Shown one piece after another: positions 1 to 64,000 of a stretch of DNA of 64,000 nucleotides. The position numbers and the translations under genes were made by a program. Position 1 is the stretch's first letter, and each line of letters opens with the position of its first letter. Source of the DNA: an uncultured Acidobacteriota bacterium (GTDB lineage Bacteria; Acidobacteriota; Terriglobia; Terriglobales; Acidobacteriaceae); assembly GCA_903832055.1 (NCBI GenBank), contig CAILAC010000008.1:62001-126000 (forward strand), read 5' to 3'. The notes beneath the pieces were generated by a model. The model ran no database searches, was not told the origin of the DNA, and saw only the letters and a list, made by a program, of their open reading frames with translations.

Positions 1-403
1 GATTTCGATTGCACGAGCGATTTTGGCTGATCCGAAGATACTCATTCTTGACGAAGCCACTTCGAGCCTGGACTCGGAATCAGAGGCGCTGATTCAAGAG
101 GGGCTTTCATATCTGATGCGCGGACGCACCACTTTTGTAATTGCTCACCGGCTATCAACCATTCGGCGAGCTGACCAGATCCTGGTGATTGAGGATGGCA
201 GGATTCGCGAACGGGGAACTCACCCCGAGCTACTATCGCAACATGGACGCTACTATGATCTATACACGCGGCAGCACGCTTTTGAGAGCAATCTCTTTCT
301 GGCTCCGGGTGAGGGTGGCATTGCGGAAGATGAGGCGACGGTATCCCACGGTAATGGACCGCGGCTGAGCTTCTCTAAAGCCCTGCGCGGATTGCAACAG
401 TAG
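1..403 (+). CDS. ABC exporter, ATP-binding domain (5' end outside window)
   Basis: The frame is open from base 2, so only the last ~134 codons of a longer gene are here. Seen: the end of an ABC signature helix (SIARAIL), Walker B with D-loop ([11 protein letters not shown]) and the H-loop histidine (IAHRLS), then [12 protein letters not shown], typical of the nucleotide-binding domain of fused permease-ATPase exporters. About 40 poorly conserved residues follow the domain. Families of this kind export lipids, peptides or glycolipids across the inner membrane using ATP. The substrate cannot be told from this fragment. Beside NRPS and glycan genes a peptide or lipid-linked product is plausible (inference). 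Confidence 0.9.
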
Positions 404-695
404 GCTGCCTGAGCTAATGTTGTTTTCGTTTCTCAACGATCAAAATAGCTCTGTTGAGGCTGCAACTTCATTGAACTTATGAGGCTTCTAGAGCCCATCT
501 CGCCTCTGAAACGAGATAGACAAACCATAGGGGCCAGCCCTGATAATGGCAGTGCGAATCAACCAAGCGTTCCCTGCGTGCTGCTATGAATTGAAGTCGC
601 ACGGCAGGACAAAGTGCAGCTGAATCTCTTAATGCGCCAACGCAGAGATCAAATGGCCATCGAAAGGTATATATTGCCGTCGATGAAATTTTAGT

Positions 696-1973
696 ATGAT
701 CTATCCGCAGCGTTATTTGCTGCAACTGGAAGAGTGGAGCGGATTGAAGGAACGAGCGAGACCAAAGGTGCTTTTGTGTGCAACGATGTGGTGGCCTTTG
801 GGGGCACGACTTGCAATGGCATTGCTGCGCCATGATTGTGCCGTATCCGCAGTATGTCCTCCCGGTCATCCACTGCGATTCGTAACCGGGACTGAGGAGA
901 TATTTACTTACAAAGGGCTGGATTCGGTGGGGTCGCTCAAAGCGGCCATCCTGGCGTCGAGTCCGGACCTAATTGTCCCTTGTGATGATGGGGTTGTCTG
1001 GCAGTTGCACGAGCTTCATGCCAGGAATCCTGAACTTCGTCCGCTGATCGAATCTTCCCTTGGTTCGCCAGAACGCTACTCGGAGATCCAGAGCCGTGGC
1101 GCGCTTCTGCAGGCTGCGGTCGATCTCGGGGTTAGGGTGCCGGTCACAAAGTCTCTGAATTCTCTGGAAGAACTTGAGTCGGTGGACCTGACTCAGGGCG
1201 CAGTTTTGAAATTGGATGGGACCTGGGGCGGAACTGGTGTTGCGATTGTCCGCTCACTCGCCGAGGCGGCGAATGCATTCAGGGAACTCTCGCGGCCTAT
1301 GGGTGCAAGCCTGGCCTGGAAGCGATGGCTGATCAATCGCGATCCTCTGGCCCTGTGGTCGTGGCGACGTCGCGAGAAGCCGAGATTGACGATTCAGGAG
1401 TTTATCCCTGGACGGCCAGCGAACGCCATGATCGCCTGCTGGCAGGGAGAAGTCCTTGGGATCGTGACGGTTAAAGTGATGGCTTCTCAGGGTGCAACGG
1501 GTGCCGCAACTGTGGTTCAGCTAATCGAGAATGCTGAGATTGAAAAGGCAGCGCGGTTGCTGTCCAGACACTTCAATCTGAATGGTTTTCATGGCCTGGA
1601 CTTTGTTCTTTCTGAGGCGGATGGCGGAGCCTACCTGATCGAACTGAATCCTCGCTGCACACAGCTTGGTCATCTAGTGCTTCCGGGCAAAGGGAACCTT
1701 GCTGGAGCGATCAGTGCGAAGTTGCAGGGCGCAGGCAGGCCGGTGCCGGCGAATGAAGACTGCATTGTGGGGAGCTCAGTAGCGTTCTTTCCGCAGGCCC
1801 TGAACTGGAACCCCAAGAGCCCTTATTTGCGGCGTGGCTATCACGATGTTCCATGGGAAGAGCCTGCTTTATTTCGAGATCTCTTGCTCGATTCCTGGCC
1901 GGAGAGGCAGTTGATCAGCAAGATTTATCACTATTTTCGTGTTTCAAAGCGGCCGGACGTTGTTGAATTTTAA
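696..1973 (+). CDS. ATP-grasp domain protein (carboxylate-amine ligase-like)
   Basis: A 425-residue protein of ATP-grasp layout. The N-terminal third is a Rossmann-like pre-ATP-grasp region (VLLCATMWWPLGARLA, then LIVPCDDG). A central ATP-binding lobe follows (AVLKLDGTWGGTGV, with the lysine and glycine-rich loop), then the Mg-binding motif ELNPRCTQLGH. Enzymes of this fold activate a carboxylate as an acyl phosphate and join it to an amine or thiol. The actual substrate is unknown. It follows the ABC exporter gene by ~290 bases and ends in a strong terminator shared with the convergent cupin gene. ATP-grasp ligases are common tailoring enzymes in peptide and capsule clusters; such a role here is inference. 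Confidence 0.85.
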   Translation: MIYPQRYLLQLEEWSGLKERARPKVLLCATMWWPLGARLAMALLRHDCAVSAVCPPGHPLRFVTGTEEIFTYKGLDSVGSLKAAILASSPDLIVPCDDGVVWQLHELHARNPELRPLIESSLGSPERYSEIQSRGALLQAAVDLGVRVPVTKSLNSLEELESVDLTQGAVLKLDGTWGGTGVAIVRSLAEAANAFRELSRPMGASLAWKRWLINRDPLALWSWRRREKPRLTIQEFIPGRPANAMIACWQGEVLGIVTVKVMASQGATGAATVVQLIENAEIEKAARLLSRHFNLNGFHGLDFVLSEADGGAYLIELNPRCTQLGHLVLPGKGNLAGAISAKLQGAGRPVPANEDCIVGSSVAFFPQALNWNPKSPYLRRGYHDVPWEEPALFRDLLLDSWPERQLISKIYHYFRVSKRPDVVEF

Positions 1974-1996
1974 GCACGAAATCTTGGACGAATGGG

Positions 1997-2033
1997 AAGG
2001 GGCTTGCAAACACTGCAGGCCCCTTGAGTTTTT
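1997..2033. terminator. Rho-independent terminator between convergent genes
   Basis: A 12-bp stem (AAGGGGCTTGCA at 1997-2008 with TGCAGGCCCCTT at 2014-2025, one G-U pair, 5-base loop) is followed by GAG and a run of five T at 2029-2033. It lies 24 bases after the ATP-grasp stop and just before the stop of the minus-strand cupin gene. The T-run serves the + strand; the stem may also act on the other strand. Confidence 0.85.
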
Positions 2034-2035
2034 GC

Positions 2036-2947
2036 TTACTTTCCTTTGATTTTCTTGATCAGGTTCTTGCCGGCAAATCCCAGTGAGACTGCAGCGCGCT
2101 TTGTGTTGTCGAGGATTGCCGATTTGCCCGGAGGCGTTGGATTCAAGCCCATCTTGCGCAGGTAGTAATTTGCCTGATAGACGTGTTTACGGCGCGAATC
2201 CTTGTACTGATAGCTGATGCTGAATGAGATGGAAACATTGTTGGGCGTCTTGAGCCAGTGCGGGGAGTTGACCGGAATATGAACGCCGGTGCCGGGACGC
2301 ATCTGATAGACGTAGGCACGGTCCTGGAACTCTGGTTTGTAGATGCCGGCGTTATTGTCCTTGGACCAGAACGTCTCCAGTTCTGTCTCAGGTGTCACAT
2401 CGCGGTCATTGCGGTCAAAGATATTCATTTCCTTGTTGCCGCTCACCTGCATGAGGAAATTGCATTCGCGATCGATGTGATAAGCCGTGATGCGATTGGG
2501 TGAGGTGAAGAAGATGATTGCTTCCTGGCTCTTCTTGTCTTCATCAATCTGGCGGCCAGTGAGGAGTTTGACCTCGTTGAGGCATTGCTCCAGAAGTGCG
2601 TTGTATTCGGGATCCTTTTCGAGATGACGCAGCATCATCCAGCCGCTGGCCTCGTCGATGTTGTCGAACACCTCTTTGGAGGTCAGTTTTCGCTCAGGAA
2701 GTTGCTGCCAGCGCTGACCGATGATGATCGGTCCATGGTCGTAGTATGCGTGATGCATCAGGACCGGATGGTCGAGGATCTGCCGGATACGCGGCAACTG
2801 AAACATGGGGTGATCAGCCGTGAAACAGTGATTGAATTCAAACGGCTTTTCGTCAAAATCGGTATGGAAGCCGGGATTGGATGGGTCAAAAATCGAAGTC
2901 TGAACTGGGGTCTTCACAGGTACTTCAGCAACGGCCGTGGCGTGCAT
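2036..2947 (-). CDS. JmjC/cupin-like domain protein (putative Fe(II)/2-oxoglutarate oxygenase fold)
   Basis: A 303-residue protein. A HxD pair (YHIDRE, His157/Asp159) sits about 70 residues before a second histidine stretch (VHIPVNSPHWLK). This is the metal-ligand arrangement of cupin_8/JmjC-like proteins, which use Fe(II) and 2-oxoglutarate to hydroxylate peptides or small molecules. No signal peptide is visible, so it is likely cytoplasmic. It is transcribed alone, converging on the ATP-grasp gene. Many such proteins are annotated as transcription factors by distant similarity; an oxygenase or a non-catalytic sugar/peptide-binding role is equally possible. A link to hydroxylation of the nearby NRPS product is inference. 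Confidence 0.8.
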   Translation of the reverse strand: MHATAVAEVPVKTPVQTSIFDPSNPGFHTDFDEKPFEFNHCFTADHPMFQLPRIRQILDHPVLMHHAYYDHGPIIIGQRWQQLPERKLTSKEVFDNIDEASGWMMLRHLEKDPEYNALLEQCLNEVKLLTGRQIDEDKKSQEAIIFFTSPNRITAYHIDRECNFLMQVSGNKEMNIFDRNDRDVTPETELETFWSKDNNAGIYKPEFQDRAYVYQMRPGTGVHIPVNSPHWLKTPNNVSISFSISYQYKDSRRKHVYQANYYLRKMGLNPTPPGKSAILDNTKRAAVSLGFAGKNLIKKIKGK

Positions 2948-3022
2948 GGATCCTCCTGGAATTCCGGGGATACGAGTAATTTATCGTAGCGCTCCGGCGA
3001 TTTACAAATAGTATTTGAAGTC

Positions 3023-3181
3023 ATGCCTCGTATTCAGGCTAGCACAGGGAGAATTGAAAACCGGGCTAAAGCGGCCTACCAAGGTAGCATCCTATCTACA
3101 CCAAAAGTGGAAATGATCGGCGCCCGGGATGCCATATCGGGCTTCATCACTAAGTCATCTGCTGCCTGCAGAACCGACTAA
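3023..3181 (+). CDS. Possible small ORF, 52 codons, unknown
   Basis: ATG at 3023 to TAA at 3179-3181 encodes 52 residues, divergent from the cupin gene. The only upstream Shine-Dalgarno-like bases are GAAG, very close to the ATG. Its second half (STPKVEMIGARDAISG then a Thr/Ser/Cys-containing tail) faintly resembles leader peptides of ribosomal peptides of the lasso type (a P-x-V/L-x-x-x-G pattern). No matching cyclase or protease gene is in the window. It may be chance. Confidence 0.15.
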   Translation: MPRIQASTGRIENRAKAAYQGSILSTPKVEMIGARDAISGFITKSSAACRTD

Positions 3182-3237
3182 CCCGGCTATGTTGGCCCGA
3201 CTTGCTGTTTGTAGATTGCGAGAGGGTTCAGTCTGGA

Positions 3238-3260
3238 CTAACTTGGCCCACGCAAGTTAG
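3238..3260. promoter_or_regulatory. Perfect inverted repeat, possible operator
   Basis: CTAACTTG (3238-3245) and CAAGTTAG (3253-3260) are exact reverse complements around a 7-base spacer. No T-run follows on either strand, which argues against a terminator. It lies ~290 bases upstream of the cupin gene start. Confidence 0.35.
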
Positions 3261-3344
3261 TCGCCAGGGACTATCTGGACGGCACCGGCAGGATGGTGCA
3301 GTGCCTGCGCAATCATGTTCCCACGCAAGTTGGGAGATGGCTGG

Positions 3345-4799
3345 CTATCGAGCTGGGGACGGTGCTGCAGGGGCCGCGGAGGCGGCCATCGGCGGCCAGG
3401 ACTGAAAACGGACAACCTCTGGAAACGGCTGTTGTGGATTGGAGAGCAAGGGCTGGGGCTGGCCCTTGAGCGTCTGAAGGAAGAAGGCTACAACATAGGC
3501 GTTGATGATGGTGGCGGCGCGGGACTGCGGCAGAGTTCCGATTCCAGACAGGGAGTGAAAGGGCGAGAAGAATCCTTTGTCGCTGAAGTTCTCGTGGTCG
3601 ATGCCGCGAATCACAACCTGGTATCCGCCATAGTGCTGAAATGATGCGGCGAGTGCAGTTTCGCCCAGCTTGCTCATCTGCGCGTGTACACGCGTGCTTT
3701 GAATGGTCGAGTATTCACTGCCGGGGGGCATTTCGGGAGCCTCGGCCTGAATGCGGAAGAGTGGTTTGGGCAAGCCAGTTTCTGCGACCGGGCCATGCAG
3801 CACGCCGTCAAGGACGATGGCGGAAACTACGCGGGAGTCTTCGCTGGCGAGTTCGGCGGAGACCGAGCCTCCAAAGGAGTGGCCGAAAGCGCCCACGTGG
3901 GCCAGATCAAAATGGCCGGCCATGGGGTCGGTTTGGGAGCGGTCAAGTTCGGCGAGTTGGTTCAGAACAAACTTGTCGTCGTCTGTCTGCACTCTCATTT
4001 CGTTGTGCGCGAGGTTCAGTCGCTGCTCCAGGGTGAGGGTGGGCTTGGAATAGAAATCCCCGAGGTCAACCTGTGATCGGCCGTCGGCAACCCGGCCATC
4101 GTGCAGTTGAACAATCGCTGCGTTGTAGGGATGCGAGACGCCGACCACGATGAATCCGTGGCTGGCCAGATCCTGCATGATATAGCTGCTTCGGTTGCGA
4201 AAGCCCCGCCATGCGTGATTAAAGAGGATGACGGGGAAGCGGCCGGCCGCTATCGGAGCATCCAGCAGAGCGTCGGTTTTGAGTACTGCCTGATAGGTGG
4301 AGCGGAAGTCGGTTTCCTTCCACTGCCGGTAAAACGCGTGCGGGCCGTCGGTGGTCGCTGAGGGGTACCAGACCTGGATGACGACCTCGCGATTTCCGTG
4401 CGGGGTGTGGGGATGGGTCTCCTGGCGAGCCGGGTCAACGAAATAGAACGTTCGGGTAGCAATCGGGTAGGGGCCGGTAGGCCGCAAGACGTGAAACATC
4501 GGCAGGGTGTAGCAGAATGCGAGACCACACACGAGAAGAAGTGCGACAACTGCAGATGTATAGATGGGCGCCTTGCCCTTCCAGCCGGGCCTGGTCAGCG
4601 GCAGCAGGAGGAGAAGAATCGCCAGGTAGATGGGTATCATCTGCCAGTGAGCGCCCTCGAACCATGCATGCACGGGAAGCAGGAGCAAAGCGACCAGCGC
4701 GGCAAGGCGAATCCAGACCGGCCAGGCCCTGCGCGCGAGCAGTGCCCATGCCACTGCAGGAATACTCAGGACGACCATCAACCATTCAAACGTGCGCAT
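3345..4799 (-). CDS. Membrane-anchored alpha/beta hydrolase (PAF-acetylhydrolase-like), copy 1
   Basis: A 484-residue protein. About four hydrophobic segments fill the first ~115 residues (e.g. LAALVALLLLPVHAW), followed by an alpha/beta-hydrolase domain. Seen: oxyanion-side strand PVILFNHAWRG, nucleophile elbow GHSFGGS, and a late histidine in GIDHENFSD. This matches the platelet-activating-factor acetylhydrolase/dienelactone hydrolase type, which cleaves short acyl esters. The catalytic domain probably faces the periplasm behind the N-terminal anchor (inference). The tail is Ala/Pro-rich and unconserved. A paralogue with the same layout lies at 10347-11786; the two flank the flippase and the stand-alone NRPS. 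A role in acyl removal from the glycan or lipopeptide is inference. Confidence 0.88.
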   Translation of the reverse strand: MRTFEWLMVVLSIPAVAWALLARRAWPVWIRLAALVALLLLPVHAWFEGAHWQMIPIYLAILLLLLPLTRPGWKGKAPIYTSAVVALLLVCGLAFCYTLPMFHVLRPTGPYPIATRTFYFVDPARQETHPHTPHGNREVVIQVWYPSATTDGPHAFYRQWKETDFRSTYQAVLKTDALLDAPIAAGRFPVILFNHAWRGFRNRSSYIMQDLASHGFIVVGVSHPYNAAIVQLHDGRVADGRSQVDLGDFYSKPTLTLEQRLNLAHNEMRVQTDDDKFVLNQLAELDRSQTDPMAGHFDLAHVGAFGHSFGGSVSAELASEDSRVVSAIVLDGVLHGPVAETGLPKPLFRIQAEAPEMPPGSEYSTIQSTRVHAQMSKLGETALAASFQHYGGYQVVIRGIDHENFSDKGFFSPFHSLSGIGTLPQSRAATIINAYVVAFFLQTLKGQPQPLLSNPQQPFPEVVRFQSWPPMAASAAPAAPSPAR

Positions 4800-5141
4800 C
4801 GTTTCCCCTATCCGGACTTTGTGCTGAGGTTAGCATAAGGGCTGCAATTGCATCCTGCGAACGCCCTGCAACGAAGCGGTAGATCGGTACAACTTCAGAG
4901 GCAGGGTGCATTCCTGAGCAACAAGGCACAGGCTATACTTTGATTATCAGTACCAGAGATTCTCGAATTGCCCGCAGAGCAATTTGAACAGCGGCTCATC
5001 GGTTGATTTGTATTTCTCTGTCGCCAGGTACAAGTTCTGCCGATTAATTCGAAACAGGGCAACTTTCTTCAACACATTGTGATATTCCCGGTGACGATTG
5101 ATTCCATTAGCCCCAATGACCTTTGCCAGTGACAGCCGACG
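4800..5141. other. Divergent intergenic region (hydrolase / flippase)
   Basis: A 342-base region between divergent starts. The only site I can point to is a sigma-70-like pair at 4911-4939 on the + strand. No good Shine-Dalgarno precedes the flippase ATG at 5142. Confidence 0.4.
4911..4939 (+). promoter_or_regulatory. Possible sigma-70-type promoter for the flippase gene
   Basis: TTCCTG at 4911-4916 and TATACT at 4934-4939 are separated by 17 bases. The -10 matches five of six consensus bases and the -35 is weak. It would give a leader of ~200 bases. Confidence 0.25.
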
Positions 5142-6557
5142 ATGACGATTGATACCGAGCCGACTGCGACAATAATTGAGGAGCCAGCCGACCTGCCGGT
5201 GCAGGCTCCGGGCCGGTCGCTCGAATCGCGCGCGCTCAAGGGAACCTATATTGTTGTCGCATTTTACGGCGCGGCGTCGGCCCTCAGGATGGTGAGCAGT
5301 GTTGTCCTGACGCGCTTCTTCCCTCCTGAGATGTTTGGGTTGATGGCATTGCTGACCACGGTCATCGTGGGTTTGAATCTTTTCAGCCACATTGGTCTGG
5401 AAGACAGTATTGTTCAAAATCCCCGCGGAGATGACGAGGCATTCATCAACACCGCGTGGACGATTCAGGCATTGCGCGGGATTGGTCTGTGGTTGCTCAC
5501 GGTGATTCTGGCATGGCCGGTAGCGCACTTTTACCATGAGCCGCGCCTCATGTGGTTGCTGCCAGTAGTCGGGTTTGGATGTGTAATTGCCGGGTTCAGT
5601 TCACCAAACCTGCTTACGCTGGCCCGAAACCTTGGAGTCGGCCGCCTGTCGCTGCTGGAGCTGAGCTGCCAATTTGTGCTGTTTGCGGTATCGCTCATCT
5701 GGGCTTTTTTTCAGCGAACAATCTGGGCACTCGCAATTGGCCGGGTGATTTCCGAATTGGTCCGCATGTACCTGAGCTACAAGTTGCTCGATGGAGGCAT
5801 TCGCCCCCGCTTCGTTCTGGAACGGGAATCAGTGCGGACCCTGCTTGGATTTGGCCGCTGGATTCTGCTGAGCACGTCGCTGACATTTCTCGCAACGCAG
5901 TCTGACCGGCTGATTCTGGCCAAGCTCACGTCGTTCCAGATGCTGGGTATTTATGGCATTGCCTTCTCACTTTCGGATTTGCCGAGGCAGATCATCGGCA
6001 TGTTCGCGCAGAGAGTGGGTTTCCCGTTTATCGCAAAGTTTTCTCATCTTGAGCGTTCCGAGTTTCGCGCGGTACTGCTCAAGTACCGGATGATGGTACT
6101 GGCAGTGGGCGCAGTGCTGCTCACGTTTACGATCTGCATTGGCGACGTATTTATCATGCACGCCTACAAGAAGCCCTACCACGACGCCGCATGGATGATC
6201 GCAATATTCGCGGCAGGCCTGTGGCACACGTTGCTTTACAACACGATTTCCTACACAATTCTTTCCATCCAAAAGGCGCACTACAACGCGGTGGCCAATT
6301 TCTTTTACTGCATCACCGTTTTCCTGCTGCTGCCTTTCGGCTACATTCACTTCGGCATGGTGGGGGCGGTCGCGGCAGTTGCCATGAGTGATCTGCCGGT
6401 TTACATCGTGAATGTCTATGCGGCCGTGAAGAACGGGCTTGGCACGCTGCGCCAGGATGCTTACATGACCATTTTCTTCCTCGTGACTCTGGCCATCGGT
6501 CTTGCGATCAGACATGTCTTCGGACTTGGAATTCCGTTTCCGACTTTGCTTCACTAG
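5142..6557 (+). CDS. Polysaccharide flippase, Wzx/MATE-like
   Basis: A 471-residue integral membrane protein with about 12-14 hydrophobic helices and a short charged cytoplasmic N-terminus. It has the N-terminal polysaccharide-synthase pattern (LKGTYIVVAFYGAASALRMV, then VLTRFFPPEMFGLMAL) and the conserved central ATQSDRLILAKL. The family moves undecaprenyl-linked oligosaccharides from the inner to the outer leaflet of the inner membrane for polymerisation. It is the only flippase in the window, so it probably serves the Wzy-like proteins at 51335 and 61126 and the Wza/Wzc pair at 17694-21063 (inference). It stands alone on the + strand; no terminator was seen after it. Confidence 0.92.
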   Translation: MTIDTEPTATIIEEPADLPVQAPGRSLESRALKGTYIVVAFYGAASALRMVSSVVLTRFFPPEMFGLMALLTTVIVGLNLFSHIGLEDSIVQNPRGDDEAFINTAWTIQALRGIGLWLLTVILAWPVAHFYHEPRLMWLLPVVGFGCVIAGFSSPNLLTLARNLGVGRLSLLELSCQFVLFAVSLIWAFFQRTIWALAIGRVISELVRMYLSYKLLDGGIRPRFVLERESVRTLLGFGRWILLSTSLTFLATQSDRLILAKLTSFQMLGIYGIAFSLSDLPRQIIGMFAQRVGFPFIAKFSHLERSEFRAVLLKYRMMVLAVGAVLLTFTICIGDVFIMHAYKKPYHDAAWMIAIFAAGLWHTLLYNTISYTILSIQKAHYNAVANFFYCITVFLLLPFGYIHFGMVGAVAAVAMSDLPVYIVNVYAAVKNGLGTLRQDAYMTIFFLVTLAIGLAIRHVFGLGIPFPTLLH

Positions 6558-6923
6558 GCTAAATTGGGAATCGTTGACTTAGCGCATTCCTGGGATGCAA
6601 AACTGCAAACAAGGTTCAATTGAACACAGTGTTTTGCCAGAAGTTGAGTTATGCTAACGACAATATGGTGTGACTGCGCAAGAAATTAGGGGCGGCCCAT
6701 GTATCGACTGTCAGAATGGAGAGGTGTCGAAGGCAGAAATGCCGAGGCAAATCCAGAATTGCATTCGATATACGAGCAACCCGTGAAGCGCAAACTCGCA
6801 TCTACCAGTAGAGGTTTCAGTTTTCATTTTGGGCGCTCTTCGGTTCACTGGGAGAATCCTTCGACTTTAGCCTAACCTTGCCTTTGCGAATAGATGCAGG
6901 CATGAGTACTTCGTTCGACAGTT
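6558..6923. other. Intergenic region upstream of stand-alone NRPS
   Basis: 366 bases with lower GC than the flanks. It holds a possible 58-codon ORF (6699-6875). No convincing promoter or terminator was found. The N-terminal half of a condensation domain that should precede the NRPS frame is not recognisable here. Confidence 0.4.
6699..6875 (+). CDS. Possible small ORF, 58 codons, unknown
   Basis: ATG at 6699 to TAA at 6873-6875, preceded at good distance by a purine-rich AGGGG (from about 6688). The 58-residue product contains IYEQPVKRKLASTSRGF. That loosely recalls the YExP...KR..L..T pattern of leader peptides in some putative RiPP precursors. No aspartate or glutamate stands at positions 7-9 after the Gly, so a lasso ring is not supported. 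Codon use includes several AGA and is not like the neighbours. It may be spurious. Confidence 0.25.
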   Translation: MYRLSEWRGVEGRNAEANPELHSIYEQPVKRKLASTSRGFSFHFGRSSVHWENPSTLA

Positions 6924-9900
6924 GTGAGTCGAGCATGTGGCATAGTTCCGGCTCGTGGGTTGTCACGAAAACGCGCCGACCGCCACAACGATTCCGAGGT
7001 CCCGATTCTGTTGCCACTGACATTTCAAAAACGGAACTCTGACGCTCCCCTGCTTCGGTTCCTCCCGGAGGAGACCAATGGAACGAAGGCAATGGAGACA
7101 CAAATGACTCTGGCACAGCGCATGGTCACTCCCAGCGAGACGGAATCGCTGGCACTTGGCTGTGAGCGCCTGGGCACGTCTTTGGAACACATTTTACTCA
7201 CGGGCTACGCATGCCTCCTGTCCCGGTTGACACGACAGGAGTTGGTAGCAATCCGAATCCCTGCTGTAGGGACGGTTGAGTTCAAAATTGAAGGAGACAT
7301 ATCGTTTCGGTCAGTTGCAGGACAAAATCAGGGACATCGTGGCGGCCAGGCGCAACAGAACGGCCTACCCAGATTTGAGCACCGGCTCGCAGTGGACAAT
7401 CAGGGAAGCGATCCCTCGTCGCAGACAGTCGAATTCGAATTCCTGACTCAAGGAGCGTTCGCAGAAGTCGCCGGAAAGTGTGGACTCAAGTTAAGCGTGA
7501 CGGAACTGGGCATGGAGCTTGAGCTGGCAAGCCCGTCGGGCGCGTGGGAGGAGCATACACTGGCAATCTGGATCGAGCTACTCATGCGCCTGATTCAGCA
7601 TGCGTGTGCGGAGCCTGATTGTGCGGTGAACCAACTTGTCCTGATGGATGAAGCCAAAGCACTCGATATTTATAAGACACTGAACGAGACAGCGATTGAA
7701 TACACCGGAGAAACGTCAGTTCCGGGGCGGATTCAGGTACAGGTAAAGCGCCGGTCTGACGCCACAGCGATCATCTCTGGCACCCGCCGTTGCAGCTACC
7801 GAGAGTTGGACGAACGCAGCGCAGAACTTGCCCGCCAGCTGGTTGCTATTGGAGCAGGACCGAACCGCGCCGTAGCTGTTTGCATGGAACGTTCAATATT
7901 TTTGACTGTGACGCTGCTGGCAGTTCTTCGATCGGGGTCCTACTACGTGCCTCTTGATCCTCACAATCCCAGCGAGAGACTGAAAGGGATTCTGGAAGAA
8001 TGCGAAGCTGTCGCCATTGTCTCGGATCAGAAAGTGGCCCGGATTCTGGAGCGCACTCTTGACCTGGCCGCTCTGAAAGCGGGTTCAATTCCAGTTCTTC
8101 TGGCCGATGGAGAGACGGCAAACGCTGGACCCGCGCCCGAATTGCCTGACGAAATTGAGCAGTCGGACCTTGCCTATACCATTTACACCTCAGGCACTAC
8201 GGGCAAACCAAAAGGCGTGCGCATTACCCATGGCGCTCTGCACAATCTGATCTGCGCCATGTGGCAGAAGCCAGGCATGACGGATGCAGACCGGACCCTG
8301 GCTGTCGCGCCGATTTCCTTTGATATTGCGACGATGGATATGTTTCTGCCTCTTTGTTCCGGCGGAACGCTCGTCATCGCAAGCCGCGAAGATGCGGTAG
8401 ACCCATACCGACTCGCTCAACTGCTCAAAGAACATGACATCACTTGCTTGCAGGCCACGCCGGCAACCTGGAGAATGCTGGTTTCTAGTGGATGGAATGG
8501 CAAGCGGAATTTGAAGATGATCTCCGGAGGAGAAGCCCTTCCAAGAGAGCTGGCCAACAGCCTGATCCGCCTCGGTGGCGAACTCTGGAATTGCTATGGC
8601 CCGACAGAAACTACGATTTACTCCGGAGTGATTCGCATCGAAGCGGGTAGAGGGATTGTCCCGGTGGGGCCTCCCATTGCAAATACAAGTTTTTACGTTT
8701 TGGATACGGCTGGGCATCTTGTACCGCCAGGAGTGGCTGGAGAACTGTGCATTGGGGGAGTTGGAGTCAGCCCGGGTTATGTTGCCAGACCTGACCTGAC
8801 TAAACAGCGCTTTATCCCGGACCGTTTTGCTTCGGAAGAAGGCGGCTGGCTCTTCAAGACCGGAGACCTGGTCCGAATCGTGAATGGCAACCAGTTTGAG
8901 TTTTTTGGAAGGCTAGATCACCAGGTCAAACTGCGCGGCTTCAGAATCGAGCTTGGGGAAATCGAGTCTGTGCTCAGAACCCACCCTTCGATCAACGACG
9001 CTGCTGTCATTTTGCGAGAAGACATTCCAGGCGAACCGAGGCTGGTGGCGTATGTAATTTGCCAAAATGGCCCCGTAGGAGCAGCCCCGCTGAGGGAGTT
9101 TGCCAGCAAATTCCTGCCCGAGTACATGCTTCCATCGATGGTTATTCTGGTGGATCAGTTTCCCCTATCGGCGAGCGGAAAGATCAACCGGCGCGCATTT
9201 CCAGTGCCGGAGTCGGTTCCACGGCAAATTGCCGAAGATAATCCGGCTGCAGAAAACGCCAAGGATGATTTGGAAGAAAAGCTGTTGAATATCTTCCGGG
9301 AAGTGTTGCGGAATGATCAGATTGGCGTCACAGACAGCTTCTTCCGATATGGAGGCTACTCGCTTCTGACGGTGAGGCTATTCTCCCGCATCGACAAGGA
9401 GTTGCATGCGCGATTGCCAATTTCGATGCTCTTTGACGCGCCGACAGTTCGTGATCTAGCCAGGGTGATTCGCCGGGGTATTGCGCCGTCGGTGATTGTC
9501 CCCATTCGCCCTTATGGACGATGGGCACCCATTTTTGTGGTGCAGTCGTATCTGCTCTACAGCGCGATGCTGGAAATTGTGGAGACCGACCGCCCTGTCT
9601 ACGGCGTACGGGAACTGGGCGATGAACGGGAACCGCTGAGTGTAGAGGAGCGGGCACGCAAATTCGCTGCAGAGATTGTTGCGGTTCACCCGACGGGGCC
9701 GCTTTACCTCGCCGGTTGGTGCGCTGCGGGGACGTTGACGGTCGAAATCGCTCGTCAACTGCGCGAGACGGGGCGCGATGTGGCGTTGGTCGCTCTTTTT
9801 GACGCTGAGCGTCCAGGATTCACTTTGCCAAAGGGTTTGAGTTCATGGGTTTCTCGGTTCTGGAAGAAGGCTCTATTTCACCTTGGAAGAATTCACCGGG

Positions 9901-10316
9901 TTCCGTGGAGAGAGCGTTTCACGTATATCTATGAGGCGCTCGGGCGGAATTGGGATTGGGCTGTCGAATCCTATTACATGGCCAACTACAACAGTATGCT
10001 TTGGCTGCAGAAGCGATTTGGCCTATCGCTTTCAGAGGCCGCATTTAATAACGTCTATGCAAGTTTGTCTGCGCTCAAGGATTTTTCCGTGAGGCCCTAT
10101 CCGGGGAAATTGAACCTGTTTCGTGCAGCCGATGTACCCCATTTCGCTGAAAATGATGCCACCCTGGGCTGGAGTACGATCGCGCTTGGCGGGGTGGAGG
10201 TCAACTTTGTGCCGGGCGACCACGTCTCGATGTTCAAAAAGCCCAACGTCAGCAGCCTTGCGCAGCATTTGCAGCAAGAGTTGCAACGCTCCGAGACGAG
10301 TCTTTCCCGCAGCTAG
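6924..10316 (+). CDS. Stand-alone NRPS: remnant C - A - T - TE (cysteine-type)
   Basis: Numbered from the GTG at 6924 (1130 residues). Residues ~25-260 look like the C-terminal half of a condensation domain (LLTGYACLLSRLT, later LVLMDEAKALDIYKTLNETA) but no HHxxxDG motif exists. The adenylation domain (~270-770) is intact: YTSGTTGKPKG near 420, NCYGPTETT, FKTGDL, RLDHQVKLRGFRIELGEIE and SGKINRRA. Aligned to GrsA, its pocket reads D-I-M-Q-I-G-C-I-Y-K; Asp235 is kept, so an alpha-amino acid is expected, but I recognise no specific substrate. The carrier serine is Ser813 (GGYSLL). The thioesterase (~860-1130) has GWCAAG, so Cys933 replaces the usual serine; His1100 is in GDHVSMF. ATG 7092 and 7104 (GGAG six bases upstream) are alternative starts, but the C-like homology begins upstream of them. 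Confidence 0.9.
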   Translation: MSRACGIVPARGLSRKRADRHNDSEVPILLPLTFQKRNSDAPLLRFLPEETNGTKAMETQMTLAQRMVTPSETESLALGCERLGTSLEHILLTGYACLLSRLTRQELVAIRIPAVGTVEFKIEGDISFRSVAGQNQGHRGGQAQQNGLPRFEHRLAVDNQGSDPSSQTVEFEFLTQGAFAEVAGKCGLKLSVTELGMELELASPSGAWEEHTLAIWIELLMRLIQHACAEPDCAVNQLVLMDEAKALDIYKTLNETAIEYTGETSVPGRIQVQVKRRSDATAIISGTRRCSYRELDERSAELARQLVAIGAGPNRAVAVCMERSIFLTVTLLAVLRSGSYYVPLDPHNPSERLKGILEECEAVAIVSDQKVARILERTLDLAALKAGSIPVLLADGETANAGPAPELPDEIEQSDLAYTIYTSGTTGKPKGVRITHGALHNLICAMWQKPGMTDADRTLAVAPISFDIATMDMFLPLCSGGTLVIASREDAVDPYRLAQLLKEHDITCLQATPATWRMLVSSGWNGKRNLKMISGGEALPRELANSLIRLGGELWNCYGPTETTIYSGVIRIEAGRGIVPVGPPIANTSFYVLDTAGHLVPPGVAGELCIGGVGVSPGYVARPDLTKQRFIPDRFASEEGGWLFKTGDLVRIVNGNQFEFFGRLDHQVKLRGFRIELGEIESVLRTHPSINDAAVILREDIPGEPRLVAYVICQNGPVGAAPLREFASKFLPEYMLPSMVILVDQFPLSASGKINRRAFPVPESVPRQIAEDNPAAENAKDDLEEKLLNIFREVLRNDQIGVTDSFFRYGGYSLLTVRLFSRIDKELHARLPISMLFDAPTVRDLARVIRRGIAPSVIVPIRPYGRWAPIFVVQSYLLYSAMLEIVETDRPVYGVRELGDEREPLSVEERARKFAAEIVAVHPTGPLYLAGWCAAGTLTVEIARQLRETGRDVALVALFDAERPGFTLPKGLSSWVSRFWKKALFHLGRIHRVPWRERFTYIYEALGRNWDWAVESYYMANYNSMLWLQKRFGLSLSEAAFNNVYASLSALKDFSVRPYPGKLNLFRAADVPHFAENDATLGWSTIALGGVEVNFVPGDHVSMFKKPNVSSLAQHLQQELQRSETSLSRS

Positions 10317-10346
10317 ACGTATCATTGCGTCGTTCCAGAGCTATAT

Positions 10347-11786
10347 TCAGTGTCCGGGCTGATTCCTGGCCGGAAATCGTCGGAATTCAACCTCAGAAAA
10401 TGGGCTTGGGACCGCATTGAGAAGCGGTTCGTGGGAGCCTTTGAGCTCCTGTGAGAAAAATGCAAGCGTATAGCGATTCACAATGGCGTGGGTTTGCTCC
10501 GGGGCTAGACTTCCTCCGCCTGTGATGGAGATCAGCGGCGAGAAGAGAGCGCGGTCGGTAAAGTCCACATGGCGGGTTCCTGCGATGAACAGCAGAAAAC
10601 CGCCATTGGTCTGCAGGCTTTGGCTCACATGGGCAAAGTCTGTTGCCGATGTCTCCCAGAAGTATTGGCTGGCCAATGGGCCGGAACTAAGCTGAACGGG
10701 CGTCGGCAGAGTCTGGCTCTTGTCTTCATAAATCACCATCATTGGCTTCGCAAGTCCCTGGGACGCGACATCTCCAAATGTCCAGCCATCGAGATTGAGC
10801 GCGGCCCGGACGCGATGATCCTGGAAAGCTACCTGCGCCGCTACAGCGCCCCCGATCGAAAACCCCATCGCACCAACATGGTTAAGATCGATCTTTTGAA
10901 ACCACGGACTATGCGGATCCTGATTCATCGCTTCGAGGTGATCCAGCACGGTCACGTCATCCTGGGCCTCGATCCTCACGAACTTGTCCCCGAGCGCCCA
11001 TTGTTGCTGGACATTGGAGTTTTCGAAATTGCCGAGGGCTGGAGCGCTGTGCGAATCTGCGATGTGCCCGTCGGGAAACTCGACCAGACCTCCATAAAAG
11101 GTGTGGTCAACCGCCACAACGATGAATCCGTGGCTAGCCAATTCCTCCATCTGATAGGTGCCCTCGGTTCTCTCACCCATCCAGCCGGGGTTATAGAGCA
11201 GCACTGGATAAGGACCTCCATGGAGTATGGCAGCATCTTCGTAGGAGTTTGTCCGAAGCACGGAGCGATAGGAAGCTCGCAGTGTGACTTCCTTTCGGCG
11301 CTGATAAATGGCCAGATGATCTGCTCTGGATGGCTCGGCTGGATACCAGACCTGGATTATCAATTCGCGCTTGCCGCTGGGAGAATACCCATCAGACTCA
11401 ACGCGATTCTGATCGACTATATGCAGAATTCGCGTTCCGACGGCAGCGGGACCGGTCGGTTTTGGTAGTCGGAACATGGGAAAGAGCCGGGAAAAGGATG
11501 CACACCCAGCGACCAACATAATAGTTGATACAACCATGACGGTGGTCAGCTGCTTTGAATGCCCCTTCCAGGTGAATCCGCTGATTAGCAGGACGATGCA
11601 TGCCAGGTAGAGGGGTAACATCTGCCAATGGGGGCCTTCGTGAATCAGATGAATCACGACGGCCATGGACATCAAGGCATTGACGCAGAAAAGGCGCCAT
11701 GCTGACAGTTTCAGGGCAGCTGGCATCAACAGCAGACTGCTGCTCACGAGCACCAGGACGCAGCTCAGAATCTCAAATAGGCGCAT
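10347..11786 (-). CDS. Membrane-anchored alpha/beta hydrolase (PAF-acetylhydrolase-like), copy 2
   Basis: A 479-residue paralogue of the 3345-4799 protein, colinear throughout. It has about four N-terminal hydrophobic segments, a shared P-x-G-P-x-x-x-x-T-R stretch, a PVLLYNPGWMG strand, the nucleophile elbow GFSIGGA and a C-terminal histidine in GTRHVDFTD. The shared blocks and length show a duplicated gene. It is the last gene of a minus-strand group: activator gene (13951), acetyltransferase (12398), this gene. It converges on the stand-alone NRPS with 30 bases between stops. Probable substrate: an acyl ester at the membrane or in the periplasm (family knowledge plus inference). Confidence 0.88.
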   Translation of the reverse strand: MRLFEILSCVLVLVSSSLLLMPAALKLSAWRLFCVNALMSMAVVIHLIHEGPHWQMLPLYLACIVLLISGFTWKGHSKQLTTVMVVSTIMLVAGCASFSRLFPMFRLPKPTGPAAVGTRILHIVDQNRVESDGYSPSGKRELIIQVWYPAEPSRADHLAIYQRRKEVTLRASYRSVLRTNSYEDAAILHGGPYPVLLYNPGWMGERTEGTYQMEELASHGFIVVAVDHTFYGGLVEFPDGHIADSHSAPALGNFENSNVQQQWALGDKFVRIEAQDDVTVLDHLEAMNQDPHSPWFQKIDLNHVGAMGFSIGGAVAAQVAFQDHRVRAALNLDGWTFGDVASQGLAKPMMVIYEDKSQTLPTPVQLSSGPLASQYFWETSATDFAHVSQSLQTNGGFLLFIAGTRHVDFTDRALFSPLISITGGGSLAPEQTHAIVNRYTLAFFSQELKGSHEPLLNAVPSPFSEVEFRRFPARNQPGH

Positions 11787-11834
11787 TGTTCCTGTAGGGT
11801 TTCTGCGGGTAAAAGCGATGCCGCTCGCTCAAGA

Positions 11835-12398
11835 CTAAACCTGTGGCGAATCGATAGACAAACCCGATGCTGGCTGGTCAGAAGTGGCTTGCACTGAAGG
11901 TTTGCGTGGGCGGATCTTTGCCGGCACTCCGACGGCAATGGAATTGGCCGGCACATCGGTGATGACGACTGCGTTGGCGCCGATGGCAACATCGTCACCG
12001 ATTTGAATGCTTCCGAGAACCTTGGCACCGGCACCGATGTCGGCGCGATTTCCGATCACAGGGGCACCGCGCTGGCCTGTATGACGAAGCCCTACGGTCA
12101 CACCATTCCTGATCACGCAATCTTCTCCAAAAACGGCGTCGCCGCTGATGACAATGCCGCCAAAGTGGTCAATGCGAAAGCGCCTTCCCAGCTTCGCTTC
12201 GCAAGGAAGATCAATGCCTGTGAGGATTTCAGATAGGAGCTTGAGGAATTTGTAGATGATTGAGAAAGGGAGCCGTATAACACGATTTCGGATGCCATAA
12301 CGCCAGTTGCCGAAACGGTAAACCACCATTACCCAAAGGCCCTGGCGAGTCCATTGACGTTCGTGGGTGCGCCAATCCTCGCGGATATTGTCGAACAC
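11835..12398 (-). CDS. Serine O-acetyltransferase-like hexapeptide acetyltransferase
   Basis: A 187-residue protein. An alpha-helical N-terminus is followed by a left-handed beta-helix of hexapeptide repeats (IVISGDAVFGEDCVIRNGV, later IGNRADIGAGAKVLG, IGDDVAIGANAVV). The DHFGG motif carries the Asp-His pair used by CysE-type enzymes. The family transfers acetyl from acetyl-CoA to a hydroxyl, either serine or a sugar. It is shorter than classical CysE (about 270), and the context (48 bases upstream of a hydrolase gene and beside glycan genes) favours a sugar O-acetyltransferase of the WcaB/EPS type; this is inference. Confidence 0.85.
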   Translation of the reverse strand: MFDNIREDWRTHERQWTRQGLWVMVVYRFGNWRYGIRNRVIRLPFSIIYKFLKLLSEILTGIDLPCEAKLGRRFRIDHFGGIVISGDAVFGEDCVIRNGVTVGLRHTGQRGAPVIGNRADIGAGAKVLGSIQIGDDVAIGANAVVITDVPANSIAVGVPAKIRPRKPSVQATSDQPASGLSIDSPQV

Positions 12399-12493
12399 TC
12401 GATTGCTCCTTGGGTCTCAGTACCCCGGCGGCACTTAGCTTGCCCAACGCATGGGCTCGTCAGCATTCTAACGGACACAAAGGACGAACGAAA

Positions 12494-13951
12494 TCAGGCG
12501 CTGATTTCGCGTCTCTTCACCTTTGATTCAACAATGCCATACTTCTGCAACTTATAGAGGAAGGCCTTGTATTCGATCTGAAGAGCGGCGGCAGCCTGGC
12601 GGCGATTCCAGCGGCTGGCCTCCAGAGCATCCAGCAGGAGTTCGGTTTCGGCAACGCGGGCCGCCTCAGTGAGTCGATCCAGGCGCTCAGCAGGGCGAAC
12701 TGCGGTGATGTTTTCGTCGCCATTTTCATGTTCCCTCAAGCCTGGTGAGCCAGACTTGCCCGAGTCTGGAAAGCTCGCGACATTGGCCAGCGTAATTCCA
12801 GATGAACGCTCGACTTTAGCCTCGGTGAGTTCCTTAATCAGCAGGGCAGCGTCTTGATAGACCAGGAACCGGCGCATCACATTTTCCAATTCGCGCACGT
12901 TGCCGGGCCAGGCGTAATCGAGCAGGAATCGCTTCAAATCATCGGTCAACACTGGAGGCATTTGTCCATCAGGCAAATGACGCGCGAGAAGCGTCTCGGC
13001 CAAATCAATGATCTCGGAGCGACGTTCACGAAGCGGTGGAATCAATATCTTGATGACATTCAGGCGGTAATACAAGTCCTCGCGGAAGGTCCCATCTTGA
13101 ATTGCCTTGCTCAAGTCGCGGTGCGTAGCGGCCATGACGCGGACATTCACGCGCACGGTCCGGTTGCTTCCAAGAGGTTGAATCTCGCCATCCTGCAGCA
13201 CCTGCAAAAGCTTGGTTTGTAGCCGCAAATCCATATCGCCGATTTCGTCGAGCAGAATCGTGCCGCCGTGGGCCATTTCAAACCTTCCCTGCCGGTCAGC
13301 CACTGCGCCCGTAAAGGCTCCCTTTGCACAGCCGAATAGCTCACTCTCCGCGAGTTCCGACGGTAGTGCCGCACAGTTAAGCTTGAGAAATGGCTTGTCT
13401 GCCCGCCGCGAATAACTGCGCAGGCGCCTGGCCATCACTTCCTTGCCGACTCCTGTTTCACCGCTCAGCAATACGGGCACATCGGCCAATCCAACGCGCT
13501 TTAGGAACTCTTCAGAATATGGAAGGATCGTTTTGCTGTGTTGCGCAATCGCATCTTCTGCCGCTTCGAGCGTTGCCGAAGATGCGATGCTGAGAACCAT
13601 GCGCAAAACTGCACCTGATTCAGGATTGTTCAATGGCTTGTCAAGCACTCGGATCGCGTTGCTGCCAGACACCAGGGCATCCAGCAAAGGAGATCGTTCC
13701 TGAGCAGCCAACAGAATTTGAAGTTCTGGTCGCGCAACACTGAGGTCATTGAGCGCTGAAAAGTCGCTTTGACGACGCATCGTTATATTGAAGACGACAA
13801 CAGATGCGGGGCAGTTTGGTTCGCGCAAGTACGAAATGGCCTCTTCGGAAGACCGGAAGCAGAGGGCGCAAAACCCCTCTTCCGCCAGGCTCTGAATGAG
13901 AGGCTCATGCAACTGCGAGTTCTGTACAGCAAGAACGATATGACCGCCCAA
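12494..13951 (-). CDS. Sigma-54 activator with degenerate receiver domain
   Basis: 485 residues, TTG start (an in-frame TGA lies two codons upstream). Residues 1-120 have receiver topology but lack the acidic pocket: the first strand reads VLAVQNSQ instead of a DD pair, and the phospho-acceptor position is Asn55 (VVFNITM). Only the late Lys (LDKPL) remains. Then comes an AAA+ sigma-54 interaction domain with Walker A GETGVGKE (164-171), GAFTGA (211-216) and Walker B ILLDE. A Fis-type HTH (NRRQAAAALQIEYKAFLYKL) closes it. Such proteins hydrolyse ATP to open sigma-54 promoters from upstream sites. It is divergent from a consensus sigma-54 promoter at 14476, its likely target. It resembles PrsR-type regulators of exopolysaccharide clusters (family inference). 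Confidence 0.93.
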   Translation of the reverse strand: MGGHIVLAVQNSQLHEPLIQSLAEEGFCALCFRSSEEAISYLREPNCPASVVVFNITMRRQSDFSALNDLSVARPELQILLAAQERSPLLDALVSGSNAIRVLDKPLNNPESGAVLRMVLSIASSATLEAAEDAIAQHSKTILPYSEEFLKRVGLADVPVLLSGETGVGKEVMARRLRSYSRRADKPFLKLNCAALPSELAESELFGCAKGAFTGAVADRQGRFEMAHGGTILLDEIGDMDLRLQTKLLQVLQDGEIQPLGSNRTVRVNVRVMAATHRDLSKAIQDGTFREDLYYRLNVIKILIPPLRERRSEIIDLAETLLARHLPDGQMPPVLTDDLKRFLLDYAWPGNVRELENVMRRFLVYQDAALLIKELTEAKVERSSGITLANVASFPDSGKSGSPGLREHENGDENITAVRPAERLDRLTEAARVAETELLLDALEASRWNRRQAAAALQIEYKAFLYKLQKYGIVESKVKRREISA

Positions 13952-14255
13952 GAATCCTCATGTCCTCTCAGCGAAGTGTGACCGATTGTAGGTCCAACGA
14001 TTTGGCTTTCAACCGATTCGGCCATTCAAAGGGGCTTCCGCGTGCCTTCGCGACAGAAACAATTTATTGCGCATCGAGAGACGAAAACAGCCTCCTCTTC
14101 CAACTCTTGAGCAGGAAGCGAAGGCACTGATTTCAGGTTGACCCAAGTATACGTTGGCTTCCCTTCAAGCGCAATCGGAAATGCGATTGGCGCAGCGACT
14201 ACGGTGGACTTTTGATCCGGCTGGCAGGGCTTCCAGCACGAAAGCGGTTACTTAT

Positions 14256-14267
14256 TTCCCACTGAAT
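14256..14267 (+). promoter_or_regulatory. Candidate upstream activator half-site 1
   Basis: TTCCCACTGAAT. The reverse complement of 14412-14423 is TTCCCACTAAAT, differing at one of 12 bases. It lies ~220 bases upstream of the -24 element, within the range used by sigma-54 enhancer sites. Function is inferred from position and symmetry only. Confidence 0.3.
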
Positions 14268-14411
14268 AATTACTTTAATAACTAATCTGCAGTCTTAATG
14301 TTACCAGGGCTTGCCTTGCAAGATAACTTGTGTTTTCCGAATATGCTTACTTTTGATTAATTATTCCCAATTTAGATATTCACATGTTTAGACAGTTGGG
14401 GAACTATGGAA

Positions 14412-14423
14412 ATTTAGTGGGAA
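14412..14423 (-). promoter_or_regulatory. Candidate upstream activator half-site 2
   Basis: ATTTAGTGGGAA, the inverted partner of 14256-14267, ending 52 bases before the TTGGCA of the sigma-54 promoter. Further TTCCCA-like cores occur between the two (TTCCCAATTTA near 14365, and the inverted GGGGAAC near 14398). Confidence 0.3.
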
Positions 14424-14475
14424 CCATCGGAGTAACCGCGTACAACAATATGTTGACAAATAAGGCCTCTAGCGT

Positions 14476-14492
14476 TTGGCAGAGCGATTGCT
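14476..14492 (+). promoter_or_regulatory. Sigma-54 (-24/-12) promoter
   Basis: TTGGCA (14476-14481), six bases, TTGCT (14488-14492). The invariant GG (14478-14479) and GC (14490-14491) are exactly 10 bases apart, as the sigma-54 consensus requires. Transcription would start near 14503. It faces the EPS/NRPS genes and lies divergent from a sigma-54 activator gene. A TTG at 14476 that opens a longer version of the next frame is part of this -24 element, so it cannot be the start codon of a message made from here. Confidence 0.85.
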
Positions 14493-14565
14493 AATACCCG
14501 AATCAGTAACAGCCTCTCCTTTTCCCCAAGAGAAGCTGCATCGCCAAAGAAATCGAGAAAACGCC

Positions 14566-14826
14566 GTGACCTTGAATAGAGACATTTATCCCAACCTTAA
14601 GCTGCGTATGTACACAACGGGCATCCGTCAAAACCGTCTGGCGCGCATGCTGGGCATCCACGAAGCTTCACTGAGCAGGATCATGAATGGGTTTCGGGAA
14701 CCCACCGGCGACATTCGTGTCCACCTGGCCGAAATTCTGCAGAGCGACCCCGACTGGCTTTTCTACAAGATGCAGATCAGCGACGACATGGCTTTTGGCG
14801 ACAACCATCTGGTTGCTCACCAGTAA
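14566..14826 (+). CDS. Small XRE-family helix-turn-helix regulator
   Basis: GTG at 14566 gives 86 residues; the frame is open back to TTG 14476, but that codon lies inside the sigma-54 promoter. The HTH is clear: RQNRLARMLGIHEASLSRIMNG, typical of lambda-repressor/XRE folds. The ~30 residues after it (VHLAEILQSDPDWLFYKM) probably complete the fold. No sensor domain is present. It is the first gene after the promoter and may tune the operon or act elsewhere. The weak GAGAAA before the GTG is the only Shine-Dalgarno candidate. Confidence 0.8.
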   Translation: MTLNRDIYPNLKLRMYTTGIRQNRLARMLGIHEASLSRIMNGFREPTGDIRVHLAEILQSDPDWLFYKMQISDDMAFGDNHLVAHQ

Positions 14827-14857
14827 TTAGTCAGGTTTGGCGGCCTGCTTCGCACCG

Positions 14858-16258
14858 ATGACGACCGTCGTACCTGTGTGTCCGGCAGAAAAGTGCAGGA
14901 TTTCGACTGCCGCCGAACCGGACTCAGTACCACCCTCAAACGCCGCATTGGCGATGGAGCTGCACATGTTGAACGCTTCCTGCGCGACTTTAGCTGTCCT
15001 TGGTGTTCCGTTTAACAACGTCACGATGGACGAGACAGTCTCGCTAATTGAAGAGCAAATCCGAGAAGGTGGCTTTCACCAGGTTGCGACAGCGAATGTC
15101 GACTTTCTGAAGAACGCCATGGAGGACAAAGGATTGCGAGACATCCTCTGCTCATGCGATATGGTCGTCCCCGACGGGATGCCGATCGTATGGATGTCTC
15201 GCCTGCTCGGAATGCCTCTCAAGGAACGTGTCAGCGGCATTGATCTGGTAGAGCGTCTGGCGGACCTCTCTGCCCGGCGCGGCTACGGCATCTTTTTTCT
15301 CGGGGCAAGCGAAGCTCATTCGCAGCGGGCGGCAAAGGTCCTCAAGCAGCGTTTCCCCGGAATTCGCATCGTGGGTCGCTACTCTCCGGCACCGCTGCCG
15401 CTTGATCAGATGGACCATGAAGAGATACTTCAGCGCATTGAAGAGGCCAGTCCTGACATACTTCTGGTGGCCTTTGGCAATCCAAAGCAGGAGCGGTGGC
15501 TTGCCATGCATCGCGACCGGCTGAAGGTTCCGGTTTGCATTGGTGTCGGTGGGACCCTGGATTCGCTCTCTGGAAGCATTCCGAGGGCGCCGCGCTGGAT
15601 GCAGAATTTCGGCCTTGAGTGGCTGCACCGTACCTTGCAGGAGCCACGCCGCCTGGCAGCGCGCTATCTTGCGGATGCTCTTTGCCTGCTGCGCCATTTG
15701 CCTGGGTACCTGGCCGCGACGGCTGTTCAGCCCAAGAAAGCAGCAAACCACAGCATCGTTGTGCAACAAGTGGGCAATACCAAGCTCATTTCGATGATCG
15801 GCGATCTGACGGGCGCAGCTCTGGATGAATTCAACTCTTGCAGCGGAGACGCGTGCCGCGAGGGCATGAACATCGTTCTCGATATGTCAAAGACCGCATA
15901 TGTGAGTCCCGAGTCCCTGGGTTCGCTGATTCACCTTGAAAGCCGCATGCGCCGGCGTCGTGAACAGTTGTGGCTGACAGGCCTTCCGTCGCATTTAGGC
16001 CGGATTTTGCGCACTGGGCAATTGCATAACTATTTCATGACGACTACGATGGTAAGTGACGCCCTTTATCGAACGGCCAAGGCCGAACAACGGCTGCTGG
16101 CCAACTTTACGCCACCGTGGGGCAGTCTCCGGGAAGAAGCCGGGTACGTGGATGTCCGCATGGAGCTGCTGCAAGATGTCTGCAGGCGAATCATCGCGGT
16201 AGAAGAAACCGAGGAATCGACCCTCGTACCAGCGGCGTTCGCGAGTGCTGGCAGGTAA
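14858..16258 (+). CDS. WecG/TagA-type glycosyltransferase fused to a STAS domain
   Basis: The frame is open from TTG 14837; ATG 14858 is preferred, and ATG 14954 or 14966 also fit since homology begins near residue 50. The first ~250 conserved residues match WecG/TagA/CpsF (GT26): LGVPFNNVTMDETVSLI, ATANVDFLKNA, VVPDGMPIVWMSRLLG, FFLGAS and VAFGNPKQERW. Such enzymes move an N-acetyl-mannosamine-type sugar onto an undecaprenyl-linked acceptor. Residues ~300-400 read as a STAS/anti-sigma-antagonist-like domain (NIVLDMSKTAYVSPESLGSLIHL); the usual phospho-serine position is within YVSPES. About 60 unconserved residues end the protein. STAS domains bind partners or nucleotides, so the fusion may regulate or localise the transferase (inference). 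Confidence 0.88.
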   Translation: MTTVVPVCPAEKCRISTAAEPDSVPPSNAALAMELHMLNASCATLAVLGVPFNNVTMDETVSLIEEQIREGGFHQVATANVDFLKNAMEDKGLRDILCSCDMVVPDGMPIVWMSRLLGMPLKERVSGIDLVERLADLSARRGYGIFFLGASEAHSQRAAKVLKQRFPGIRIVGRYSPAPLPLDQMDHEEILQRIEEASPDILLVAFGNPKQERWLAMHRDRLKVPVCIGVGGTLDSLSGSIPRAPRWMQNFGLEWLHRTLQEPRRLAARYLADALCLLRHLPGYLAATAVQPKKAANHSIVVQQVGNTKLISMIGDLTGAALDEFNSCSGDACREGMNIVLDMSKTAYVSPESLGSLIHLESRMRRRREQLWLTGLPSHLGRILRTGQLHNYFMTTTMVSDALYRTAKAEQRLLANFTPPWGSLREEAGYVDVRMELLQDVCRRIIAVEETEESTLVPAAFASAGR

Positions 16259-16344
16259 TGCGTCTCTGGGTCGTGGCGCACTGAACCGGCATCCCAAGTG
16301 CGAGTCCCAATGTGGATCGGCAGTAAGGAACGGCTTTTGTTGCT

Positions 16345-17532
16345 ATGACACACCTCCTCTTGACCCTCCCCGGGGCCCTGCTGTTGGCCGCGACGCTGCC
16401 GTTGGTTCTTGAACTTGCTCTCGTCACCCTGGCAAATTTGCTGCTCCCAAGCGGCAGGTCTGTCTCGAAAGAACCTGGATCCGCCCTCACGCCTGACAGC
16501 AAGCTGGCGATTATCGTTCCTGCCCACAATGAGGATTTGCTGGTGGGCAGGTCCGTCACAAGCCTGCGCGCCTCGGGCGGGCCGATGCAACGGATCTTCG
16601 TCGTGGCGCACAACTGCATTGACGCAACTGCCGACCGAGCAGCAGCAGCCGGCGCGGAAGTGCTGGTCTATAACGATTCGGCCGCGGTTGGAAAGGGCTT
16701 TGCCTTGCGCCATGGCTTTCAGCATGCTCTCAGTGAAGGCTGCACGGCGGTGATGGTCGTCGATGCAGACTCGATCGTCTCGGCAAATACAGTTGCGGCG
16801 GTGCAGAGGGCACTGGTCTCCGGGGCACGCGTGCTGCAATGCCGCTACGAGATGGAGAGCACCACTGAACGATCCAGTACCAGACTGGCTGCGCTGGCTT
16901 TCCGCGGATTCAACGTTGTGCGTCCTCGTGGGCGTGAGCGCCTGGGACTTTCCGCCGGAATTCTCGGCAATGGTTTTGCGATTGTGCGCGAAGTGCTGGA
17001 AGCGATTCCCTACGACGCATTTTCAGTCGTCGAAGATCTCGAGTATCACTTGCATCTGGTGATGGCCGGGGAACGTGTTCGGTATATAGACGAGGCCGTC
17101 ATCTCAGCTGACTTTCCTGAGTCTCGCGCTGGAGAAGCCGTGCAGCGTTCTCGGTGGGAGGGTGGCCGCCTGCTTACTGCTCGCACCTGGGCATTGCCGC
17201 TGATGGGGCAGGTGCTTCGTGGGCGTCTTCGCTTGATTGAGCCGTTGTGTGATTTGACTGGATTGCCGCTGGCTTTTGGAGTGTTTGCCCTGGTGGTGGC
17301 CGCCTGTATTCCCCTCCACTGGCTGCGCCTCTACGCCGGCGTGTCGCTGGGAATTGTGTTTGTACATGTGCTGACTGCCGCGTGGGCCGGGCCTGACTTC
17401 CTTAAGACTTTGCAACTTCTCGCTCTTGCACCCTTGTATGTGCTGCGCAAGCTATGGATGATTCCTGGCGTACTGCGCGGATCAAGCGCCAAGGCTGCCT
17501 GGGTAAGAACCGAGCGGAATAACACCTTGTAG
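16345..17532 (+). CDS. Membrane GT2 glycosyltransferase, processive type
   Basis: 395 residues. An N-terminal membrane segment precedes a GT-A domain: [18 protein letters not shown], the DxD motif VVDADSI, an acidic catalytic pair in [11 protein letters not shown], and QRSRWEGGR, the (Q/R)xxRW motif of processive GT2 enzymes. About three C-terminal hydrophobic helices follow. This is the layout of hyaluronan, cellulose or poly-GlcNAc synthase relatives that build polymers from nucleotide sugars on the cytoplasmic face. It could equally add a single sugar to a lipid carrier. It sits third in the sigma-54 unit, 86 bases after the WecG-STAS gene. Confidence 0.88.
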
Positions 17533-17693
17533 GGATTGATGTTCACCCGCGCCGAGTCGATACTTACGAGTTAGATGGCATGCTCACAGGCAGGTACGGT
17601 GCGATCGGGTGCATTTTGAAGTTCAGAGCCCTGGCGAGATAACGCCGTCAAAGCGCAAGTGTCAAAGCTGTACACGCCATTGGAGGATTTGAA

Positions 17694-18728
17694 ATGAAGG
17701 CTGGATTTTTACCTGTTGTCGCTACCTGTATGAGTTGGACGCTGGCTTTTGGCTGCGCTTCACTTGGAGCCCAGCAGCCGGATGCGCCTGCAGGAATTAG
17801 CCCGACATCCAATGATCCAGCTCTCACGATCAGGAATCAGAAGGCGCTGGAGAGCTTTGAGCCAGCGGCCAACGAAGAATACACGCTCGGGCCTGGCGAC
17901 GAGATTTCACTTGATTTCCCTGGTCGCCCTGAATTAGCCAGCAAGAGTACGGTCGGCCCGGATGGCCGCATCACACTCCCGCTCGTCGGCCCCATCCATG
18001 TCGCCGAACTCTCCCGCACTGATTCCGGCAAGGCGATTGCCGATGCTCTGTCAAAGTACTACACCGATCTTTCGGTCACGGTGAAGATCGACAAGTACAG
18101 TTCAAACCGGGTTCGCGTTCTTGGCTATGTCCAGCACCCCGGGGAGATTCTCTTTGAAGAAACACCGACATTGCTCGATGCTATCGGCCGCGCTGGCCTG
18201 ATTTCTCCAACTGTGAGCAAAGACGGAGTCGCTACCAACGTTGGCACAGGCATCCCGGAAATGTGCACCATCTTCCGCGGCAACGATACCGCTGTCCAGG
18301 TGCAGTTGCGCACATTGCTCATGAGCGGCAACTCGCTGGCTGACATGCGGTTGCGCCGCAACGATATTGTTTACGTTCCTCAGCCAAAGGAGCTGTTTGT
18401 ATCGGTTCTGGGGGCGGTTACCAAACCTGGAAACGTGCCTTTGACGCCGGAATCAACGCTCTCTTCGATTCTGGCGATGGCTGGTGGGTTGACGGATGGC
18501 GCAGGCTCTTCCCCCAACATTCGCATTATCCAGCCCTCGACCGGCAAAGACTTCAAAGTTTCGTACAAGAAGCTGATGACTCTCGCAGGACAGCAGGAAT
18601 TCACCATCCATTCGGGGGATGTGATCATTATCCCCAAGAGCGGTTTCGAAAACTTCACCTATGTGCTGCAGAAGATCAGCCCCATAGCGACAATCGTCAG
18701 TCTGGCGGCCCTTGTGGGCGCTGGTTGA
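17694..18728 (+). CDS. Polysaccharide export protein, Wza/SLBB type
   Basis: 344 residues with a signal peptide (hydrophobic run WTLAFGCASLGA; the Cys does not sit in a good lipobox). The Poly_export domain is seen in YTLGPGDEISLDFPGRPEL and ITLPLVGPIHVAELSRTD. Two SLBB-type repeats follow (RVRVLGYVQHPGEILFEE..., LFVSVLGAVTKPGNVPL...TLSSILAMAGGLTDGAGSS). Family proteins form the periplasmic and outer-membrane channel for exopolysaccharide. A strong GGAGG at 17682-17686, eight bases before the ATG, fixes the start. The C-terminal hydrophobic stretch (IATIVSLAALVGAG) would fit the membrane-inserting end. Confidence 0.93.
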   Translation: MKAGFLPVVATCMSWTLAFGCASLGAQQPDAPAGISPTSNDPALTIRNQKALESFEPAANEEYTLGPGDEISLDFPGRPELASKSTVGPDGRITLPLVGPIHVAELSRTDSGKAIADALSKYYTDLSVTVKIDKYSSNRVRVLGYVQHPGEILFEETPTLLDAIGRAGLISPTVSKDGVATNVGTGIPEMCTIFRGNDTAVQVQLRTLLMSGNSLADMRLRRNDIVYVPQPKELFVSVLGAVTKPGNVPLTPESTLSSILAMAGGLTDGAGSSPNIRIIQPSTGKDFKVSYKKLMTLAGQQEFTIHSGDVIIIPKSGFENFTYVLQKISPIATIVSLAALVGAG

Positions 18729-18843
18729 TCATGAGTTTTTCTCATCGGTAATCAAATTGCAGAAGAGGATCAACCCTCACCCTGGTGGCTTCTAACATCT
18801 CATTGAGTCACTCATACTTAACCTTCCCCGAGGAACAGAGCTT

Positions 18844-21063
18844 ATGTACATCACGCCGAGCAACAATCCGGAACCGCAGAACCCGATTGCCTCCCAATAT
18901 CCGCTTCGTCCTGCTTCGCGGACCAGTCCCATTCGGATTAATGTACTGAAGAGTTTGCGCCTCCACAGGGTTACTGCGATCATGGTCGCCCTGTTGGTAC
19001 TCGGGCTCGGGTTAGCCTTTGTGGCGCGCCACAAGGCCAATTATGTCGCTGCGAGTTCCATCTACGTCTCGCCCACGCCCATCAAGACACTCACGGAGGA
19101 CCGGGAGCTCGACCGCCCTTACGAATCCTACGTACAACAGACCGTGCATGCCATCAATCGCTACGACGTGCTTGCTGAGGCAATCCGCAAGATGCCTCCT
19201 GGAATTTGGCTCTATCCTGGCGAAACTGAGCACTCCGGCGTTCTACGATTGCAGCAAAATCTCGATATCGGACGTATCGGCACCACCTATCAGGTGCAGA
19301 TTTCACTGAATGGGGCTCGCCCGGAACACCTGGCAGACATCGTAAACATGGTCACTTCGGTCTATCTGGAAAAGGCTCGTTCCGAGGAATTTTACGGCCG
19401 TGACGACCGTCTTGCTTCGCTGAAGGAAGAACGCACCCGGGTTCAGAATCAGATGGATACACTGCTCCAGGAGCAGTCGCAGATCAGCAAGGCTCTAGGG
19501 GTTGCGGCCTTCAATGGCAAGGGAAACAACCTGTTCGACGATCAGAATGCCAAGGTGCAGTCTGACCTGATTGCCGCCCACGAACAGAAGATTCAAGCTG
19601 AGGCCCAGCTGGAAGCGCTCAAGAATGGTGATTCGTCCGCTCCGACCTCAGCATTGAATGCGGCCGCCGATGAAGCTATCGCGAGCGACCCGGGCCTGAA
19701 CGCGCTCAAGACATCGCTCAGCCAGAAGAGAGCTGTTCTCCTTGACCAGCTTTCTGGACTTACGCCGAGCAACCCGGTCCGCCGACAGACTGAAGAGCAG
19801 CTTGCTCAGATTGATAAGGCGCTTCAGGATATGCAGTCTGATTTGCGCAAGAAAGCCGCGGCTCGTCTGGAGCAGAAACTGCGCACCCAGCTCAATTCGG
19901 CATCCATGATCGAGTCCAGACTGCAGAGCGACCTGATGCAAGGTACGCGGCAGGCTAACGTGGCTTCGCCCAAGATACAGCGTGCCGGCGAAATCCAGGC
20001 GGAGTTGGATCGCCTGCAAACCCGCTATGCCCTGGTAGACGACCGCATCAGTAATTTGGAACTGGAAAGCAGTTCGCCCGGCTCAGTGCATCTTTTTTCA
20101 CCAGCCATGACGCCTCTTGGTCCTGAAAAAAGCAAGATTACAGCTCTGCTGATCGCTATTTTTCCGCTTTCGATCATCATGGGTATTGTCTCTGCCATCA
20201 TTCTGGATCTGCTCGACCCCCATATTTATACCGGCAGCGACGTTGAGGCTGTCCTGGGATTTGCTCCAATCGGCATGTTGTTTGATGACCGCGAAGTGCC
20301 TCAGTTGGTCTTTGACGAGTGCGCTCTGCGCCTGGCAGCCGGTGTAGACCATGCGGCCCGGCTCGCCGGTGCGCGCACCTTTGTGATTACGGCCGTAAAC
20401 TCCGGCGCTGGGACGACCTCAATTATTGAGAGCCTCGGCAGCATGCTGGCCAAACTGGGCCGTAAGACGCTGGTCATTGATCCATCGGGCAACTCTGAGC
20501 CGGTTGCCTTCGTGACGTTCGGAACGGAGTTGCAGCGCCGCCCCATCAACATCAAAGAACCGGGAATACCTGCTGTCCCTTCGACCGATATGCAGATAGC
20601 AAAGTCCAATATTGGGTCGCTTCCGGTTAAGGTCGCCCCGAATAAAGGCCTTGTTTTTGACAGCTTCAATAGCATGTCTGCCGAATACGACATTATTCTG
20701 ATCGATGCAGCGCCGCTGCTGATCTCCGCAGAGACCGAATACCTGGCCCGGATGTCAGACGTGACTGTGCTGGTATCGGAAGCGGGAAAGACCAAGAAAG
20801 CATGGTTGACGCGCGCCGCCCGACTGCTGGAGCGCCTCGGCGTTGCAGGAGCAGCAGCTGTGGTGAACAAGGTTCACCCGGCACGCGCAGAAGAAGCACT
20901 CAAACACGACATGCGCGAGTTTGAATTGCGCAGTGATCGGGTTAATCTTCAGGAGTGGTGGAAGCCGGGCAACAAGAACCCAAAGGCGCCATCTTCCCCA
21001 TCCGGAGCCAAGGAAACAAGCCACGCCGACGATGACAACGTGGTTTTTGCGCACAAGCGATAG
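18844..21063 (+). CDS. Wzc-like chain-length/co-polymerase protein with degenerate kinase domain
   Basis: 739 residues. Wzz-type N-terminal half: TM1 near 45-65 (ITAIMVALLVLGLGLAFV), a long periplasmic coiled region rich in Gln/Lys/Glu (~170-380), and TM2 near 425-450 (ITALLIAIFPLSIIMGIVSAII). The C-terminal half has the BY-kinase fold but is damaged: the P-loop is NSGAGTTS (residues 519-526), with Thr524 where the ATP-binding Lys belongs, and Walker A' is VIDPSGN instead of IDxDxR. Walker B survives (ILIDAAPLL). The C-terminal tail has no tyrosine cluster. It is therefore probably a structural co-polymerase without autokinase activity (inference). Wza lies directly upstream. Confidence 0.9.
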   Translation: MYITPSNNPEPQNPIASQYPLRPASRTSPIRINVLKSLRLHRVTAIMVALLVLGLGLAFVARHKANYVAASSIYVSPTPIKTLTEDRELDRPYESYVQQTVHAINRYDVLAEAIRKMPPGIWLYPGETEHSGVLRLQQNLDIGRIGTTYQVQISLNGARPEHLADIVNMVTSVYLEKARSEEFYGRDDRLASLKEERTRVQNQMDTLLQEQSQISKALGVAAFNGKGNNLFDDQNAKVQSDLIAAHEQKIQAEAQLEALKNGDSSAPTSALNAAADEAIASDPGLNALKTSLSQKRAVLLDQLSGLTPSNPVRRQTEEQLAQIDKALQDMQSDLRKKAAARLEQKLRTQLNSASMIESRLQSDLMQGTRQANVASPKIQRAGEIQAELDRLQTRYALVDDRISNLELESSSPGSVHLFSPAMTPLGPEKSKITALLIAIFPLSIIMGIVSAIILDLLDPHIYTGSDVEAVLGFAPIGMLFDDREVPQLVFDECALRLAAGVDHAARLAGARTFVITAVNSGAGTTSIIESLGSMLAKLGRKTLVIDPSGNSEPVAFVTFGTELQRRPINIKEPGIPAVPSTDMQIAKSNIGSLPVKVAPNKGLVFDSFNSMSAEYDIILIDAAPLLISAETEYLARMSDVTVLVSEAGKTKKAWLTRAARLLERLGVAGAAAVVNKVHPARAEEALKHDMREFELRSDRVNLQEWWKPGNKNPKAPSSPSGAKETSHADDDNVVFAHKR

Positions 21064-21112
21064 ACGAACGACCACCTTTTTAAGGGCAATTGGCAGAATT
21101 TGACGCCTGGAC

Positions 21113-24100
21113 ATGGCGTCGAATGGGATGAGTCAACAGATGAATCGCGAAGGCAATGCCAATTCGAAGCAACTCGGTCCCGAACCAAAGGTTCAGACCA
21201 GCGCTGGCGCTGAACCTGGTGCCGCGCCCTCATCCATCATCGAAGACAGCGGCATTGAAGCCGCTATCGGCAAGATATGGAAAGATCTGCTGGGCTTTCC
21301 TCAGGCTGGCCCTTCCATCAGCATTGATGAAAACTTCTTCGAAGTAGGCGGGACTTCGCTGCTCGCCACAATCCTGCTGGCCCGGATCAACAAGACCTTT
21401 GGGCGCAACCTCTCGATCGCTTCTGTCTTTGAGCACACGACGATTCGCTCGCAGGCCAATCTTTTAAGAGCCGCTGCGACCCCGGAAAACACTGCAGTAG
21501 TCCAATCGCTTCAAGGGCAGAGTGAAAATACGCCAACAGCGGCTGCCGGGATTCATTCTTCATCTTCTGCAGTGGCGATTATTGGGATGACGGGGCGCTT
21601 TCCTGGTGCCGAATCAGTCGAAGACTTCTGGAAGAACCTGTGCAATGGCTTTGAGTCCATCACCTTCTTCAACCGCAGCGAGCTGGAGCTGAGTGAGCAA
21701 GCGCTGGCGGAGCAGAACGAAGGCTACGTGGCTGCCCGGCCATTGCTCAAAAGCCCCGACCTCTTTGACGCGGAATTCTTTGGCGTTTACCCGCGTGAAG
21801 CCGCTCTGATGGACCCACAACACAGGGTCTTTCTCGAATGCGCATGGGAAGTGCTGGAGCGTGCTGGCTACGATCCAAATCATGTGCATGAATCGGTAGG
21901 CGTTTTTGCCGGATGCAGCATGAATACATACTTCATGCGCAATGTATCCCGCGAGCAAAACAATGGCCCACGCAGCTTCGTCGAGGAGTTCACCGGCAGC
22001 TACCAGGTGGGCAATTACGCAGCGATGATGGGCAACGACAAAGACTTTCTGCCGACGCGGATCAGTTACAAGCTCAATCTGCGCGGCCCCAGCATGTCGG
22101 TTCAATCGGCCTGCTCTACCTCGCTGGTGGCGGTGGCACAGGCCTGCCAAAGCCTGCTCACTCAGGGCTGCGACATGGCGCTGGCTGGAGCAGTCTCGAT
22201 TACCTTTCCCTTGCAGCGCGGCTATGTGGCGCAGGAAGGTGGCCTTGCATCGCTCGACGGTCACTGCCGCCCCTTTGACGAGAAAGCCAGCGGCACAGTC
22301 TTTGGCCACGGTTCGGCGATTCTTCTGCTGAAGCGCCTTGATGAAGCGATGGCAGACGGCGACCAGGTTCTCGCTGTCATTCGCGGCTTTGCCGTCAATA
22401 ACGATGGCGCAATGAAGATCGGCTACACCGCTCCAAGCGTCGAAGGCCAGGCCCAGGTCATCGCCCGGGCGCAGCAGATGGCCGGAGTTTCTGCCGAATC
22501 CATCAGCTATCTTGAGGCCCACGGAACCGGAACACCGCTTGGCGACCCCATTGAAGTGGCCGCACTTACGCGCGCCTTCCGGTCAACGACAAACGCAAAA
22601 CAATTCTGTTCACTTGGAACAGCCAAGGCAAACGTCGGCCATCTCGATGTCGCAGCTGGTGCAACCGGTCTGATCAAGACGGTCTTGCAAATCCAGAATC
22701 GGACCATTCCTGGCCTGCTGCATTTCAATCAGCCCAACCCCCATCTCGAACTGGACGACTCTCCGTTCTTTGTGGATCAGAAGCTGCGGCCCTGGCAAAC
22801 GCCAGGCCAACCTCTGCGCGCCGGGGTCAGTGCCTTTGGCGTGGGTGGAACCAATGCTCATGTAATCGTTGAAGAGCCGCCTGTCACCGCTCCTTCAGAA
22901 GCGAACAACGGCGCGCAATTGATGGTTTGGTCAGCAAAGACAACAACCGCAATCGCTGGCATCGCTGAGGCGCTTGGCCAGCACTTCACTGAGAATCCTG
23001 AAACCAACCTGGCCGATGCGGCCTACACCCTTCAGATTGGCCGCAGTGCTCACCGGCTGCGCCGGGCAACCGTTGTCGCCAACAGTGCAGAAGCGGCAAA
23101 GCTTACTTCCCGAAGCCTGATTCAGAACGACAAACCTTTCGAAAACCCGCGCCTGGTCTTCTGCTTTCCAGGGCAAGGGGTCCAGACAATTGGGATGGGA
23201 CGGCGGCTGTACGAAACACAGCCGGTTTTCCGTAAACATTTTGATGCATGCGACAGACTGTTGCTGCCCTTGCTTGGGAAAAGCTTGCTCAGCGTCGTAT
23301 TTCCAAATGAGATCACGCCCGAAGCGACCCTCCAGGCGACAGAGACTCTCAACCAAACCATCTACGCCCAGCCCGCCATCTTTGCAATCGAGTACGCGAT
23401 GGCACAACTCTGGCTTTCATGGGGCATTACCCCGGTCGCGATGGTTGGCCACAGCGTGGGCGAATATGTCGCGGCCTGCCTGTCCGGCGTTCTCTCACTC
23501 GAAGACGCACTGACGCTCATCGCGGCCCGCTGCCGCCTCATGCAGTCTCTGCCCACAGGCTCAATGTTGGCCGTTCGGGCTCCTGAAGAAACCGTCTCTG
23601 CTCTGCTCCAATCCACTGGCGCAGCACTTGATATTGCCGCAGTCAACAGTCCAAAACTCTGCGTCGTTTCAGGAGCTGACCCGGCGATTGACCTCTTCAT
23701 TGAGCAACTGGACGCGCAAAAGATCCTACATCGTAGGCTGGCAACGTCTCATGCCTTCCATAGCCGCATGCTCGACCCCATGCTCGACGAGTTTGCCGGG
23801 CATGCAAGCAAGGTGACTTTCCACGCTCCTTCTACCCCGTATTCCTCGTCGCTCACCGGCACATGGGTTACCGCCGAAGAAGTCGCAAAGCCGGAATACT
23901 GGACCCGCCATCTTCGCCGAACCGTCCGCTTTGCCGACGCGCTCCAGACCGTCGCCTCAGGGCCTGAAACCATCCTGCTCGAAGTGGGCCCCTCTGAAAC
24001 GCTGGTGCAGATGATGCGGCAGACGTTCATGGAAAAGGCCGGCAGCAGCGCCAACGGCCCGCTCATCCTTGCCTCACTGGCCTCGGCTAAAGACGCCATC

Positions 24101-27100
24101 GCTGAAGACACCGCAATTCTGACCGCTCTAGGCAAGCTTTGGACCTCTGGAGTCAAGCCTGATTGGCAAAGGTTTCACGGTGCCTCGCGACGCAGACGTA
24201 TCCTGCTGCCCACCTATCCCTTTGACCGCAAACGCCACTGGATTGAACCATTGCAAGCGGCGGCCCCCAGCAATTCCATGCTGCAACTTCCCGTACCAAA
24301 TGTCCCGCAAACCCCTTCAGTGTCCGCGGCGACCATCCATTCCCCAGTACCAGTCGAGGACACGATCATGGCCACTTCTTCCCCTCTTCCCGCCGAAGAC
24401 GCTGCGATGTTAAACGATCTCAAGGCTCTGATTACAGACCTCTCCGGCACCGACCTGGCCGACGCCGAGGGCGACGCCTCCTTTCTGGAGCTTGGCTTTG
24501 ACTCGCTCTTCCTGACCCAGCTCACCCAGGGAATCCAGAGCAAATACCGCGTCAAGTTGACCTTCCGCCAGATCATGGAGTCCTATCCAACTCTGACCTC
24601 GCTCGCAGCCCATCTTGAATCCACGGTCGCGCCCAATCTACAGCCGGCCAAGGCAGCCGCGCCTGTCTCTGCGCCTGTTTACGCTCCAGCACCGGTGACG
24701 ACAGTAGCCGCCTCTGTGCCTGCCAACTTTGCCTCGACTGCGCCCCTGGCTTCATTTGCGTCTTCAACAGCGCTTTCCGGATCCTACGAAGGACTCTTCG
24801 CCAGCCAGCTCCAGGCCGTGACCGGCCTGATCCAGCAGCAACTGGACATCCTGCGCGGCCAGCAGTTGGGCACCCCGCTAGCTCCTGTTGCTCAGGCAGT
24901 CCCTGTGCAGGCGGCAGTTCCGGCGGCAGCAACAGCCGTTTCAGCGCCACAGGTCGCCTCGGCCTCTACTGAAACCAAGCCCGCAAAGGCAGCATTCACA
25001 CCCTTCAAGCCGCTCGTACGTGGGGAATCCGGTGGCCTCAATCCGGTCCAGGAAGCCTACCTTCAGTCCTTTATCACCATTTACAACGAAAAAACAGCAA
25101 GCTCCAAGAGCTTTACACAGCAGCACCGCTCGGTCTTTGCCGATGGCCGTGTCGTCTCCGGATTCAACGCGCAACTGAAAGAGCTGGTCTATCCCATCGT
25201 CGTTGAGCGCGCCAAAGGTGCCTACCTCTGGGACAAGGACGGCAACCGCTACATCGACATCCTCAACGGCTACGGTGCCATCCTCTACGGCCACTCCCCG
25301 GATTTCATCGTCGATGCCCTGCGCGCCCAGCTTGAACTCGGCTTTCCCATCGGGCCGCAGACTGACCTGGTTGGCGAGTGTTCTGAATTGATCCGCGAAT
25401 TTACCGGCATGGATCGCGTCACGTTCTGCAACACAGGTTCAGAAGCCGTGATGGGCGCCATGCGTCTGGCCCGCACCGTAACCGGCCGCAATCTCGTGGT
25501 GCTCTTCTCAGGGGACTACCACGGCAGCTTTGATGAGGTTCTGGTCAAGTCGGTCGGCAACCAGCGCTCCATGCCCGTAGCCCCTGGAATACCGCGCGAG
25601 AGCGTCGCCAACATCCTCGTGCTCGACTTCGGCACCCCAGAGGCTCTCGAAATCATCCGCCAGCGCGCCGACGAAATCGCTGCCGTCCTGGTTGAGCCAG
25701 TCCAGAGCCGACACCCGGAGCTCCGTCCAGTTGAGTTCCTGCGCGAAGTTCGCTCCATCACCGAAAAATCCGGCTCCGCCCTCATCTTTGATGAGGTAGT
25801 CACCGGCTTCCGCACCCACATCGGCGGCATGCAGGCGCTTTACGGAATCAAGGCTGACCTCGCGACCTACGGCAAAGTCGTGGCCGGAGGCATGCCAATG
25901 GGCATTCTCGCCGGAACGCCGACTTATATGGATGCGCTCGACGGTGGCCAGTGGAAGTTTGGCGACGACTCATTCCCACAGGTCGGCGTTACTTTCTACG
26001 CCGGCACCTTCATGCGCCACCCGCTTGCGATGGCTGCGGTTCGTGCCAGCCTGCTGCACCTCAAAGAGTCGGGCCACGACCTGCAAATCAACCTAGCGAC
26101 AAAGACCGCCACGCTGGTCAAGGATCTCAACGACCTCTTCACTGAATTCAACTACCCGTCGCAGGCTGAAACCTTCTCTTCGTGGTTCTACCTAGCCGTT
26201 CCCACCGACCCCAAACTGGCGCGCATGCTGCACTTCCACCTGCGCGAACAGGGCATCCATATTCAGGAGGGCTTCCCCTGCTTCCTGACCACGGCGCACA
26301 CTGAGGCCGACCTTGACGAAGTCCGCACAGCGTTCCGCAATGGACTCGAAAAGATGCGCGCCGGGCAGGTGCTTCCCTCCGCATCGCCTGTCCTTGAGGC
26401 TTCCCCCAGCGCAGTTGCCGCAGCCCAGCCCGTAGTCGAAGCGGAGCTTGAGCCGGTAGCCCTCGACTATCCGATTACCGAGCAGCAGCGCGAAATCTTC
26501 CTCGGTACCCAGCTCGGCGACGAAGCCAATTGCGCTTTCAACGAGTCAACGTCTCTCATCCTCAAGGGCGAGTTGAACCAGCGCGCCCTGGAGCTAAGCC
26601 TCGAAAAACTCGTCCGCCGCCATGAAGCACTGCGCTCGACCATCGACGCTGACGGCGAGACAGTCCACGTTGCGGCCACCGCTGCACTCGGGCTGCAGAT
26701 TGACGACCTCAGCGCCTTCCCTGAAGCGGAAAAGCAGGCCCGCCGCAGCGAAATTCTGCTCCAGGAAGGCTCGACGCCCTTCCATCTGACCACCGGCCCG
26801 CTCTTCCGAGCCCGCCTGCTCAGACTTGGCCGCCAGGAACACATACTTGTTCTCACCGCTCATCACATCATCTTTGACGGCTGGTCTACCAACGTTCTCT
26901 ACAGCGAACTGAGCGAACTGTACAACGCTGCCGTTGCAGGCAAATCTGCCGCGCTTGGCGCGCCTGCCGCTTTCAGCGAATATGCCGCCAATCAGCACCG
27001 AGAGTTGAACTCCGCTGACCGCGCCACCGTTGAGGCGTTCTGGCTGGAACAATTCAAGAGTCTGCCCAACCCCCTCCAGTTGCCTACCGACCACCCCCGT

Positions 27101-29731
27101 CCTGCCCTTCGCGAAAATGCGGGCGCGACCAAGCGGTTCGTCTTCCCGCCTGAGGTGCTCAAAGCAGTGCGTAAGGCAGGCGCCAAACAAGGCAGCACCC
27201 TCTTCGCGACGCTGCTTTCCGGCTTCTCGTTGCTCATCCATCGCCTCGCGCAGCAGGAAGATGTGGTCATTGGCATCCCGGTTGCCGGCCAGGCGCAGCT
27301 TGAAAATGGCGGCTCGCTGGTCGGTCACGGGGTCAACTTCCTGCCAATCCGCAGCCATCTCACGCCAAACCAAACGTTTTCGCAATTCGTGAAACAGACC
27401 CGCAAAACGCTGCTCGACGCCCAGGATCATCAGGACTACACGTACGGCACCCTGCTGCGAAAACTCAAGATTCCCAGCGACCCCGCCCGACTCCAGTTGG
27501 TCGAGGTTCAGTTCAATGTGGAGCAGGTCGGTGCCGGACTCAAATTCGATGCCCTCACCGTTGACCTCAGCGCCAACGCCAAAACCCATGTCAACATGGA
27601 TCTCTTCTTCAACTTCATCGACCGCGGCACAGAACTCTGGCTCGATTGCGACTACAACACCGGACTCTTTGAAGAAGAAACAATCGAGCGCTGGTTCGGC
27701 CACCTGAGCGCAATTCTCGAGGGATTTGTCGCCGACGCTGAGCAGCCGGCAGACCAGGTCTCTCTGCTGACACCAGACCAGTTAGAGCAAATGCTTGTCA
27801 CCTGGAATGCGACCGAACGCAGCTACCCTCGTGAGTTCCCGATTCACCGCGTATTCGAGCAGCAGGTCGAGCGAACGCCAACGGCCGTCGCCCTGGTCGG
27901 AGCAAATGCTACATTCACCTACGCTGAACTGAATGAAAAGGCCAATCAGCTTGCCTACTTCCTTCAAAAATCCGGCGTCGGCCAGGGAGACCGCGTTGCC
28001 GTCTGCCTCAACCGCTCCCTCGAAGTCATTGTCAGCCTGATTGCAATCCTCAAAGTGAGCGCAGCCTATGTCCCGGTTGACCCCAGCTATCCAGCTTCGC
28101 GACTCTCATTTCTAATTCAGGATTCGGCAGCGAAGGCACTGCTCACCCAGCGCTCCATCGCCGCTGAACTGCCGTCGCTGAACACAAACATCCTCATCCT
28201 CGATCAGGACTGGCCGGTCGTAGCCCTGGAATCGACTCGCAATCTGGAAATTGATCCAAGCCATCACCATGAGCCCAACCAACTGGCGTATGTCATGTAC
28301 ACCTCCGGCTCTACTGGCAATCCAAAGGGCGTTCTGGTGCCACATCAGGCCGTTCTCCGGCTGGTCAAAAACAACACCTTCGCCAGTTTCTCTGCCGACG
28401 AAGTCTTCCTGCAACTTGCGCCCATCTCCTTTGATGCCGCCACATTTGAGATTTGGGGAGCGCTGCTCAACGGCGGCAAGCTCATCCTGGGACCAGTAGA
28501 CCGTGTCACTCCGGAAGAAATCGGGCGGCTCATCGCAGCCCATGAAGTCACAACGATCTGGCTCACGGCGGCGCTCTTTCACCTCATCGCGACCGAGCAT
28601 CTTGAGATTCTTCGCCCACTGCGCCAGCTGCTTGCCGGGGGAGATGTCCTGTCGGTGGCGCACACCCGCAAGGTCTGTGAATCCCTGCCTCACCTGAAGC
28701 TCATCAACGGATACGGACCTACCGAGAACACCACCTTTACCTGCTGCCACACCATCACCTTGGACAGCCTGGCCGCAGGAGCCGTCCCAATCGGCAAGCC
28801 TATTGCCAATACCCGCGTCTATATTCTGGACGCAAACCGCAAACCTGTTCCGCCGGGCGTTACCGGCGAACTCTATGCTGCCGGAGACGGACTGGCTCAG
28901 GGTTACCTCAATGCGCCTGACCTGACCGCGGAGAAGTTCATCGAACTCACGCTGGAAACCGGACGCACCGAGCGCCTCTACCGTACCGGAGATCTCGCGC
29001 GCTTCCGTTCCGTTGAAGCGGATGGAACCATTGAGTTCCTTGGACGCGGCGATACCCAGGTCAAGATTCGCGGCTACCGCATTGAGCTGTCAGAAATCGA
29101 AAATGTGCTGGAGCGCTCCCCGCTGGTGCGCTCGGCCATCGTCGCCGTGCGGACTGATTGGGTTTCTGCCTTTGACGCTCCGGGAGACAAGCGACTTGCG
29201 GCCTATGTCATTCCCACTCTGCCGGGAGACCCCGCGACGCTGGCCGCGCAACTGATACCGGAATTACGTAAACATCTGCAGGATCAGTTGCCTGACTACA
29301 TGCAGCCGGCAGCGATCATGCTGCTGACAAGTCTGCCGCGCACCATCAACGGCAAAGTTGACCGCCGCGCCCTTCCTGCACCAGTTCCTGAACAGTTGCT
29401 CCGAGCCCGCTCCATCGTCTATCCTCGCACTCCTCAACAGGAAATCCTGGCCAATATATGGTCCAAGGTCCTGGGCTTAAAAGAGGTAAGCATTGACGAC
29501 ACAATTTTTGAGCTTGGCGGCGATTCGCTGTTAATCTTTAGGATAATTACGCTCGCAAATCAGGCGGGCCTGAAGTTGACAGCTCGTCATGTATTTCAGT
29601 TTAAGACCGTTGCGGCTATTTGTGAACAACTTGAAATGGATTCGAATAATCAAGTGGCACAAAGCAGCGTGGGCGCGATACAGGCTATTCCGCGTTCACT
29701 TCACCGTCGCCCACAAACAACCCTGAAGTAG
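21113..29731 (+). CDS. Hybrid PKS-NRPS: ACP-KS-AT-ACP-AMT-C-A-T
   Basis: 2872 residues. Order: carrier (GGTSL, Ser82); ketosynthase with Cys334 (SACSTS), His470 (EAHGTGT) and His510 (GHLDVAAG); acyltransferase with Ser781 (GHSVGE) and HAFHS at 880, the malonyl-CoA signature; carrier Ser1131 (GFDSL); Ala/Pro-rich linker; class-III PLP aminotransferase with Lys1588 (TYGKVVAGG) and DEVVTGFR; condensation domain with HHIIFDG (1917-1923); adenylation domain from ~2230 with YTSGSTGNPKG (2396) and NGYGPTENT; carrier Ser2805 (GGDSLL). No KR, DH or ER, so the beta-ketone made by one malonate extension would become a beta-amine, as in iturin/mycosubtilin synthases. The A pocket reads D-A-F-W-L-G-G-T-F-K, one residue from the classic valine code. 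No loading domain precedes the first carrier, so it must be charged in trans. Confidence 0.95.
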   Translation: MASNGMSQQMNREGNANSKQLGPEPKVQTSAGAEPGAAPSSIIEDSGIEAAIGKIWKDLLGFPQAGPSISIDENFFEVGGTSLLATILLARINKTFGRNLSIASVFEHTTIRSQANLLRAAATPENTAVVQSLQGQSENTPTAAAGIHSSSSAVAIIGMTGRFPGAESVEDFWKNLCNGFESITFFNRSELELSEQALAEQNEGYVAARPLLKSPDLFDAEFFGVYPREAALMDPQHRVFLECAWEVLERAGYDPNHVHESVGVFAGCSMNTYFMRNVSREQNNGPRSFVEEFTGSYQVGNYAAMMGNDKDFLPTRISYKLNLRGPSMSVQSACSTSLVAVAQACQSLLTQGCDMALAGAVSITFPLQRGYVAQEGGLASLDGHCRPFDEKASGTVFGHGSAILLLKRLDEAMADGDQVLAVIRGFAVNNDGAMKIGYTAPSVEGQAQVIARAQQMAGVSAESISYLEAHGTGTPLGDPIEVAALTRAFRSTTNAKQFCSLGTAKANVGHLDVAAGATGLIKTVLQIQNRTIPGLLHFNQPNPHLELDDSPFFVDQKLRPWQTPGQPLRAGVSAFGVGGTNAHVIVEEPPVTAPSEANNGAQLMVWSAKTTTAIAGIAEALGQHFTENPETNLADAAYTLQIGRSAHRLRRATVVANSAEAAKLTSRSLIQNDKPFENPRLVFCFPGQGVQTIGMGRRLYETQPVFRKHFDACDRLLLPLLGKSLLSVVFPNEITPEATLQATETLNQTIYAQPAIFAIEYAMAQLWLSWGITPVAMVGHSVGEYVAACLSGVLSLEDALTLIAARCRLMQSLPTGSMLAVRAPEETVSALLQSTGAALDIAAVNSPKLCVVSGADPAIDLFIEQLDAQKILHRRLATSHAFHSRMLDPMLDEFAGHASKVTFHAPSTPYSSSLTGTWVTAEEVAKPEYWTRHLRRTVRFADALQTVASGPETILLEVGPSETLVQMMRQTFMEKAGSSANGPLILASLASAKDAIAEDTAILTALGKLWTSGVKPDWQRFHGASRRRRILLPTYPFDRKRHWIEPLQAAAPSNSMLQLPVPNVPQTPSVSAATIHSPVPVEDTIMATSSPLPAEDAAMLNDLKALITDLSGTDLADAEGDASFLELGFDSLFLTQLTQGIQSKYRVKLTFRQIMESYPTLTSLAAHLESTVAPNLQPAKAAAPVSAPVYAPAPVTTVAASVPANFASTAPLASFASSTALSGSYEGLFASQLQAVTGLIQQQLDILRGQQLGTPLAPVAQAVPVQAAVPAAATAVSAPQVASASTETKPAKAAFTPFKPLVRGESGGLNPVQEAYLQSFITIYNEKTASSKSFTQQHRSVFADGRVVSGFNAQLKELVYPIVVERAKGAYLWDKDGNRYIDILNGYGAILYGHSPDFIVDALRAQLELGFPIGPQTDLVGECSELIREFTGMDRVTFCNTGSEAVMGAMRLARTVTGRNLVVLFSGDYHGSFDEVLVKSVGNQRSMPVAPGIPRESVANILVLDFGTPEALEIIRQRADEIAAVLVEPVQSRHPELRPVEFLREVRSITEKSGSALIFDEVVTGFRTHIGGMQALYGIKADLATYGKVVAGGMPMGILAGTPTYMDALDGGQWKFGDDSFPQVGVTFYAGTFMRHPLAMAAVRASLLHLKESGHDLQINLATKTATLVKDLNDLFTEFNYPSQAETFSSWFYLAVPTDPKLARMLHFHLREQGIHIQEGFPCFLTTAHTEADLDEVRTAFRNGLEKMRAGQVLPSASPVLEASPSAVAAAQPVVEAELEPVALDYPITEQQREIFLGTQLGDEANCAFNESTSLILKGELNQRALELSLEKLVRRHEALRSTIDADGETVHVAATAALGLQIDDLSAFPEAEKQARRSEILLQEGSTPFHLTTGPLFRARLLRLGRQEHILVLTAHHIIFDGWSTNVLYSELSELYNAAVAGKSAALGAPAAFSEYAANQHRELNSADRATVEAFWLEQFKSLPNPLQLPTDHPRPALRENAGATKRFVFPPEVLKAVRKAGAKQGSTLFATLLSGFSLLIHRLAQQEDVVIGIPVAGQAQLENGGSLVGHGVNFLPIRSHLTPNQTFSQFVKQTRKTLLDAQDHQDYTYGTLLRKLKIPSDPARLQLVEVQFNVEQVGAGLKFDALTVDLSANAKTHVNMDLFFNFIDRGTELWLDCDYNTGLFEEETIERWFGHLSAILEGFVADAEQPADQVSLLTPDQLEQMLVTWNATERSYPREFPIHRVFEQQVERTPTAVALVGANATFTYAELNEKANQLAYFLQKSGVGQGDRVAVCLNRSLEVIVSLIAILKVSAAYVPVDPSYPASRLSFLIQDSAAKALLTQRSIAAELPSLNTNILILDQDWPVVALESTRNLEIDPSHHHEPNQLAYVMYTSGSTGNPKGVLVPHQAVLRLVKNNTFASFSADEVFLQLAPISFDAATFEIWGALLNGGKLILGPVDRVTPEEIGRLIAAHEVTTIWLTAALFHLIATEHLEILRPLRQLLAGGDVLSVAHTRKVCESLPHLKLINGYGPTENTTFTCCHTITLDSLAAGAVPIGKPIANTRVYILDANRKPVPPGVTGELYAAGDGLAQGYLNAPDLTAEKFIELTLETGRTERLYRTGDLARFRSVEADGTIEFLGRGDTQVKIRGYRIELSEIENVLERSPLVRSAIVAVRTDWVSAFDAPGDKRLAAYVIPTLPGDPATLAAQLIPELRKHLQDQLPDYMQPAAIMLLTSLPRTINGKVDRRALPAPVPEQLLRARSIVYPRTPQQEILANIWSKVLGLKEVSIDDTIFELGGDSLLIFRIITLANQAGLKLTARHVFQFKTVAAICEQLEMDSNNQVAQSSVGAIQAIPRSLHRRPQTTLK

Positions 29732-29763
29732 TTTTGCTTTCTGCGCTTATGCCCTGGAGTCAA

Positions 29764-32700
29764 ATGAGACCAACTTCTGCATGTGACGTCGAGCATGTAC
29801 CGGTAGAAGTGATGAGCCAGACCGGGCTCGAAGACGCGTCCAACGCCGAGTCTTCGCAGCACCTTGCCGGGCAGGAAGAAAGCGTCTATGTCTTCCCCGC
29901 CAGTCTGGAACAAATCCGCTACTGGACACTCGATCAGTTGGACGGCGCGTCGACTGCGTCCAACATGGCAATCGCCGCACGCCTCGAAGGGGTGGTCAAC
30001 GACGCCGTTGTCGAGCGATCAATCCACGCCCTCGTCGAACGGCACGAAGCACTTCGAACAACATTTCGACTGGTCGACGGCCAGCTGTGCCAGATAATTC
30101 AGGAAGAGCCGCGCTACAGCTTTTCAATCACCGACCTGCGCCACCTGCCCGATGAGCAGAGGTCAGAGGCAGCCGAAGCAGCTGTTGAAGAACACAGCCA
30201 TGCGCGCTCCGATCTTTCCGCTGGCCCCGTCTTTTTTGCCCGCCTCATTCATGTCACTGAGCAGCAGCACATCCTCGCTTTCACCATGCACCACATTGCC
30301 TGCGACGGCTGGTCAAACGGCATTCTGATTCGTGACTTTACTGACTTCTACAGCGCATTCGCTCAAAATCGTGTGCCAGGTCTTCCTGCGCTTCCCTTCC
30401 AGTTTGCCGATTTCACGGTATGGCAGCAGAACTGGCTTGAGAGTTCCGCAGCCAAGGCGGCGATAAGTTATTGGCGCTCGCACATCCAGCGCGAGCTGCC
30501 CGCGGTTGATCTGCCCACAGACTGGCCGCGCCAATCAAAGAAAAGCTATCCGGGACATATCGAGTCAACACTGCTGCCCGATGCTCTGACCGCCCGGCTC
30601 AAAGCCTATTGCAGGACTCACAATGCCACCATGCATCAGGTGCTGCTGGCAGCTTTTGAAGCACTCATCGCGCGCTACACCAACCAAAGCGAGTTCCTGC
30701 TTGGCTCCACAATCGCCAACCGTACGCAGCCGGGGATGGAAAATGTCGTTGGCCGGTTTGCCAACCCACAGGTCATCCTGGCTGATGTCAGCGGCGACCC
30801 CTCGTACAACCAACTGCTGCGCCGCGTCACCGAGTGGAGCACCGAATCTTACGCGCATCAGGACCTGCCCTTCTCCCGCCTCATGGAAGAGTTCCAACTC
30901 GATCAGGCCGGGGCGACATCGCAGTTCCTTCAGGTCTACTTCGTCTATCAAAAAGCGTTCATGCAGCCCCAGCAGGCCCAGGGGCTCAGTGTCACTCCGC
31001 GACCGTCCGTTTCTGGTGGCGTGAACTTCGATTTGCTCGTCAGCATCGTCGAGCGAGCCGAAGGCCCTCGCCTTCAGATGGAGTACAACACCGTTCTCTT
31101 CCGCAAAGAGCGCATCCTCAGCCTGATTGAGATGTACGTGCGAACGCTCGAAGCGGTGATGAACGATGACTCCGTGGCCGTGTCGGCGCTGCCACTTCTT
31201 TCGCTTCCTGAGTCCCATATCGTTGCTGGGGGCGCTAGCCCCACACTCGAAAATCAGAGCGCTGATGCCTCGGGCCCCTCGATAGCTGAATGGCTCGACT
31301 CCCAGGCGGAACTGCTTGGCAATGCCTTAGCGATTCTCGAAGACAATCAGCAGATCAGCTGGAAGACCCTGCAGCAAAGCAGCCGAACCATTGCAGCATC
31401 GTTGTCGTCACTCGGCGTCGCCAGCGGTAAAACCGTCGCATTGCGGCTCGAACCGGGCGCGCATGTCGCGGCGACAGTATGGGCTCTCATGCGGTTGGGG
31501 GCGGTAACTATCCCCTTGTCGACATCGGCAAGTCCGGAAGAGTGGTCCGGGATTCTTGCAACTCACAGCCCAGACATGGCCCTGTCTTCGTCCGGCTTTG
31601 CCGCTCGGGTATCCGGCATTCGCTCTTATGAATCGCTCCTCACTGAACGGCCCGGAACCGCACAGGAAACTTATCCACTGCCGGACTACCCCGATTCCTC
31701 CAGCGCGGCGTGGTCGGCGCTCAGCTCATCCGGTATCGTAACCGCATCCCATCAGGCAACCCTGCAACAGTTGCGCGCAGCTGCGGCAGCCCTGGATCTT
31801 CGTGCTGGCGATCTCGTACTTGCCACTCGGGCCGAATCCGCAACAGATGCCTTGATTGACCTGCTTTTACCTCTGGCGGCCGGTGCATCGCTGCTGGTCG
31901 CGGATGCTGAGACCGGCGCTGCAAGTGCGCCCACCGTCAGTCACGAAACGTTGCCAACGGCCTTGATCACCCAGTACCAGCCATCCTTCGTCATCACTTC
32001 TTCGACGGCGCTCCTCCAAGCTGTGCATGAACGCTGGGCGGGGGATCGGCGTCTGAATGTTGTCCTGCGTGGAGGCATCTTGAATGCCGCCCAATCAGGA
32101 CGGCTTTCTGCGACGCCTCTCCGCCTTTGGGCTCTGATTTCCTCTGCATCCACGGCCGGTCCTCTTGCGATCGCCAAGGTTACAGGCACCATTGAACCAA
32201 CCTACGCCCCACTGCCGGGGCAGCGTCTGGACATCCTTGCTGACAATGATTTGCCCGTGCCCCCCGGCGTGTCGGGGGAACTGGCACTCAGCGCTGGCAC
32301 CCAGATGCGTCGCACTGGGTACCTTGCCCGCTCAACCTATGCCGCAGGTCTTGATGAAAGCAAGAACACACTCGTTCAGGTCATCGATTACTCCAACCGT
32401 CAGGTACGTTTGCACGGGTATCGAATGCGCCTCGGCGAGGCGGAGGAAGTCCTCTGGCAAAATCCATCGGTTGCTGATGCGGTTGCAACCATTTTGCCAG
32501 TTGAAAATGTCAGCACGCTCGTCGTCTACTACCGCTCTTTTAGTGTGACAGCAGAGGCGGATCGCGCTGTTCGTGACCGCTTCAAGTCTGTTGCTCCAGG
32601 GCACCTTGCATCCGCCGAGCTGATTGCGGTGAACGCAATCCCACGCAGCGCCGATGGTTTGGCGGACTTCTCCCGTCTCCCGCTTCCCGGCGCAGCAAAG

Positions 32701-33870
32701 TCTGCGCCCGAAGCAGACAGCGAGTACCTCGCGCCTCGTGATGAACTGGAAGCCAGTCTGGTCGCAATCTGGGAAGAAGTCCTCGGTAAACGCCCGATTG
32801 GCGTGCGCACTCCGTTCTTCAAATTGGGCGGATACTCGCTGATGATCGTGCGACTCTTCGCGCGAATCAACAAGACGCTCGGCACAGCTCTGCCCATCAC
32901 TACGATTTTCAACGCCCCCACAGTTGAGCAGTTGGCGGGTATCGTTCGCGGACGATCCTATTACTCCTCGCTGGTACCGGTTCATACCGAGGGCGCACGG
33001 CCACCCTTCTTCATGATTCACTCGTACCTCCTTTACCAGGGAATCCCCCACGTGCTTGGCCCCGATATTCCCTTCTATGGCCTTCGTGAACTGGATACAG
33101 ATGCCGAAGACATGACCGTGGTTCAGCGCGCAGCCGCCTATCTCGATGCCATGCGCTCCATCCAGCCGCGAGGACCGTACTTCATTGGTGGCTGGTGCGC
33201 GGCCGGGCCGCTTGCCGTAGAAACAGCGCGCCAGATTGCAGCCAGCGGCGAAGAAGTCGGCTTCCTTGTTCTCTTCGATTCATGGCGACCAGGATATTCT
33301 GCCGAATTGGCGCGTGAGCAGGCAGGCACCGCTGAGATGTCTCTGAAAGCGAAGCTCGGCCGCAAGTACCGCTTCCACCGCAATCGCTGGCGAACGTTGA
33401 CCGCCACGCAGAAGGTGAAGTATGTCGCGGCAGCTGTTGGCGCCAAGATTGAGTCTGTGCGCAACCGCATTTATCTGAAAAACTGGGCAATTGCGGAGTG
33501 GTTCTGCCGCCGCTTTGGCTTGCCACTTCCCCACTTCATGCACAATGTCAGCCTGACTACTCTCAATTCCCTCAAGGAATACCGGGGTGTTGAACCGTAT
33601 TTGGGCTCGCTTACCCTCATTCGCGCCGAACAGGCTCCTTACATCCCCGGAGCTAAAGAGCACTGTGGCTGGGACGCAATCGTCAAAGGCGGCGTCAAGG
33701 TTCTGTGGGCGCCGGGAGACCACGAATCCATGTTCCTCGAGCCGCATCTGGACACCGTTGGCGTGCTTTTGCGCCAGGGTCTGGCAGAGGCCTACGCGCA
33801 ATCATCCTCCGCGAATAGCGTCGTTTCGCGAAGCGCATCGATTGAGCGAATTGAGCAGGTTCCGGGCTAA
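29764..33870 (+). CDS. NRPS terminal module: C - degenerate A - T - TE (cysteine-type)
   Basis: ATG 29764 has GGAG five bases upstream and is preferred to TTG 29734; numbering below is from 29734 (1378 residues). The condensation domain is intact (HHIACDG near 186-192). The region ~515-1000 keeps the outline of an adenylation domain (PPGVSGELAL, RQVRLHGYRMRLGEAEE) but has lost the key cores: the Gly-rich A3 loop is SALSSSGIVTAS, no YGPTE is present, and the catalytic A10 lysine region reads ADGLADFSR. It should not activate an amino acid. Carrier Ser1035 (GGYSLM). Thioesterase with GWCAAG, Cys1155 in place of Ser, and His1330 (GDHESMF). The T-TE part is closely related to that of the 6924-10316 protein. 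It follows the hybrid synthase by ~30 bases and probably receives its product. Confidence 0.93.
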   Translation: MRPTSACDVEHVPVEVMSQTGLEDASNAESSQHLAGQEESVYVFPASLEQIRYWTLDQLDGASTASNMAIAARLEGVVNDAVVERSIHALVERHEALRTTFRLVDGQLCQIIQEEPRYSFSITDLRHLPDEQRSEAAEAAVEEHSHARSDLSAGPVFFARLIHVTEQQHILAFTMHHIACDGWSNGILIRDFTDFYSAFAQNRVPGLPALPFQFADFTVWQQNWLESSAAKAAISYWRSHIQRELPAVDLPTDWPRQSKKSYPGHIESTLLPDALTARLKAYCRTHNATMHQVLLAAFEALIARYTNQSEFLLGSTIANRTQPGMENVVGRFANPQVILADVSGDPSYNQLLRRVTEWSTESYAHQDLPFSRLMEEFQLDQAGATSQFLQVYFVYQKAFMQPQQAQGLSVTPRPSVSGGVNFDLLVSIVERAEGPRLQMEYNTVLFRKERILSLIEMYVRTLEAVMNDDSVAVSALPLLSLPESHIVAGGASPTLENQSADASGPSIAEWLDSQAELLGNALAILEDNQQISWKTLQQSSRTIAASLSSLGVASGKTVALRLEPGAHVAATVWALMRLGAVTIPLSTSASPEEWSGILATHSPDMALSSSGFAARVSGIRSYESLLTERPGTAQETYPLPDYPDSSSAAWSALSSSGIVTASHQATLQQLRAAAAALDLRAGDLVLATRAESATDALIDLLLPLAAGASLLVADAETGAASAPTVSHETLPTALITQYQPSFVITSSTALLQAVHERWAGDRRLNVVLRGGILNAAQSGRLSATPLRLWALISSASTAGPLAIAKVTGTIEPTYAPLPGQRLDILADNDLPVPPGVSGELALSAGTQMRRTGYLARSTYAAGLDESKNTLVQVIDYSNRQVRLHGYRMRLGEAEEVLWQNPSVADAVATILPVENVSTLVVYYRSFSVTAEADRAVRDRFKSVAPGHLASAELIAVNAIPRSADGLADFSRLPLPGAAKSAPEADSEYLAPRDELEASLVAIWEEVLGKRPIGVRTPFFKLGGYSLMIVRLFARINKTLGTALPITTIFNAPTVEQLAGIVRGRSYYSSLVPVHTEGARPPFFMIHSYLLYQGIPHVLGPDIPFYGLRELDTDAEDMTVVQRAAAYLDAMRSIQPRGPYFIGGWCAAGPLAVETARQIAASGEEVGFLVLFDSWRPGYSAELAREQAGTAEMSLKAKLGRKYRFHRNRWRTLTATQKVKYVAAAVGAKIESVRNRIYLKNWAIAEWFCRRFGLPLPHFMHNVSLTTLNSLKEYRGVEPYLGSLTLIRAEQAPYIPGAKEHCGWDAIVKGGVKVLWAPGDHESMFLEPHLDTVGVLLRQGLAEAYAQSSSANSVVSRSASIERIEQVPG

Positions 33871-33993
33871 TGCGGTCCCCGCTCACACATCAATCGCAGA
33901 TGCAAGCCCCCTACCGTGTACTTTCGGTTAAGCAGTTGCAACTCTTGTGGAGTTGTCTTCAGTAAACGCACCCGGCAACATGGAGTGATGAGG

Positions 33994-35259
33994 ATGCCCT
34001 CACAGAACCATGGCCAGATTACGGGCCATCAGTTTGGCGCGAAGACGAGCCGTGCGAACAACTTTGATTCTCTGCGCCTGATTTTCGCCGTTCTGGTCAT
34101 CCTTTCCCACAGCTTCCCTCTCACCCAGACCTACAACACCCATGAGCCGTTGTCAGTCCTGACGCATGGTCAGGTGACCTTTGGCAATATCAGCGTCTGG
34201 GCCTTCTTCGTCATCAGCGGCTTTCTCATTACACAAAGCTGGCAACGCTCCCCCAGGATCATCAAGTTTTTGAAACGCAGAATCGCGCGTATCTATCCGG
34301 GTTACGCGGTCGCTGCCCTGCTTACGGCACTTATCGTCGTACCTATCGCGGCAGATCCCGCATCCTACGTGCCCGTTTCGCTGCAAAGCTTTGTGCTCAG
34401 CACGCTACGCCTGCAGATTTTCGATACGACTCCGGTGTTCATTCACAGCCCACTGCCATTCACCCTCAATGGCTCATTATGGTCTGTTCCCTACGAATTC
34501 TGGTGCTACCTCGGCGTACTCGCTCTCGGGCTCACTGGCCTCCTTCGCCGTCGCTGGCTGATTGTTGCACTTTTCTTCATGGTCCTGGCACTCCACCTCT
34601 ACATGGACATCAAGGGCTGGACGCCCAGCGGAGCGATGCTTGGTCAGATATTCGGCTATCCACCGTTCTGGGCGACAGTTCTGCCGTTTTACCTGGCGGG
34701 TACGATATTCCAGATCTTCGGTGGCGACAAACTTCTGCGCCGGCCATTCATCATCCTCGCCGCGGTAGCGCTGATTGCATCGAACTTCATCCCAGAGGGC
34801 CTGGTCGTGACCATGCCTATTTGCGGCGCATACCTGCTTATGGCTCTTGCCTACCTGCCCAGCCTTCATCCGTTGAATCTCGGCCGGTTTGGTGACTTCT
34901 CATACGGCACTTATCTTTACGCTTTCCCCATCCAGCAGCTCCTCGTGCTGCGTGTTCATGGCCATATTTCACCGTGGCTGCTTTTCGCAGAAGCAACGCC
35001 TCTTACTCTGATCGCCGGCGCTCTCTCATGGCACCTGATTGAGCGTCACTTCCTCAAGCCCTCGTCTCAGCTCAAACATGAGGGGTTGCTTCCATCCCCG
35101 ACTGAATCGTCGCCTGCCAACAGACCTCTTGAATCTTCGCTCCACGCCGATGCATCGAAGGACGGCAAACAAATTCACTCTCGCAGCGACGGAATCCTTG
35201 CAGATCAAAAAGATGTGACCAGCCACGCGGAAGGAGAAGCGTATGCCATCAATCCATGA
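33994..35259 (+). CDS. Acyltransferase family 3 (OafA/YrhL-like)
   Basis: Integral membrane protein of ~421 residues from ATG 33994 (GGAG eight bases upstream; the frame is open to 33916). Signature: FDSLRLIFAVLVILSHSFPL with the conserved His, then WAFFVISGFLIT, RRIARIYPGY and WSVPYEFWCYL. About ten hydrophobic helices follow. The hydrophilic ~65-residue tail is unconserved. The family acylates (often acetylates) sugars of O-antigens, capsules and lipids on the membrane. Placed after the NRPS genes, it could acylate the glycan or the peptide; which one cannot be told from sequence. Confidence 0.9.
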   Translation: MPSQNHGQITGHQFGAKTSRANNFDSLRLIFAVLVILSHSFPLTQTYNTHEPLSVLTHGQVTFGNISVWAFFVISGFLITQSWQRSPRIIKFLKRRIARIYPGYAVAALLTALIVVPIAADPASYVPVSLQSFVLSTLRLQIFDTTPVFIHSPLPFTLNGSLWSVPYEFWCYLGVLALGLTGLLRRRWLIVALFFMVLALHLYMDIKGWTPSGAMLGQIFGYPPFWATVLPFYLAGTIFQIFGGDKLLRRPFIILAAVALIASNFIPEGLVVTMPICGAYLLMALAYLPSLHPLNLGRFGDFSYGTYLYAFPIQQLLVLRVHGHISPWLLFAEATPLTLIAGALSWHLIERHFLKPSSQLKHEGLLPSPTESSPANRPLESSLHADASKDGKQIHSRSDGILADQKDVTSHAEGEAYAINP

Positions 35260-35337
35260 CGTCAGCGCCAATGAGTTCTTCCACTCCGCATTCAGTGATT
35301 CTTGTTTTTGCCAAACATTCAAAAGGACACAGCACTC

Positions 35338-36321
35338 ATGAGTAACGCCGCGACAAGCTCTTCATCGACAACTCCCCGCCGCGTTTTCATGGTGATCTCT
35401 CCGGTCTCACTGGGCTATGCCCGCTTCGCGCTTGAGAGCCTGTTTCGCAATTCCAACGAGCCCCTCCATCTCCATCTCGTCACCGATTCTCTGTCTGACA
35501 AGCAAAAGCTGATCGATGAAGTAACCGAGCGGCAGAATCCCGGCATACATCAATGGTCGGTCTACGCAGAAGACGAGCTCGCTGATCAGGAAGCATCCCT
35601 CTTCGGTCCCTACCCCAGCCTGCGCCTCTTCCGGCACGGTCACCCCTGCTGGCGCAAAATCACTGACCCGCTGCTACTCACGCAGGGAACAGAAGAGATG
35701 GTCCTGCTCGACCCAGATCTTTACTTCCCTAACAAGTTCAGCTTTGAGCCAACTCCCTCAAAAGGCGTCCTGCTCATGTGGCAGAAGCCAAGTTGCCTCG
35801 TACCTCCGCAGATTGTTCGCAAAGCGATGGAACAGGGTATTCAGTTCGCGCACCACGTTGACATCGGCGTTGGCGGTTGGCGCGCTCCCGTTGACCTTGA
35901 CTGGCTGGAGTGGCTTCTCACCCGGCTTGACGTCGGTACGGTTCCGCGTGTGATGCATATAGAAGCGATCGTTTGGGCTGCACTCGCCATGCACATCGGC
36001 GGTGGATACCTTGATCCGCGGTTGTGGCACTGCTGGCACCGCAATCAGCCAAAGCGGATCCTTCGCAAATTGGGATTGCCGGGCATTCACCTGCTGCGCG
36101 TTGAAGACTTTGCTGCAATCAAGTGCTTCCATGCCGGCGGTGAGGCAAAATGGTGGCTCGCCGAGGCTAAACAAAAGGGCTGGCTCGACCAGCAAAAGGA
36201 CCTAACCCAGCCGGGACCCATCATTCCATATGAGCAACTGATGCCGGCAACGTACTACCGGGAACAGCGGGTCAAATCGACGCTCGCCAGGCTCGGTTAC
36301 TACTCTGTTTTTAGAACATGA
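35338..36321 (+). CDS. GT8-like glycosyltransferase (putative)
   Basis: Start taken at ATG 35338, preceded by AAAAGGAC; the frame is open to 35302. About 327 residues. The N-terminus has the nucleotide-diphospho-sugar layout (VFMVISPVSLGYARFALESL), then MVLLDPDLYFPN with the DxD metal motif, as in GT8-type and related transferases. The C-terminal half (HVDIGVGGWRAP, then IKCFHAGGEAKWW) would bind the acceptor. No membrane segment. The donor and acceptor are unknown. It is co-oriented with the next gene and glf. Confidence 0.7.
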   Translation: MSNAATSSSSTTPRRVFMVISPVSLGYARFALESLFRNSNEPLHLHLVTDSLSDKQKLIDEVTERQNPGIHQWSVYAEDELADQEASLFGPYPSLRLFRHGHPCWRKITDPLLLTQGTEEMVLLDPDLYFPNKFSFEPTPSKGVLLMWQKPSCLVPPQIVRKAMEQGIQFAHHVDIGVGGWRAPVDLDWLEWLLTRLDVGTVPRVMHIEAIVWAALAMHIGGGYLDPRLWHCWHRNQPKRILRKLGLPGIHLLRVEDFAAIKCFHAGGEAKWWLAEAKQKGWLDQQKDLTQPGPIIPYEQLMPATYYREQRVKSTLARLGYYSVFRT

Positions 36322-36455
36322 TTCAACTTCCACTTCCCCGCTTGATGGTCAGGAGAGAACGGGCAGAATCCAATCCTTTGCTAGACTTAAATTGATCCCG
36401 CTCTTCTCCTTGATTTCAGGGATTTCAATGTCTGCGAATTCGGAAATTTCTTGCT

Positions 36456-37691
36456 ATGAATCGGACATCGCTTTTGACTGCGCTTAAGGAAAAAATTCGG
36501 TATCGGGTGCAATATCCGCTGCGGTACGCGGCGGACAACGTGCGCCTCTCGCTGAACAGGAAAGGCGTCACGCCGACGCGCATCCTGATCGCGAGTGATA
36601 ACCTCGCGGTTACAAGTGACGAGCAATTCGCACCCCTTTTCGCTGATCGCGACTACATCCGCGAGGAACTTGGAATCATCTTCGATCAGCGCCAGGTCGA
36701 TGAAGTCCTCACTTCCACAAGGGTTGATACATCCAGTTATTCCGCAGTCTTTGCCAAGCTGAGTTTTGTCACACCTGCGCAGTTGGCAATCGAAAAGATC
36801 ACCCGCCTCCGGCATCTCTTCCCTCATCCAGTCAAACTGATTTACTTCGATGGAGATGACGATTCCTGCATTCAATGGGGCGGCGACTTGCTTGCGTTGG
36901 TCGATCTCTATGTCAAGAAGCATATGTTCGCAGACATCAGCTGGTATCAAAAGCAGTTCGTCGGCAAAAACAATCTCACCGACTATGTCTCGCGCGAACA
37001 CGGCATCTCTTTTGCCCAAAATTTCATTCCCCATTCGAATCCTGTACCTGAATCTTTGCTGAACAAGATCGTGCTCGGTTACAACATCGGGCTCGATGAC
37101 AAAATCACCCAGCTCTTCAACGAAACTCGCCCTGCGTTGCCATCGGAAAAGACCGTAGACGTGATGTGCCGCGCCGCATGCAAGCCGGACCTCTGGATCT
37201 ATCCCCTGCGTGGCCCCATCAACCAGGCACTCGCACCGCTGACAACCCAGGGATACAACGTGCTCGTTCCCAATCAACGTGTCGATCAGGCGGGCTACTA
37301 CCAGGAGATGCGCAGCAGTCGCATCTGCATCAGCCCCTTCGGTTATGGAGAACTCTGCTGGCGCGATTTCGAGACCGTTCTCATGGGCTGCCTTCTGGTC
37401 AAGCCCGACATGAGCCACATCCGCACCGAGCCAAACATTTTCATTCCCGGCGTTACTTACGTCCCGGTTAAATGGGATTTCAGCGATCTCGCCGAGGTCT
37501 GCGCCAGGTATCTCGCGGATGACGACGCCAGAATCGCAATCACCCAGCGCGCGTACCAGGTTCTCTCTGACTACTACGCAAACCGTGGCTTTCTCAAGAG
37601 TCTTCGGGAAATTCTGGCGCGTGCTGGCGTTGATTCTTTCGATTCAATTCCTTCTGAACATACAGCCACCCTTCCGGAAGCGAGGAACTGA
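36456..37691 (+). CDS. Exostosin/CgeB-like glycosyltransferase (putative)
   Basis: 411 residues. The second half has a GT-B-like donor lobe: ISPFGYGELCWRDFETVLMGCLLVKPDMSHI is the pattern of exostosin-like and CgeB-like glycosyltransferases in which acidic residues bind the nucleotide. The N-terminal half has ILIASDNLAVTSDEQF and LIYFDGDDDS. No signal peptide or membrane helix is evident, so it is probably cytoplasmic. Its stop is only three bases before the UDP-galactopyranose mutase start, which suggests translational coupling and a galactofuranosyltransferase role (inference). Confidence 0.72.
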   Translation: MNRTSLLTALKEKIRYRVQYPLRYAADNVRLSLNRKGVTPTRILIASDNLAVTSDEQFAPLFADRDYIREELGIIFDQRQVDEVLTSTRVDTSSYSAVFAKLSFVTPAQLAIEKITRLRHLFPHPVKLIYFDGDDDSCIQWGGDLLALVDLYVKKHMFADISWYQKQFVGKNNLTDYVSREHGISFAQNFIPHSNPVPESLLNKIVLGYNIGLDDKITQLFNETRPALPSEKTVDVMCRAACKPDLWIYPLRGPINQALAPLTTQGYNVLVPNQRVDQAGYYQEMRSSRICISPFGYGELCWRDFETVLMGCLLVKPDMSHIRTEPNIFIPGVTYVPVKWDFSDLAEVCARYLADDDARIAITQRAYQVLSDYYANRGFLKSLREILARAGVDSFDSIPSEHTATLPEARN

Positions 37692-37694
37692 ACG

Positions 37695-38813
37695 ATGATG
37701 TATGACTACCTGGTGGTCGGCTCGGGCTTTTTTGGATCCGTCTTCGCCCAGCAAGCTCGTGAAAATGGCAAGAGCGTCTGCATGGTTGAGCGGCGTCCGC
37801 ATATTGGCGGCAACTGTTACAGCTACGAGTATGAAGACACTGGCATCTCCATTCACAAGTACGGCAGCCACATCTTCCACTGCTCTGACGATGAAACATG
37901 GAACTACATCAATCGCTTCACCGCCTTTAATCGTCACCAGCATCGCGTGCTGACTACGCACAAAGGCAAGGTCTTTTCGATGCCGATCAATCTGGGCACA
38001 ATCAACTCATTCTTTGGCACCAATCTTCGCCCTGACGATGTCGCTGCATTCCTCGATACCCAACGCACCTTTGCAGGCAAGCCCAGTAATCTTGAAGAGC
38101 AAGCCATCAGCCTCATCGGTCAACCCCTATACGAAGCATTCATTCGAGGCTATACGCGCAAGCAGTGGGGTTGTGATCCAAAGGATCTTCCAGCCAGCAT
38201 CATTACCCGTTTGCCGGTGCGGCAGTCCTATCACGACGCCTACTTCAATGATCGCTATCAAGGTATCCCGCTTGAAGGCTACACGCCCATCTTCGAGCGA
38301 ATGCTCGAGGGTGTACACGTCGAACTTGGCGTTGACTTCTTTGCTGACCGCGAGATCTGGGAAAAGAAAGCGCGCAAGGTTGTCTACACCGGGCCCATTG
38401 ATCGGTACTTCGACTATTGCTACGGTCAACTGAATTGGCGCTCTGTCCGCTTCGAAATCGAAAAAGTCGCGTCCTCTGACTATCAAGGCGTCTCCGTGAT
38501 GAACTACGCCGACGAAGATACTCCCTTCACGCGCATCCACGAGCCCAAGCACTTCCATCTCGAACGCCCCTGGAACAAGAACACCACAGTTATCGTCAAA
38601 GAGTTTTCGTTCATTGATCCGGATCAGCCTTACTATCCGGTCAACTTCGCCTCTGATCGCGCCATGTATGAAAAATACGCGGAACTCCAGACCCAGCGGC
38701 CAAATGTAATCTTTGGCGGCAGACTCGCCCGCTACAAGTACTACGATATGCACCAGGTCATCGCTGGCGCTTTGGCCGTCGCGCGCAGAGAGCTCAAGGG
38801 CATCGACTCGTAA
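37695..38813 (+). CDS. glf: UDP-galactopyranose mutase
   Basis: 372 residues, the usual length. FAD-binding start YDYLVVGSGFFGSVFAQ, then RPHIGGNCYSYEYED and the substrate-side KYGSHIFHC; FIRGYTRKQWGCDPKDLP and the late RYKYYDMHQVI are family hallmarks. It converts UDP-galactopyranose to UDP-galactofuranose in the cytoplasm with reduced flavin. It is the last gene of the sigma-54 unit, followed by a strong hairpin. It implies galactofuranose in the product; the two genes just upstream are candidates for the transferases. Confidence 0.96.
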   Translation: MMYDYLVVGSGFFGSVFAQQARENGKSVCMVERRPHIGGNCYSYEYEDTGISIHKYGSHIFHCSDDETWNYINRFTAFNRHQHRVLTTHKGKVFSMPINLGTINSFFGTNLRPDDVAAFLDTQRTFAGKPSNLEEQAISLIGQPLYEAFIRGYTRKQWGCDPKDLPASIITRLPVRQSYHDAYFNDRYQGIPLEGYTPIFERMLEGVHVELGVDFFADREIWEKKARKVVYTGPIDRYFDYCYGQLNWRSVRFEIEKVASSDYQGVSVMNYADEDTPFTRIHEPKHFHLERPWNKNTTVIVKEFSFIDPDQPYYPVNFASDRAMYEKYAELQTQRPNVIFGGRLARYKYYDMHQVIAGALAVARRELKGIDS

Positions 38814-38843
38814 CGCGCGTCTGCTGTGAACATCAGCCGCAAA

Positions 38844-38880
38844 CAAATGGGCCACCTTCCTGAAGAAGGTGGCCCATTTG
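38844..38880. terminator. Bidirectional hairpin terminator after glf
   Basis: A perfect 16-bp stem: CAAATGGGCCACCTTC at 38844-38859 pairs with GAAGGTGGCCCATTTG at 38865-38880 around a 5-base loop. It lies between the convergent glf and glycosidase genes and marks the end of the 24-kb unit. T content after the stem is only moderate. Confidence 0.8.
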
Positions 38881-38903
38881 CTTGTTGCACCACGTTGCAG
38901 CCG

Positions 38904-41900
38904 CTATTTGGTCCTGAAAACACTTGCCTGACCAGCGTACGACCACGTCAGAATGTCCTGTATCGCGGTGCGGGCACCCGTGCTTGCCGTGAACCCTACG
39001 TAAGCGCTCGTACCGCCGATCACGGCAGGGATGTCGATGGTGTAGCTATGTGTGAATACCGCTCCCGTTGTTGTATCCGTCACGGTTTCACCCAGTGTTG
39101 TGCCGTTATAAGCAAGGTGAACGCGGAAGATATGGCCACTATGCAGTGATATTTTGGCGGTCGACATATCAACCTTGTTTGTTGACAGATTGACACCGTT
39201 CGTTAGCAGGCCGGTTTGAGAAACCAGAGTCTTCGTCGCACCGTTAAACAGGTTAAATTTGATTGCGACACTCTTTGCAATACCTGCATAGCCGAGTGCA
39301 TCGCCGTTACCGCCCGTTGCATAAGGCCCCTTTGACGCATTCTGCAGCGTAAAGGTAAACCCATCTGCGACTGACTTCGGCAGTTGGAACGTGAAATCTG
39401 TAGTGAATGAACCCGTCGGGACTCTCTTGGCGTTCCAGGCAGCAGCGATTTCTCCATTGCCTCCGTCCGTCAACTGCAAAATGTTTCCGACTAACTTCGA
39501 AGTTCCGTCCAGTACCATCTCCCCAGGAGAGAATCCATTCGTAGGGCCTATCACCCCCGTCGAGATAACGTAAGTGGCAGAGGATACCGGGCTCACAGAA
39601 AAGTTGGGCGCAATCGCGACCGCTTTGATCGTTACAGTCTTACTGACTGAAACCGGCAACGTGAATTTCGTTGAAGCAGTTGTAGGTGTTGTACCGTCCA
39701 GGGTGTAGTAGATCACCGCGCCTGCTGTCGAATCCAGAATCGATACCGCCTGAATGCTTGCATAGGTTGCTGCAGGCACCGAGAAGGATGGCGAATCGGT
39801 GGGTGGGCAAATCACATACTCAGCAGTTGCAACTGAACTCGCGGTGTAGTTCGTCGCCGTTGCAATGGCCTTGATTGTTGTGTTCGCCTTGATGGTGATC
39901 GGGCCAGAATACACTGTCGATGCTGCTGTCGGCGTGCTGCCGTCAACCGTATAGTGCACCGCTGCACCCGCGGTGGCCTCTGCAATCGACACGGTCTGGG
40001 CCGTGGTGTAGGTTCCGGGCGCAACCGAGAATGTCGGTGTAGCCGCAGACGGAAATCCGATGACATACGTCGCACTCGTGACTGCGCTGGGTAAGAGTCC
40101 CTTGCCGATCGCAATCGCCTGGAGGGTCTCGCTCTTGCTGACTGCAATCGCACCGGTATACGCCGTAGAGTATGCAGAGGGGACAGTGCCATCGGTTGTG
40201 TAATAAATGGTCGCTCCCACCGTCGCGTCCGAAATTGTCGCGGTCTGCGCCGTTCCGTATGTTCCCGATGCAAGGGAAATGCTCGGTGGCTGCGTCACAC
40301 TGGTGGCCGCTGTCAACAAGGTCATCGAAAACGGCGGCAACATGAGCGTTGTTGTCGAATTGAATGCGCTCAGCGTCTTGGTGGCGACCTTCACGTTGTT
40401 GGCGGTCTCATTGTTGTCAGTAATGTTGGCAGAAGTAATCTGGCTCATCTGTACTGAACCAGACGGCGCATTCGTCCCCGAAAGCGTCACAGGTAGAGCA
40501 GACGTCTGGTTCAGATTGAACAAAATCGTCGATACCTTGCCTTGATTGAGAAAGGAGAATGACTGCAGGTAATGCGCTCCTGCTAACTGCACGCCGTCGC
40601 TGCTCATTGGCTGGTCCCACGTTGGATTCGCGCCCGTATGCACTGTCTGCAACATGCTGCCACCGATCACGCTATTCGCCAATTCCTGAGTCAGGAACTG
40701 AGGGCGACGACGATTCGTCGTTCCCATGTCCACCACAATGCCCCACATCTTTACCAGCTTCTGGTCACCGCGCAGAAATTCGTACTGCTGCAACGCAAAC
40801 GCGTTCTGGTACTGAACCCCGTTTCGCATCATTAAAAGCATATTTTCTGTATGGGCGATGCCGGCTGCCACAGAGGGCGCAAGTGCATCTAGCTGAGGCT
40901 GCGTGATGTTGCCAATCATGGTGCCAAGATTGGTTTCATACACACTCACTTTAGCCGGAGTACTCGCGATTGCTGCGGCCTGCAAGGTACGCGTCACTTC
41001 TCCAGTTGCATTGTTGAACAGCTCCGGCTCAGCAAACAGTGCCCCGAACAAAGTCGACTGTGCCTCATTATTCGCACTGTAGAGAAGGTACGGAGCAATG
41101 TCGATCGAATCATGCTGTGTACTGTAGCTCAGCAGTCCAGCGTTGTAGCCGGGAACTGCAGCCCATCCATCAAGAACCAGGTCAAACTTGGCGGATTGAA
41201 ATCCGCTGTTCTGCCGTGCCGCGCCAAAAACCTGGTTAGCCCATTGAGGATAGCCAGGATAGGACATCGATTCGCCCTTGAAGACTCCATTCCAGGTCTC
41301 ATTGCCCAATTCAATGTGAATCTTGTTGAATACGGAGGTCCAAGGCTGGCTCTGACCACGCGCAATACGCGATGCCGAGAAGCTGTCTGAACCGTTGCCC
41401 GTCAGATAATTAATGAAATCTGTCATTTCCTGTGGAGTCGTCGCCGTAGGAATCGTGATCCATGGATCGGATCCGACCGCAGCGCACAGCTCAAGGAATT
41501 CATGAATTCCGTACGGAATCGCGTAGGAAATCGTTGCGCTCGAGTTGAATCCTTCACGATAGCGGGCAAAGGGCACCGCAAGCTGGTTAGGAATATCAGA
41601 GCCCAGAGCAGCGCCAGCAGCCATCATACGAATCGTTCCGGGGTTCAACTCCCGCAAGGCTTTCACCACTTCGTCGCGAAAGGCCGTCGTATTCGTTGGA
41701 TCAGAGTTTGTCTGTTGCAGAGATACGTCGTCCAACTCCACATTGGCGCCTGCAACTCCAAAAACCAGCTGTACCGTGCCTACCGCTGAGCCTGTCTCAT
41801 TTGCAGAGAAATTCAGCGTGTAGTCTTGCCAGGAATTTGTAAGCGTCAGCATCTGATTCAGATAAGGAGCATTGGACCCCATCAGTCGTTGCAAGCTCAC

Positions 41901-42647
41901 ATTCAGTTTGTTGCTTCCTCCAACGCCCTTTGCGCGGAACGTAACCTGGAAATTGCCGTTGAGCTGGATGAAGCTCAAATTCTTGAAGGAATCAAAGTAT
42001 TGAGTCACTTTGACAGCCTGCCCCGCTCCGCTCGCGCTCAGCAGAATCGCCTGCTTGCCAGGCGTATTCGGCGAGAGGTCATTCATTTCGGTCGAAACCG
42101 TGCCGCCACCGGTGACTGTATCCCACCAACCCGTATCTCCAGCTCCTGGAAATGAGTTGGTCATCACAAAGTAGTCGCCCACTGCCGCGTTGATGTTCTT
42201 GTCAAACTGGATGATCTGACCGCACCCCGAGCACGTGTTCGGGTTCTTCGTGCTTGATACCACCTTCCCGGTCACGCCTGAAGAGGCTCCGGAAAGTATC
42301 TGGTAGCTGCCACCGCTCCAAAAACCAGTCGGCTGCGAACTGTACTGGTTATCATCCGTGCAGGTATTTGCCGTCACGATTGCACATTTAAGAATGCTGC
42401 GGTATTTCAATCCCTCAAAGCCGGGGTTCTGAAAAACCAGATTCTTCAACATCTGACCTGAATCCCAATACCCCTGGTCACCCAGATTCACGCCCAGCCG
42501 ATGGACGGAAGCCTGCTGCACCGTACTGGTGATTTCAATGTTGGTAGGCGTCTGAGCAAAACCTAAAAGACCGCTTGCCAGAAGAACCGCCGCAAAGACA
42601 GCCCGGCCCACTCGCTTAATTCCGATTCTGTGCATTCCAAATGTCAT
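38904..42647 (-). CDS. Secreted clan-A glycosidase with three chitobiase-C-type repeats and a lectin-like end
   Basis: 1247 residues, AAAGGAG upstream of the ATG. Signal peptide (VFAAVLLASGLLGFAQ). Residues ~35-320 form a carbohydrate-binding-like region (NPGFEGLKYRSI ... WQDYTLNFSANETG). Then a (beta/alpha)8 glycosidase domain (~330-680) with the acid/base Glu450 in ELGNETWN and a likely nucleophile Glu571 in VYETNLGT, the pattern of clan GH-A arabinofuranosidase-like enzymes. Three ~82-residue repeats (PxFSVxxGTYxxxQTVxI...IYYTxDGTxP) match the chitobiase C-terminal module. The last ~200 residues resemble a legume-type lectin domain (DGFTFTLQNASKGPYA). It probably acts outside the cell on a furanose-containing glycan; substrate not proven. 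Paralogues: 48784-51321 and 53841-58793. Confidence 0.88.
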   Translation of the reverse strand: MTFGMHRIGIKRVGRAVFAAVLLASGLLGFAQTPTNIEITSTVQQASVHRLGVNLGDQGYWDSGQMLKNLVFQNPGFEGLKYRSILKCAIVTANTCTDDNQYSSQPTGFWSGGSYQILSGASSGVTGKVVSSTKNPNTCSGCGQIIQFDKNINAAVGDYFVMTNSFPGAGDTGWWDTVTGGGTVSTEMNDLSPNTPGKQAILLSASGAGQAVKVTQYFDSFKNLSFIQLNGNFQVTFRAKGVGGSNKLNVSLQRLMGSNAPYLNQMLTLTNSWQDYTLNFSANETGSAVGTVQLVFGVAGANVELDDVSLQQTNSDPTNTTAFRDEVVKALRELNPGTIRMMAAGAALGSDIPNQLAVPFARYREGFNSSATISYAIPYGIHEFLELCAAVGSDPWITIPTATTPQEMTDFINYLTGNGSDSFSASRIARGQSQPWTSVFNKIHIELGNETWNGVFKGESMSYPGYPQWANQVFGAARQNSGFQSAKFDLVLDGWAAVPGYNAGLLSYSTQHDSIDIAPYLLYSANNEAQSTLFGALFAEPELFNNATGEVTRTLQAAAIASTPAKVSVYETNLGTMIGNITQPQLDALAPSVAAGIAHTENMLLMMRNGVQYQNAFALQQYEFLRGDQKLVKMWGIVVDMGTTNRRRPQFLTQELANSVIGGSMLQTVHTGANPTWDQPMSSDGVQLAGAHYLQSFSFLNQGKVSTILFNLNQTSALPVTLSGTNAPSGSVQMSQITSANITDNNETANNVKVATKTLSAFNSTTTLMLPPFSMTLLTAATSVTQPPSISLASGTYGTAQTATISDATVGATIYYTTDGTVPSAYSTAYTGAIAVSKSETLQAIAIGKGLLPSAVTSATYVIGFPSAATPTFSVAPGTYTTAQTVSIAEATAGAAVHYTVDGSTPTAASTVYSGPITIKANTTIKAIATATNYTASSVATAEYVICPPTDSPSFSVPAATYASIQAVSILDSTAGAVIYYTLDGTTPTTASTKFTLPVSVSKTVTIKAVAIAPNFSVSPVSSATYVISTGVIGPTNGFSPGEMVLDGTSKLVGNILQLTDGGNGEIAAAWNAKRVPTGSFTTDFTFQLPKSVADGFTFTLQNASKGPYATGGNGDALGYAGIAKSVAIKFNLFNGATKTLVSQTGLLTNGVNLSTNKVDMSTAKISLHSGHIFRVHLAYNGTTLGETVTDTTTGAVFTHSYTIDIPAVIGGTSAYVGFTASTGARTAIQDILTWSYAGQASVFRTK
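39566..40305 (-). repeat. Three tandem ~246-bp intragenic repeats
   Basis: These encode the three chitobiase-C-type modules of the 38904-42647 protein. Each unit shows the IYYT/VHYT...DGTxP core and ends with a (S/A)TYVI-like strand. The copies differ at many positions, so the array is old rather than freshly amplified. Confidence 0.8.
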
Positions 42648-43357
42648 GAGAGCAGAACTCCTTTATGAAACTCAGGCAGGGATATAGTGATGACTGCACT
42701 GCACATGGTTCTTAAGTTTGTCTGGGCACCATCGAACTGCAACGATGAACCCGGACCTCGAAGAGAACAGGTAACGTGAAAAAAGATTACCACGGTTTTA
42801 CCACTTTGGTTACCCTGCGTCCCCAGAAAGTTCTGGGGGCCTACACCCTCTGCTGATTCCGCATGGCCATTTAGCGTCAGCAACGTCTGATAACAGGCGA
42901 TTTATCGGACATATGAACTTTCAGCGGCGAACCTAAACCCCTTGAAATTCGACATGGAACAGGAAATAGAGAAAAAATAGATGATTGAAAATAAAGCACT
43001 AATATCCACATTTAATGATAAAATTGCGCCTCACGGTGACGTTCAGAAATGCCATTCCCGCGCGAACGGATCCAGAATCACCATAATAGGCACTGTGTCA
43101 GGAATTTCACATCACTTTAGTAATCTTCGGTTACCTGCAAATGGTTACCAATCCCGCTCATTTCGACGCTCATCCTCCTTCCTCAGCCCTTCCCATTCGG
43201 CACAAGCATCAGAATTTTCCCAGGCCGGTTGACTGAAACGTTTGTGGCCTGTGTTCCTTTGCATTTTTGATGTAGCCTCTAATCGAGTGAGCCGAAGGTC
43301 AATGCGATCCTTCGCCCAAACCCTGAGCCTTTCTCAGGAATCTTCGAGGACTGCGGT
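42648..43357. other. Divergent intergenic region with repeated GGTTACC boxes
   Basis: 710 bases between the divergent glycosidase and S9-peptidase genes, AT-richer than the flanks. The heptamer GGTTACC occurs three times (42808-42814, 43129-43135, 43143-43149); the last two are 14 bases apart. Related TTACCAC elements lie near 42787-42803. A possible ORF at 42981-43232 has no family features and I do not call it. Confidence 0.5.
42808..43149. promoter_or_regulatory. Three GGTTACC boxes, possible operator set
   Basis: Exact copies at 42808-42814, 43129-43135 and 43143-43149. GGTTACC is nearly self-complementary (GGT-N-ACC), as many repressor half-sites are. The 14-base centre-to-centre spacing of the last pair is not a whole number of helical turns. 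Function is only suggested by repetition. Confidence 0.25.
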
Positions 43358-45670
43358 ATGTCCAGACTCAACTCGCTGCTGGTCTCTGCAATTGGCGTGC
43401 TTGCCTGTGTGATGACAGCTCCCCGTACTGGTCTATCTTTCGAAGACAAGATTCCTCCAAATCAGCAATCCGACGCTCTGACGCTCGAGCGCGTCAGTTC
43501 CGAACCCGACTCACCTCTCGCTACAGCTTCCCGAACTGCCACTCTGCACTGGAGCAATGACGGCAGCCGTGTCGCCTGGCTGAAGAAAGTGGTCCCCGGC
43601 ATCAAGTCGCGCGAAAAAGCCCCGCAGCAGGAGATCTGGACTCTCGACGCAACGCCGGGCACCGAGTCAATACCTTCTACCCTCAACGTTCCCAGGCTGC
43701 TGGTTTCAGTCGAAAAGGCAACCTCATGCCTGCGCGGCTCAGAACGCCCCACGCCGGTTCTGGATGACGATGCCAAGGACAATCCCAATTTCCTGCAAGA
43801 TTTTGCCTGGTCAGGAGATCGCGACTCCCTCCTGCTCATCGGTGCACGATCCCTCGCCTGGCTCAGTCTTAGCACCGGCGAATCTCATCTTCTGCTCGCG
43901 GGCGACCAGCCGCTCTCCAGCGCGGCCCTGGCTCCGGACGGTAATACAATCAGCTTCATCCGCGACCACAGCCTGTGGCTCCTCAAACTCAAGGCCGGCG
44001 CAGCATTTGGGCCCCCGCAGCGTTTTGCAAAATCTCCCCAGCCGGATGTCATTGAGGGCGAACTCGACTGGCCCTACAGAAACGAGCTTCATCTAGCCAG
44101 CGCTTACGCCTGGTCGCCCGACTCTTCGCGTATTGCATGGCTTGAAATTGACGACCGTGCCGTCACGAAATACACCCTGCGTGCCAGCGACGGCAGTACG
44201 CGCCAGATTGCCTATCCCAAACCGGGCGGCGAATTACCCATGGTCCGCGTGCTGGTCAAACGCACAGGAAGCAAGGGCGAAAGCGCTCCCGTGGACATCA
44301 GTCTCGGTTCAACGAAGGGCTACTATATTCCCCGCTTCACCTGGCTGCCGGATGGGCGGCATCTGGCCATTCAACGCCTCAATCGGCGTCAACAGATACT
44401 CGACCTCTTCATCGCAGATTCGTTCACCGGCAGGGCCCAGCTTGTTCTGACTGAAAAGGACAAGTATTGGATCAACCTCAGCGACGATCTTAAATTTTTG
44501 AAAGATAGCAAGCACTTCATCTGGTCCAGCGAACGCGATGATTTTCGGCGTCTTTACCTCTATGACACGCAAGGAAAGCAGCTCGCTCAGCTTACCAGCG
44601 GCCGCTGGGCAATCACCAGCCTCGACGCCATCGACGAGGCCCATCATCGTGTTTACTTCACGGCCACTGAAGCAAGTCCACTGCAGCGACAGCTCTATTC
44701 TGTCAGTCTCGATGGAAAAGCCCTGACTCGGATCACGCAATTGCCCGGAACCCACGAGGTGTATTTTGCCCCCGACGCATCAAATGTCGCTGACATCTTC
44801 TCAACGCAGTCATCACCGCCGCAAGTCGGCCTGATTGATCTCAGTCAATCCAGAGAAACACTGGCCGTGCTGACCCAATCCCACGAAGCGAAGCTGCCGG
44901 CTCTCCAACCCGTTGAGTTTCTCACGCTCAAAATGCACATGGGTGCAGAAGTCAATGCGTTCATGATCAAACCTCCGGCTTTCGACGCCAGCCGAAAATA
45001 TCCCGTCATTGTCTACCTGGCCGGTGGCCCGGGAGAACAGTTAGTTCGCGACGCATGGGGCGGAGCAACTAGCCTCTGGATGCAACTCATGGCACAAAAG
45101 GGATATGTCATCTTTGCGCTCGACAATCAAGGCACAGCGGCGCGCGGTCACTACTTTGAAGAACCATTGCACCTGCGTCTCGGAGCACAGGAGTTAACTG
45201 ACTTGCGCGACGCGCTGGCATATCTCATGACCAAGCCCTACATCGACCAGACCCGCCTGGGCGCGTGCGGCTGGGGATATGGCGGATTTCTCGTCGTACA
45301 TGCTCTTCTTGACCGTCCTGTTGCCTTTCGTGCTGGTTTTGCCGGGGCACCCATCGTCGACTGGCACTTGTACGATGCCCCCTTTGCTGAACGTTATCTC
45401 GACGACCCCGTCGCTTTCGCCGATGGCTGGCAAGCCTCGACAGCTCTTGACAATGCTCGCTATTTCAAGGGAAGCCTGCTGCTCGCCCAGGGAACCGATG
45501 ACGAATTTGTCCACATGGAAAACTTGTTAACACTGCAGGATCACCTGCTCGACAACGGAAAGTCAGCCGACATCCTACTGATGCCGGAGCGTGGCCATTC
45601 CATCGACGATCCGCCAGCACGTCTAGTCCTTTTCGCACGCATGACCGATTTCTTCATCAAGAACCTTTAA
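43358..45670 (+). CDS. S9-family (DPP IV-like) peptidase homologue lacking the catalytic serine
   Basis: 770 residues; GAGG eight bases before the ATG. Signal peptide at residues 1-25, a beta-propeller region (~50-500; LHWSNDGSRVAWL, YIPRFTWLPDGRHLAIQRL), then an alpha/beta-hydrolase domain from ~520. The nucleophile elbow reads GWGYGG with Gly640 where active DPP IV/prolyl-oligopeptidase enzymes have Ser (GWSYGG); the codon is GGA. The Asp (GTDDEFVH, ~714) and His747 (ERGHSIDD) of the triad are kept. It is therefore likely inactive as a peptidase, or uses another nucleophile. Probably periplasmic. It is transcribed divergently from the repeat-bearing glycosidase. The frame is otherwise intact, so it looks like a retained pseudoenzyme rather than a decaying gene. 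Confidence 0.9.
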   Translation: MSRLNSLLVSAIGVLACVMTAPRTGLSFEDKIPPNQQSDALTLERVSSEPDSPLATASRTATLHWSNDGSRVAWLKKVVPGIKSREKAPQQEIWTLDATPGTESIPSTLNVPRLLVSVEKATSCLRGSERPTPVLDDDAKDNPNFLQDFAWSGDRDSLLLIGARSLAWLSLSTGESHLLLAGDQPLSSAALAPDGNTISFIRDHSLWLLKLKAGAAFGPPQRFAKSPQPDVIEGELDWPYRNELHLASAYAWSPDSSRIAWLEIDDRAVTKYTLRASDGSTRQIAYPKPGGELPMVRVLVKRTGSKGESAPVDISLGSTKGYYIPRFTWLPDGRHLAIQRLNRRQQILDLFIADSFTGRAQLVLTEKDKYWINLSDDLKFLKDSKHFIWSSERDDFRRLYLYDTQGKQLAQLTSGRWAITSLDAIDEAHHRVYFTATEASPLQRQLYSVSLDGKALTRITQLPGTHEVYFAPDASNVADIFSTQSSPPQVGLIDLSQSRETLAVLTQSHEAKLPALQPVEFLTLKMHMGAEVNAFMIKPPAFDASRKYPVIVYLAGGPGEQLVRDAWGGATSLWMQLMAQKGYVIFALDNQGTAARGHYFEEPLHLRLGAQELTDLRDALAYLMTKPYIDQTRLGACGWGYGGFLVVHALLDRPVAFRAGFAGAPIVDWHLYDAPFAERYLDDPVAFADGWQASTALDNARYFKGSLLLAQGTDDEFVHMENLLTLQDHLLDNGKSADILLMPERGHSIDDPPARLVLFARMTDFFIKNL

Positions 45671-46078
45671 CCGCAAGCCGATTCCCCGCGTAACGCGCAG
45701 AAAATCCAAACGAAATCATCGCAGCTTTCTGTAAACTCCGCATAGTTAACCATCAACAGTGGAAGCACCTGAAAAGAATCGCGTGATTTTGGGCACTCAA
45801 CGCAACAAGGCATCAATTTCCTTTTTCAAAATCGCCAGCCCGCCGGATATACTAAGTCTTCCATTGCACCAGTGACAACTTCCCGCCGAGAAACCAGAGT
45901 GCAACTTTAGTATCATTCGGCTTAATCGGGTCTGCGATCGAGGCCTCAGTCGTGATATTTTCATGCTCAAGGCAATCAATCTGAAGTCTTTTCGTCACCG
46001 CTCGCTACGGGTTGAATAACCTTGATTTGCCCGTACCTGTAGAAGTAATGTTTACCCCCGAGAAGAGGTTACAAAGCA
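45671..46078. other. Intergenic region upstream of GT4 gene
   Basis: 408 bases. AAGAGG about 11 bases before the ATG at 46079 may serve as ribosome-binding site. No convincing promoter or terminator was found, and a 60-codon minus-strand frame here has no coding features. Confidence 0.4.
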
Positions 46079-47386
46079 ATGCCGAATGCGCAGTCGCCGA
46101 GACAACAAAAGAGACTGCGCATCGGGTTTGTGCATCGCTTTGACGCACGCAATATTCGTTCCTGGTCGGGCATTTTTTACTTCATGTCGCAGTCACTGAA
46201 CGCAAACGTCGGCGAAGTGGTTTATCTGGGCCCTGACAATTCTCCCGGAACTCGTTTCATCGTCGACAATGTCGCTCGCTTCAATCGTGTCTGGCGGTGG
46301 CTCACTGGAAAGTCGTTTGCAACAGACCACAATCGGTTACTCTCCAACCGACTTGGCCGCTTCTTTGAAAAGCGAATTCAGGAGTCTCCCTGCGACATCC
46401 TCTTCGCCCCCGTTGGTTCCGTTGAGATCGCCAGTCTCCGCACCAACCTTCCCATCGTTTACTACTCTGACCTCACCTGGGCTCAGATCGTCGAATATTA
46501 TCCGGACTACTCGTCCATATGCGCCTTTGGCCAGGCAGAGGGAGAGCGAATCGAAGCCGCTGCCATCACCCGCGCAGCAGCCTCCGTTTACCCATCAGAA
46601 TGGGCCGTGGACAGCGCCTGCAATCACTATGGTGCTTCGCGCGAAACCACATACAAGGTGAGCTTCGGCGCCAACCTCAACGAACCACCGTCCCGCGCTG
46701 ACGCCCTCAACCGGTCCCTGGGTGACCAGATCGAGTTGTTGCTGGTCGGTGTGGATTGGATTCGGAAGGGTGGCGGCATCGCCCTCGAGTGCCTCACGAG
46801 TCTGCTGGAAAGCGGAGTCGATGCCCATTTGACCATCCTCGGATGTCGGCCGCCGCTTGGCGTCGAACATCCCAAAATGACGGTCATTCCCTTCCTCAGC
46901 AAGCACGACCCTGAGCAGCGCAGGCAGATTACCCAGCTCTTCCTCAACGCACATTTCATGTTGCTGCCTACTCGCGCAGACGCTACTCCCATCGTCATCA
47001 GCGAAGCCAGCTCCTTTGGACTGCCACTGCTCGCGACGGACACCGGAGGCCTGCGCGGTTCCATCACCGAGGGCATCAACGGCTTCCTCCTGCCCTTCGA
47101 TGCCCGAGGCAGAGCCTACGCGGATACGATTCTCAGCGTGATTGGCGACCCTGCCTGCTATAACAAACTCGTCGTCTCAAGCCGCGACGAATTCGAAACC
47201 AGGCTCAACTGGGATGCCTGGGGACGCTCCATGCGCTCCGTCTTTGAGCGTGTTCTCGGCATCACAATCACGCCGCCGGATCCGGGTCAGAAATTCAATA
47301 TCTCTGCATCCGGCAATCCCCACGAAGAGGCTGCGGCCGAAATAGAGACTGCTGAGACCATGAAGGTGGAAGCGCTCCATCCTTGA
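46079..47386 (+). CDS. Glycosyltransferase family 4 (GT-B)
   Basis: 435 residues. The N-terminal lobe begins RIGFVHRFDARNIRSWSGIFYFMSQSL. The C-terminal lobe has LLLVGVDWIRKGGGIAL (donor lobe start) and VISEASSFGLPLLATDTGGL with the acidic nucleotide-binding motif. GT4 enzymes are retaining and add hexoses from UDP- or GDP-sugars to lipid-linked glycans in the cytoplasm. The specific sugar is not readable. It is followed at 127 bases by a second GT4 gene in the same direction. The last ~30 residues are acidic and unconserved. Confidence 0.9.
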   Translation: MPNAQSPRQQKRLRIGFVHRFDARNIRSWSGIFYFMSQSLNANVGEVVYLGPDNSPGTRFIVDNVARFNRVWRWLTGKSFATDHNRLLSNRLGRFFEKRIQESPCDILFAPVGSVEIASLRTNLPIVYYSDLTWAQIVEYYPDYSSICAFGQAEGERIEAAAITRAAASVYPSEWAVDSACNHYGASRETTYKVSFGANLNEPPSRADALNRSLGDQIELLLVGVDWIRKGGGIALECLTSLLESGVDAHLTILGCRPPLGVEHPKMTVIPFLSKHDPEQRRQITQLFLNAHFMLLPTRADATPIVISEASSFGLPLLATDTGGLRGSITEGINGFLLPFDARGRAYADTILSVIGDPACYNKLVVSSRDEFETRLNWDAWGRSMRSVFERVLGITITPPDPGQKFNISASGNPHEEAAAEIETAETMKVEALHP

Positions 47387-47513
47387 GCTTCTCCCGCCCC
47401 CGGGGTAGGTCTGTCTTTCCAGCCCAGCCTCAACTCATAACTCCGCATTGCAAAACGCCTTCGTGAGAAAATAAGGCCTTGCTACTTGGAGACGAAGGAG
47501 ATTCAGCACAACC

Positions 47514-48794
47514 ATGCCCCACAGTCAGGCTCCTCCCTCCCAGCATCCATCACAAGCCAGCCCTCTTCGTATCTGCATCGTCGCGGAAAATGCCTCTTTC
47601 CGTTTTGGCGGCGAAGCCTCGCTCCCACTGCACTACTTTTCTCGCCTCCGCGCCCGTGGCATCGAGACCTGGCTGATCGTTCACGGACGCACACGATCCG
47701 AGCTGGAAGCCCTCTTCCCTGCCGACCAGGACCGCATCCAGTACATACCTGACCGCTGGTACCACAAACTCATCTGGAAGCTCAGCCTGCCCCTCCCGCG
47801 CCGCGTTGCCGAGGCCACCTTTGGAACCCTGATGGTGCTCATCAACCAGCTCATTCAGCGCGGCATGGTTCTGCAGCTCATACGCAGCAACGGCATCAAC
47901 GTTGTTCATCAGCCCATCCCCGTCAGTCCCAAAGCTCCGTCGTTCATCTTTGGATTGGGCGTTCCCGTCATCATCGGCCCCATGAACGGCGGCATGGACT
48001 ACCCTGCCGCCTTTCGCGGTGCAGAATCCGTCTTCACACGCATCACGGTGGCCCTCGGCCGTGCCAGCGCCAATCTCGTCAACAGCCTCATCCCGGGCAA
48101 AAAGAACGCCGATCTCCTGCTCGTCGCCAACCAGCGCACCCGCCTCGCCCTCCCCACCTGCGCCCGCGGCATAGTCATCGAAATTCCCGAAAACGGCGTT
48201 GATCCGGGCATCTGGCAACTTCCCGCAACACCCGTTTCAGCCTCTGAATTGCCGCGCTTCATCTTCGTCGGCCGTCTCGTCGATTGGAAGCGCCTCGACT
48301 TCGTCCTCCACGCCATCGCAGCCATTCCAGGTGCCCATCTCGAGGTCATCGGCGATGGCCCCATGCGCGCCCCCTGGACCGCCCTCGCAGCGAGCCTCGG
48401 CATCGCCGACCGCGTCCGCTGGATCGGCTGGCTCCCCCAACCCCAGTGCGCCCAGCTTTTGCACGGAGCCCAGGCCCTCGTCCTCCCCAGCATTTATGAG
48501 TGCGGTGGTGCCGTAGTCCTCGAGGCCATGGCCTGCGGCATCCCCGTCATCACCACCGCCTGGGGTGGCCCCGCCGACTACCTCGACCCCACCTGCGGCA
48601 TTCTCGTCAATCCCTCAAACCCTGAAAGCATCACCCAGGGATTTGCCGATGCCATGCGCACGCTGATCGCTGATCCCGAAATGCGACTTTCGTTGGGAAC
48701 AGCCGGAAGAAAGCGAGTCGAATTACTTTTTGACTGGAATCAGAAAGTCGATCAAATCCTCCACATTTACCGGCAGAGCCTCCATGAGCGCTGA
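47514..48794 (+). CDS. Glycosyltransferase family 4 (GT-B)
   Basis: 426 residues. Start: LRICIVAENASFRFGGEASLPLHYFSRL. The donor lobe is PRFIFVGRLVDWKRLDFVLHAI, GDGPMRAPW, then PSIYECGGAVVLEAMACGIPVI, which holds the E-x7-E motif of GT4. GAAGGAG lies 13 bases before the ATG. The last four codons overlap the start of the next gene (glycosidase paralogue), so the two are probably translated together. The sugar is unknown. Confidence 0.92.
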   Translation: MPHSQAPPSQHPSQASPLRICIVAENASFRFGGEASLPLHYFSRLRARGIETWLIVHGRTRSELEALFPADQDRIQYIPDRWYHKLIWKLSLPLPRRVAEATFGTLMVLINQLIQRGMVLQLIRSNGINVVHQPIPVSPKAPSFIFGLGVPVIIGPMNGGMDYPAAFRGAESVFTRITVALGRASANLVNSLIPGKKNADLLLVANQRTRLALPTCARGIVIEIPENGVDPGIWQLPATPVSASELPRFIFVGRLVDWKRLDFVLHAIAAIPGAHLEVIGDGPMRAPWTALAASLGIADRVRWIGWLPQPQCAQLLHGAQALVLPSIYECGGAVVLEAMACGIPVITTAWGGPADYLDPTCGILVNPSNPESITQGFADAMRTLIADPEMRLSLGTAGRKRVELLFDWNQKVDQILHIYRQSLHER

Positions 48795-51321
48795 GCAACT
48801 AGACACTCGGCAAAAAATGGCTCGGTCTCTCCTGCGCCTGGCTTCCCTGATTCTCCTCGTCCCCGTGCTCACCGCCACCGCCGGATGCCAAAGCCCCAGC
48901 GCCACCAATGCCCCCTCTGACACACTCCCCGGAGTCACAAACATCGCCATCGGCGCAAAGGTTATCCGCTCCAACGTCAAGCGCTTTGGAATGAACCTGA
49001 GCGGCCAGTCTTATTACGACTCCGGCATCATGCTCCGCGACCTCACCTTCCGCAATCCCGGCTTCGAGGGCGAAACCTGGCAGACGGTGCTGCAGTGCAA
49101 GTTCGTCAAAGACGACTCCTGCGCCGACAATGACGAGTGGAGCGGCTGGCCGCAGGACTTTGCAAAAGGCGGCAGCTTTGAATTTTTCTATGGTGCCGCC
49201 AAAGGACAGACCGGCACCGTCTCGGCCAGCTCTGTCGCCGCCAGCGCCGCGCATCAGGGTATCTGGGTCAGCTTTGGCAAACTCGCCGTTCATCCCCAGG
49301 TCGGCGATTTTTACATCGTGCGCATGTCCATCCCAGGCGGCGCGCCTCTGGGTTGGAGAGTCTCGACCAGCAAAGATGCAACAGTCTCCACCGAATTCAA
49401 AGACCTCTCGCCGCTCTCTCCCGGCAAACAGGCCCTCCGGTTGGACGCTCTGGGCCCCTACCAATCCGCCAGCATTAGCTCTGACGTTGATACCTGGGCC
49501 GATCGCTCCTTCGTCCAGCTCAACGGCACCTACACCCTCAGCTTTCGCGCCAAAGGATTGGGGGGCACCAACACCATTGCCGCATCCGTCGCTCGCCTCT
49601 CAAACAAGTACGGCAATCTTACCTACCTCACCCACCAGGTCCAACTCACCAACGCCTGGCAGGACTTCAAATTCAGCTTCAATTGCCACGAGGAGGGTTC
49701 CTTCATCGGTCCCATTCTCGTAAATCTGAGCATTCATTCAGGCGCCGCCCTGCTTGACGACGTTTCTTTCACCGAATCGCCCCACCCTGATAACCCCAGC
49801 GCCTTCCGCAACGCCGTTGTTGACCGGCTTCGCGAGCTGCACCCCGGCATCCTGCGCTACATGGATAACGGCACCAGCTTCGGCAGCAGTCTCGATAACC
49901 TGCTGGCCCCTCCCTTTGCCCGCCAACGCGCCGGGTACAGCGAAGGCAACCGCGAGCAGGCGGAGATCCCCATCGGCCTCCATGAATTCCTCGTCCTATG
50001 CCAGACTGTCAACGCAGAGCCGTGGGTCAGCCTGCCCGTCGGCATTTCCCAGTTAGAGATACGCAATCTCATCGAATACCTTGCCGGCTCCCCCGTAAAG
50101 CCCTACGGAGCAAAGCGCGCCGCCCTCGGTCAAACCGCCCCATGGACACAGGTCTTTCCCGCCATCCATCTTGAACTGGGCAACGAGACCTGGAACTGGG
50201 GTTCCTTTGCCGGAGAAGGCATCCCCGAGCCCAAGGCGTACGCCACCCGCGTCTCAGAGATCTTCGCCGCTGCCAAGGCCTCGCCGCTCTACGATTCCTC
50301 CAAATTCGACCTCATCATGAATGGCTGGTACGCCGTTCCCTGGTGGACTGAGCAGGAGCTGCTCGTCAAGTCCCATGCCGACACCATCGACATCGCGCCC
50401 TATACCTTCAACCCCTTCAACGACGCATCCAGCGCTGAAGCTATCTTTGGCCCCATGTTTGCCGAGCCCGAGGCCCTCGACAGCCGCCCTACCGGCATGG
50501 TTGCCCTCGACGCCCAGCTTGCCGAAAAATACGGCGTCAAGCTTTCGGTCTACGAGGTCAATCTCGGCACCACCGAGGGCAAAGTCTCCCAGGCAGCCCT
50601 CGAATCAACCATTCCCTCGCTCGGCGCAGGCCTCTCCGTCGCCGACCACATGCTGCTCATGCTCAGGGACGATGGCGTCGCCGCCCAGGCTCTCTTCTCT
50701 CTGCCAGAGTTCGCTAACGGCTTCATCAACGCTGCGTCTCCAAACCAAAAAGAACTCGTCAAGCTCTGGGGAACCGTCGTCGACATGGGCGGGCAAACCA
50801 ATCGCGTGCGCCCCGCCTTCCTCGCCGAGCAACTGGCCAACAACGCCATTCGCGACAAGATGCTCGAAACTGCACAATCCGGCGCAAACCCCACCTGGAA
50901 TCAGCCCGAAAGCCCCAACGCCAAAATCAAGCTCGATGGTGCGCATTTCATCCAGTCATTCGCCTTCACAGACGGTGCGCGTTGCAGCCTCGTGCTCTTT
51001 AACCTCAGCCGCACTGATTCCCAGCCCGTCACATTTTCCGGCGAGGTCAAACCCCAGGGTAACGTAGAAGTCAGTCGCCTCACCTCAGCCAATATCACTG
51101 ACTCCAACGAAACTTCCCCGACGGTCGCCATCACTCACCCAAAACAGGAACCCTTCAACCCAGCGTCGCCGTACTCTTTGCCGCCGTTTTCAATGACAGT
51201 TCTCACTTGGGATGCCCAAAATCTTCACCTCAATAAAGGGGCCGCCCCAAGACCTCCCGCGAGCAAATCTCTCCCCATGCACCCCATCACAGCGGACCGA
51301 GCGCCCCATTCAAAACCCTGA
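48784..51321 (+). CDS. Clan-A glycosidase-like lipoprotein, repeat-free paralogue
   Basis: ATG 48784 overlaps the end of the GT4 gene (frame open to 48730; ATG 48817 also possible). A lipoprotein-like signal is present: LLRLASLILLVPVLTATAGC with Cys after TAG. The body matches the two large secreted glycosidases: NPGFEGETWQ region, glycosidase core with Glu468 in LELGNETWN and Glu591 in VYEVNLGT (numbered from 48784), and the C-terminal beta domain ending SLPPFSMTVLTW. The chitobiase-C repeats and lectin-like end of the paralogues are absent; a short Pro-rich tail replaces them. Likely anchored in a membrane facing the periplasm or outside. Translational coupling to a glycosyltransferase suggests a role in glycan editing during assembly (inference). 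Confidence 0.87.
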   Translation: MSAEQLDTRQKMARSLLRLASLILLVPVLTATAGCQSPSATNAPSDTLPGVTNIAIGAKVIRSNVKRFGMNLSGQSYYDSGIMLRDLTFRNPGFEGETWQTVLQCKFVKDDSCADNDEWSGWPQDFAKGGSFEFFYGAAKGQTGTVSASSVAASAAHQGIWVSFGKLAVHPQVGDFYIVRMSIPGGAPLGWRVSTSKDATVSTEFKDLSPLSPGKQALRLDALGPYQSASISSDVDTWADRSFVQLNGTYTLSFRAKGLGGTNTIAASVARLSNKYGNLTYLTHQVQLTNAWQDFKFSFNCHEEGSFIGPILVNLSIHSGAALLDDVSFTESPHPDNPSAFRNAVVDRLRELHPGILRYMDNGTSFGSSLDNLLAPPFARQRAGYSEGNREQAEIPIGLHEFLVLCQTVNAEPWVSLPVGISQLEIRNLIEYLAGSPVKPYGAKRAALGQTAPWTQVFPAIHLELGNETWNWGSFAGEGIPEPKAYATRVSEIFAAAKASPLYDSSKFDLIMNGWYAVPWWTEQELLVKSHADTIDIAPYTFNPFNDASSAEAIFGPMFAEPEALDSRPTGMVALDAQLAEKYGVKLSVYEVNLGTTEGKVSQAALESTIPSLGAGLSVADHMLLMLRDDGVAAQALFSLPEFANGFINAASPNQKELVKLWGTVVDMGGQTNRVRPAFLAEQLANNAIRDKMLETAQSGANPTWNQPESPNAKIKLDGAHFIQSFAFTDGARCSLVLFNLSRTDSQPVTFSGEVKPQGNVEVSRLTSANITDSNETSPTVAITHPKQEPFNPASPYSLPPFSMTVLTWDAQNLHLNKGAAPRPPASKSLPMHPITADRAPHSKP

Positions 51322-51334
51322 TTGATAGAGTGCT

Positions 51335-52702
51335 TTAGGCAATGACCCGTTTGAAGTTGAACTTCGCATCCGGCAGACTGGCTTCAGTTCTGGCTCCCAG
51401 CCTTGAATAACTGATATCTTCCAGCGACTGCGCCCATCCAAGCAACATAAACAGTACCTGCGCGACTTGTTCACCCAGATAAACTGTCGTCAAAGCCAGG
51501 AATGTCGCTACCAGAGCTCCCATCAGACTAAAGACCAGGAACAAGCTCTCCCGAGACTTGAATCGATAAGCGCACATGATCAGCCCAAAGATCGATTCCG
51601 CTGCTATGACAAGAAACGTGTACTTGCCCAGCGTTCCCTGCGACAGCTGGACCAGCATGTAGTTGTTGTCAACCGAACCAAGCCCCGGCATCACCGGATG
51701 GCTCAACTGGCCCCAGCCCAGCAGCCCACCTGCATCCAAAACCGGAGCGTAAGCTTCCAGTAATTGCTTTCGGTAGATCGCGCTGCTCTGCGCCTCGTCC
51801 GTGATCTTGTCCTCCGAAACGCTTGTGTATTTCTGAAATGCAACAAACCCAATCCCGCCCCCCGTCCCCAAAACCAGAAGCACCAGAATCGTCCCAGTTC
51901 GCATGCTTTTGAATCGCGGAATCTGCATCAGCAGAAAGCACACCACAGTGCAGGCCATCGGCATGCGCGAGTTCGTCATGAAAACAAACATGGGCAGCAG
52001 AAAGAAGGGCAATCGGTACTTTTGCAACCAATTCATGCGCGGCCCAAGGCGCGTCTTGTCCCGCTTGTAAATCTGCACCAGATAGTAATTCAGGGCCATC
52101 GCAATCAGGTAGAGCATTCCCGCCAGAATCGTGTCTCCAAAGCAGGTTGCAATGCGGGCAGTTCCTCCTCGCAGTTGAACGAACCAGCCCACGTCATACA
52201 GCCCAAAAATACTCCGCCCAAAATTAAGCCAGAGATTCTGCCCAAATCGAAACTCAAAGAACGCAAGTGGCGTCTGCGCAATGAAGAGAAAGATGATCCG
52301 CTTCACCGTCTCCAGCCGCAGTTCCGGCTCGATAATCTGCCGTCCCACCACATACCCAAAAAACATCTCGGTGAAGTTCGTCAGCCACAAAATCATTCCA
52401 TCTTTGGGTGAATACTCGCGCAGCAACTCACTCAGCGCAATACTCACCATAAAGATCAAGACCCAGAGGTCCATCCGGCGAAATTTCCACTTGTGCTTGG
52501 GTTGGATCAGCAGCGCAATCGCAATCGGTATCAGCGCCGCAGTGCCCGCAGAAAGCGTCGGCAAATGCGGTAATCGAAAGTGATAGTAATAGGGAACCAG
52601 AAACGTGCAGGGCAGATAGACATTCAGAAATGCCTTTTCAATCTGCTTGCGCTGAATGTAGTACACAGAGATCAGAAATGGCAGGATGAAAAGAAGTTCC
52701 AA
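51335..52702 (-). CDS. O-antigen polymerase/ligase-like membrane protein (Wzy/WaaL-like) 1
   Basis: 455 residues from a TTG (AGGGG upstream). About 11-12 hydrophobic helices with a large loop (~300-350, YTSVSEDKITDEAQSS...GWGQLSHP) typical of Wzy/WaaL-like proteins. These proteins join or transfer lipid-linked glycan repeats on the periplasmic face; sequence conservation is low, so polymerase and ligase cannot be told apart. It converges on the lipoprotein glycosidase with 13 bases between stops. Confidence 0.75.
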   Translation of the reverse strand: MELLFILPFLISVYYIQRKQIEKAFLNVYLPCTFLVPYYYHFRLPHLPTLSAGTAALIPIAIALLIQPKHKWKFRRMDLWVLIFMVSIALSELLREYSPKDGMILWLTNFTEMFFGYVVGRQIIEPELRLETVKRIIFLFIAQTPLAFFEFRFGQNLWLNFGRSIFGLYDVGWFVQLRGGTARIATCFGDTILAGMLYLIAMALNYYLVQIYKRDKTRLGPRMNWLQKYRLPFFLLPMFVFMTNSRMPMACTVVCFLLMQIPRFKSMRTGTILVLLVLGTGGGIGFVAFQKYTSVSEDKITDEAQSSAIYRKQLLEAYAPVLDAGGLLGWGQLSHPVMPGLGSVDNNYMLVQLSQGTLGKYTFLVIAAESIFGLIMCAYRFKSRESLFLVFSLMGALVATFLALTTVYLGEQVAQVLFMLLGWAQSLEDISYSRLGARTEASLPDAKFNFKRVIA

Positions 52703-52904
52703 TGTCTGTCCCCTGTGTAATAAGCGGTTTCCGTCAAGCCTCTGCAGATTTCCCGCAAGAGGTCAAAGTCAGCGAATCGGCAGTGAAAGCCCGGATATCC
52801 GCCGTGCGGCGAATTCTTCCCTCACCTTAGCACAAACACACGCCACCGCCGCTATCCCACATTGGAGGGGGGGGCATCGCACCCTTTCACAGTCCAAGCC
52901 AAAT

Positions 52905-53714
52905 CTAAAGTCCCGCTCCTACTCCATCCTTTGCTGCCCAATCCAGATCGAATACCGCTATATCCGGCTCCGATGGCCCCTCAAAGCAAACAGACGCCGA
53001 AATATCTTCGCCGGCCACAATATCCGTTACCATCCACAAACCACCCCCCGCATCATCCCTGACCCGGCAAGCTTCGCCCCCCACCCCATCAAGAATCGAA
53101 ACAGAAACGGGCACAGTAATTTCTTTGAGAATTCCATAGAGCCCCACGCCAGTAGCTTTCAAATACGACTCCTTGCGCGTCCATAAATGATAGAAAGCTG
53201 AAACTCGCTCTCCATCTCCAAGCGCCAGCCAATGCCCAAGTTCCTCACTCGACATCACGCTCCTTGCCATCTCCTCCAGGTCCTCGATTGGCCGGCGAAA
53301 TTCAATATCGACTCCCAGCTCCCGGCCCAGCGTCACCCCGACCAGCGCCGCCCCATGCGTGTGGCTCAGGTTAAATCGAAGATCGTTCGGATTCGTCTGC
53401 GGCGCCAGGCTGGGCTTGCTGGTTCCAGCACCATCTCCACTCCCCATCAACAGAGGCACATCCGCAGCTTCCACTCTGAGGTAGCAGCCCAGAATAGATC
53501 GCAGTGCCGCATGCGAATCCACATAAGCGGCGCGGTGCTCTTCAGCGCGAAATGATTCGGCCTTCGCCTGCTCCTCGGCTGAAAGGATCTGCCATCGAGC
53601 CACCCGCGCAGCAGCAGAAACCGCAGTCTCGCTGCGCAATGGAATCCGCCAGACATGAATCGAATTTCGAGACAGAAGTTCTGAAGATTCGCTTCCCAAA
53701 ATGCATCTCCCCAA
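52905..53714 (-). CDS. 4'-phosphopantetheinyl transferase, Sfp type
   Basis: 269 residues from a TTG. Hallmarks: LRFNLSHTHGAALVGV, GVDIEF (Mg/CoA-binding Asp-x-Glu) and FYHLWTRKESYLKATGVGL (the WxxKEAxxKA motif). It moves the 4'-phosphopantetheine arm of CoA onto the conserved Ser of carrier domains. The window has five carriers (Ser82, Ser1131, Ser2805 in the hybrid synthase, one in each NRPS), which are the obvious clients. It lies ~19 kb from them on the other strand, downstream of a Wzy-like gene, so it may also serve the rest of the cell. Confidence 0.93.
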   Translation of the reverse strand: MGRCILGSESSELLSRNSIHVWRIPLRSETAVSAAARVARWQILSAEEQAKAESFRAEEHRAAYVDSHAALRSILGCYLRVEAADVPLLMGSGDGAGTSKPSLAPQTNPNDLRFNLSHTHGAALVGVTLGRELGVDIEFRRPIEDLEEMARSVMSSEELGHWLALGDGERVSAFYHLWTRKESYLKATGVGLYGILKEITVPVSVSILDGVGGEACRVRDDAGGGLWMVTDIVAGEDISASVCFEGPSEPDIAVFDLDWAAKDGVGAGL

Positions 53715-53775
53715 TGAGTCACGCCCTGAAGAGTCACTCTACCAGCCCCAGCCCAATTGTCATCTTCACAAAAAT

Positions 53776-53806
53776 AGGGGGAAGCGATTTTCCATCGCTT
53801 CCCCCT
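53776..53806 (-). terminator. Rho-independent terminator of the large glycosidase gene
   Basis: Perfect 13-bp stem: AGGGGGAAGCGAT (53776-53788) and ATCGCTTCCCCCT (53794-53806), loop of five. On the minus strand the stem is followed by ATTTTTGTG. It lies 34 bases after the stop of the 53841-58793 gene. Confidence 0.85.
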
Positions 53807-53840
53807 CGCCTTGCTCTTATCTGGATTGGGTCCACAGCCG

Positions 53841-56800
53841 TTAGTTGGTGTAGGTCCAGCCCAGGATGTTCTGTACCGCCACAAGTCCGCCTGTGCTTCC
53901 AGTGAATCCAGCGTAAGCCGTCGTTCCACCTACAGCAGAGCCAATATTCACAGTAAACGTCTGAGTCGTTGTCGCAGCCGTCAGTTTGTCAGTGAGAACA
54001 ACCGTCAGCGTACTGCCGCTGTAAGTCATATGGACATGGAATGGATTTCCACCATGCAAATTGATTCCTGTCCCGGATATGTCTACAGCATTGCCGGAGG
54101 GGCTGACTCCGTTTGTATAGACACCGATCGTCTCGGCATTCGTCACCCCAGACTGATAAAGATTAAAGGCCACAGTCACACTGTTCGTGATGAACTGATA
54201 CCCCAGTCCGCCACCATTCCCGCCCAGCGCATACGGCCCCTTCGAGGCATTCTGAAGAGTGAAGGTAAATCCATCCGCATCCGACGTCGGCAATTGGAAA
54301 TCAAAGTCCGTGGTGAAGCTGGTAACCGAAAGCTTGTTCGGATACCACGCCGTACCAGCCTGACCGCTTCCTCCGCTGGTCAACTGCAATGCCGTGCCCA
54401 CAACTGCCGTGGAACCGTTCATCGCCAGTGGCTTGCCGCCAAACCCATTCCCCAGCGAAACAACGTTGACCGGCTGCGAGATCGTGTAGATCGCACTCAC
54501 CACAGAACTCGCAGAGTAGTTGGGTGCAACCGCAATCGCCTCCACTGTCTCTGAAGAGCCCACTGAAATTGCACCTGCATAGACGGTTGAGGATGTCGTA
54601 GGCACCGTTCCGTTGGTCGTGTAGTAAATTATGGCACCAGCCGTAGCATCCGAAATAGTCAAGGTCTGTGTGCCTGTGTATCCCCCCGCCGCCAGTGAAA
54701 ATACTGGCGCAGACGCCGGTGGCACAATCGTATAAACCGCTGAGGCCACCAGACTCTGCGTATAGTTAGGGGCTACCGCAATTGCCTCAATCGTTTCAGA
54801 AGTGCTCACCGTAATCGCGCCTGAGTATACGTTCGAAGCGGTTGTCGGCACCGTTCCATTTGTCGTGTAGTAAATGGTGGCACCAGCGACCGCATCAGAG
54901 ATAGTCAAGGTTTGCGTGCCAGCATAGCTCCCTGCTGCCAGAGACAGTACAGGGGTCGCTGCTGGCGACGCAATCGTGTAGGTTGCCGTCGTCACTGAGC
55001 TCGATGTGAATCCCGTCGCGATCGCAATTGCCTTCAGCGTTTCCGTTGCGCTTATCGTGATCGGCCCGGAATACACACTCGATGCAGTCGTCGGCGTTGC
55101 CCCGTTGGTCGTGTAGTAAATGGTTGCGCCAGTTGTCGAGTCACTGATCGCTACCGACTGCGCACTCAGATACGTACCAGCCGCAAGAGAAAACACCGGG
55201 TTTGCCGCAGCAGTGCCAATCACGTAAGACGCCGAAGCGTTTGCGCTGTTCACATACCCTGGCTTGTTGCCCATCACAAGCAACTTCTCTGAAGTGCTGA
55301 CGGTAATCGGCCCCACATACGGATTCGATCCCGTCGTTGGCGTCGTTCCGTTGGTCGTATAGAAGTAGGACGCTCCCTGCGTCACGCCGGATACCACCAC
55401 AGTTTGCGGGCCGCCATAAGTACCTCCAGCCACGCTCAACGTCGGCGTGCCCACCGTCAACGCGTAGTTCGCCGTTGCCGTAAAGCTTACCGTCAACCCG
55501 GGTGCAATCGCGTTCGCCTGCAGATACTCTGACGAACTCACCGTCAGAGGTCCCGTATACACCGGCGAAGAGGTCGTCGGTGTTCCGCCATTGATCGTGT
55601 AGTAAATAATGCTTCCAGGCGTCGTATCCGAGATGCTCACCGTTTGCGTGTTGTTGTAAACCCCTCCAGCCACACTCAAAGTCGGAATAGCAGCTCGTGG
55701 CGAAATCGTGTAAAGTGCTGACGAAACTGGACTGCTCGAAAATCCCGAGGCCACAGCAATCGCCTGCAACAGCGACGTCGTACTCACCGTTACAGATCCG
55801 TTGTACTGCGTCGAAGATGTCGTCGGCGTCGTTCCGTTGGTGGTGTAGTAAATCACCGCCCCCGGCATTGCATCCGAAATCTGAGTGATCTGCGCCACCG
55901 TATATACGCCTGCGGGCACTGAAATGACCGGTGCCGTCGTCGGAGGCGCAATCGTGTAGGTCGCCGAAACCGTGCCGCTGTTCGTATAATTCGGCCCTCC
56001 AGCCATCGCTGTCAGCGTCTCATTCGAGTTCACCGCGATCGGGCCCGTGTACACCAAGGAAGATGTCGTCGGCGTGGAACCATCCAACGTGTAGTAAATC
56101 GTCATTCCCGCCAGTGAATCCGTAATCGTGACCGCCTGCCCCGATGTATAGGTGCCTGTCGGTACAGAAAGTACAGGCGTCGGCGCTACCGGTTGAATCG
56201 TGTAAAGCGCTGTCGTCACCGGGCTGATCGTGAAGTTAGGAGCTGTTGCAATCGCCTTCAAGGTAGTCGTTTTGCTCACCAGAATCGGGCTGCTGTAAAT
56301 CGCAGAAGCCGTCGTCGGCGTGCTGCCGTCCGTCGTGTAGTAGATCGTCGCCCCAGCCGTCGTATCCGAAAGCGCAACCGTCTGCGATGCGCTGAAAGTA
56401 CCAGCCGGTACCGAAAACACAGGAGACTGCGTAGCCGTCGATGTCCAGGTCAATACCGTCATCGAAAATGGCGGCAAGGACAGACCAGCGGCTGAGTTAA
56501 ACCCACTTAAAGTCTGGCTCTTGGGCTGCACAACGCTGGCCGTTTCGTTGTTATCAGTGATGTTGGCTGATGTGATCTGGGTCATCTGCACCGTTCCGGT
56601 TGGCGCATTCTCACCTGAAAAAATCACCGGTAAAGCCGTCGTCTGACTCAGATTGAACAACACCGCCGAAGCAGCCTTCCCGTTCAAGAACGCGAACGAT
56701 TGCAGATAGTGTGCCCCGTTCAGCTGCACATTGTCGCTGCTCAGAGGCTGATTCCATGTAGGATTTGCCCCGCTATGCGATGTCTGCAGCATGTTCCCGC

Positions 56801-58793
56801 CGATCACCGTATTGGCCAGCGCCTGCGTCAGGAACTGCGGTCGCCTTCGGTTCGTCGTCCCCATGTCAATTACGATGCCCCAAAGGCGCACCAGACTCTG
56901 ATCACCGCGCTTGTACTGGTACTGCTGCAGGGCAAAGGCATTTTGATACCGAACACCGATCCGCATCATTTCCAACATGTGCACGGTTGTCGCAACCCCT
57001 GCGCCGACCGAAGGTGTCAACTGGTCCAGTTGTGCCTGGGTAATATTGCCAATCATCGTACCCAGATTCGTCTCATACACGCTCACATTCGCCGGTCGCG
57101 CCGCCGCAGCAGCAGACTGCACCGTCGAATTCACCTTGCCGCCCGGCATTTCCCACATCTCCGGCTCAGCAAATAGCGCGCCAAACATCGTCGATTGCGA
57201 TTCATTGTTGGCGCTGTACAGCAGATAAGGCGCAATATCGATCGAGTCATGCTGCGTGCTGTAGCTCAGTGTCTGCGCGTTGTACGCCGGCACGTCACCC
57301 CAACCATCCAGCACCAGGTCAAACTTGCTCGCCACAAAACCGCTGCTCTGCCGAGCCGTTCCAAATACCAGGTTTGCCCACTGAGGATATCCCGGATAGG
57401 CCATAGATTCGCCCTTGAACACCCCGTTCCACGTCTCGTTCCCCAATTCAATGTGAATCTTGTTGAACACAGAAGTCCATGGCTGGCTCTGGCCGCGCGC
57501 GATTCGCGACGCCGAGTAACTGTCTGACCCATTGCCGGTCAGATACTGCATCAGGACCGTCATTTCCTGCGGTGTCGTCGCCGTCGGAATCGTAATCCAC
57601 GGATCAGCCCCTACCGCCGCACACAACTGCATAAACTCATGAATCCCATAAGGAATGTTGTAGGTGATCGTCGCATCCGTATTGAAGCCCTCGCGATAAC
57701 GGCCAAATGTCGGAGCAAGCTGATTCGGGATATCCGAACCCAACGCCGCGCCCGCTGCCATCATCCGAATCGTCCCCGGATTCAACTGCTTCAGCGTATT
57801 CACCACGTCATCTCTAAATGCCGTCGTATTCGTCGGATCAGAGTTCGTCTGCTGCAGCGCAACGTCGTCCAATTCGACGCTCGAACCCGCTGCCCCCAAT
57901 ACCAGTTGCACTGTGCCTACCGCCGAACCTGTCTCATTAGCCGAAAAGGTCAACGTGTAGTCCTGCCAGGCGTTCGTCAACGTCAGCGTCTGGCTAAGAT
58001 AAGGCGCGTTGGTCCCCATCAACCGCTGCACACTCACGCTCAACTGATTGCTGCCTCCCACGCCCTTGGCGCGAAAACTCACCTGAAAATTGCCATTCAG
58101 CTGAATAAAGCTCAGTCCCTTGAATGAATCAAAGTACTGCGCAACAGACGCCGATGTCCCCGCCTTCGACGCACTCAACAGCAACGCCTGCTTGCCCGGA
58201 GTATTCGGAGACAGATCCGTTGTCTCCGTCGAAATTGTTCCACCACCCGAAACGTTGTCCCACCAACCCGTATCACCGGCACCCGGAAAGTAGTTGGTCA
58301 CAACAAAATAGTCGCCAGATGCCATATTCGTAGCCTGGTCAAACTGCACAATCTGTCCGCAACCCGAGCAGCTGCTCGGATTCTTGGTGCTCGCGATCAC
58401 TTTTCCAGTCAACCCTGTAGAGGCTCCCGAAAGAATCTCAAAACTGCCTCCGGTCCAGAAACCGGTCGGCTGTGAACTGAAATTGTTGTCGTCCGTGCAG
58501 GTATTGGCCGTCACAATCGCACACTTCATGATGCTTCGGTACTTCAATCCCTCAAATCCAGGGTTCTGAAACACCAGGTTCTTCATCATCTGACCTGAAT
58601 CCCAGTACGTCTGATCCCCAAGATTCACGCCAAGCCGATGAACTGCCGTCTGCAACACATTGCCGCTGATCTGAATATTCGTCGAGGTTGATTGAGAAAA
58701 ACTCGCAGGTGCACTCAAAAGCACCGCCACGATGACCATAAAAAAAGAAAACGATTGCATTCCGGACATCAGCTTCATACGACGTAACTGCAT
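53841..58793 (-). CDS. Secreted clan-A glycosidase with eight chitobiase-C-type repeats and a lectin-like end
   Basis: 1650 residues; AGGAG six bases before the ATG. Signal peptide (FFMVIVAVLLSAPASFSQ). The first ~780 residues are closely related to the 38904-42647 protein, with acid/base Glu453 (ELGNETWN) and candidate nucleophile Glu574 (VYETNLGT). Eight tandem ~82-residue modules follow, each with an IYYTTxGTxPTT core, then a ~210-residue lectin-like domain (DGFTFTLQNASKGPYALGG) ending NILGWTYTN. Repeats of this kind usually act as spacers or sugar-binding modules, so the enzyme may reach through a thick glycan layer (inference). No sortase or PEP-CTERM anchor is visible. The substrate may be a galactofuranose- or arabinofuranose-type glycan given glf in the locus. 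Confidence 0.9.
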   Translation of the reverse strand: MQLRRMKLMSGMQSFSFFMVIVAVLLSAPASFSQSTSTNIQISGNVLQTAVHRLGVNLGDQTYWDSGQMMKNLVFQNPGFEGLKYRSIMKCAIVTANTCTDDNNFSSQPTGFWTGGSFEILSGASTGLTGKVIASTKNPSSCSGCGQIVQFDQATNMASGDYFVVTNYFPGAGDTGWWDNVSGGGTISTETTDLSPNTPGKQALLLSASKAGTSASVAQYFDSFKGLSFIQLNGNFQVSFRAKGVGGSNQLSVSVQRLMGTNAPYLSQTLTLTNAWQDYTLTFSANETGSAVGTVQLVLGAAGSSVELDDVALQQTNSDPTNTTAFRDDVVNTLKQLNPGTIRMMAAGAALGSDIPNQLAPTFGRYREGFNTDATITYNIPYGIHEFMQLCAAVGADPWITIPTATTPQEMTVLMQYLTGNGSDSYSASRIARGQSQPWTSVFNKIHIELGNETWNGVFKGESMAYPGYPQWANLVFGTARQSSGFVASKFDLVLDGWGDVPAYNAQTLSYSTQHDSIDIAPYLLYSANNESQSTMFGALFAEPEMWEMPGGKVNSTVQSAAAAARPANVSVYETNLGTMIGNITQAQLDQLTPSVGAGVATTVHMLEMMRIGVRYQNAFALQQYQYKRGDQSLVRLWGIVIDMGTTNRRRPQFLTQALANTVIGGNMLQTSHSGANPTWNQPLSSDNVQLNGAHYLQSFAFLNGKAASAVLFNLSQTTALPVIFSGENAPTGTVQMTQITSANITDNNETASVVQPKSQTLSGFNSAAGLSLPPFSMTVLTWTSTATQSPVFSVPAGTFSASQTVALSDTTAGATIYYTTDGSTPTTASAIYSSPILVSKTTTLKAIATAPNFTISPVTTALYTIQPVAPTPVLSVPTGTYTSGQAVTITDSLAGMTIYYTLDGSTPTTSSLVYTGPIAVNSNETLTAMAGGPNYTNSGTVSATYTIAPPTTAPVISVPAGVYTVAQITQISDAMPGAVIYYTTNGTTPTTSSTQYNGSVTVSTTSLLQAIAVASGFSSSPVSSALYTISPRAAIPTLSVAGGVYNNTQTVSISDTTPGSIIYYTINGGTPTTSSPVYTGPLTVSSSEYLQANAIAPGLTVSFTATANYALTVGTPTLSVAGGTYGGPQTVVVSGVTQGASYFYTTNGTTPTTGSNPYVGPITVSTSEKLLVMGNKPGYVNSANASASYVIGTAAANPVFSLAAGTYLSAQSVAISDSTTGATIYYTTNGATPTTASSVYSGPITISATETLKAIAIATGFTSSSVTTATYTIASPAATPVLSLAAGSYAGTQTLTISDAVAGATIYYTTNGTVPTTASNVYSGAITVSTSETIEAIAVAPNYTQSLVASAVYTIVPPASAPVFSLAAGGYTGTQTLTISDATAGAIIYYTTNGTVPTTSSTVYAGAISVGSSETVEAIAVAPNYSASSVVSAIYTISQPVNVVSLGNGFGGKPLAMNGSTAVVGTALQLTSGGSGQAGTAWYPNKLSVTSFTTDFDFQLPTSDADGFTFTLQNASKGPYALGGNGGGLGYQFITNSVTVAFNLYQSGVTNAETIGVYTNGVSPSGNAVDISGTGINLHGGNPFHVHMTYSGSTLTVVLTDKLTAATTTQTFTVNIGSAVGGTTAYAGFTGSTGGLVAVQNILGWTYTN
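54481..56440 (-). repeat. Eight tandem ~245-bp intragenic repeats
   Basis: These encode the eight chitobiase-C-type modules. Modules nearest the C-terminus (54481-55200) look most alike, e.g. the shared TLTISDA and IYYTTNGTVPTT, which suggests the most recent duplications there. The fourth and fifth modules are the most divergent. Confidence 0.85.
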
Positions 58794-59526
58794 AGCAAAC
58801 TCCTAAAAAATCTGGGATGGGGATACCAGGAAACTCAAGTTACTCATGCAAATTACTTCCGGTCTATTTTGTCCGTAAGAATTCGCTAATGGTTTCATCG
58901 CCATCCAGTTGCCTTCGCGGTAGATTACTTAGGAAACCCTAAGACACATACACTCCTGCGCAAGCGCGCAAGCGCAGAATTAAGCCAAATTAATGGGGAA
59001 TTACATCGCCGGAATACGGTCCCTGGGGGGCAAGAAGCCTGCGCCCTTCTCAGAAAAGGGATAGCAGTCCGCATCGCGGGTTAGCAGTTGTTGTGGCCAA
59101 GGCTAGGGTAATTAAGTAGTACAACATGTCTGAAATTCAGACATACAGAGAGCGTCCGGGGGAATCGGTTCTCTGCCGGGTGCAACGCTTAGTTGGCTGC
59201 TGCCGTCAGAATAGCACGTATTAGCGGAAAACGAAGTACCTCTTTAGTCGCAGTCAACCTTTTGCACAGCCTCAATCGGGTATTTACCCGACATTCATCC
59301 TGGCATCCCTTCAAGGAACTCAACTGGCCATCAACTCCATTTTCACCTTTGGAACCTCATTTTGGATGAACCGCGCGTGAAACCCCGCACTCGAATCCCC
59401 GCCACAGCGTTTCCGCTATCCTTCATTCTGCTCATTCGCTAAAATAAGGGCTCGTCACACACCAACCACCTGCCGACCCGGTCAATTTGAGGCAGTTCCA
59501 ACTCTGCAGTGAAAGTGCCTGATTTG
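58794..59526. other. Divergent intergenic region (glycosidase / GT2)
   Basis: 733 bases, the longest non-coding gap. It holds a perfect 19-base palindrome (59126-59144) and a short GCGCAAGCGCGCAAGCGC repeat near 58959. I found no sigma-54 site and no convincing coding frame. Confidence 0.5.
59126..59144. promoter_or_regulatory. Perfect 19-base palindrome, probable operator
   Basis: ATGTCTGAA-A-TTCAGACAT: 9-base arms around one central base. It lies 333 bases upstream of the large glycosidase start and ~380 upstream of the GT2 start. The short centre and lack of a T-run favour a dimeric repressor site over a terminator. Confidence 0.45.
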
Positions 59527-60549
59527 ATGACACAAAATGAGTTGCTCCCCCCTCCCCCACCGGGTGCTGACGTCTCGCTCATCATCGTTTCCTTCAACAC
59601 CCGAGAGGTCCTGCGCGAATCTCTCCAGTCCGTTGAACGCGAAAAAGGCAGCCTCCGCCTCGAAATCTTCGTCGTCGACAACAATTCCCGCGACGGCTCG
59701 GTCGAAATGGTCGAGGCCGAGTTCCCTCATGTCTCGGTCATACGCAGTCAGGTAAACCTCGGCTTCGGCGCAGCAAACAACGTAGCTCTCGAGCGCGCTA
59801 CCGGGCGCTACATCGTTCTCCTCAATTCAGACGCCTTCCTCTGCCCCGATTCACTGCGCCTCTCCGTTGGGCGTATGGATGCGGAGCCGCACGTAGGCCT
59901 CGCCGGCGGTCGCCTCGTCGGACGCGACTTTTCCCTTCAGCCTTCCGCCCGCATGTTCCCAACGATCTTCTCTGACTTCCTCGTGCTCACCGGCCTCGCT
60001 GGCAAGTTCCCCAGATCCCGCTTCTTCGGTCGCTTTGACCGCACCTGGGCTGACCCCATGCAGCCCGCAGAGGTCGATTGGGTGCCTGGCGCCTACTCCA
60101 TCATTCGCGCCGAGGCGCTGCGCAAAGTCGGCTTCTTCGACCCTGAGTTCTTCCTTTACTCAGAAGAAGTCGATCTCTGCCGCCGCATCCAGCAAGCTGG
60201 GTACAGGATTCTCTACTGGCCGGATATTGTCGTAATCCATATTGGCGGCGAGTCTTCCCGCCAGATCAAGACGCTGGAGATGTCCTCGACCGGCGCGCAA
60301 CTCATCCGCTGGCGCATGCGCAGCACCCTGCTGTACTACCGCAAACACCACGGCTCTGCTGCCTGGCTCGCCAAGATGCTCGAGCTTGCACTATATCGGC
60401 TCTCCGAAATCCGCAACAGCTTCAGCACTGACCCCGCGCGTCGCGAACGCGCCAGCCGCAATCGCAACCTCGCTCGGCTCATGCACCAGGCATGGCAAGA
60501 CACCAACGGCGGTCGCATCTCCCCGCCCCGCCCCTGGAACTTTGACTAA
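59527..60549 (+). CDS. GT2 glycosyltransferase, rhamnosyltransferase-like
   Basis: ATG 59527 chosen; GTG 59509 is in frame six codons upstream and neither has a clear ribosome site. About 340 residues. VSLIIVSFNTREVLRESLQS, the UDP-binding FVVDNNSRDGSVEMVEAEFP, NLGFGAANNVALERATG and the metal motif LNSDAF are typical of soluble rhamnosyltransferase-like GT2 enzymes; EEVDLCRRIQQAGYRI supplies the catalytic-base region. dTDP-rhamnose genes lie 2 kb downstream, which agrees with rhamnose as donor (inference). Confidence 0.9.
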   Translation: MTQNELLPPPPPGADVSLIIVSFNTREVLRESLQSVEREKGSLRLEIFVVDNNSRDGSVEMVEAEFPHVSVIRSQVNLGFGAANNVALERATGRYIVLLNSDAFLCPDSLRLSVGRMDAEPHVGLAGGRLVGRDFSLQPSARMFPTIFSDFLVLTGLAGKFPRSRFFGRFDRTWADPMQPAEVDWVPGAYSIIRAEALRKVGFFDPEFFLYSEEVDLCRRIQQAGYRILYWPDIVVIHIGGESSRQIKTLEMSSTGAQLIRWRMRSTLLYYRKHHGSAAWLAKMLELALYRLSEIRNSFSTDPARRERASRNRNLARLMHQAWQDTNGGRISPPRPWNFD

Positions 60550-60555
60550 AGCGCT

Positions 60556-61083
60556 CTAAGCCCTTCCGGCCCCATCCATCCAGATCCCGGTGCAGGTCAC
60601 GACCGCCAGCAATATCCATAAAAAGCTCACCACCATCGCGCCCCCCACCCGGGTATACAGGACCCCATCCACCGCGTGAAGCGAGATCGCCTCGATACAC
60701 CACAATCCCGCAGACAGCACAGTGCCGAGCAGCGCCAGTGCTGCGCCCGGTCGATTCCCCAATCTCCTCACGATAAGCGCAACACTAAGCCCCGCGACTG
60801 CACCCAGCGCCAAAAGCACCAGCAGCTGGGGCCCCCGTCGCTGCCCGTACCACCCGCCCTGCATCGCCTCCATCATCCAGAAGCTGTGCAAGCGCCAGCG
60901 CCAATCAAAAACCATGTCCAGCAACAGAACAGCCTGCACACTAGCCAGCGCCGCAAACAGTGTTTTGAAAACATCGCCCTCGGCGCAACGCCGCCAGCGC
61001 CAGCCGCAAAGCGCAAGAGAAGCCACAAAGCTAGCAATCCCCAAAATACGTGTTAGCGAAAAATAACCATTACTCCAAGTCAT
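60556..61083 (-). CDS. Small integral membrane protein, unknown
   Basis: 175 residues with about five hydrophobic helices (e.g. ILGIASFVASLALCGW, LLVLLALGAVAGLSVALIV). GAGAGGA lies six bases before the ATG, which supports a real gene. It is divergent from the polymerase gene at 61126 with 42 bases between starts and converges on the GT2 gene with six bases between stops. Not recognised. It might be an accessory of the polymerase by position only. A 5-helix protein of this size could also be a partial relative of larger exosortase/ligase families, but no active-site motif is seen. Confidence 0.6.
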   Translation of the reverse strand: MTWSNGYFSLTRILGIASFVASLALCGWRWRRCAEGDVFKTLFAALASVQAVLLLDMVFDWRWRLHSFWMMEAMQGGWYGQRRGPQLLVLLALGAVAGLSVALIVRRLGNRPGAALALLGTVLSAGLWCIEAISLHAVDGVLYTRVGGAMVVSFLWILLAVVTCTGIWMDGAGRA

Positions 61084-61125
61084 AATTTATCCTCTCATCA
61101 TGCCATTCTCCAGTCGGTACGCCGC

Positions 61126-62559
61126 ATGATCGTATCCCCATTGCTCGCGCTCTTCGCCTGGATTCCGATAGGCCTGCTGCTCTTTCGCCGATTTCCAGTT
61201 AGAGTAGCCCTGCTCATCAACTTCGTTGGGGGATGGGCGGTCCTGCCTGCCGCAAATTATGTCGATCAGGGTAAAGCGTTTCCCTTTTGGATACTCGGCA
61301 CCAGCCTCGAATCGGAATATTTCATCACCAAGGCCACCATCATCGGCTTTACTGGGATACTCGGCGTCTTTCTCTTTGACCGCGCCAGCTTCAAGAGATT
61401 TCGACTCACCGTCTGGGATCTCGCCATGGGCATGTGGCTCATCGCTCCACTCCTCTCCGCCATCGCCAATCCCGACAACATCAATGAAGGCATGCGCGGG
61501 GAGATCTATCAACTCCTTGCCTGGGGCAGCCCCTATTTGATCGGCCGTCTCTACTTTGTCGACACCCATTCCCTGCGCCTTGCGGCAAAAGCCTTCGTCA
61601 TCGGCGGCCTCGCCTACATCCCTTTTTGCATCTTTGAAATGATTAAAGGGCCGCAGATCTATGTCCGCCTGTACGGATATCAGCCTTTCCAGATGACGGG
61701 CGCGCAAAGATTCATCGGCTTTCGGCCCATTGGACTCCTCGAGAACGGCAACCAACTCGGCATCTGGATGGCTACCGCATCCCTCATCGCCATCTGGCTC
61801 TGGTGGCGCAAAACGGCCTCTTCCATTCTCGGCATTCCCATCCTGCTGGTCGCAATTGCGCTCTTTATTGTGACCATCCTGTGCCAGTCCACAGGAGCCA
61901 TCGTCCTGCTGCTTGCGCTCACGCCCTTTGTCTTTCTTGACCCCCGCTACCTCTCCCGCACGGTAAGCGTGCTCCTTGTTCTGGGCATCCTCGCCTTCGC
62001 CGCCTTCCGCATCGCCAACGTCGTCCAGTTACGCGACGTCGTCAAGCAGAACCCAACCGCCCACGCCGTCGCCAGCTACCTAAAAAGCATCGGCAAAGGC
62101 TCTCTCGGGTGGCGTCTCTCCCAGGACGAACGCCACATCACCACCGCGCTCAACGAACCCATCCTCGGCTTTGGCAAATGGGACTGGTGGAATGAAGGCG
62201 TGGAACGTCCCTGGAGTCTGTGGCTGCTCGTCTTCGGCTTGTACGGCTACGTCGGGCTCGTTGCTCTCGAAGGACTCCTCCTCATTCCCGCCCTCCGCGC
62301 CGTCTGGTTTCCCCTCGCCCGGTCTGACATCGGCTACACCAACATGCGCCACACCCTGTCGGCAGCCGTTCTCATCTCAGCCATTGACAGCTTGCTCAAT
62401 TCGGCAGTCATCCTGCCCCTCCTCCTCGTCATCGGCGGCATGACCATCTGGTCATCCAACGACACCGAGGTCGAGGTAGAAGTTGGCTACCAGCGCGCCT
62501 CAAAAGGCCACCCCGGCTGGCGCGGCAGTCAAAACCCACGCCGAAAAACATCCGCCTGA
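61126..62559 (+). CDS. O-antigen polymerase/ligase-like membrane protein (Wzy/WaaL-like) 2
   Basis: 477 residues with about 11-12 hydrophobic helices. The central region (RFIGFRPIGLLENGNQLGIWMA) and a large periplasmic loop near 290-370 (WRLSQDERHITTALNEPILGFGKWDWWNEG) match Wzy/WaaL-like proteins, where an Arg and a late G-x-G-x-W segment are typical. It differs clearly from the 51335-52702 protein. One may polymerise and the other ligate, or each may serve a separate glycan; not decided by sequence. A terminator follows at 62563. Confidence 0.8.
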   Translation: MIVSPLLALFAWIPIGLLLFRRFPVRVALLINFVGGWAVLPAANYVDQGKAFPFWILGTSLESEYFITKATIIGFTGILGVFLFDRASFKRFRLTVWDLAMGMWLIAPLLSAIANPDNINEGMRGEIYQLLAWGSPYLIGRLYFVDTHSLRLAAKAFVIGGLAYIPFCIFEMIKGPQIYVRLYGYQPFQMTGAQRFIGFRPIGLLENGNQLGIWMATASLIAIWLWWRKTASSILGIPILLVAIALFIVTILCQSTGAIVLLLALTPFVFLDPRYLSRTVSVLLVLGILAFAAFRIANVVQLRDVVKQNPTAHAVASYLKSIGKGSLGWRLSQDERHITTALNEPILGFGKWDWWNEGVERPWSLWLLVFGLYGYVGLVALEGLLLIPALRAVWFPLARSDIGYTNMRHTLSAAVLISAIDSLLNSAVILPLLLVIGGMTIWSSNDTEVEVEVGYQRASKGHPGWRGSQNPRRKTSA

Positions 62560-62562
62560 CGC

Positions 62563-62600
62563 AAAAAGGCCCGAATCTCACAAAGAGTTCGGGCCTTTTC
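62563..62600. terminator. Bidirectional Rho-independent terminator
   Basis: AAAAGGCCCGAA (62564-62575) pairs exactly with TTCGGGCCTTTT (62588-62599), giving a stem with A-run on one side and T-run on the other. It separates the convergent polymerase and rmlD genes. Confidence 0.88.
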
Positions 62601-62640
62601 CTTCAAATCAATAAAACTCACGTGGAATGCAACAAATCCG

Positions 62641-63522
62641 CTAGTCCCTTAGCATCCCCGCCGCCACATCCCCCAGTGCATCTTCCCACCGCGGCATCTC
62701 AAAGCCAAAAGTCCCCGCAAACTTCCCGCAATTCATCCGGCTGTTCCTCGGCCTTTTTGCCGGCGTCGGATACGCCTCAGTCGGTATCCCCACCACCTCC
62801 GGAGCCTTCTGCCGCGCAGCAAATGCCGCAAAGATCGCCCGCGCAAACCCGCACCAGCTCGTCTCTCCTGCGCAGGTCAGGTGGTACACCCCGCTCGCTG
62901 TGGCATCCGTCCCAGTCTCACTCAGCTTCTCCACCACCGCCAGCGTAGCCCTGGTCAGCGCCTCAGCCGTCGTCGGAGCGCCAATCTGGTCATCGACCAC
63001 CTTCAGCACATCCCGCTCCCGGCCAAGCCGCAGCATCGTGTGCAAAAAGTTCTTCCCCTCGGCCGCATACACCCAGCTCGTCCGCAGAATCACGTGCCTG
63101 CAACCCGCAGCAGCAATCGCCAACTCCCCGTCCAGCTTCGTCTGCCCATACACGCTCAGCGGTCCAGTCGCGTCCGTTTCAACCCACGGCTTCGCACCTG
63201 AACCATCAAATACATAGTCCGTCGAGTAGTGAATCAGCCATCCGCCGGCCCGCGCAACTTCCTCAGCTATCGCCCCAGGGGCAACGGCATTCACCAGCCG
63301 CGCCAGCTCAGGTTCGCTCTCCGCCCGGTCCACAGCCGTATACGCCGCCGCATTGATCACGATTTCAGCAGCAGCAGAACGTACTGCCGCTCTCACCGCC
63401 TCAACGTCAGAAAAATCCACATCCGCCCGCGTCAGCGCCGTCAGCTCGTGCGCCGCGCCAAGCGCCCGCCGCAACTGCATGCCAAGTTGACCGCCAGCCC
63501 CCAGCAGCAGCACCCGCGCCAT
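62641..63522 (-). CDS. rmlD: dTDP-4-dehydrorhamnose reductase
   Basis: 293 residues, normal for RmlD. Rossmann start RVLLLGAGGQLGMQLRRALG, then INAAAYTAVDRAESEP, YSTDYVFDG and the catalytic VYGQTKLDGE (Tyr-x-x-x-Lys). It reduces dTDP-4-keto-L-rhamnose to dTDP-L-rhamnose with NAD(P)H. Its ATG shares one base with the stop of rmlC upstream (TAATG), so translation is coupled. It provides the donor for rhamnosyltransferases such as the GT2 at 59527. Confidence 0.96.
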   Translation of the reverse strand: MARVLLLGAGGQLGMQLRRALGAAHELTALTRADVDFSDVEAVRAAVRSAAAEIVINAAAYTAVDRAESEPELARLVNAVAPGAIAEEVARAGGWLIHYSTDYVFDGSGAKPWVETDATGPLSVYGQTKLDGELAIAAAGCRHVILRTSWVYAAEGKNFLHTMLRLGRERDVLKVVDDQIGAPTTAEALTRATLAVVEKLSETGTDATASGVYHLTCAGETSWCGFARAIFAAFAARQKAPEVVGIPTEAYPTPAKRPRNSRMNCGKFAGTFGFEMPRWEDALGDVAAGMLRD

Positions 63523-64000
63523 TAGTCAAATACCTCAGCCAGGGCCAGCGGCAAACCCACCGCATCCTTCGCCGACAAAATCGCCCCTTCCGACGAAACC
63601 TTCCAGTCAATCCCCAGCGCCGGATCGTTCCACAGCACCGTCCGCTCCGCCTTCGGCGAGTAATAGTCCGTCACCTTGTAACTCAGAGCCACCGTCTCCG
63701 TCAGCGCCGCAAACCCATGCCCAAATCCCGCAGGAATCCAAACCATCCGAGAACTTTCACCGCAAAGATCAATCGTCGTATGCTGCCCAAACGTCGGCGA
63801 ACTCCGCCGCAGATCCACCACCACATCCAGCGCCGCGCCCGTCACCACCCGCACCAGCTTTCCCTGCGGCTGACCTATCTGATAGTGCAACCCGCGCACC
63901 ACGTCCTTCTTCGAGAGCGAAAAATTGTCCTGCTTCCACTCCGTCGGCAAACCCATTTCGGCCATACGAGCCAGGTTAAAAGTCTCAAAAAAGAATCCCC
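63522..64000 (-). CDS. rmlC: dTDP-4-dehydrorhamnose 3,5-epimerase (5' end outside window)
   Basis: The frame runs to the window edge on the minus strand: upstream of an internal ATG at 63965 it reads GFFFETFNLARMAEMG, the usual RmlC N-terminal region, so about 20-25 residues are missing. Seen: the active-site His in VRGLHYQ, LDVVVDLRRSSPTFGQ, PAGFGHGFAAL and SYKVTDYYSPKAE. It is a cupin-fold epimerase in dTDP-rhamnose synthesis. The rest of an rml operon probably lies just beyond the window. Confidence 0.95.
   Translation of the reverse strand, partial: GFFFETFNLARMAEMGLPTEWKQDNFSLSKKDVVRGLHYQIGQPQGKLVRVVTGAALDVVVDLRRSSPTFGQHTTIDLCGESSRMVWIPAGFGHGFAALTETVALSYKVTDYYSPKAERTVLWNDPALGIDWKVSSEGAILSAKDAVGLPLALAEVFD

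Follow-up and report, generated by a model that had tools for sequence, protein, structure and literature searches.

P0001 is a PKS-NRPS protein of 2872 amino acids, encoded by a single open frame at positions 21113–29731 on the plus strand of the window, i.e., the whole 64,000-nucleotide stretch of acidobacterial DNA analysed here. Its domain order is T1-KS-AT-T2-AMT-C-A-T3, and the Pfam matches fall at residues 52–118 (T), 153–538 (KS, in two parts), 682–977 (AT), 1360–1678 (class-III aminotransferase), 1785–2227 (C), and 2248–2599 (A), with three carrier matches in total. Pfam and motifs thus agree with an earlier sequence-only reading of this DNA, which gave the same order, with a carrier first and no ligase in front of it. 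T1 (21248–21478; all domains of P0001 lie on the plus strand) is an orphan N-terminal carrier of the NRPS type, recognized by its Pfam match, profile scores, and the motif GGTSL containing Ser82. It is followed by the ketosynthase KS (21569–22852), identified by Pfam and with intact active-site motifs ACSTSL, EAHGTGT, and KANVGH, and by a cis acyltransferase AT (23147–24262; Pfam) with the motifs GHSVG and HAFHS, the latter of which we take to be the malonyl-type signature. Next come T2, a PKS-type carrier (24398–24607; Pfam, motif GFDSL), and a class-III, GSA-like aminotransferase AMT (25118–26407; Pfam) with the PLP lysine motif YGK, so that P0001 has a GSA-type aminotransferase behind a PKS carrier and ahead of a C domain; the spacing between KS and AMT is ca. 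755 residues. The condensation domain C (26453–27817) carries HHIIFDG and groups in the tree with the other C domains of the family described below. The adenylation domain A (27833–29362), with the motifs YTSGSTGNPKG and NGKVDR and the substrate code DAFWLGGTFK, is phylogenetically of the loading type, as judged from its code and from trees, while T3 (29408–29647; motif GGDSL) is by its profile scores a carrier of the kind found in the middle module of the family. The solved structures best matching the middle A are the A domains of LgrA; they played no role in the substrate call.

Only ca. 45 poorly conserved residues precede T1, and the Wzc-like gene upstream stops ca. 50 bp 5' of the P0001 start codon. 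The true start may lie nine codons downstream, since the L006 homologue begins at residue 10. T1 of the window scores 66.5 bits with the loading-T profile and 73.0 with the terminal-T profile, against 37.4 with the T3 profile and 15.5 with that of the PKS carrier T2. T1 therefore looks, from these scores, like an NRPS peptidyl carrier rather than the ACP it had been labelled earlier.

P0001 is followed by P0003 (29734–33870, plus strand), composed of C, a degenerate adenylation domain (A0), T4, and a thioesterase, as indicated by Pfam and motifs. A0 (31276–32703, plus strand) has, in the alignment, lost the A3, A5, and A10-lysine motifs, and the same loss is seen in all seven proteins compared, that of the window and those of six relatives. 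The nucleophile motif of the thioesterase, GGWCAAG, has a cysteine at the position where serine is usual. Upstream, P0004 (ATTE; 6924–10316, plus strand) comprises a condensation-domain remnant, an A domain with the Gly-like code DIMQIGCIYK and an intact A3 motif, a T domain, and a thioesterase with AGWCAAG. An Sfp/HetI-like 4'-phosphopantetheinyl transferase is encoded at 52905–53714 on the minus strand (Pfam ACPS over the cut-off, NCBIfam HetI below its cut-off).

The remaining genes point to polysaccharide synthesis and export. Those on the plus strand encode a Wzx-like flippase (5142–6557), a WecG/TagA-type glycosyltransferase with a STAS domain followed by a family-2 glycosyltransferase (14837–17532), a Wza-like polysaccharide export protein (17694–18728; Pfam), and a Wzc-like chain-length/tyrosine-kinase protein (18844–21063), whose Pfam matches are weak and which is named from its position and general features. 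Downstream on the same strand lie a membrane acyltransferase-3 protein adjoining on the 3' side (33916–35259; Pfam), a candidate for transfer to sugar, a glycosyltransferase-like protein just below the Pfam cut-off together with a UDP-galactopyranose mutase (36456–38813), and two group-1 glycosyltransferases (46079–48794), while a Wzy/O-antigen-ligase-like protein, below the Pfam cut-off, is encoded on the minus strand (51335–52702). With Wzx-, Wza-, Wzc-, and Wzy-like proteins and several glycosyltransferases around it, the synthase lies inside an exopolysaccharide (EPS) cluster.

The core family and its loading units

A search with the AMT domain found matches at E ≤ 1e-95 in 39 of 399 genomes of the class, the window's own included, and a search of plasmids gave 50 records; domains were mapped in 40 acidobacterial stretches, eight plasmid regions, and L019 and L042. 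In the KS+AMT tree P0001 lies within a core clade of 37 rows (support 98*); this tree and the C tree have 50 rows each, leaving out near-copies, the fragment L100, and proteins missing one domain. The core family spans Acidobacteriota, rhizobia, and Rhodobacterales, the nearest relatives of P0001, and its order after the loader is KS-AT-T-AMT-C-A-T, then C-(C, A, or nothing)-T-TE. The loader preceding KS in 25 core-type acidobacterial stretches, a count that excludes the two stretches of the window type, is a separate A-T protein in 23, an A-T fused to KS in one (L082), and an FkbH-T protein in one (L098). An A-T fused to KS is also found in Aliiroseovarius (L019) and Rhodobacter (L118). Since an FkbH-domain carrier protein takes the place of A-T in L098, the loader is exchangeable within the family. 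L015, which is KS-first with no loader within 10 kb, was considered as a counter-example and rejected, as a separate A-T protein lies on another contig of that genome.

Like the core family, P0001 is followed by a C-(A)-T-TE protein, and it falls into the core clade by its KS and AMT; a polysaccharide exporter is nearby, as in many but not all members. The clusters of the form A-T / KS-AT-T-AMT-C-A-T / C-T-TE in rhizobia, Loktanella, Rhodobacter, and Acidobacteriota (L042, L116, L117, L118, L075–L099) have the same backbone and T-TE end as the window and, in many cases, EPS surroundings; they differ from it in that the loading unit is kept and the middle A is Gly-like in nearly all of them. 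In the KS+AMT and C trees the window clade stands beside G001/L085–L097 (SH-aLRT 93 and 89, unstarred), which hold a Thr-type A-T loader and a Gly-like middle A. The window protein is a derived member of the core family, in which KS is not preceded by an A, no A-T loader was found, and the carrier is kept.

The window architecture occurs in 12 genomes (G000, G002, G004, G010, G247, G123, and those of L008, L009, L010, L012, L013, and L014/L016). As P0001 has no loading domain, its starter must be activated elsewhere, as the sequence-only reading held; that reading had also described the missing part as an acyl ligase and P0001 as the core of iturin synthases. The absence of a loading domain stands, while the lost part is an amino-acid A and not a fatty-acyl-AMP ligase (FAAL), the loaders of the relatives being A-T. 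The only AMP-binding matches in the window are the A of P0001, that of the protein at 6924–10316, and the degenerate one at 29734–33870; no acyl-AMP ligase was found there. A ligase fused to the synthase does occur in the distant loci L019, L082, and L118, but there it is an amino-acid A, and none of the 12 close loci has such a fusion.

The iturin assignment is contradicted by the KS+AMT tree, the cis-AT, the A-T-loaded relatives, and the lack of a FAAL, and membership was rejected, with bacillomycin BamA (L113) and the Paenibacillus relative L130 placed outside the 37-row core clade (98*). BamA, of the iturin/mycosubtilin/bacillomycin D type, shares with P0001 the order KS ... AMT-C and a homologous GSA-type aminotransferase (46% identity). 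However, it begins with a full-length FAAL, whereas P0001 starts at T1; it has 432 residues between KS and AMT, with only a 41-residue match to the end of an AT and a separate malonyl transacylase, bamD, in contrast to the full cis-AT of P0001; and its NRPS part is longer. The FAAL cluster on a Planktothrix plasmid (L129), presumably puwainaphycin-like, lies likewise outside the core clade. It resembles the window in its unfused loading ligase and in a KS–AMT gap of cis-AT size (728 residues), but its loader is a free FAAL with an ACP next door, while no FAAL was found in the genome of the window.

L129 does show that a separate FAAL with a free ACP is possible, and the genome of the window has, besides its amino-acid A domains, two AMP-binding proteins: L004, a FadD-like acyl ligase whose best NCBIfam match (FadD11) stays under the cut-off, and L003, an acetate-CoA ligase that passes its own. 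Priming of T1 by such a free ligase, by an acyl-CoA, or by a glycan-linked acyl group, as the sequence-only reading proposed, would give an iturin-like β-amino fatty acid. We regard it as very unlikely: the genome search suggested there for a free fatty-acyl-AMP ligase, made with one FAAL query, gave no full-length match in any of the 12 genomes of the window architecture (best E 1e-13, partial), while the same query recovered the control, the BamA FAAL, at E 8e-61 and 28% identity. A scan of stretches of ca. 20 kb with the A profile found no FAAL beside the core loci, its sole FAAL-like weak match being that of BamA; moreover, T1 is peptidyl-carrier-like and the KS and AMT fall in the A-T-loaded clade.

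A loading-type A domain inside the synthase and a carrier without its A

Substrate codes were read with a GrsA ruler for 108 of 110 A domains, L021 and L011 being dropped as copies of L007 and L073. Among 32 loading As, 18 have the Thr code DFWNIGMVHK or one a single change off, four have DAFWLGGTFK, and ten have different codes. Gly-like codes (DILQ.. and near variants) are found in 34 of 41 other middle As, a set that also covers non-core synthases. The middle A of the window type has DAFWLGGTFK, a loading code, in 12 of 12 cases. We take it to be a Val-type code; a literature search found no paper listing the Val code.

The trees place these domains in the same way. In the A tree of 66 rows, a branch supported at 100/100 sets apart 24 rows, comprising 11 window-type middle As, 12 non-Thr loading As, and the second A of L019. 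Constraining the window-type As to group with 22 Gly-type middle As makes the tree 579 lnL worse (p-AU 2.85e-7), a p value for groups chosen after the BLAST results, codes, and quick tree were known. The quick tree of 91 rows shows the same grouping of window-type middle As with loading As (100*). The latter holds 91 of the 108 As, with six near-copy loci and five other As left out, and the 66-row tree leaves out further near-copies, unrelated As, L017, L089, and the cut L006; the loading As of L017 and L089 fall outside both loading groups in the 91-row tree. When a loading A-T protein is used as the query, its best match in G000, G123, and G430 is the middle A, and it finds no separate loader in these genomes. 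The middle A of the window clade is thus phylogenetically a loading A, relocated from the loader lineage.

T3 of the window clade remains of the T3 type in all ten proteins scored (100–111 bits, against 46–59 with the loading-T profile). As KS+AMT, C, and T3 stay with the family while A groups with the loading As, the A domain seems to have been exchanged alone, and its relocation appears to have occurred once, within a single clade, the double A of L019 being related but separate. Exchange of an A domain alone, with C kept, is described for microcystin synthetase (PMC2174460); the exchanged As there are internal, whereas in the window lineage a loading-type A has moved inside and the loader has lost its A.

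The carrier T1 heads the KS protein in 11 of the 12 genomes. In L013 it is a separate protein of 157 residues. The Wzc-like gene before it stops at 9437 and the KS gene after it starts at 9965, which leaves too little space for an A domain. The tail of this carrier matches the profile of the C-terminal tail of A-T loading proteins at E 6.7e-4 and ranks first among 2308 ORFs other than those of loading proteins, ahead of L079, which a contig end truncates. The loaders L089, L097, L105, L117, and L098 are not among the 45 best matches listed for this profile, and thus the tail is not universal. By its tail, the L013 carrier appears to be what remains of a loader after loss of the A domain. In the ten T1 proteins scored, the loading-T profile is best in seven and the terminal-T profile in three, the window among them, and because the two scores are close, descent from a loader is fairly clear only for L013; for T1 in general the profile scores are no more than suggestive of derivation from a loader carrier.

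The persistence of this carrier bears on the idea that T1 is a leftover which is never charged, with KS primed directly, e.g., by AT or by an acyl-CoA. Consistent with that idea, T1 evolves faster than the other carriers and is less conserved than KS, AMT, or T3. Its serine is nevertheless kept in all ten proteins, and its pN/pS in comparisons of the window with L006, L007, L022, and L010 is 0.19, 0.32, 0.40, and 0.53, against 0.91, 0.84, 0.74, and 0.74 in the same pairs for the T1–KS linker of 19–26 codons and 0.04–0.22 for KS. For the pair L010–L012 the values are 0.35 (T1) and 0.73 (linker), so that T1 lies below the neighbouring linker in all five pairs. Judged from these pN/pS ratios, with synonymous sites near saturation, T1 is probably under purifying selection, although weaker than that on the other domains. 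Together with its retention in L013, where it stands free, and in the 11 further genomes where it is fused, this makes an idle T1 highly improbable.

Proposed charging of T1 and the predicted product

Over the TIGR01733 cut-off the 12 genomes hold 27 amino-acid A domains, namely 11 middle As, seven of the P0004 type, and nine others; the middle A of G002, truncated at the end of its contig, scores below the cut-off. No A-T loader was found among the 27. The nine others, in G004, G010, G426, G428, and G431, all follow condensation-domain sequence; they were considered as hidden loaders and rejected, as none has a loader tail at E < 0.05 and their codes are neither Thr nor DAFWLGGTFK. The middle A is the only amino-acid A over the cut-off in four of the 12 genomes, G123, G427, G429, and G430, of which G123 is given as 99% complete, while the other three could have a loader in an assembly gap. 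The genome of the window holds two, the middle A and that of P0004, so a count of A domains cannot by itself settle the matter for that genome.

On the simplest reading, which is also the most likely, T1 and T3 are both charged by the middle A. In most relatives, priming of KS-AT-T-AMT-C-A(Gly-like)-T falls to a loading A-T protein with a Thr or Val-like code. In the window clade only the carrier of the loader appears to remain, free in L013 and elsewhere fused to KS, and the Gly-like A of the middle module has given way to a Val-type A from the loading lineage. This A would charge T3 in cis and T1 as well, the latter either on the same chain or on the partner chain of a dimer linked through KS. 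KS and AT would then add malonyl to the amino acid bound to T1, giving a 4-amino-3-oxo acyl chain if Val primes T1, and AMT would transaminate the β-keto group to a 3,4-diamino acyl unit (3,4-diamino-5-methylhexanoyl in the case of Val). C would join this unit to the aminoacyl group of T3, and the product would leave through the Cys-type thioesterase of P0003. That P0001 is an A-T-loaded β-amino PKS-NRPS of an exopolysaccharide cluster, with the loading A displaced and one Val-type A charging both T1 and T3, is the explanation towards which we lean, with modest confidence.

An A domain serving several carriers has a precedent in yersiniabactin synthesis. The single A of HMWP2 serves three carriers, of which one is reached in trans and the other two in cis (PMC9547227), and a second source likewise has one A of the HMWP2/HMWP1 synthetase serve several carriers (PMC3672683). 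Compared by description, the systems differ in that the starter carrier of HMWP2/HMWP1 has its own ligase, YbtE, whereas that of the window would depend on the shared A.

P0004 offers two other ways of supplying amino acids to the line. Orthologues with at least 48% identity are present in seven of the 12 genomes, including the window's own; no match at E ≤ 1e-130 was found in G123, G427, G429, and G430, and G426 has only a partial match of 41%, in the A-T part of another synthetase. A division of labour would have the relocated Val-type A charge only T1, a partner of the kind it had ancestrally, and the Gly-like A of P0004 charge T3 and/or T4 in trans, so that the ancestral product stayed the same despite the swapped positions of the domains. 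It would provide a partner for T4, needed since A0 looks dead, and fits the position of the P0004 A with the Gly-like middle and terminal As in the 91-row tree (98*, 36 rows). Yet an A directly before T3 would normally load T3, in the 66-row tree, among sets that take in at most half of the rows, the P0004 A has starred support only for its pair with L014, and the genomes without a strong match to P0004 include the 99% complete G123, so that we consider this arrangement rather unlikely. The sequence-only reading had named the stand-alone A-T protein as a possible source of the starter, in which case P0004 would be the missing loader and its Gly-like A would charge T1. P0004 belongs to the same cluster, has the intact A3 motif, and holds the only other amino-acid A over the cut-off in the genome; however, it has its own T and TE, its code and tree position are of the middle/terminal and not of the loading type, and no full orthologue was found in five of the 12 genomes, all of which keep T1. 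As the sole loader P0004 is therefore disfavoured, and we think it unlikely to charge T1. Charging of T1 by the middle A thus remains the preferred reading.

Linkage to exopolysaccharide export

Measured to the nearest Poly_export gene listed, the distance from the AMT gene is at most 35 kb in 20 of the 32 core genomes, against none of eight non-core AMT loci (Fisher p 0.0016), the chance expectation being 7% by a rough estimate (five genes per 5 Mb). With near-copies among the core genomes, 20/32 does not represent 32 independent cases, and 0/8 is weakened by three non-core loci on contigs of only 30–41 kb (G353, G399, and G335). The count leaves out very short contigs (G415, G183, and G305 of the core, G118 and G167 of the non-core loci), and the AMT position is approximate, inside the gene, for G001, G002, G004, and G010. 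Among the matches listed for the 12 core genomes beyond this limit, the exporter lies at 55–253 kb in eight from a single genus of the same family (g21) and in G327, while G214, G226, and G360 have no Poly_export gene near. All five alphaproteobacterial core loci examined (L019, L042, L116, L117, and L118) are located in EPS clusters, and four of them, all except L042, have an annotated PPTase.

The exporter within 35 kb in 20 of 32 genomes makes it plausible that a diamino-acyl peptide is made for exopolysaccharide, and the placement beside Wza, Wzc, and Wzx suggests that the product decorates the polysaccharide or is exported with it; co-regulation or co-export would fit the linkage as well as attachment does. 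The machine is of a known kind, an EPS-linked β-amino PKS-NRPS of an A-T-loaded family, and what is new is the loader without A combined with a loading-type middle A. In the titles and abstract openings of the open-licence PMC papers returned by literature searches no description of a displaced loading A or of an EPS-decorating assembly line was found. We put forward, as a tentative picture that may well prove wrong, that the products of this family, which Acidobacteriota and alphaproteobacteria share, are peptides with a vicinal 3,4-diamino-acyl unit that become attached to secreted polysaccharides, and that in the lineage of the window one displaced loading A charges the starter and every downstream carrier, because the loader dissolved and A0 died. 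If so, evolution would here have moved a loading-type domain inside an assembly line, with the orphan loading carrier still in use, which would test the reach of A domains to distant carriers, a question for NRPS engineering. Exopolysaccharides of soil and plant-associated bacteria would then owe some of their decoration to peptides made by assembly lines.

Thioesterases and a stand-alone A-T-TE protein

The nucleophile motif GWCAAG, with a cysteine, is found in two thioesterases of the window, those of P0004 (6924-10316, C remnant-A-T-thioesterase) and of the protein encoded at 29734-33870. The thioesterase nucleophile is also a cysteine in the related loci L015, L042, L081, and L116, and a serine in L098. 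An analogue of P0004 is the stand-alone A-T-TE protein encoded near the core cluster of genome G327 (L084:258-2951, minus strand), with the A-domain substrate code DVWHFSLVDK, which we take to be Ser-like.

Starter units and adenylation domains in related synthases

In L098 the place of the loading adenylation (A) domain of the core family is occupied by an FkbH domain fused to a carrier (12803-14926, minus strand), a fusion suggesting a glyceryl-type starter. In the Aliiroseovarius synthase (L019:19944-30266) the loading A domain and the middle one, following C, are sisters (support of 100 in the 91-row A-domain tree) and have a common code, DALWLGGTFK; the middle module carries a separate copy of a loading-type A domain, with the loader retained.

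Other proteins of the polysaccharide cluster

The flippase and P0004 genes are bracketed by two genes on the opposite strand (3345-4799 and 10347-11786) coding for PAF-acetylhydrolase-like hydrolases. These hydrolases are candidate esterases acting on the synthase product. The cluster also comprises two very large proteins with three (38904-42647) and eight (53841-58793) CHB_HEX_C_1 repeats, one of them with a weak, below cut-off legume-lectin match.

Copper genes near plasmid synthases

Related A-T-KS-AT-...-AMT synthases are encoded by the Spirosoma plasmid pSLIN02 (L114:14586-21413) and a Variovorax plasmid (L115:13995-26410), whose hosts belong to two phyla. Copper-resistance genes, coding for P-type ATPases, multicopper or copper oxidases, and DUF305 proteins or cupredoxins, lie at most about 20 kb from each of the two synthases. 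Judging by these neighbours, the product of the two synthases might bind copper.
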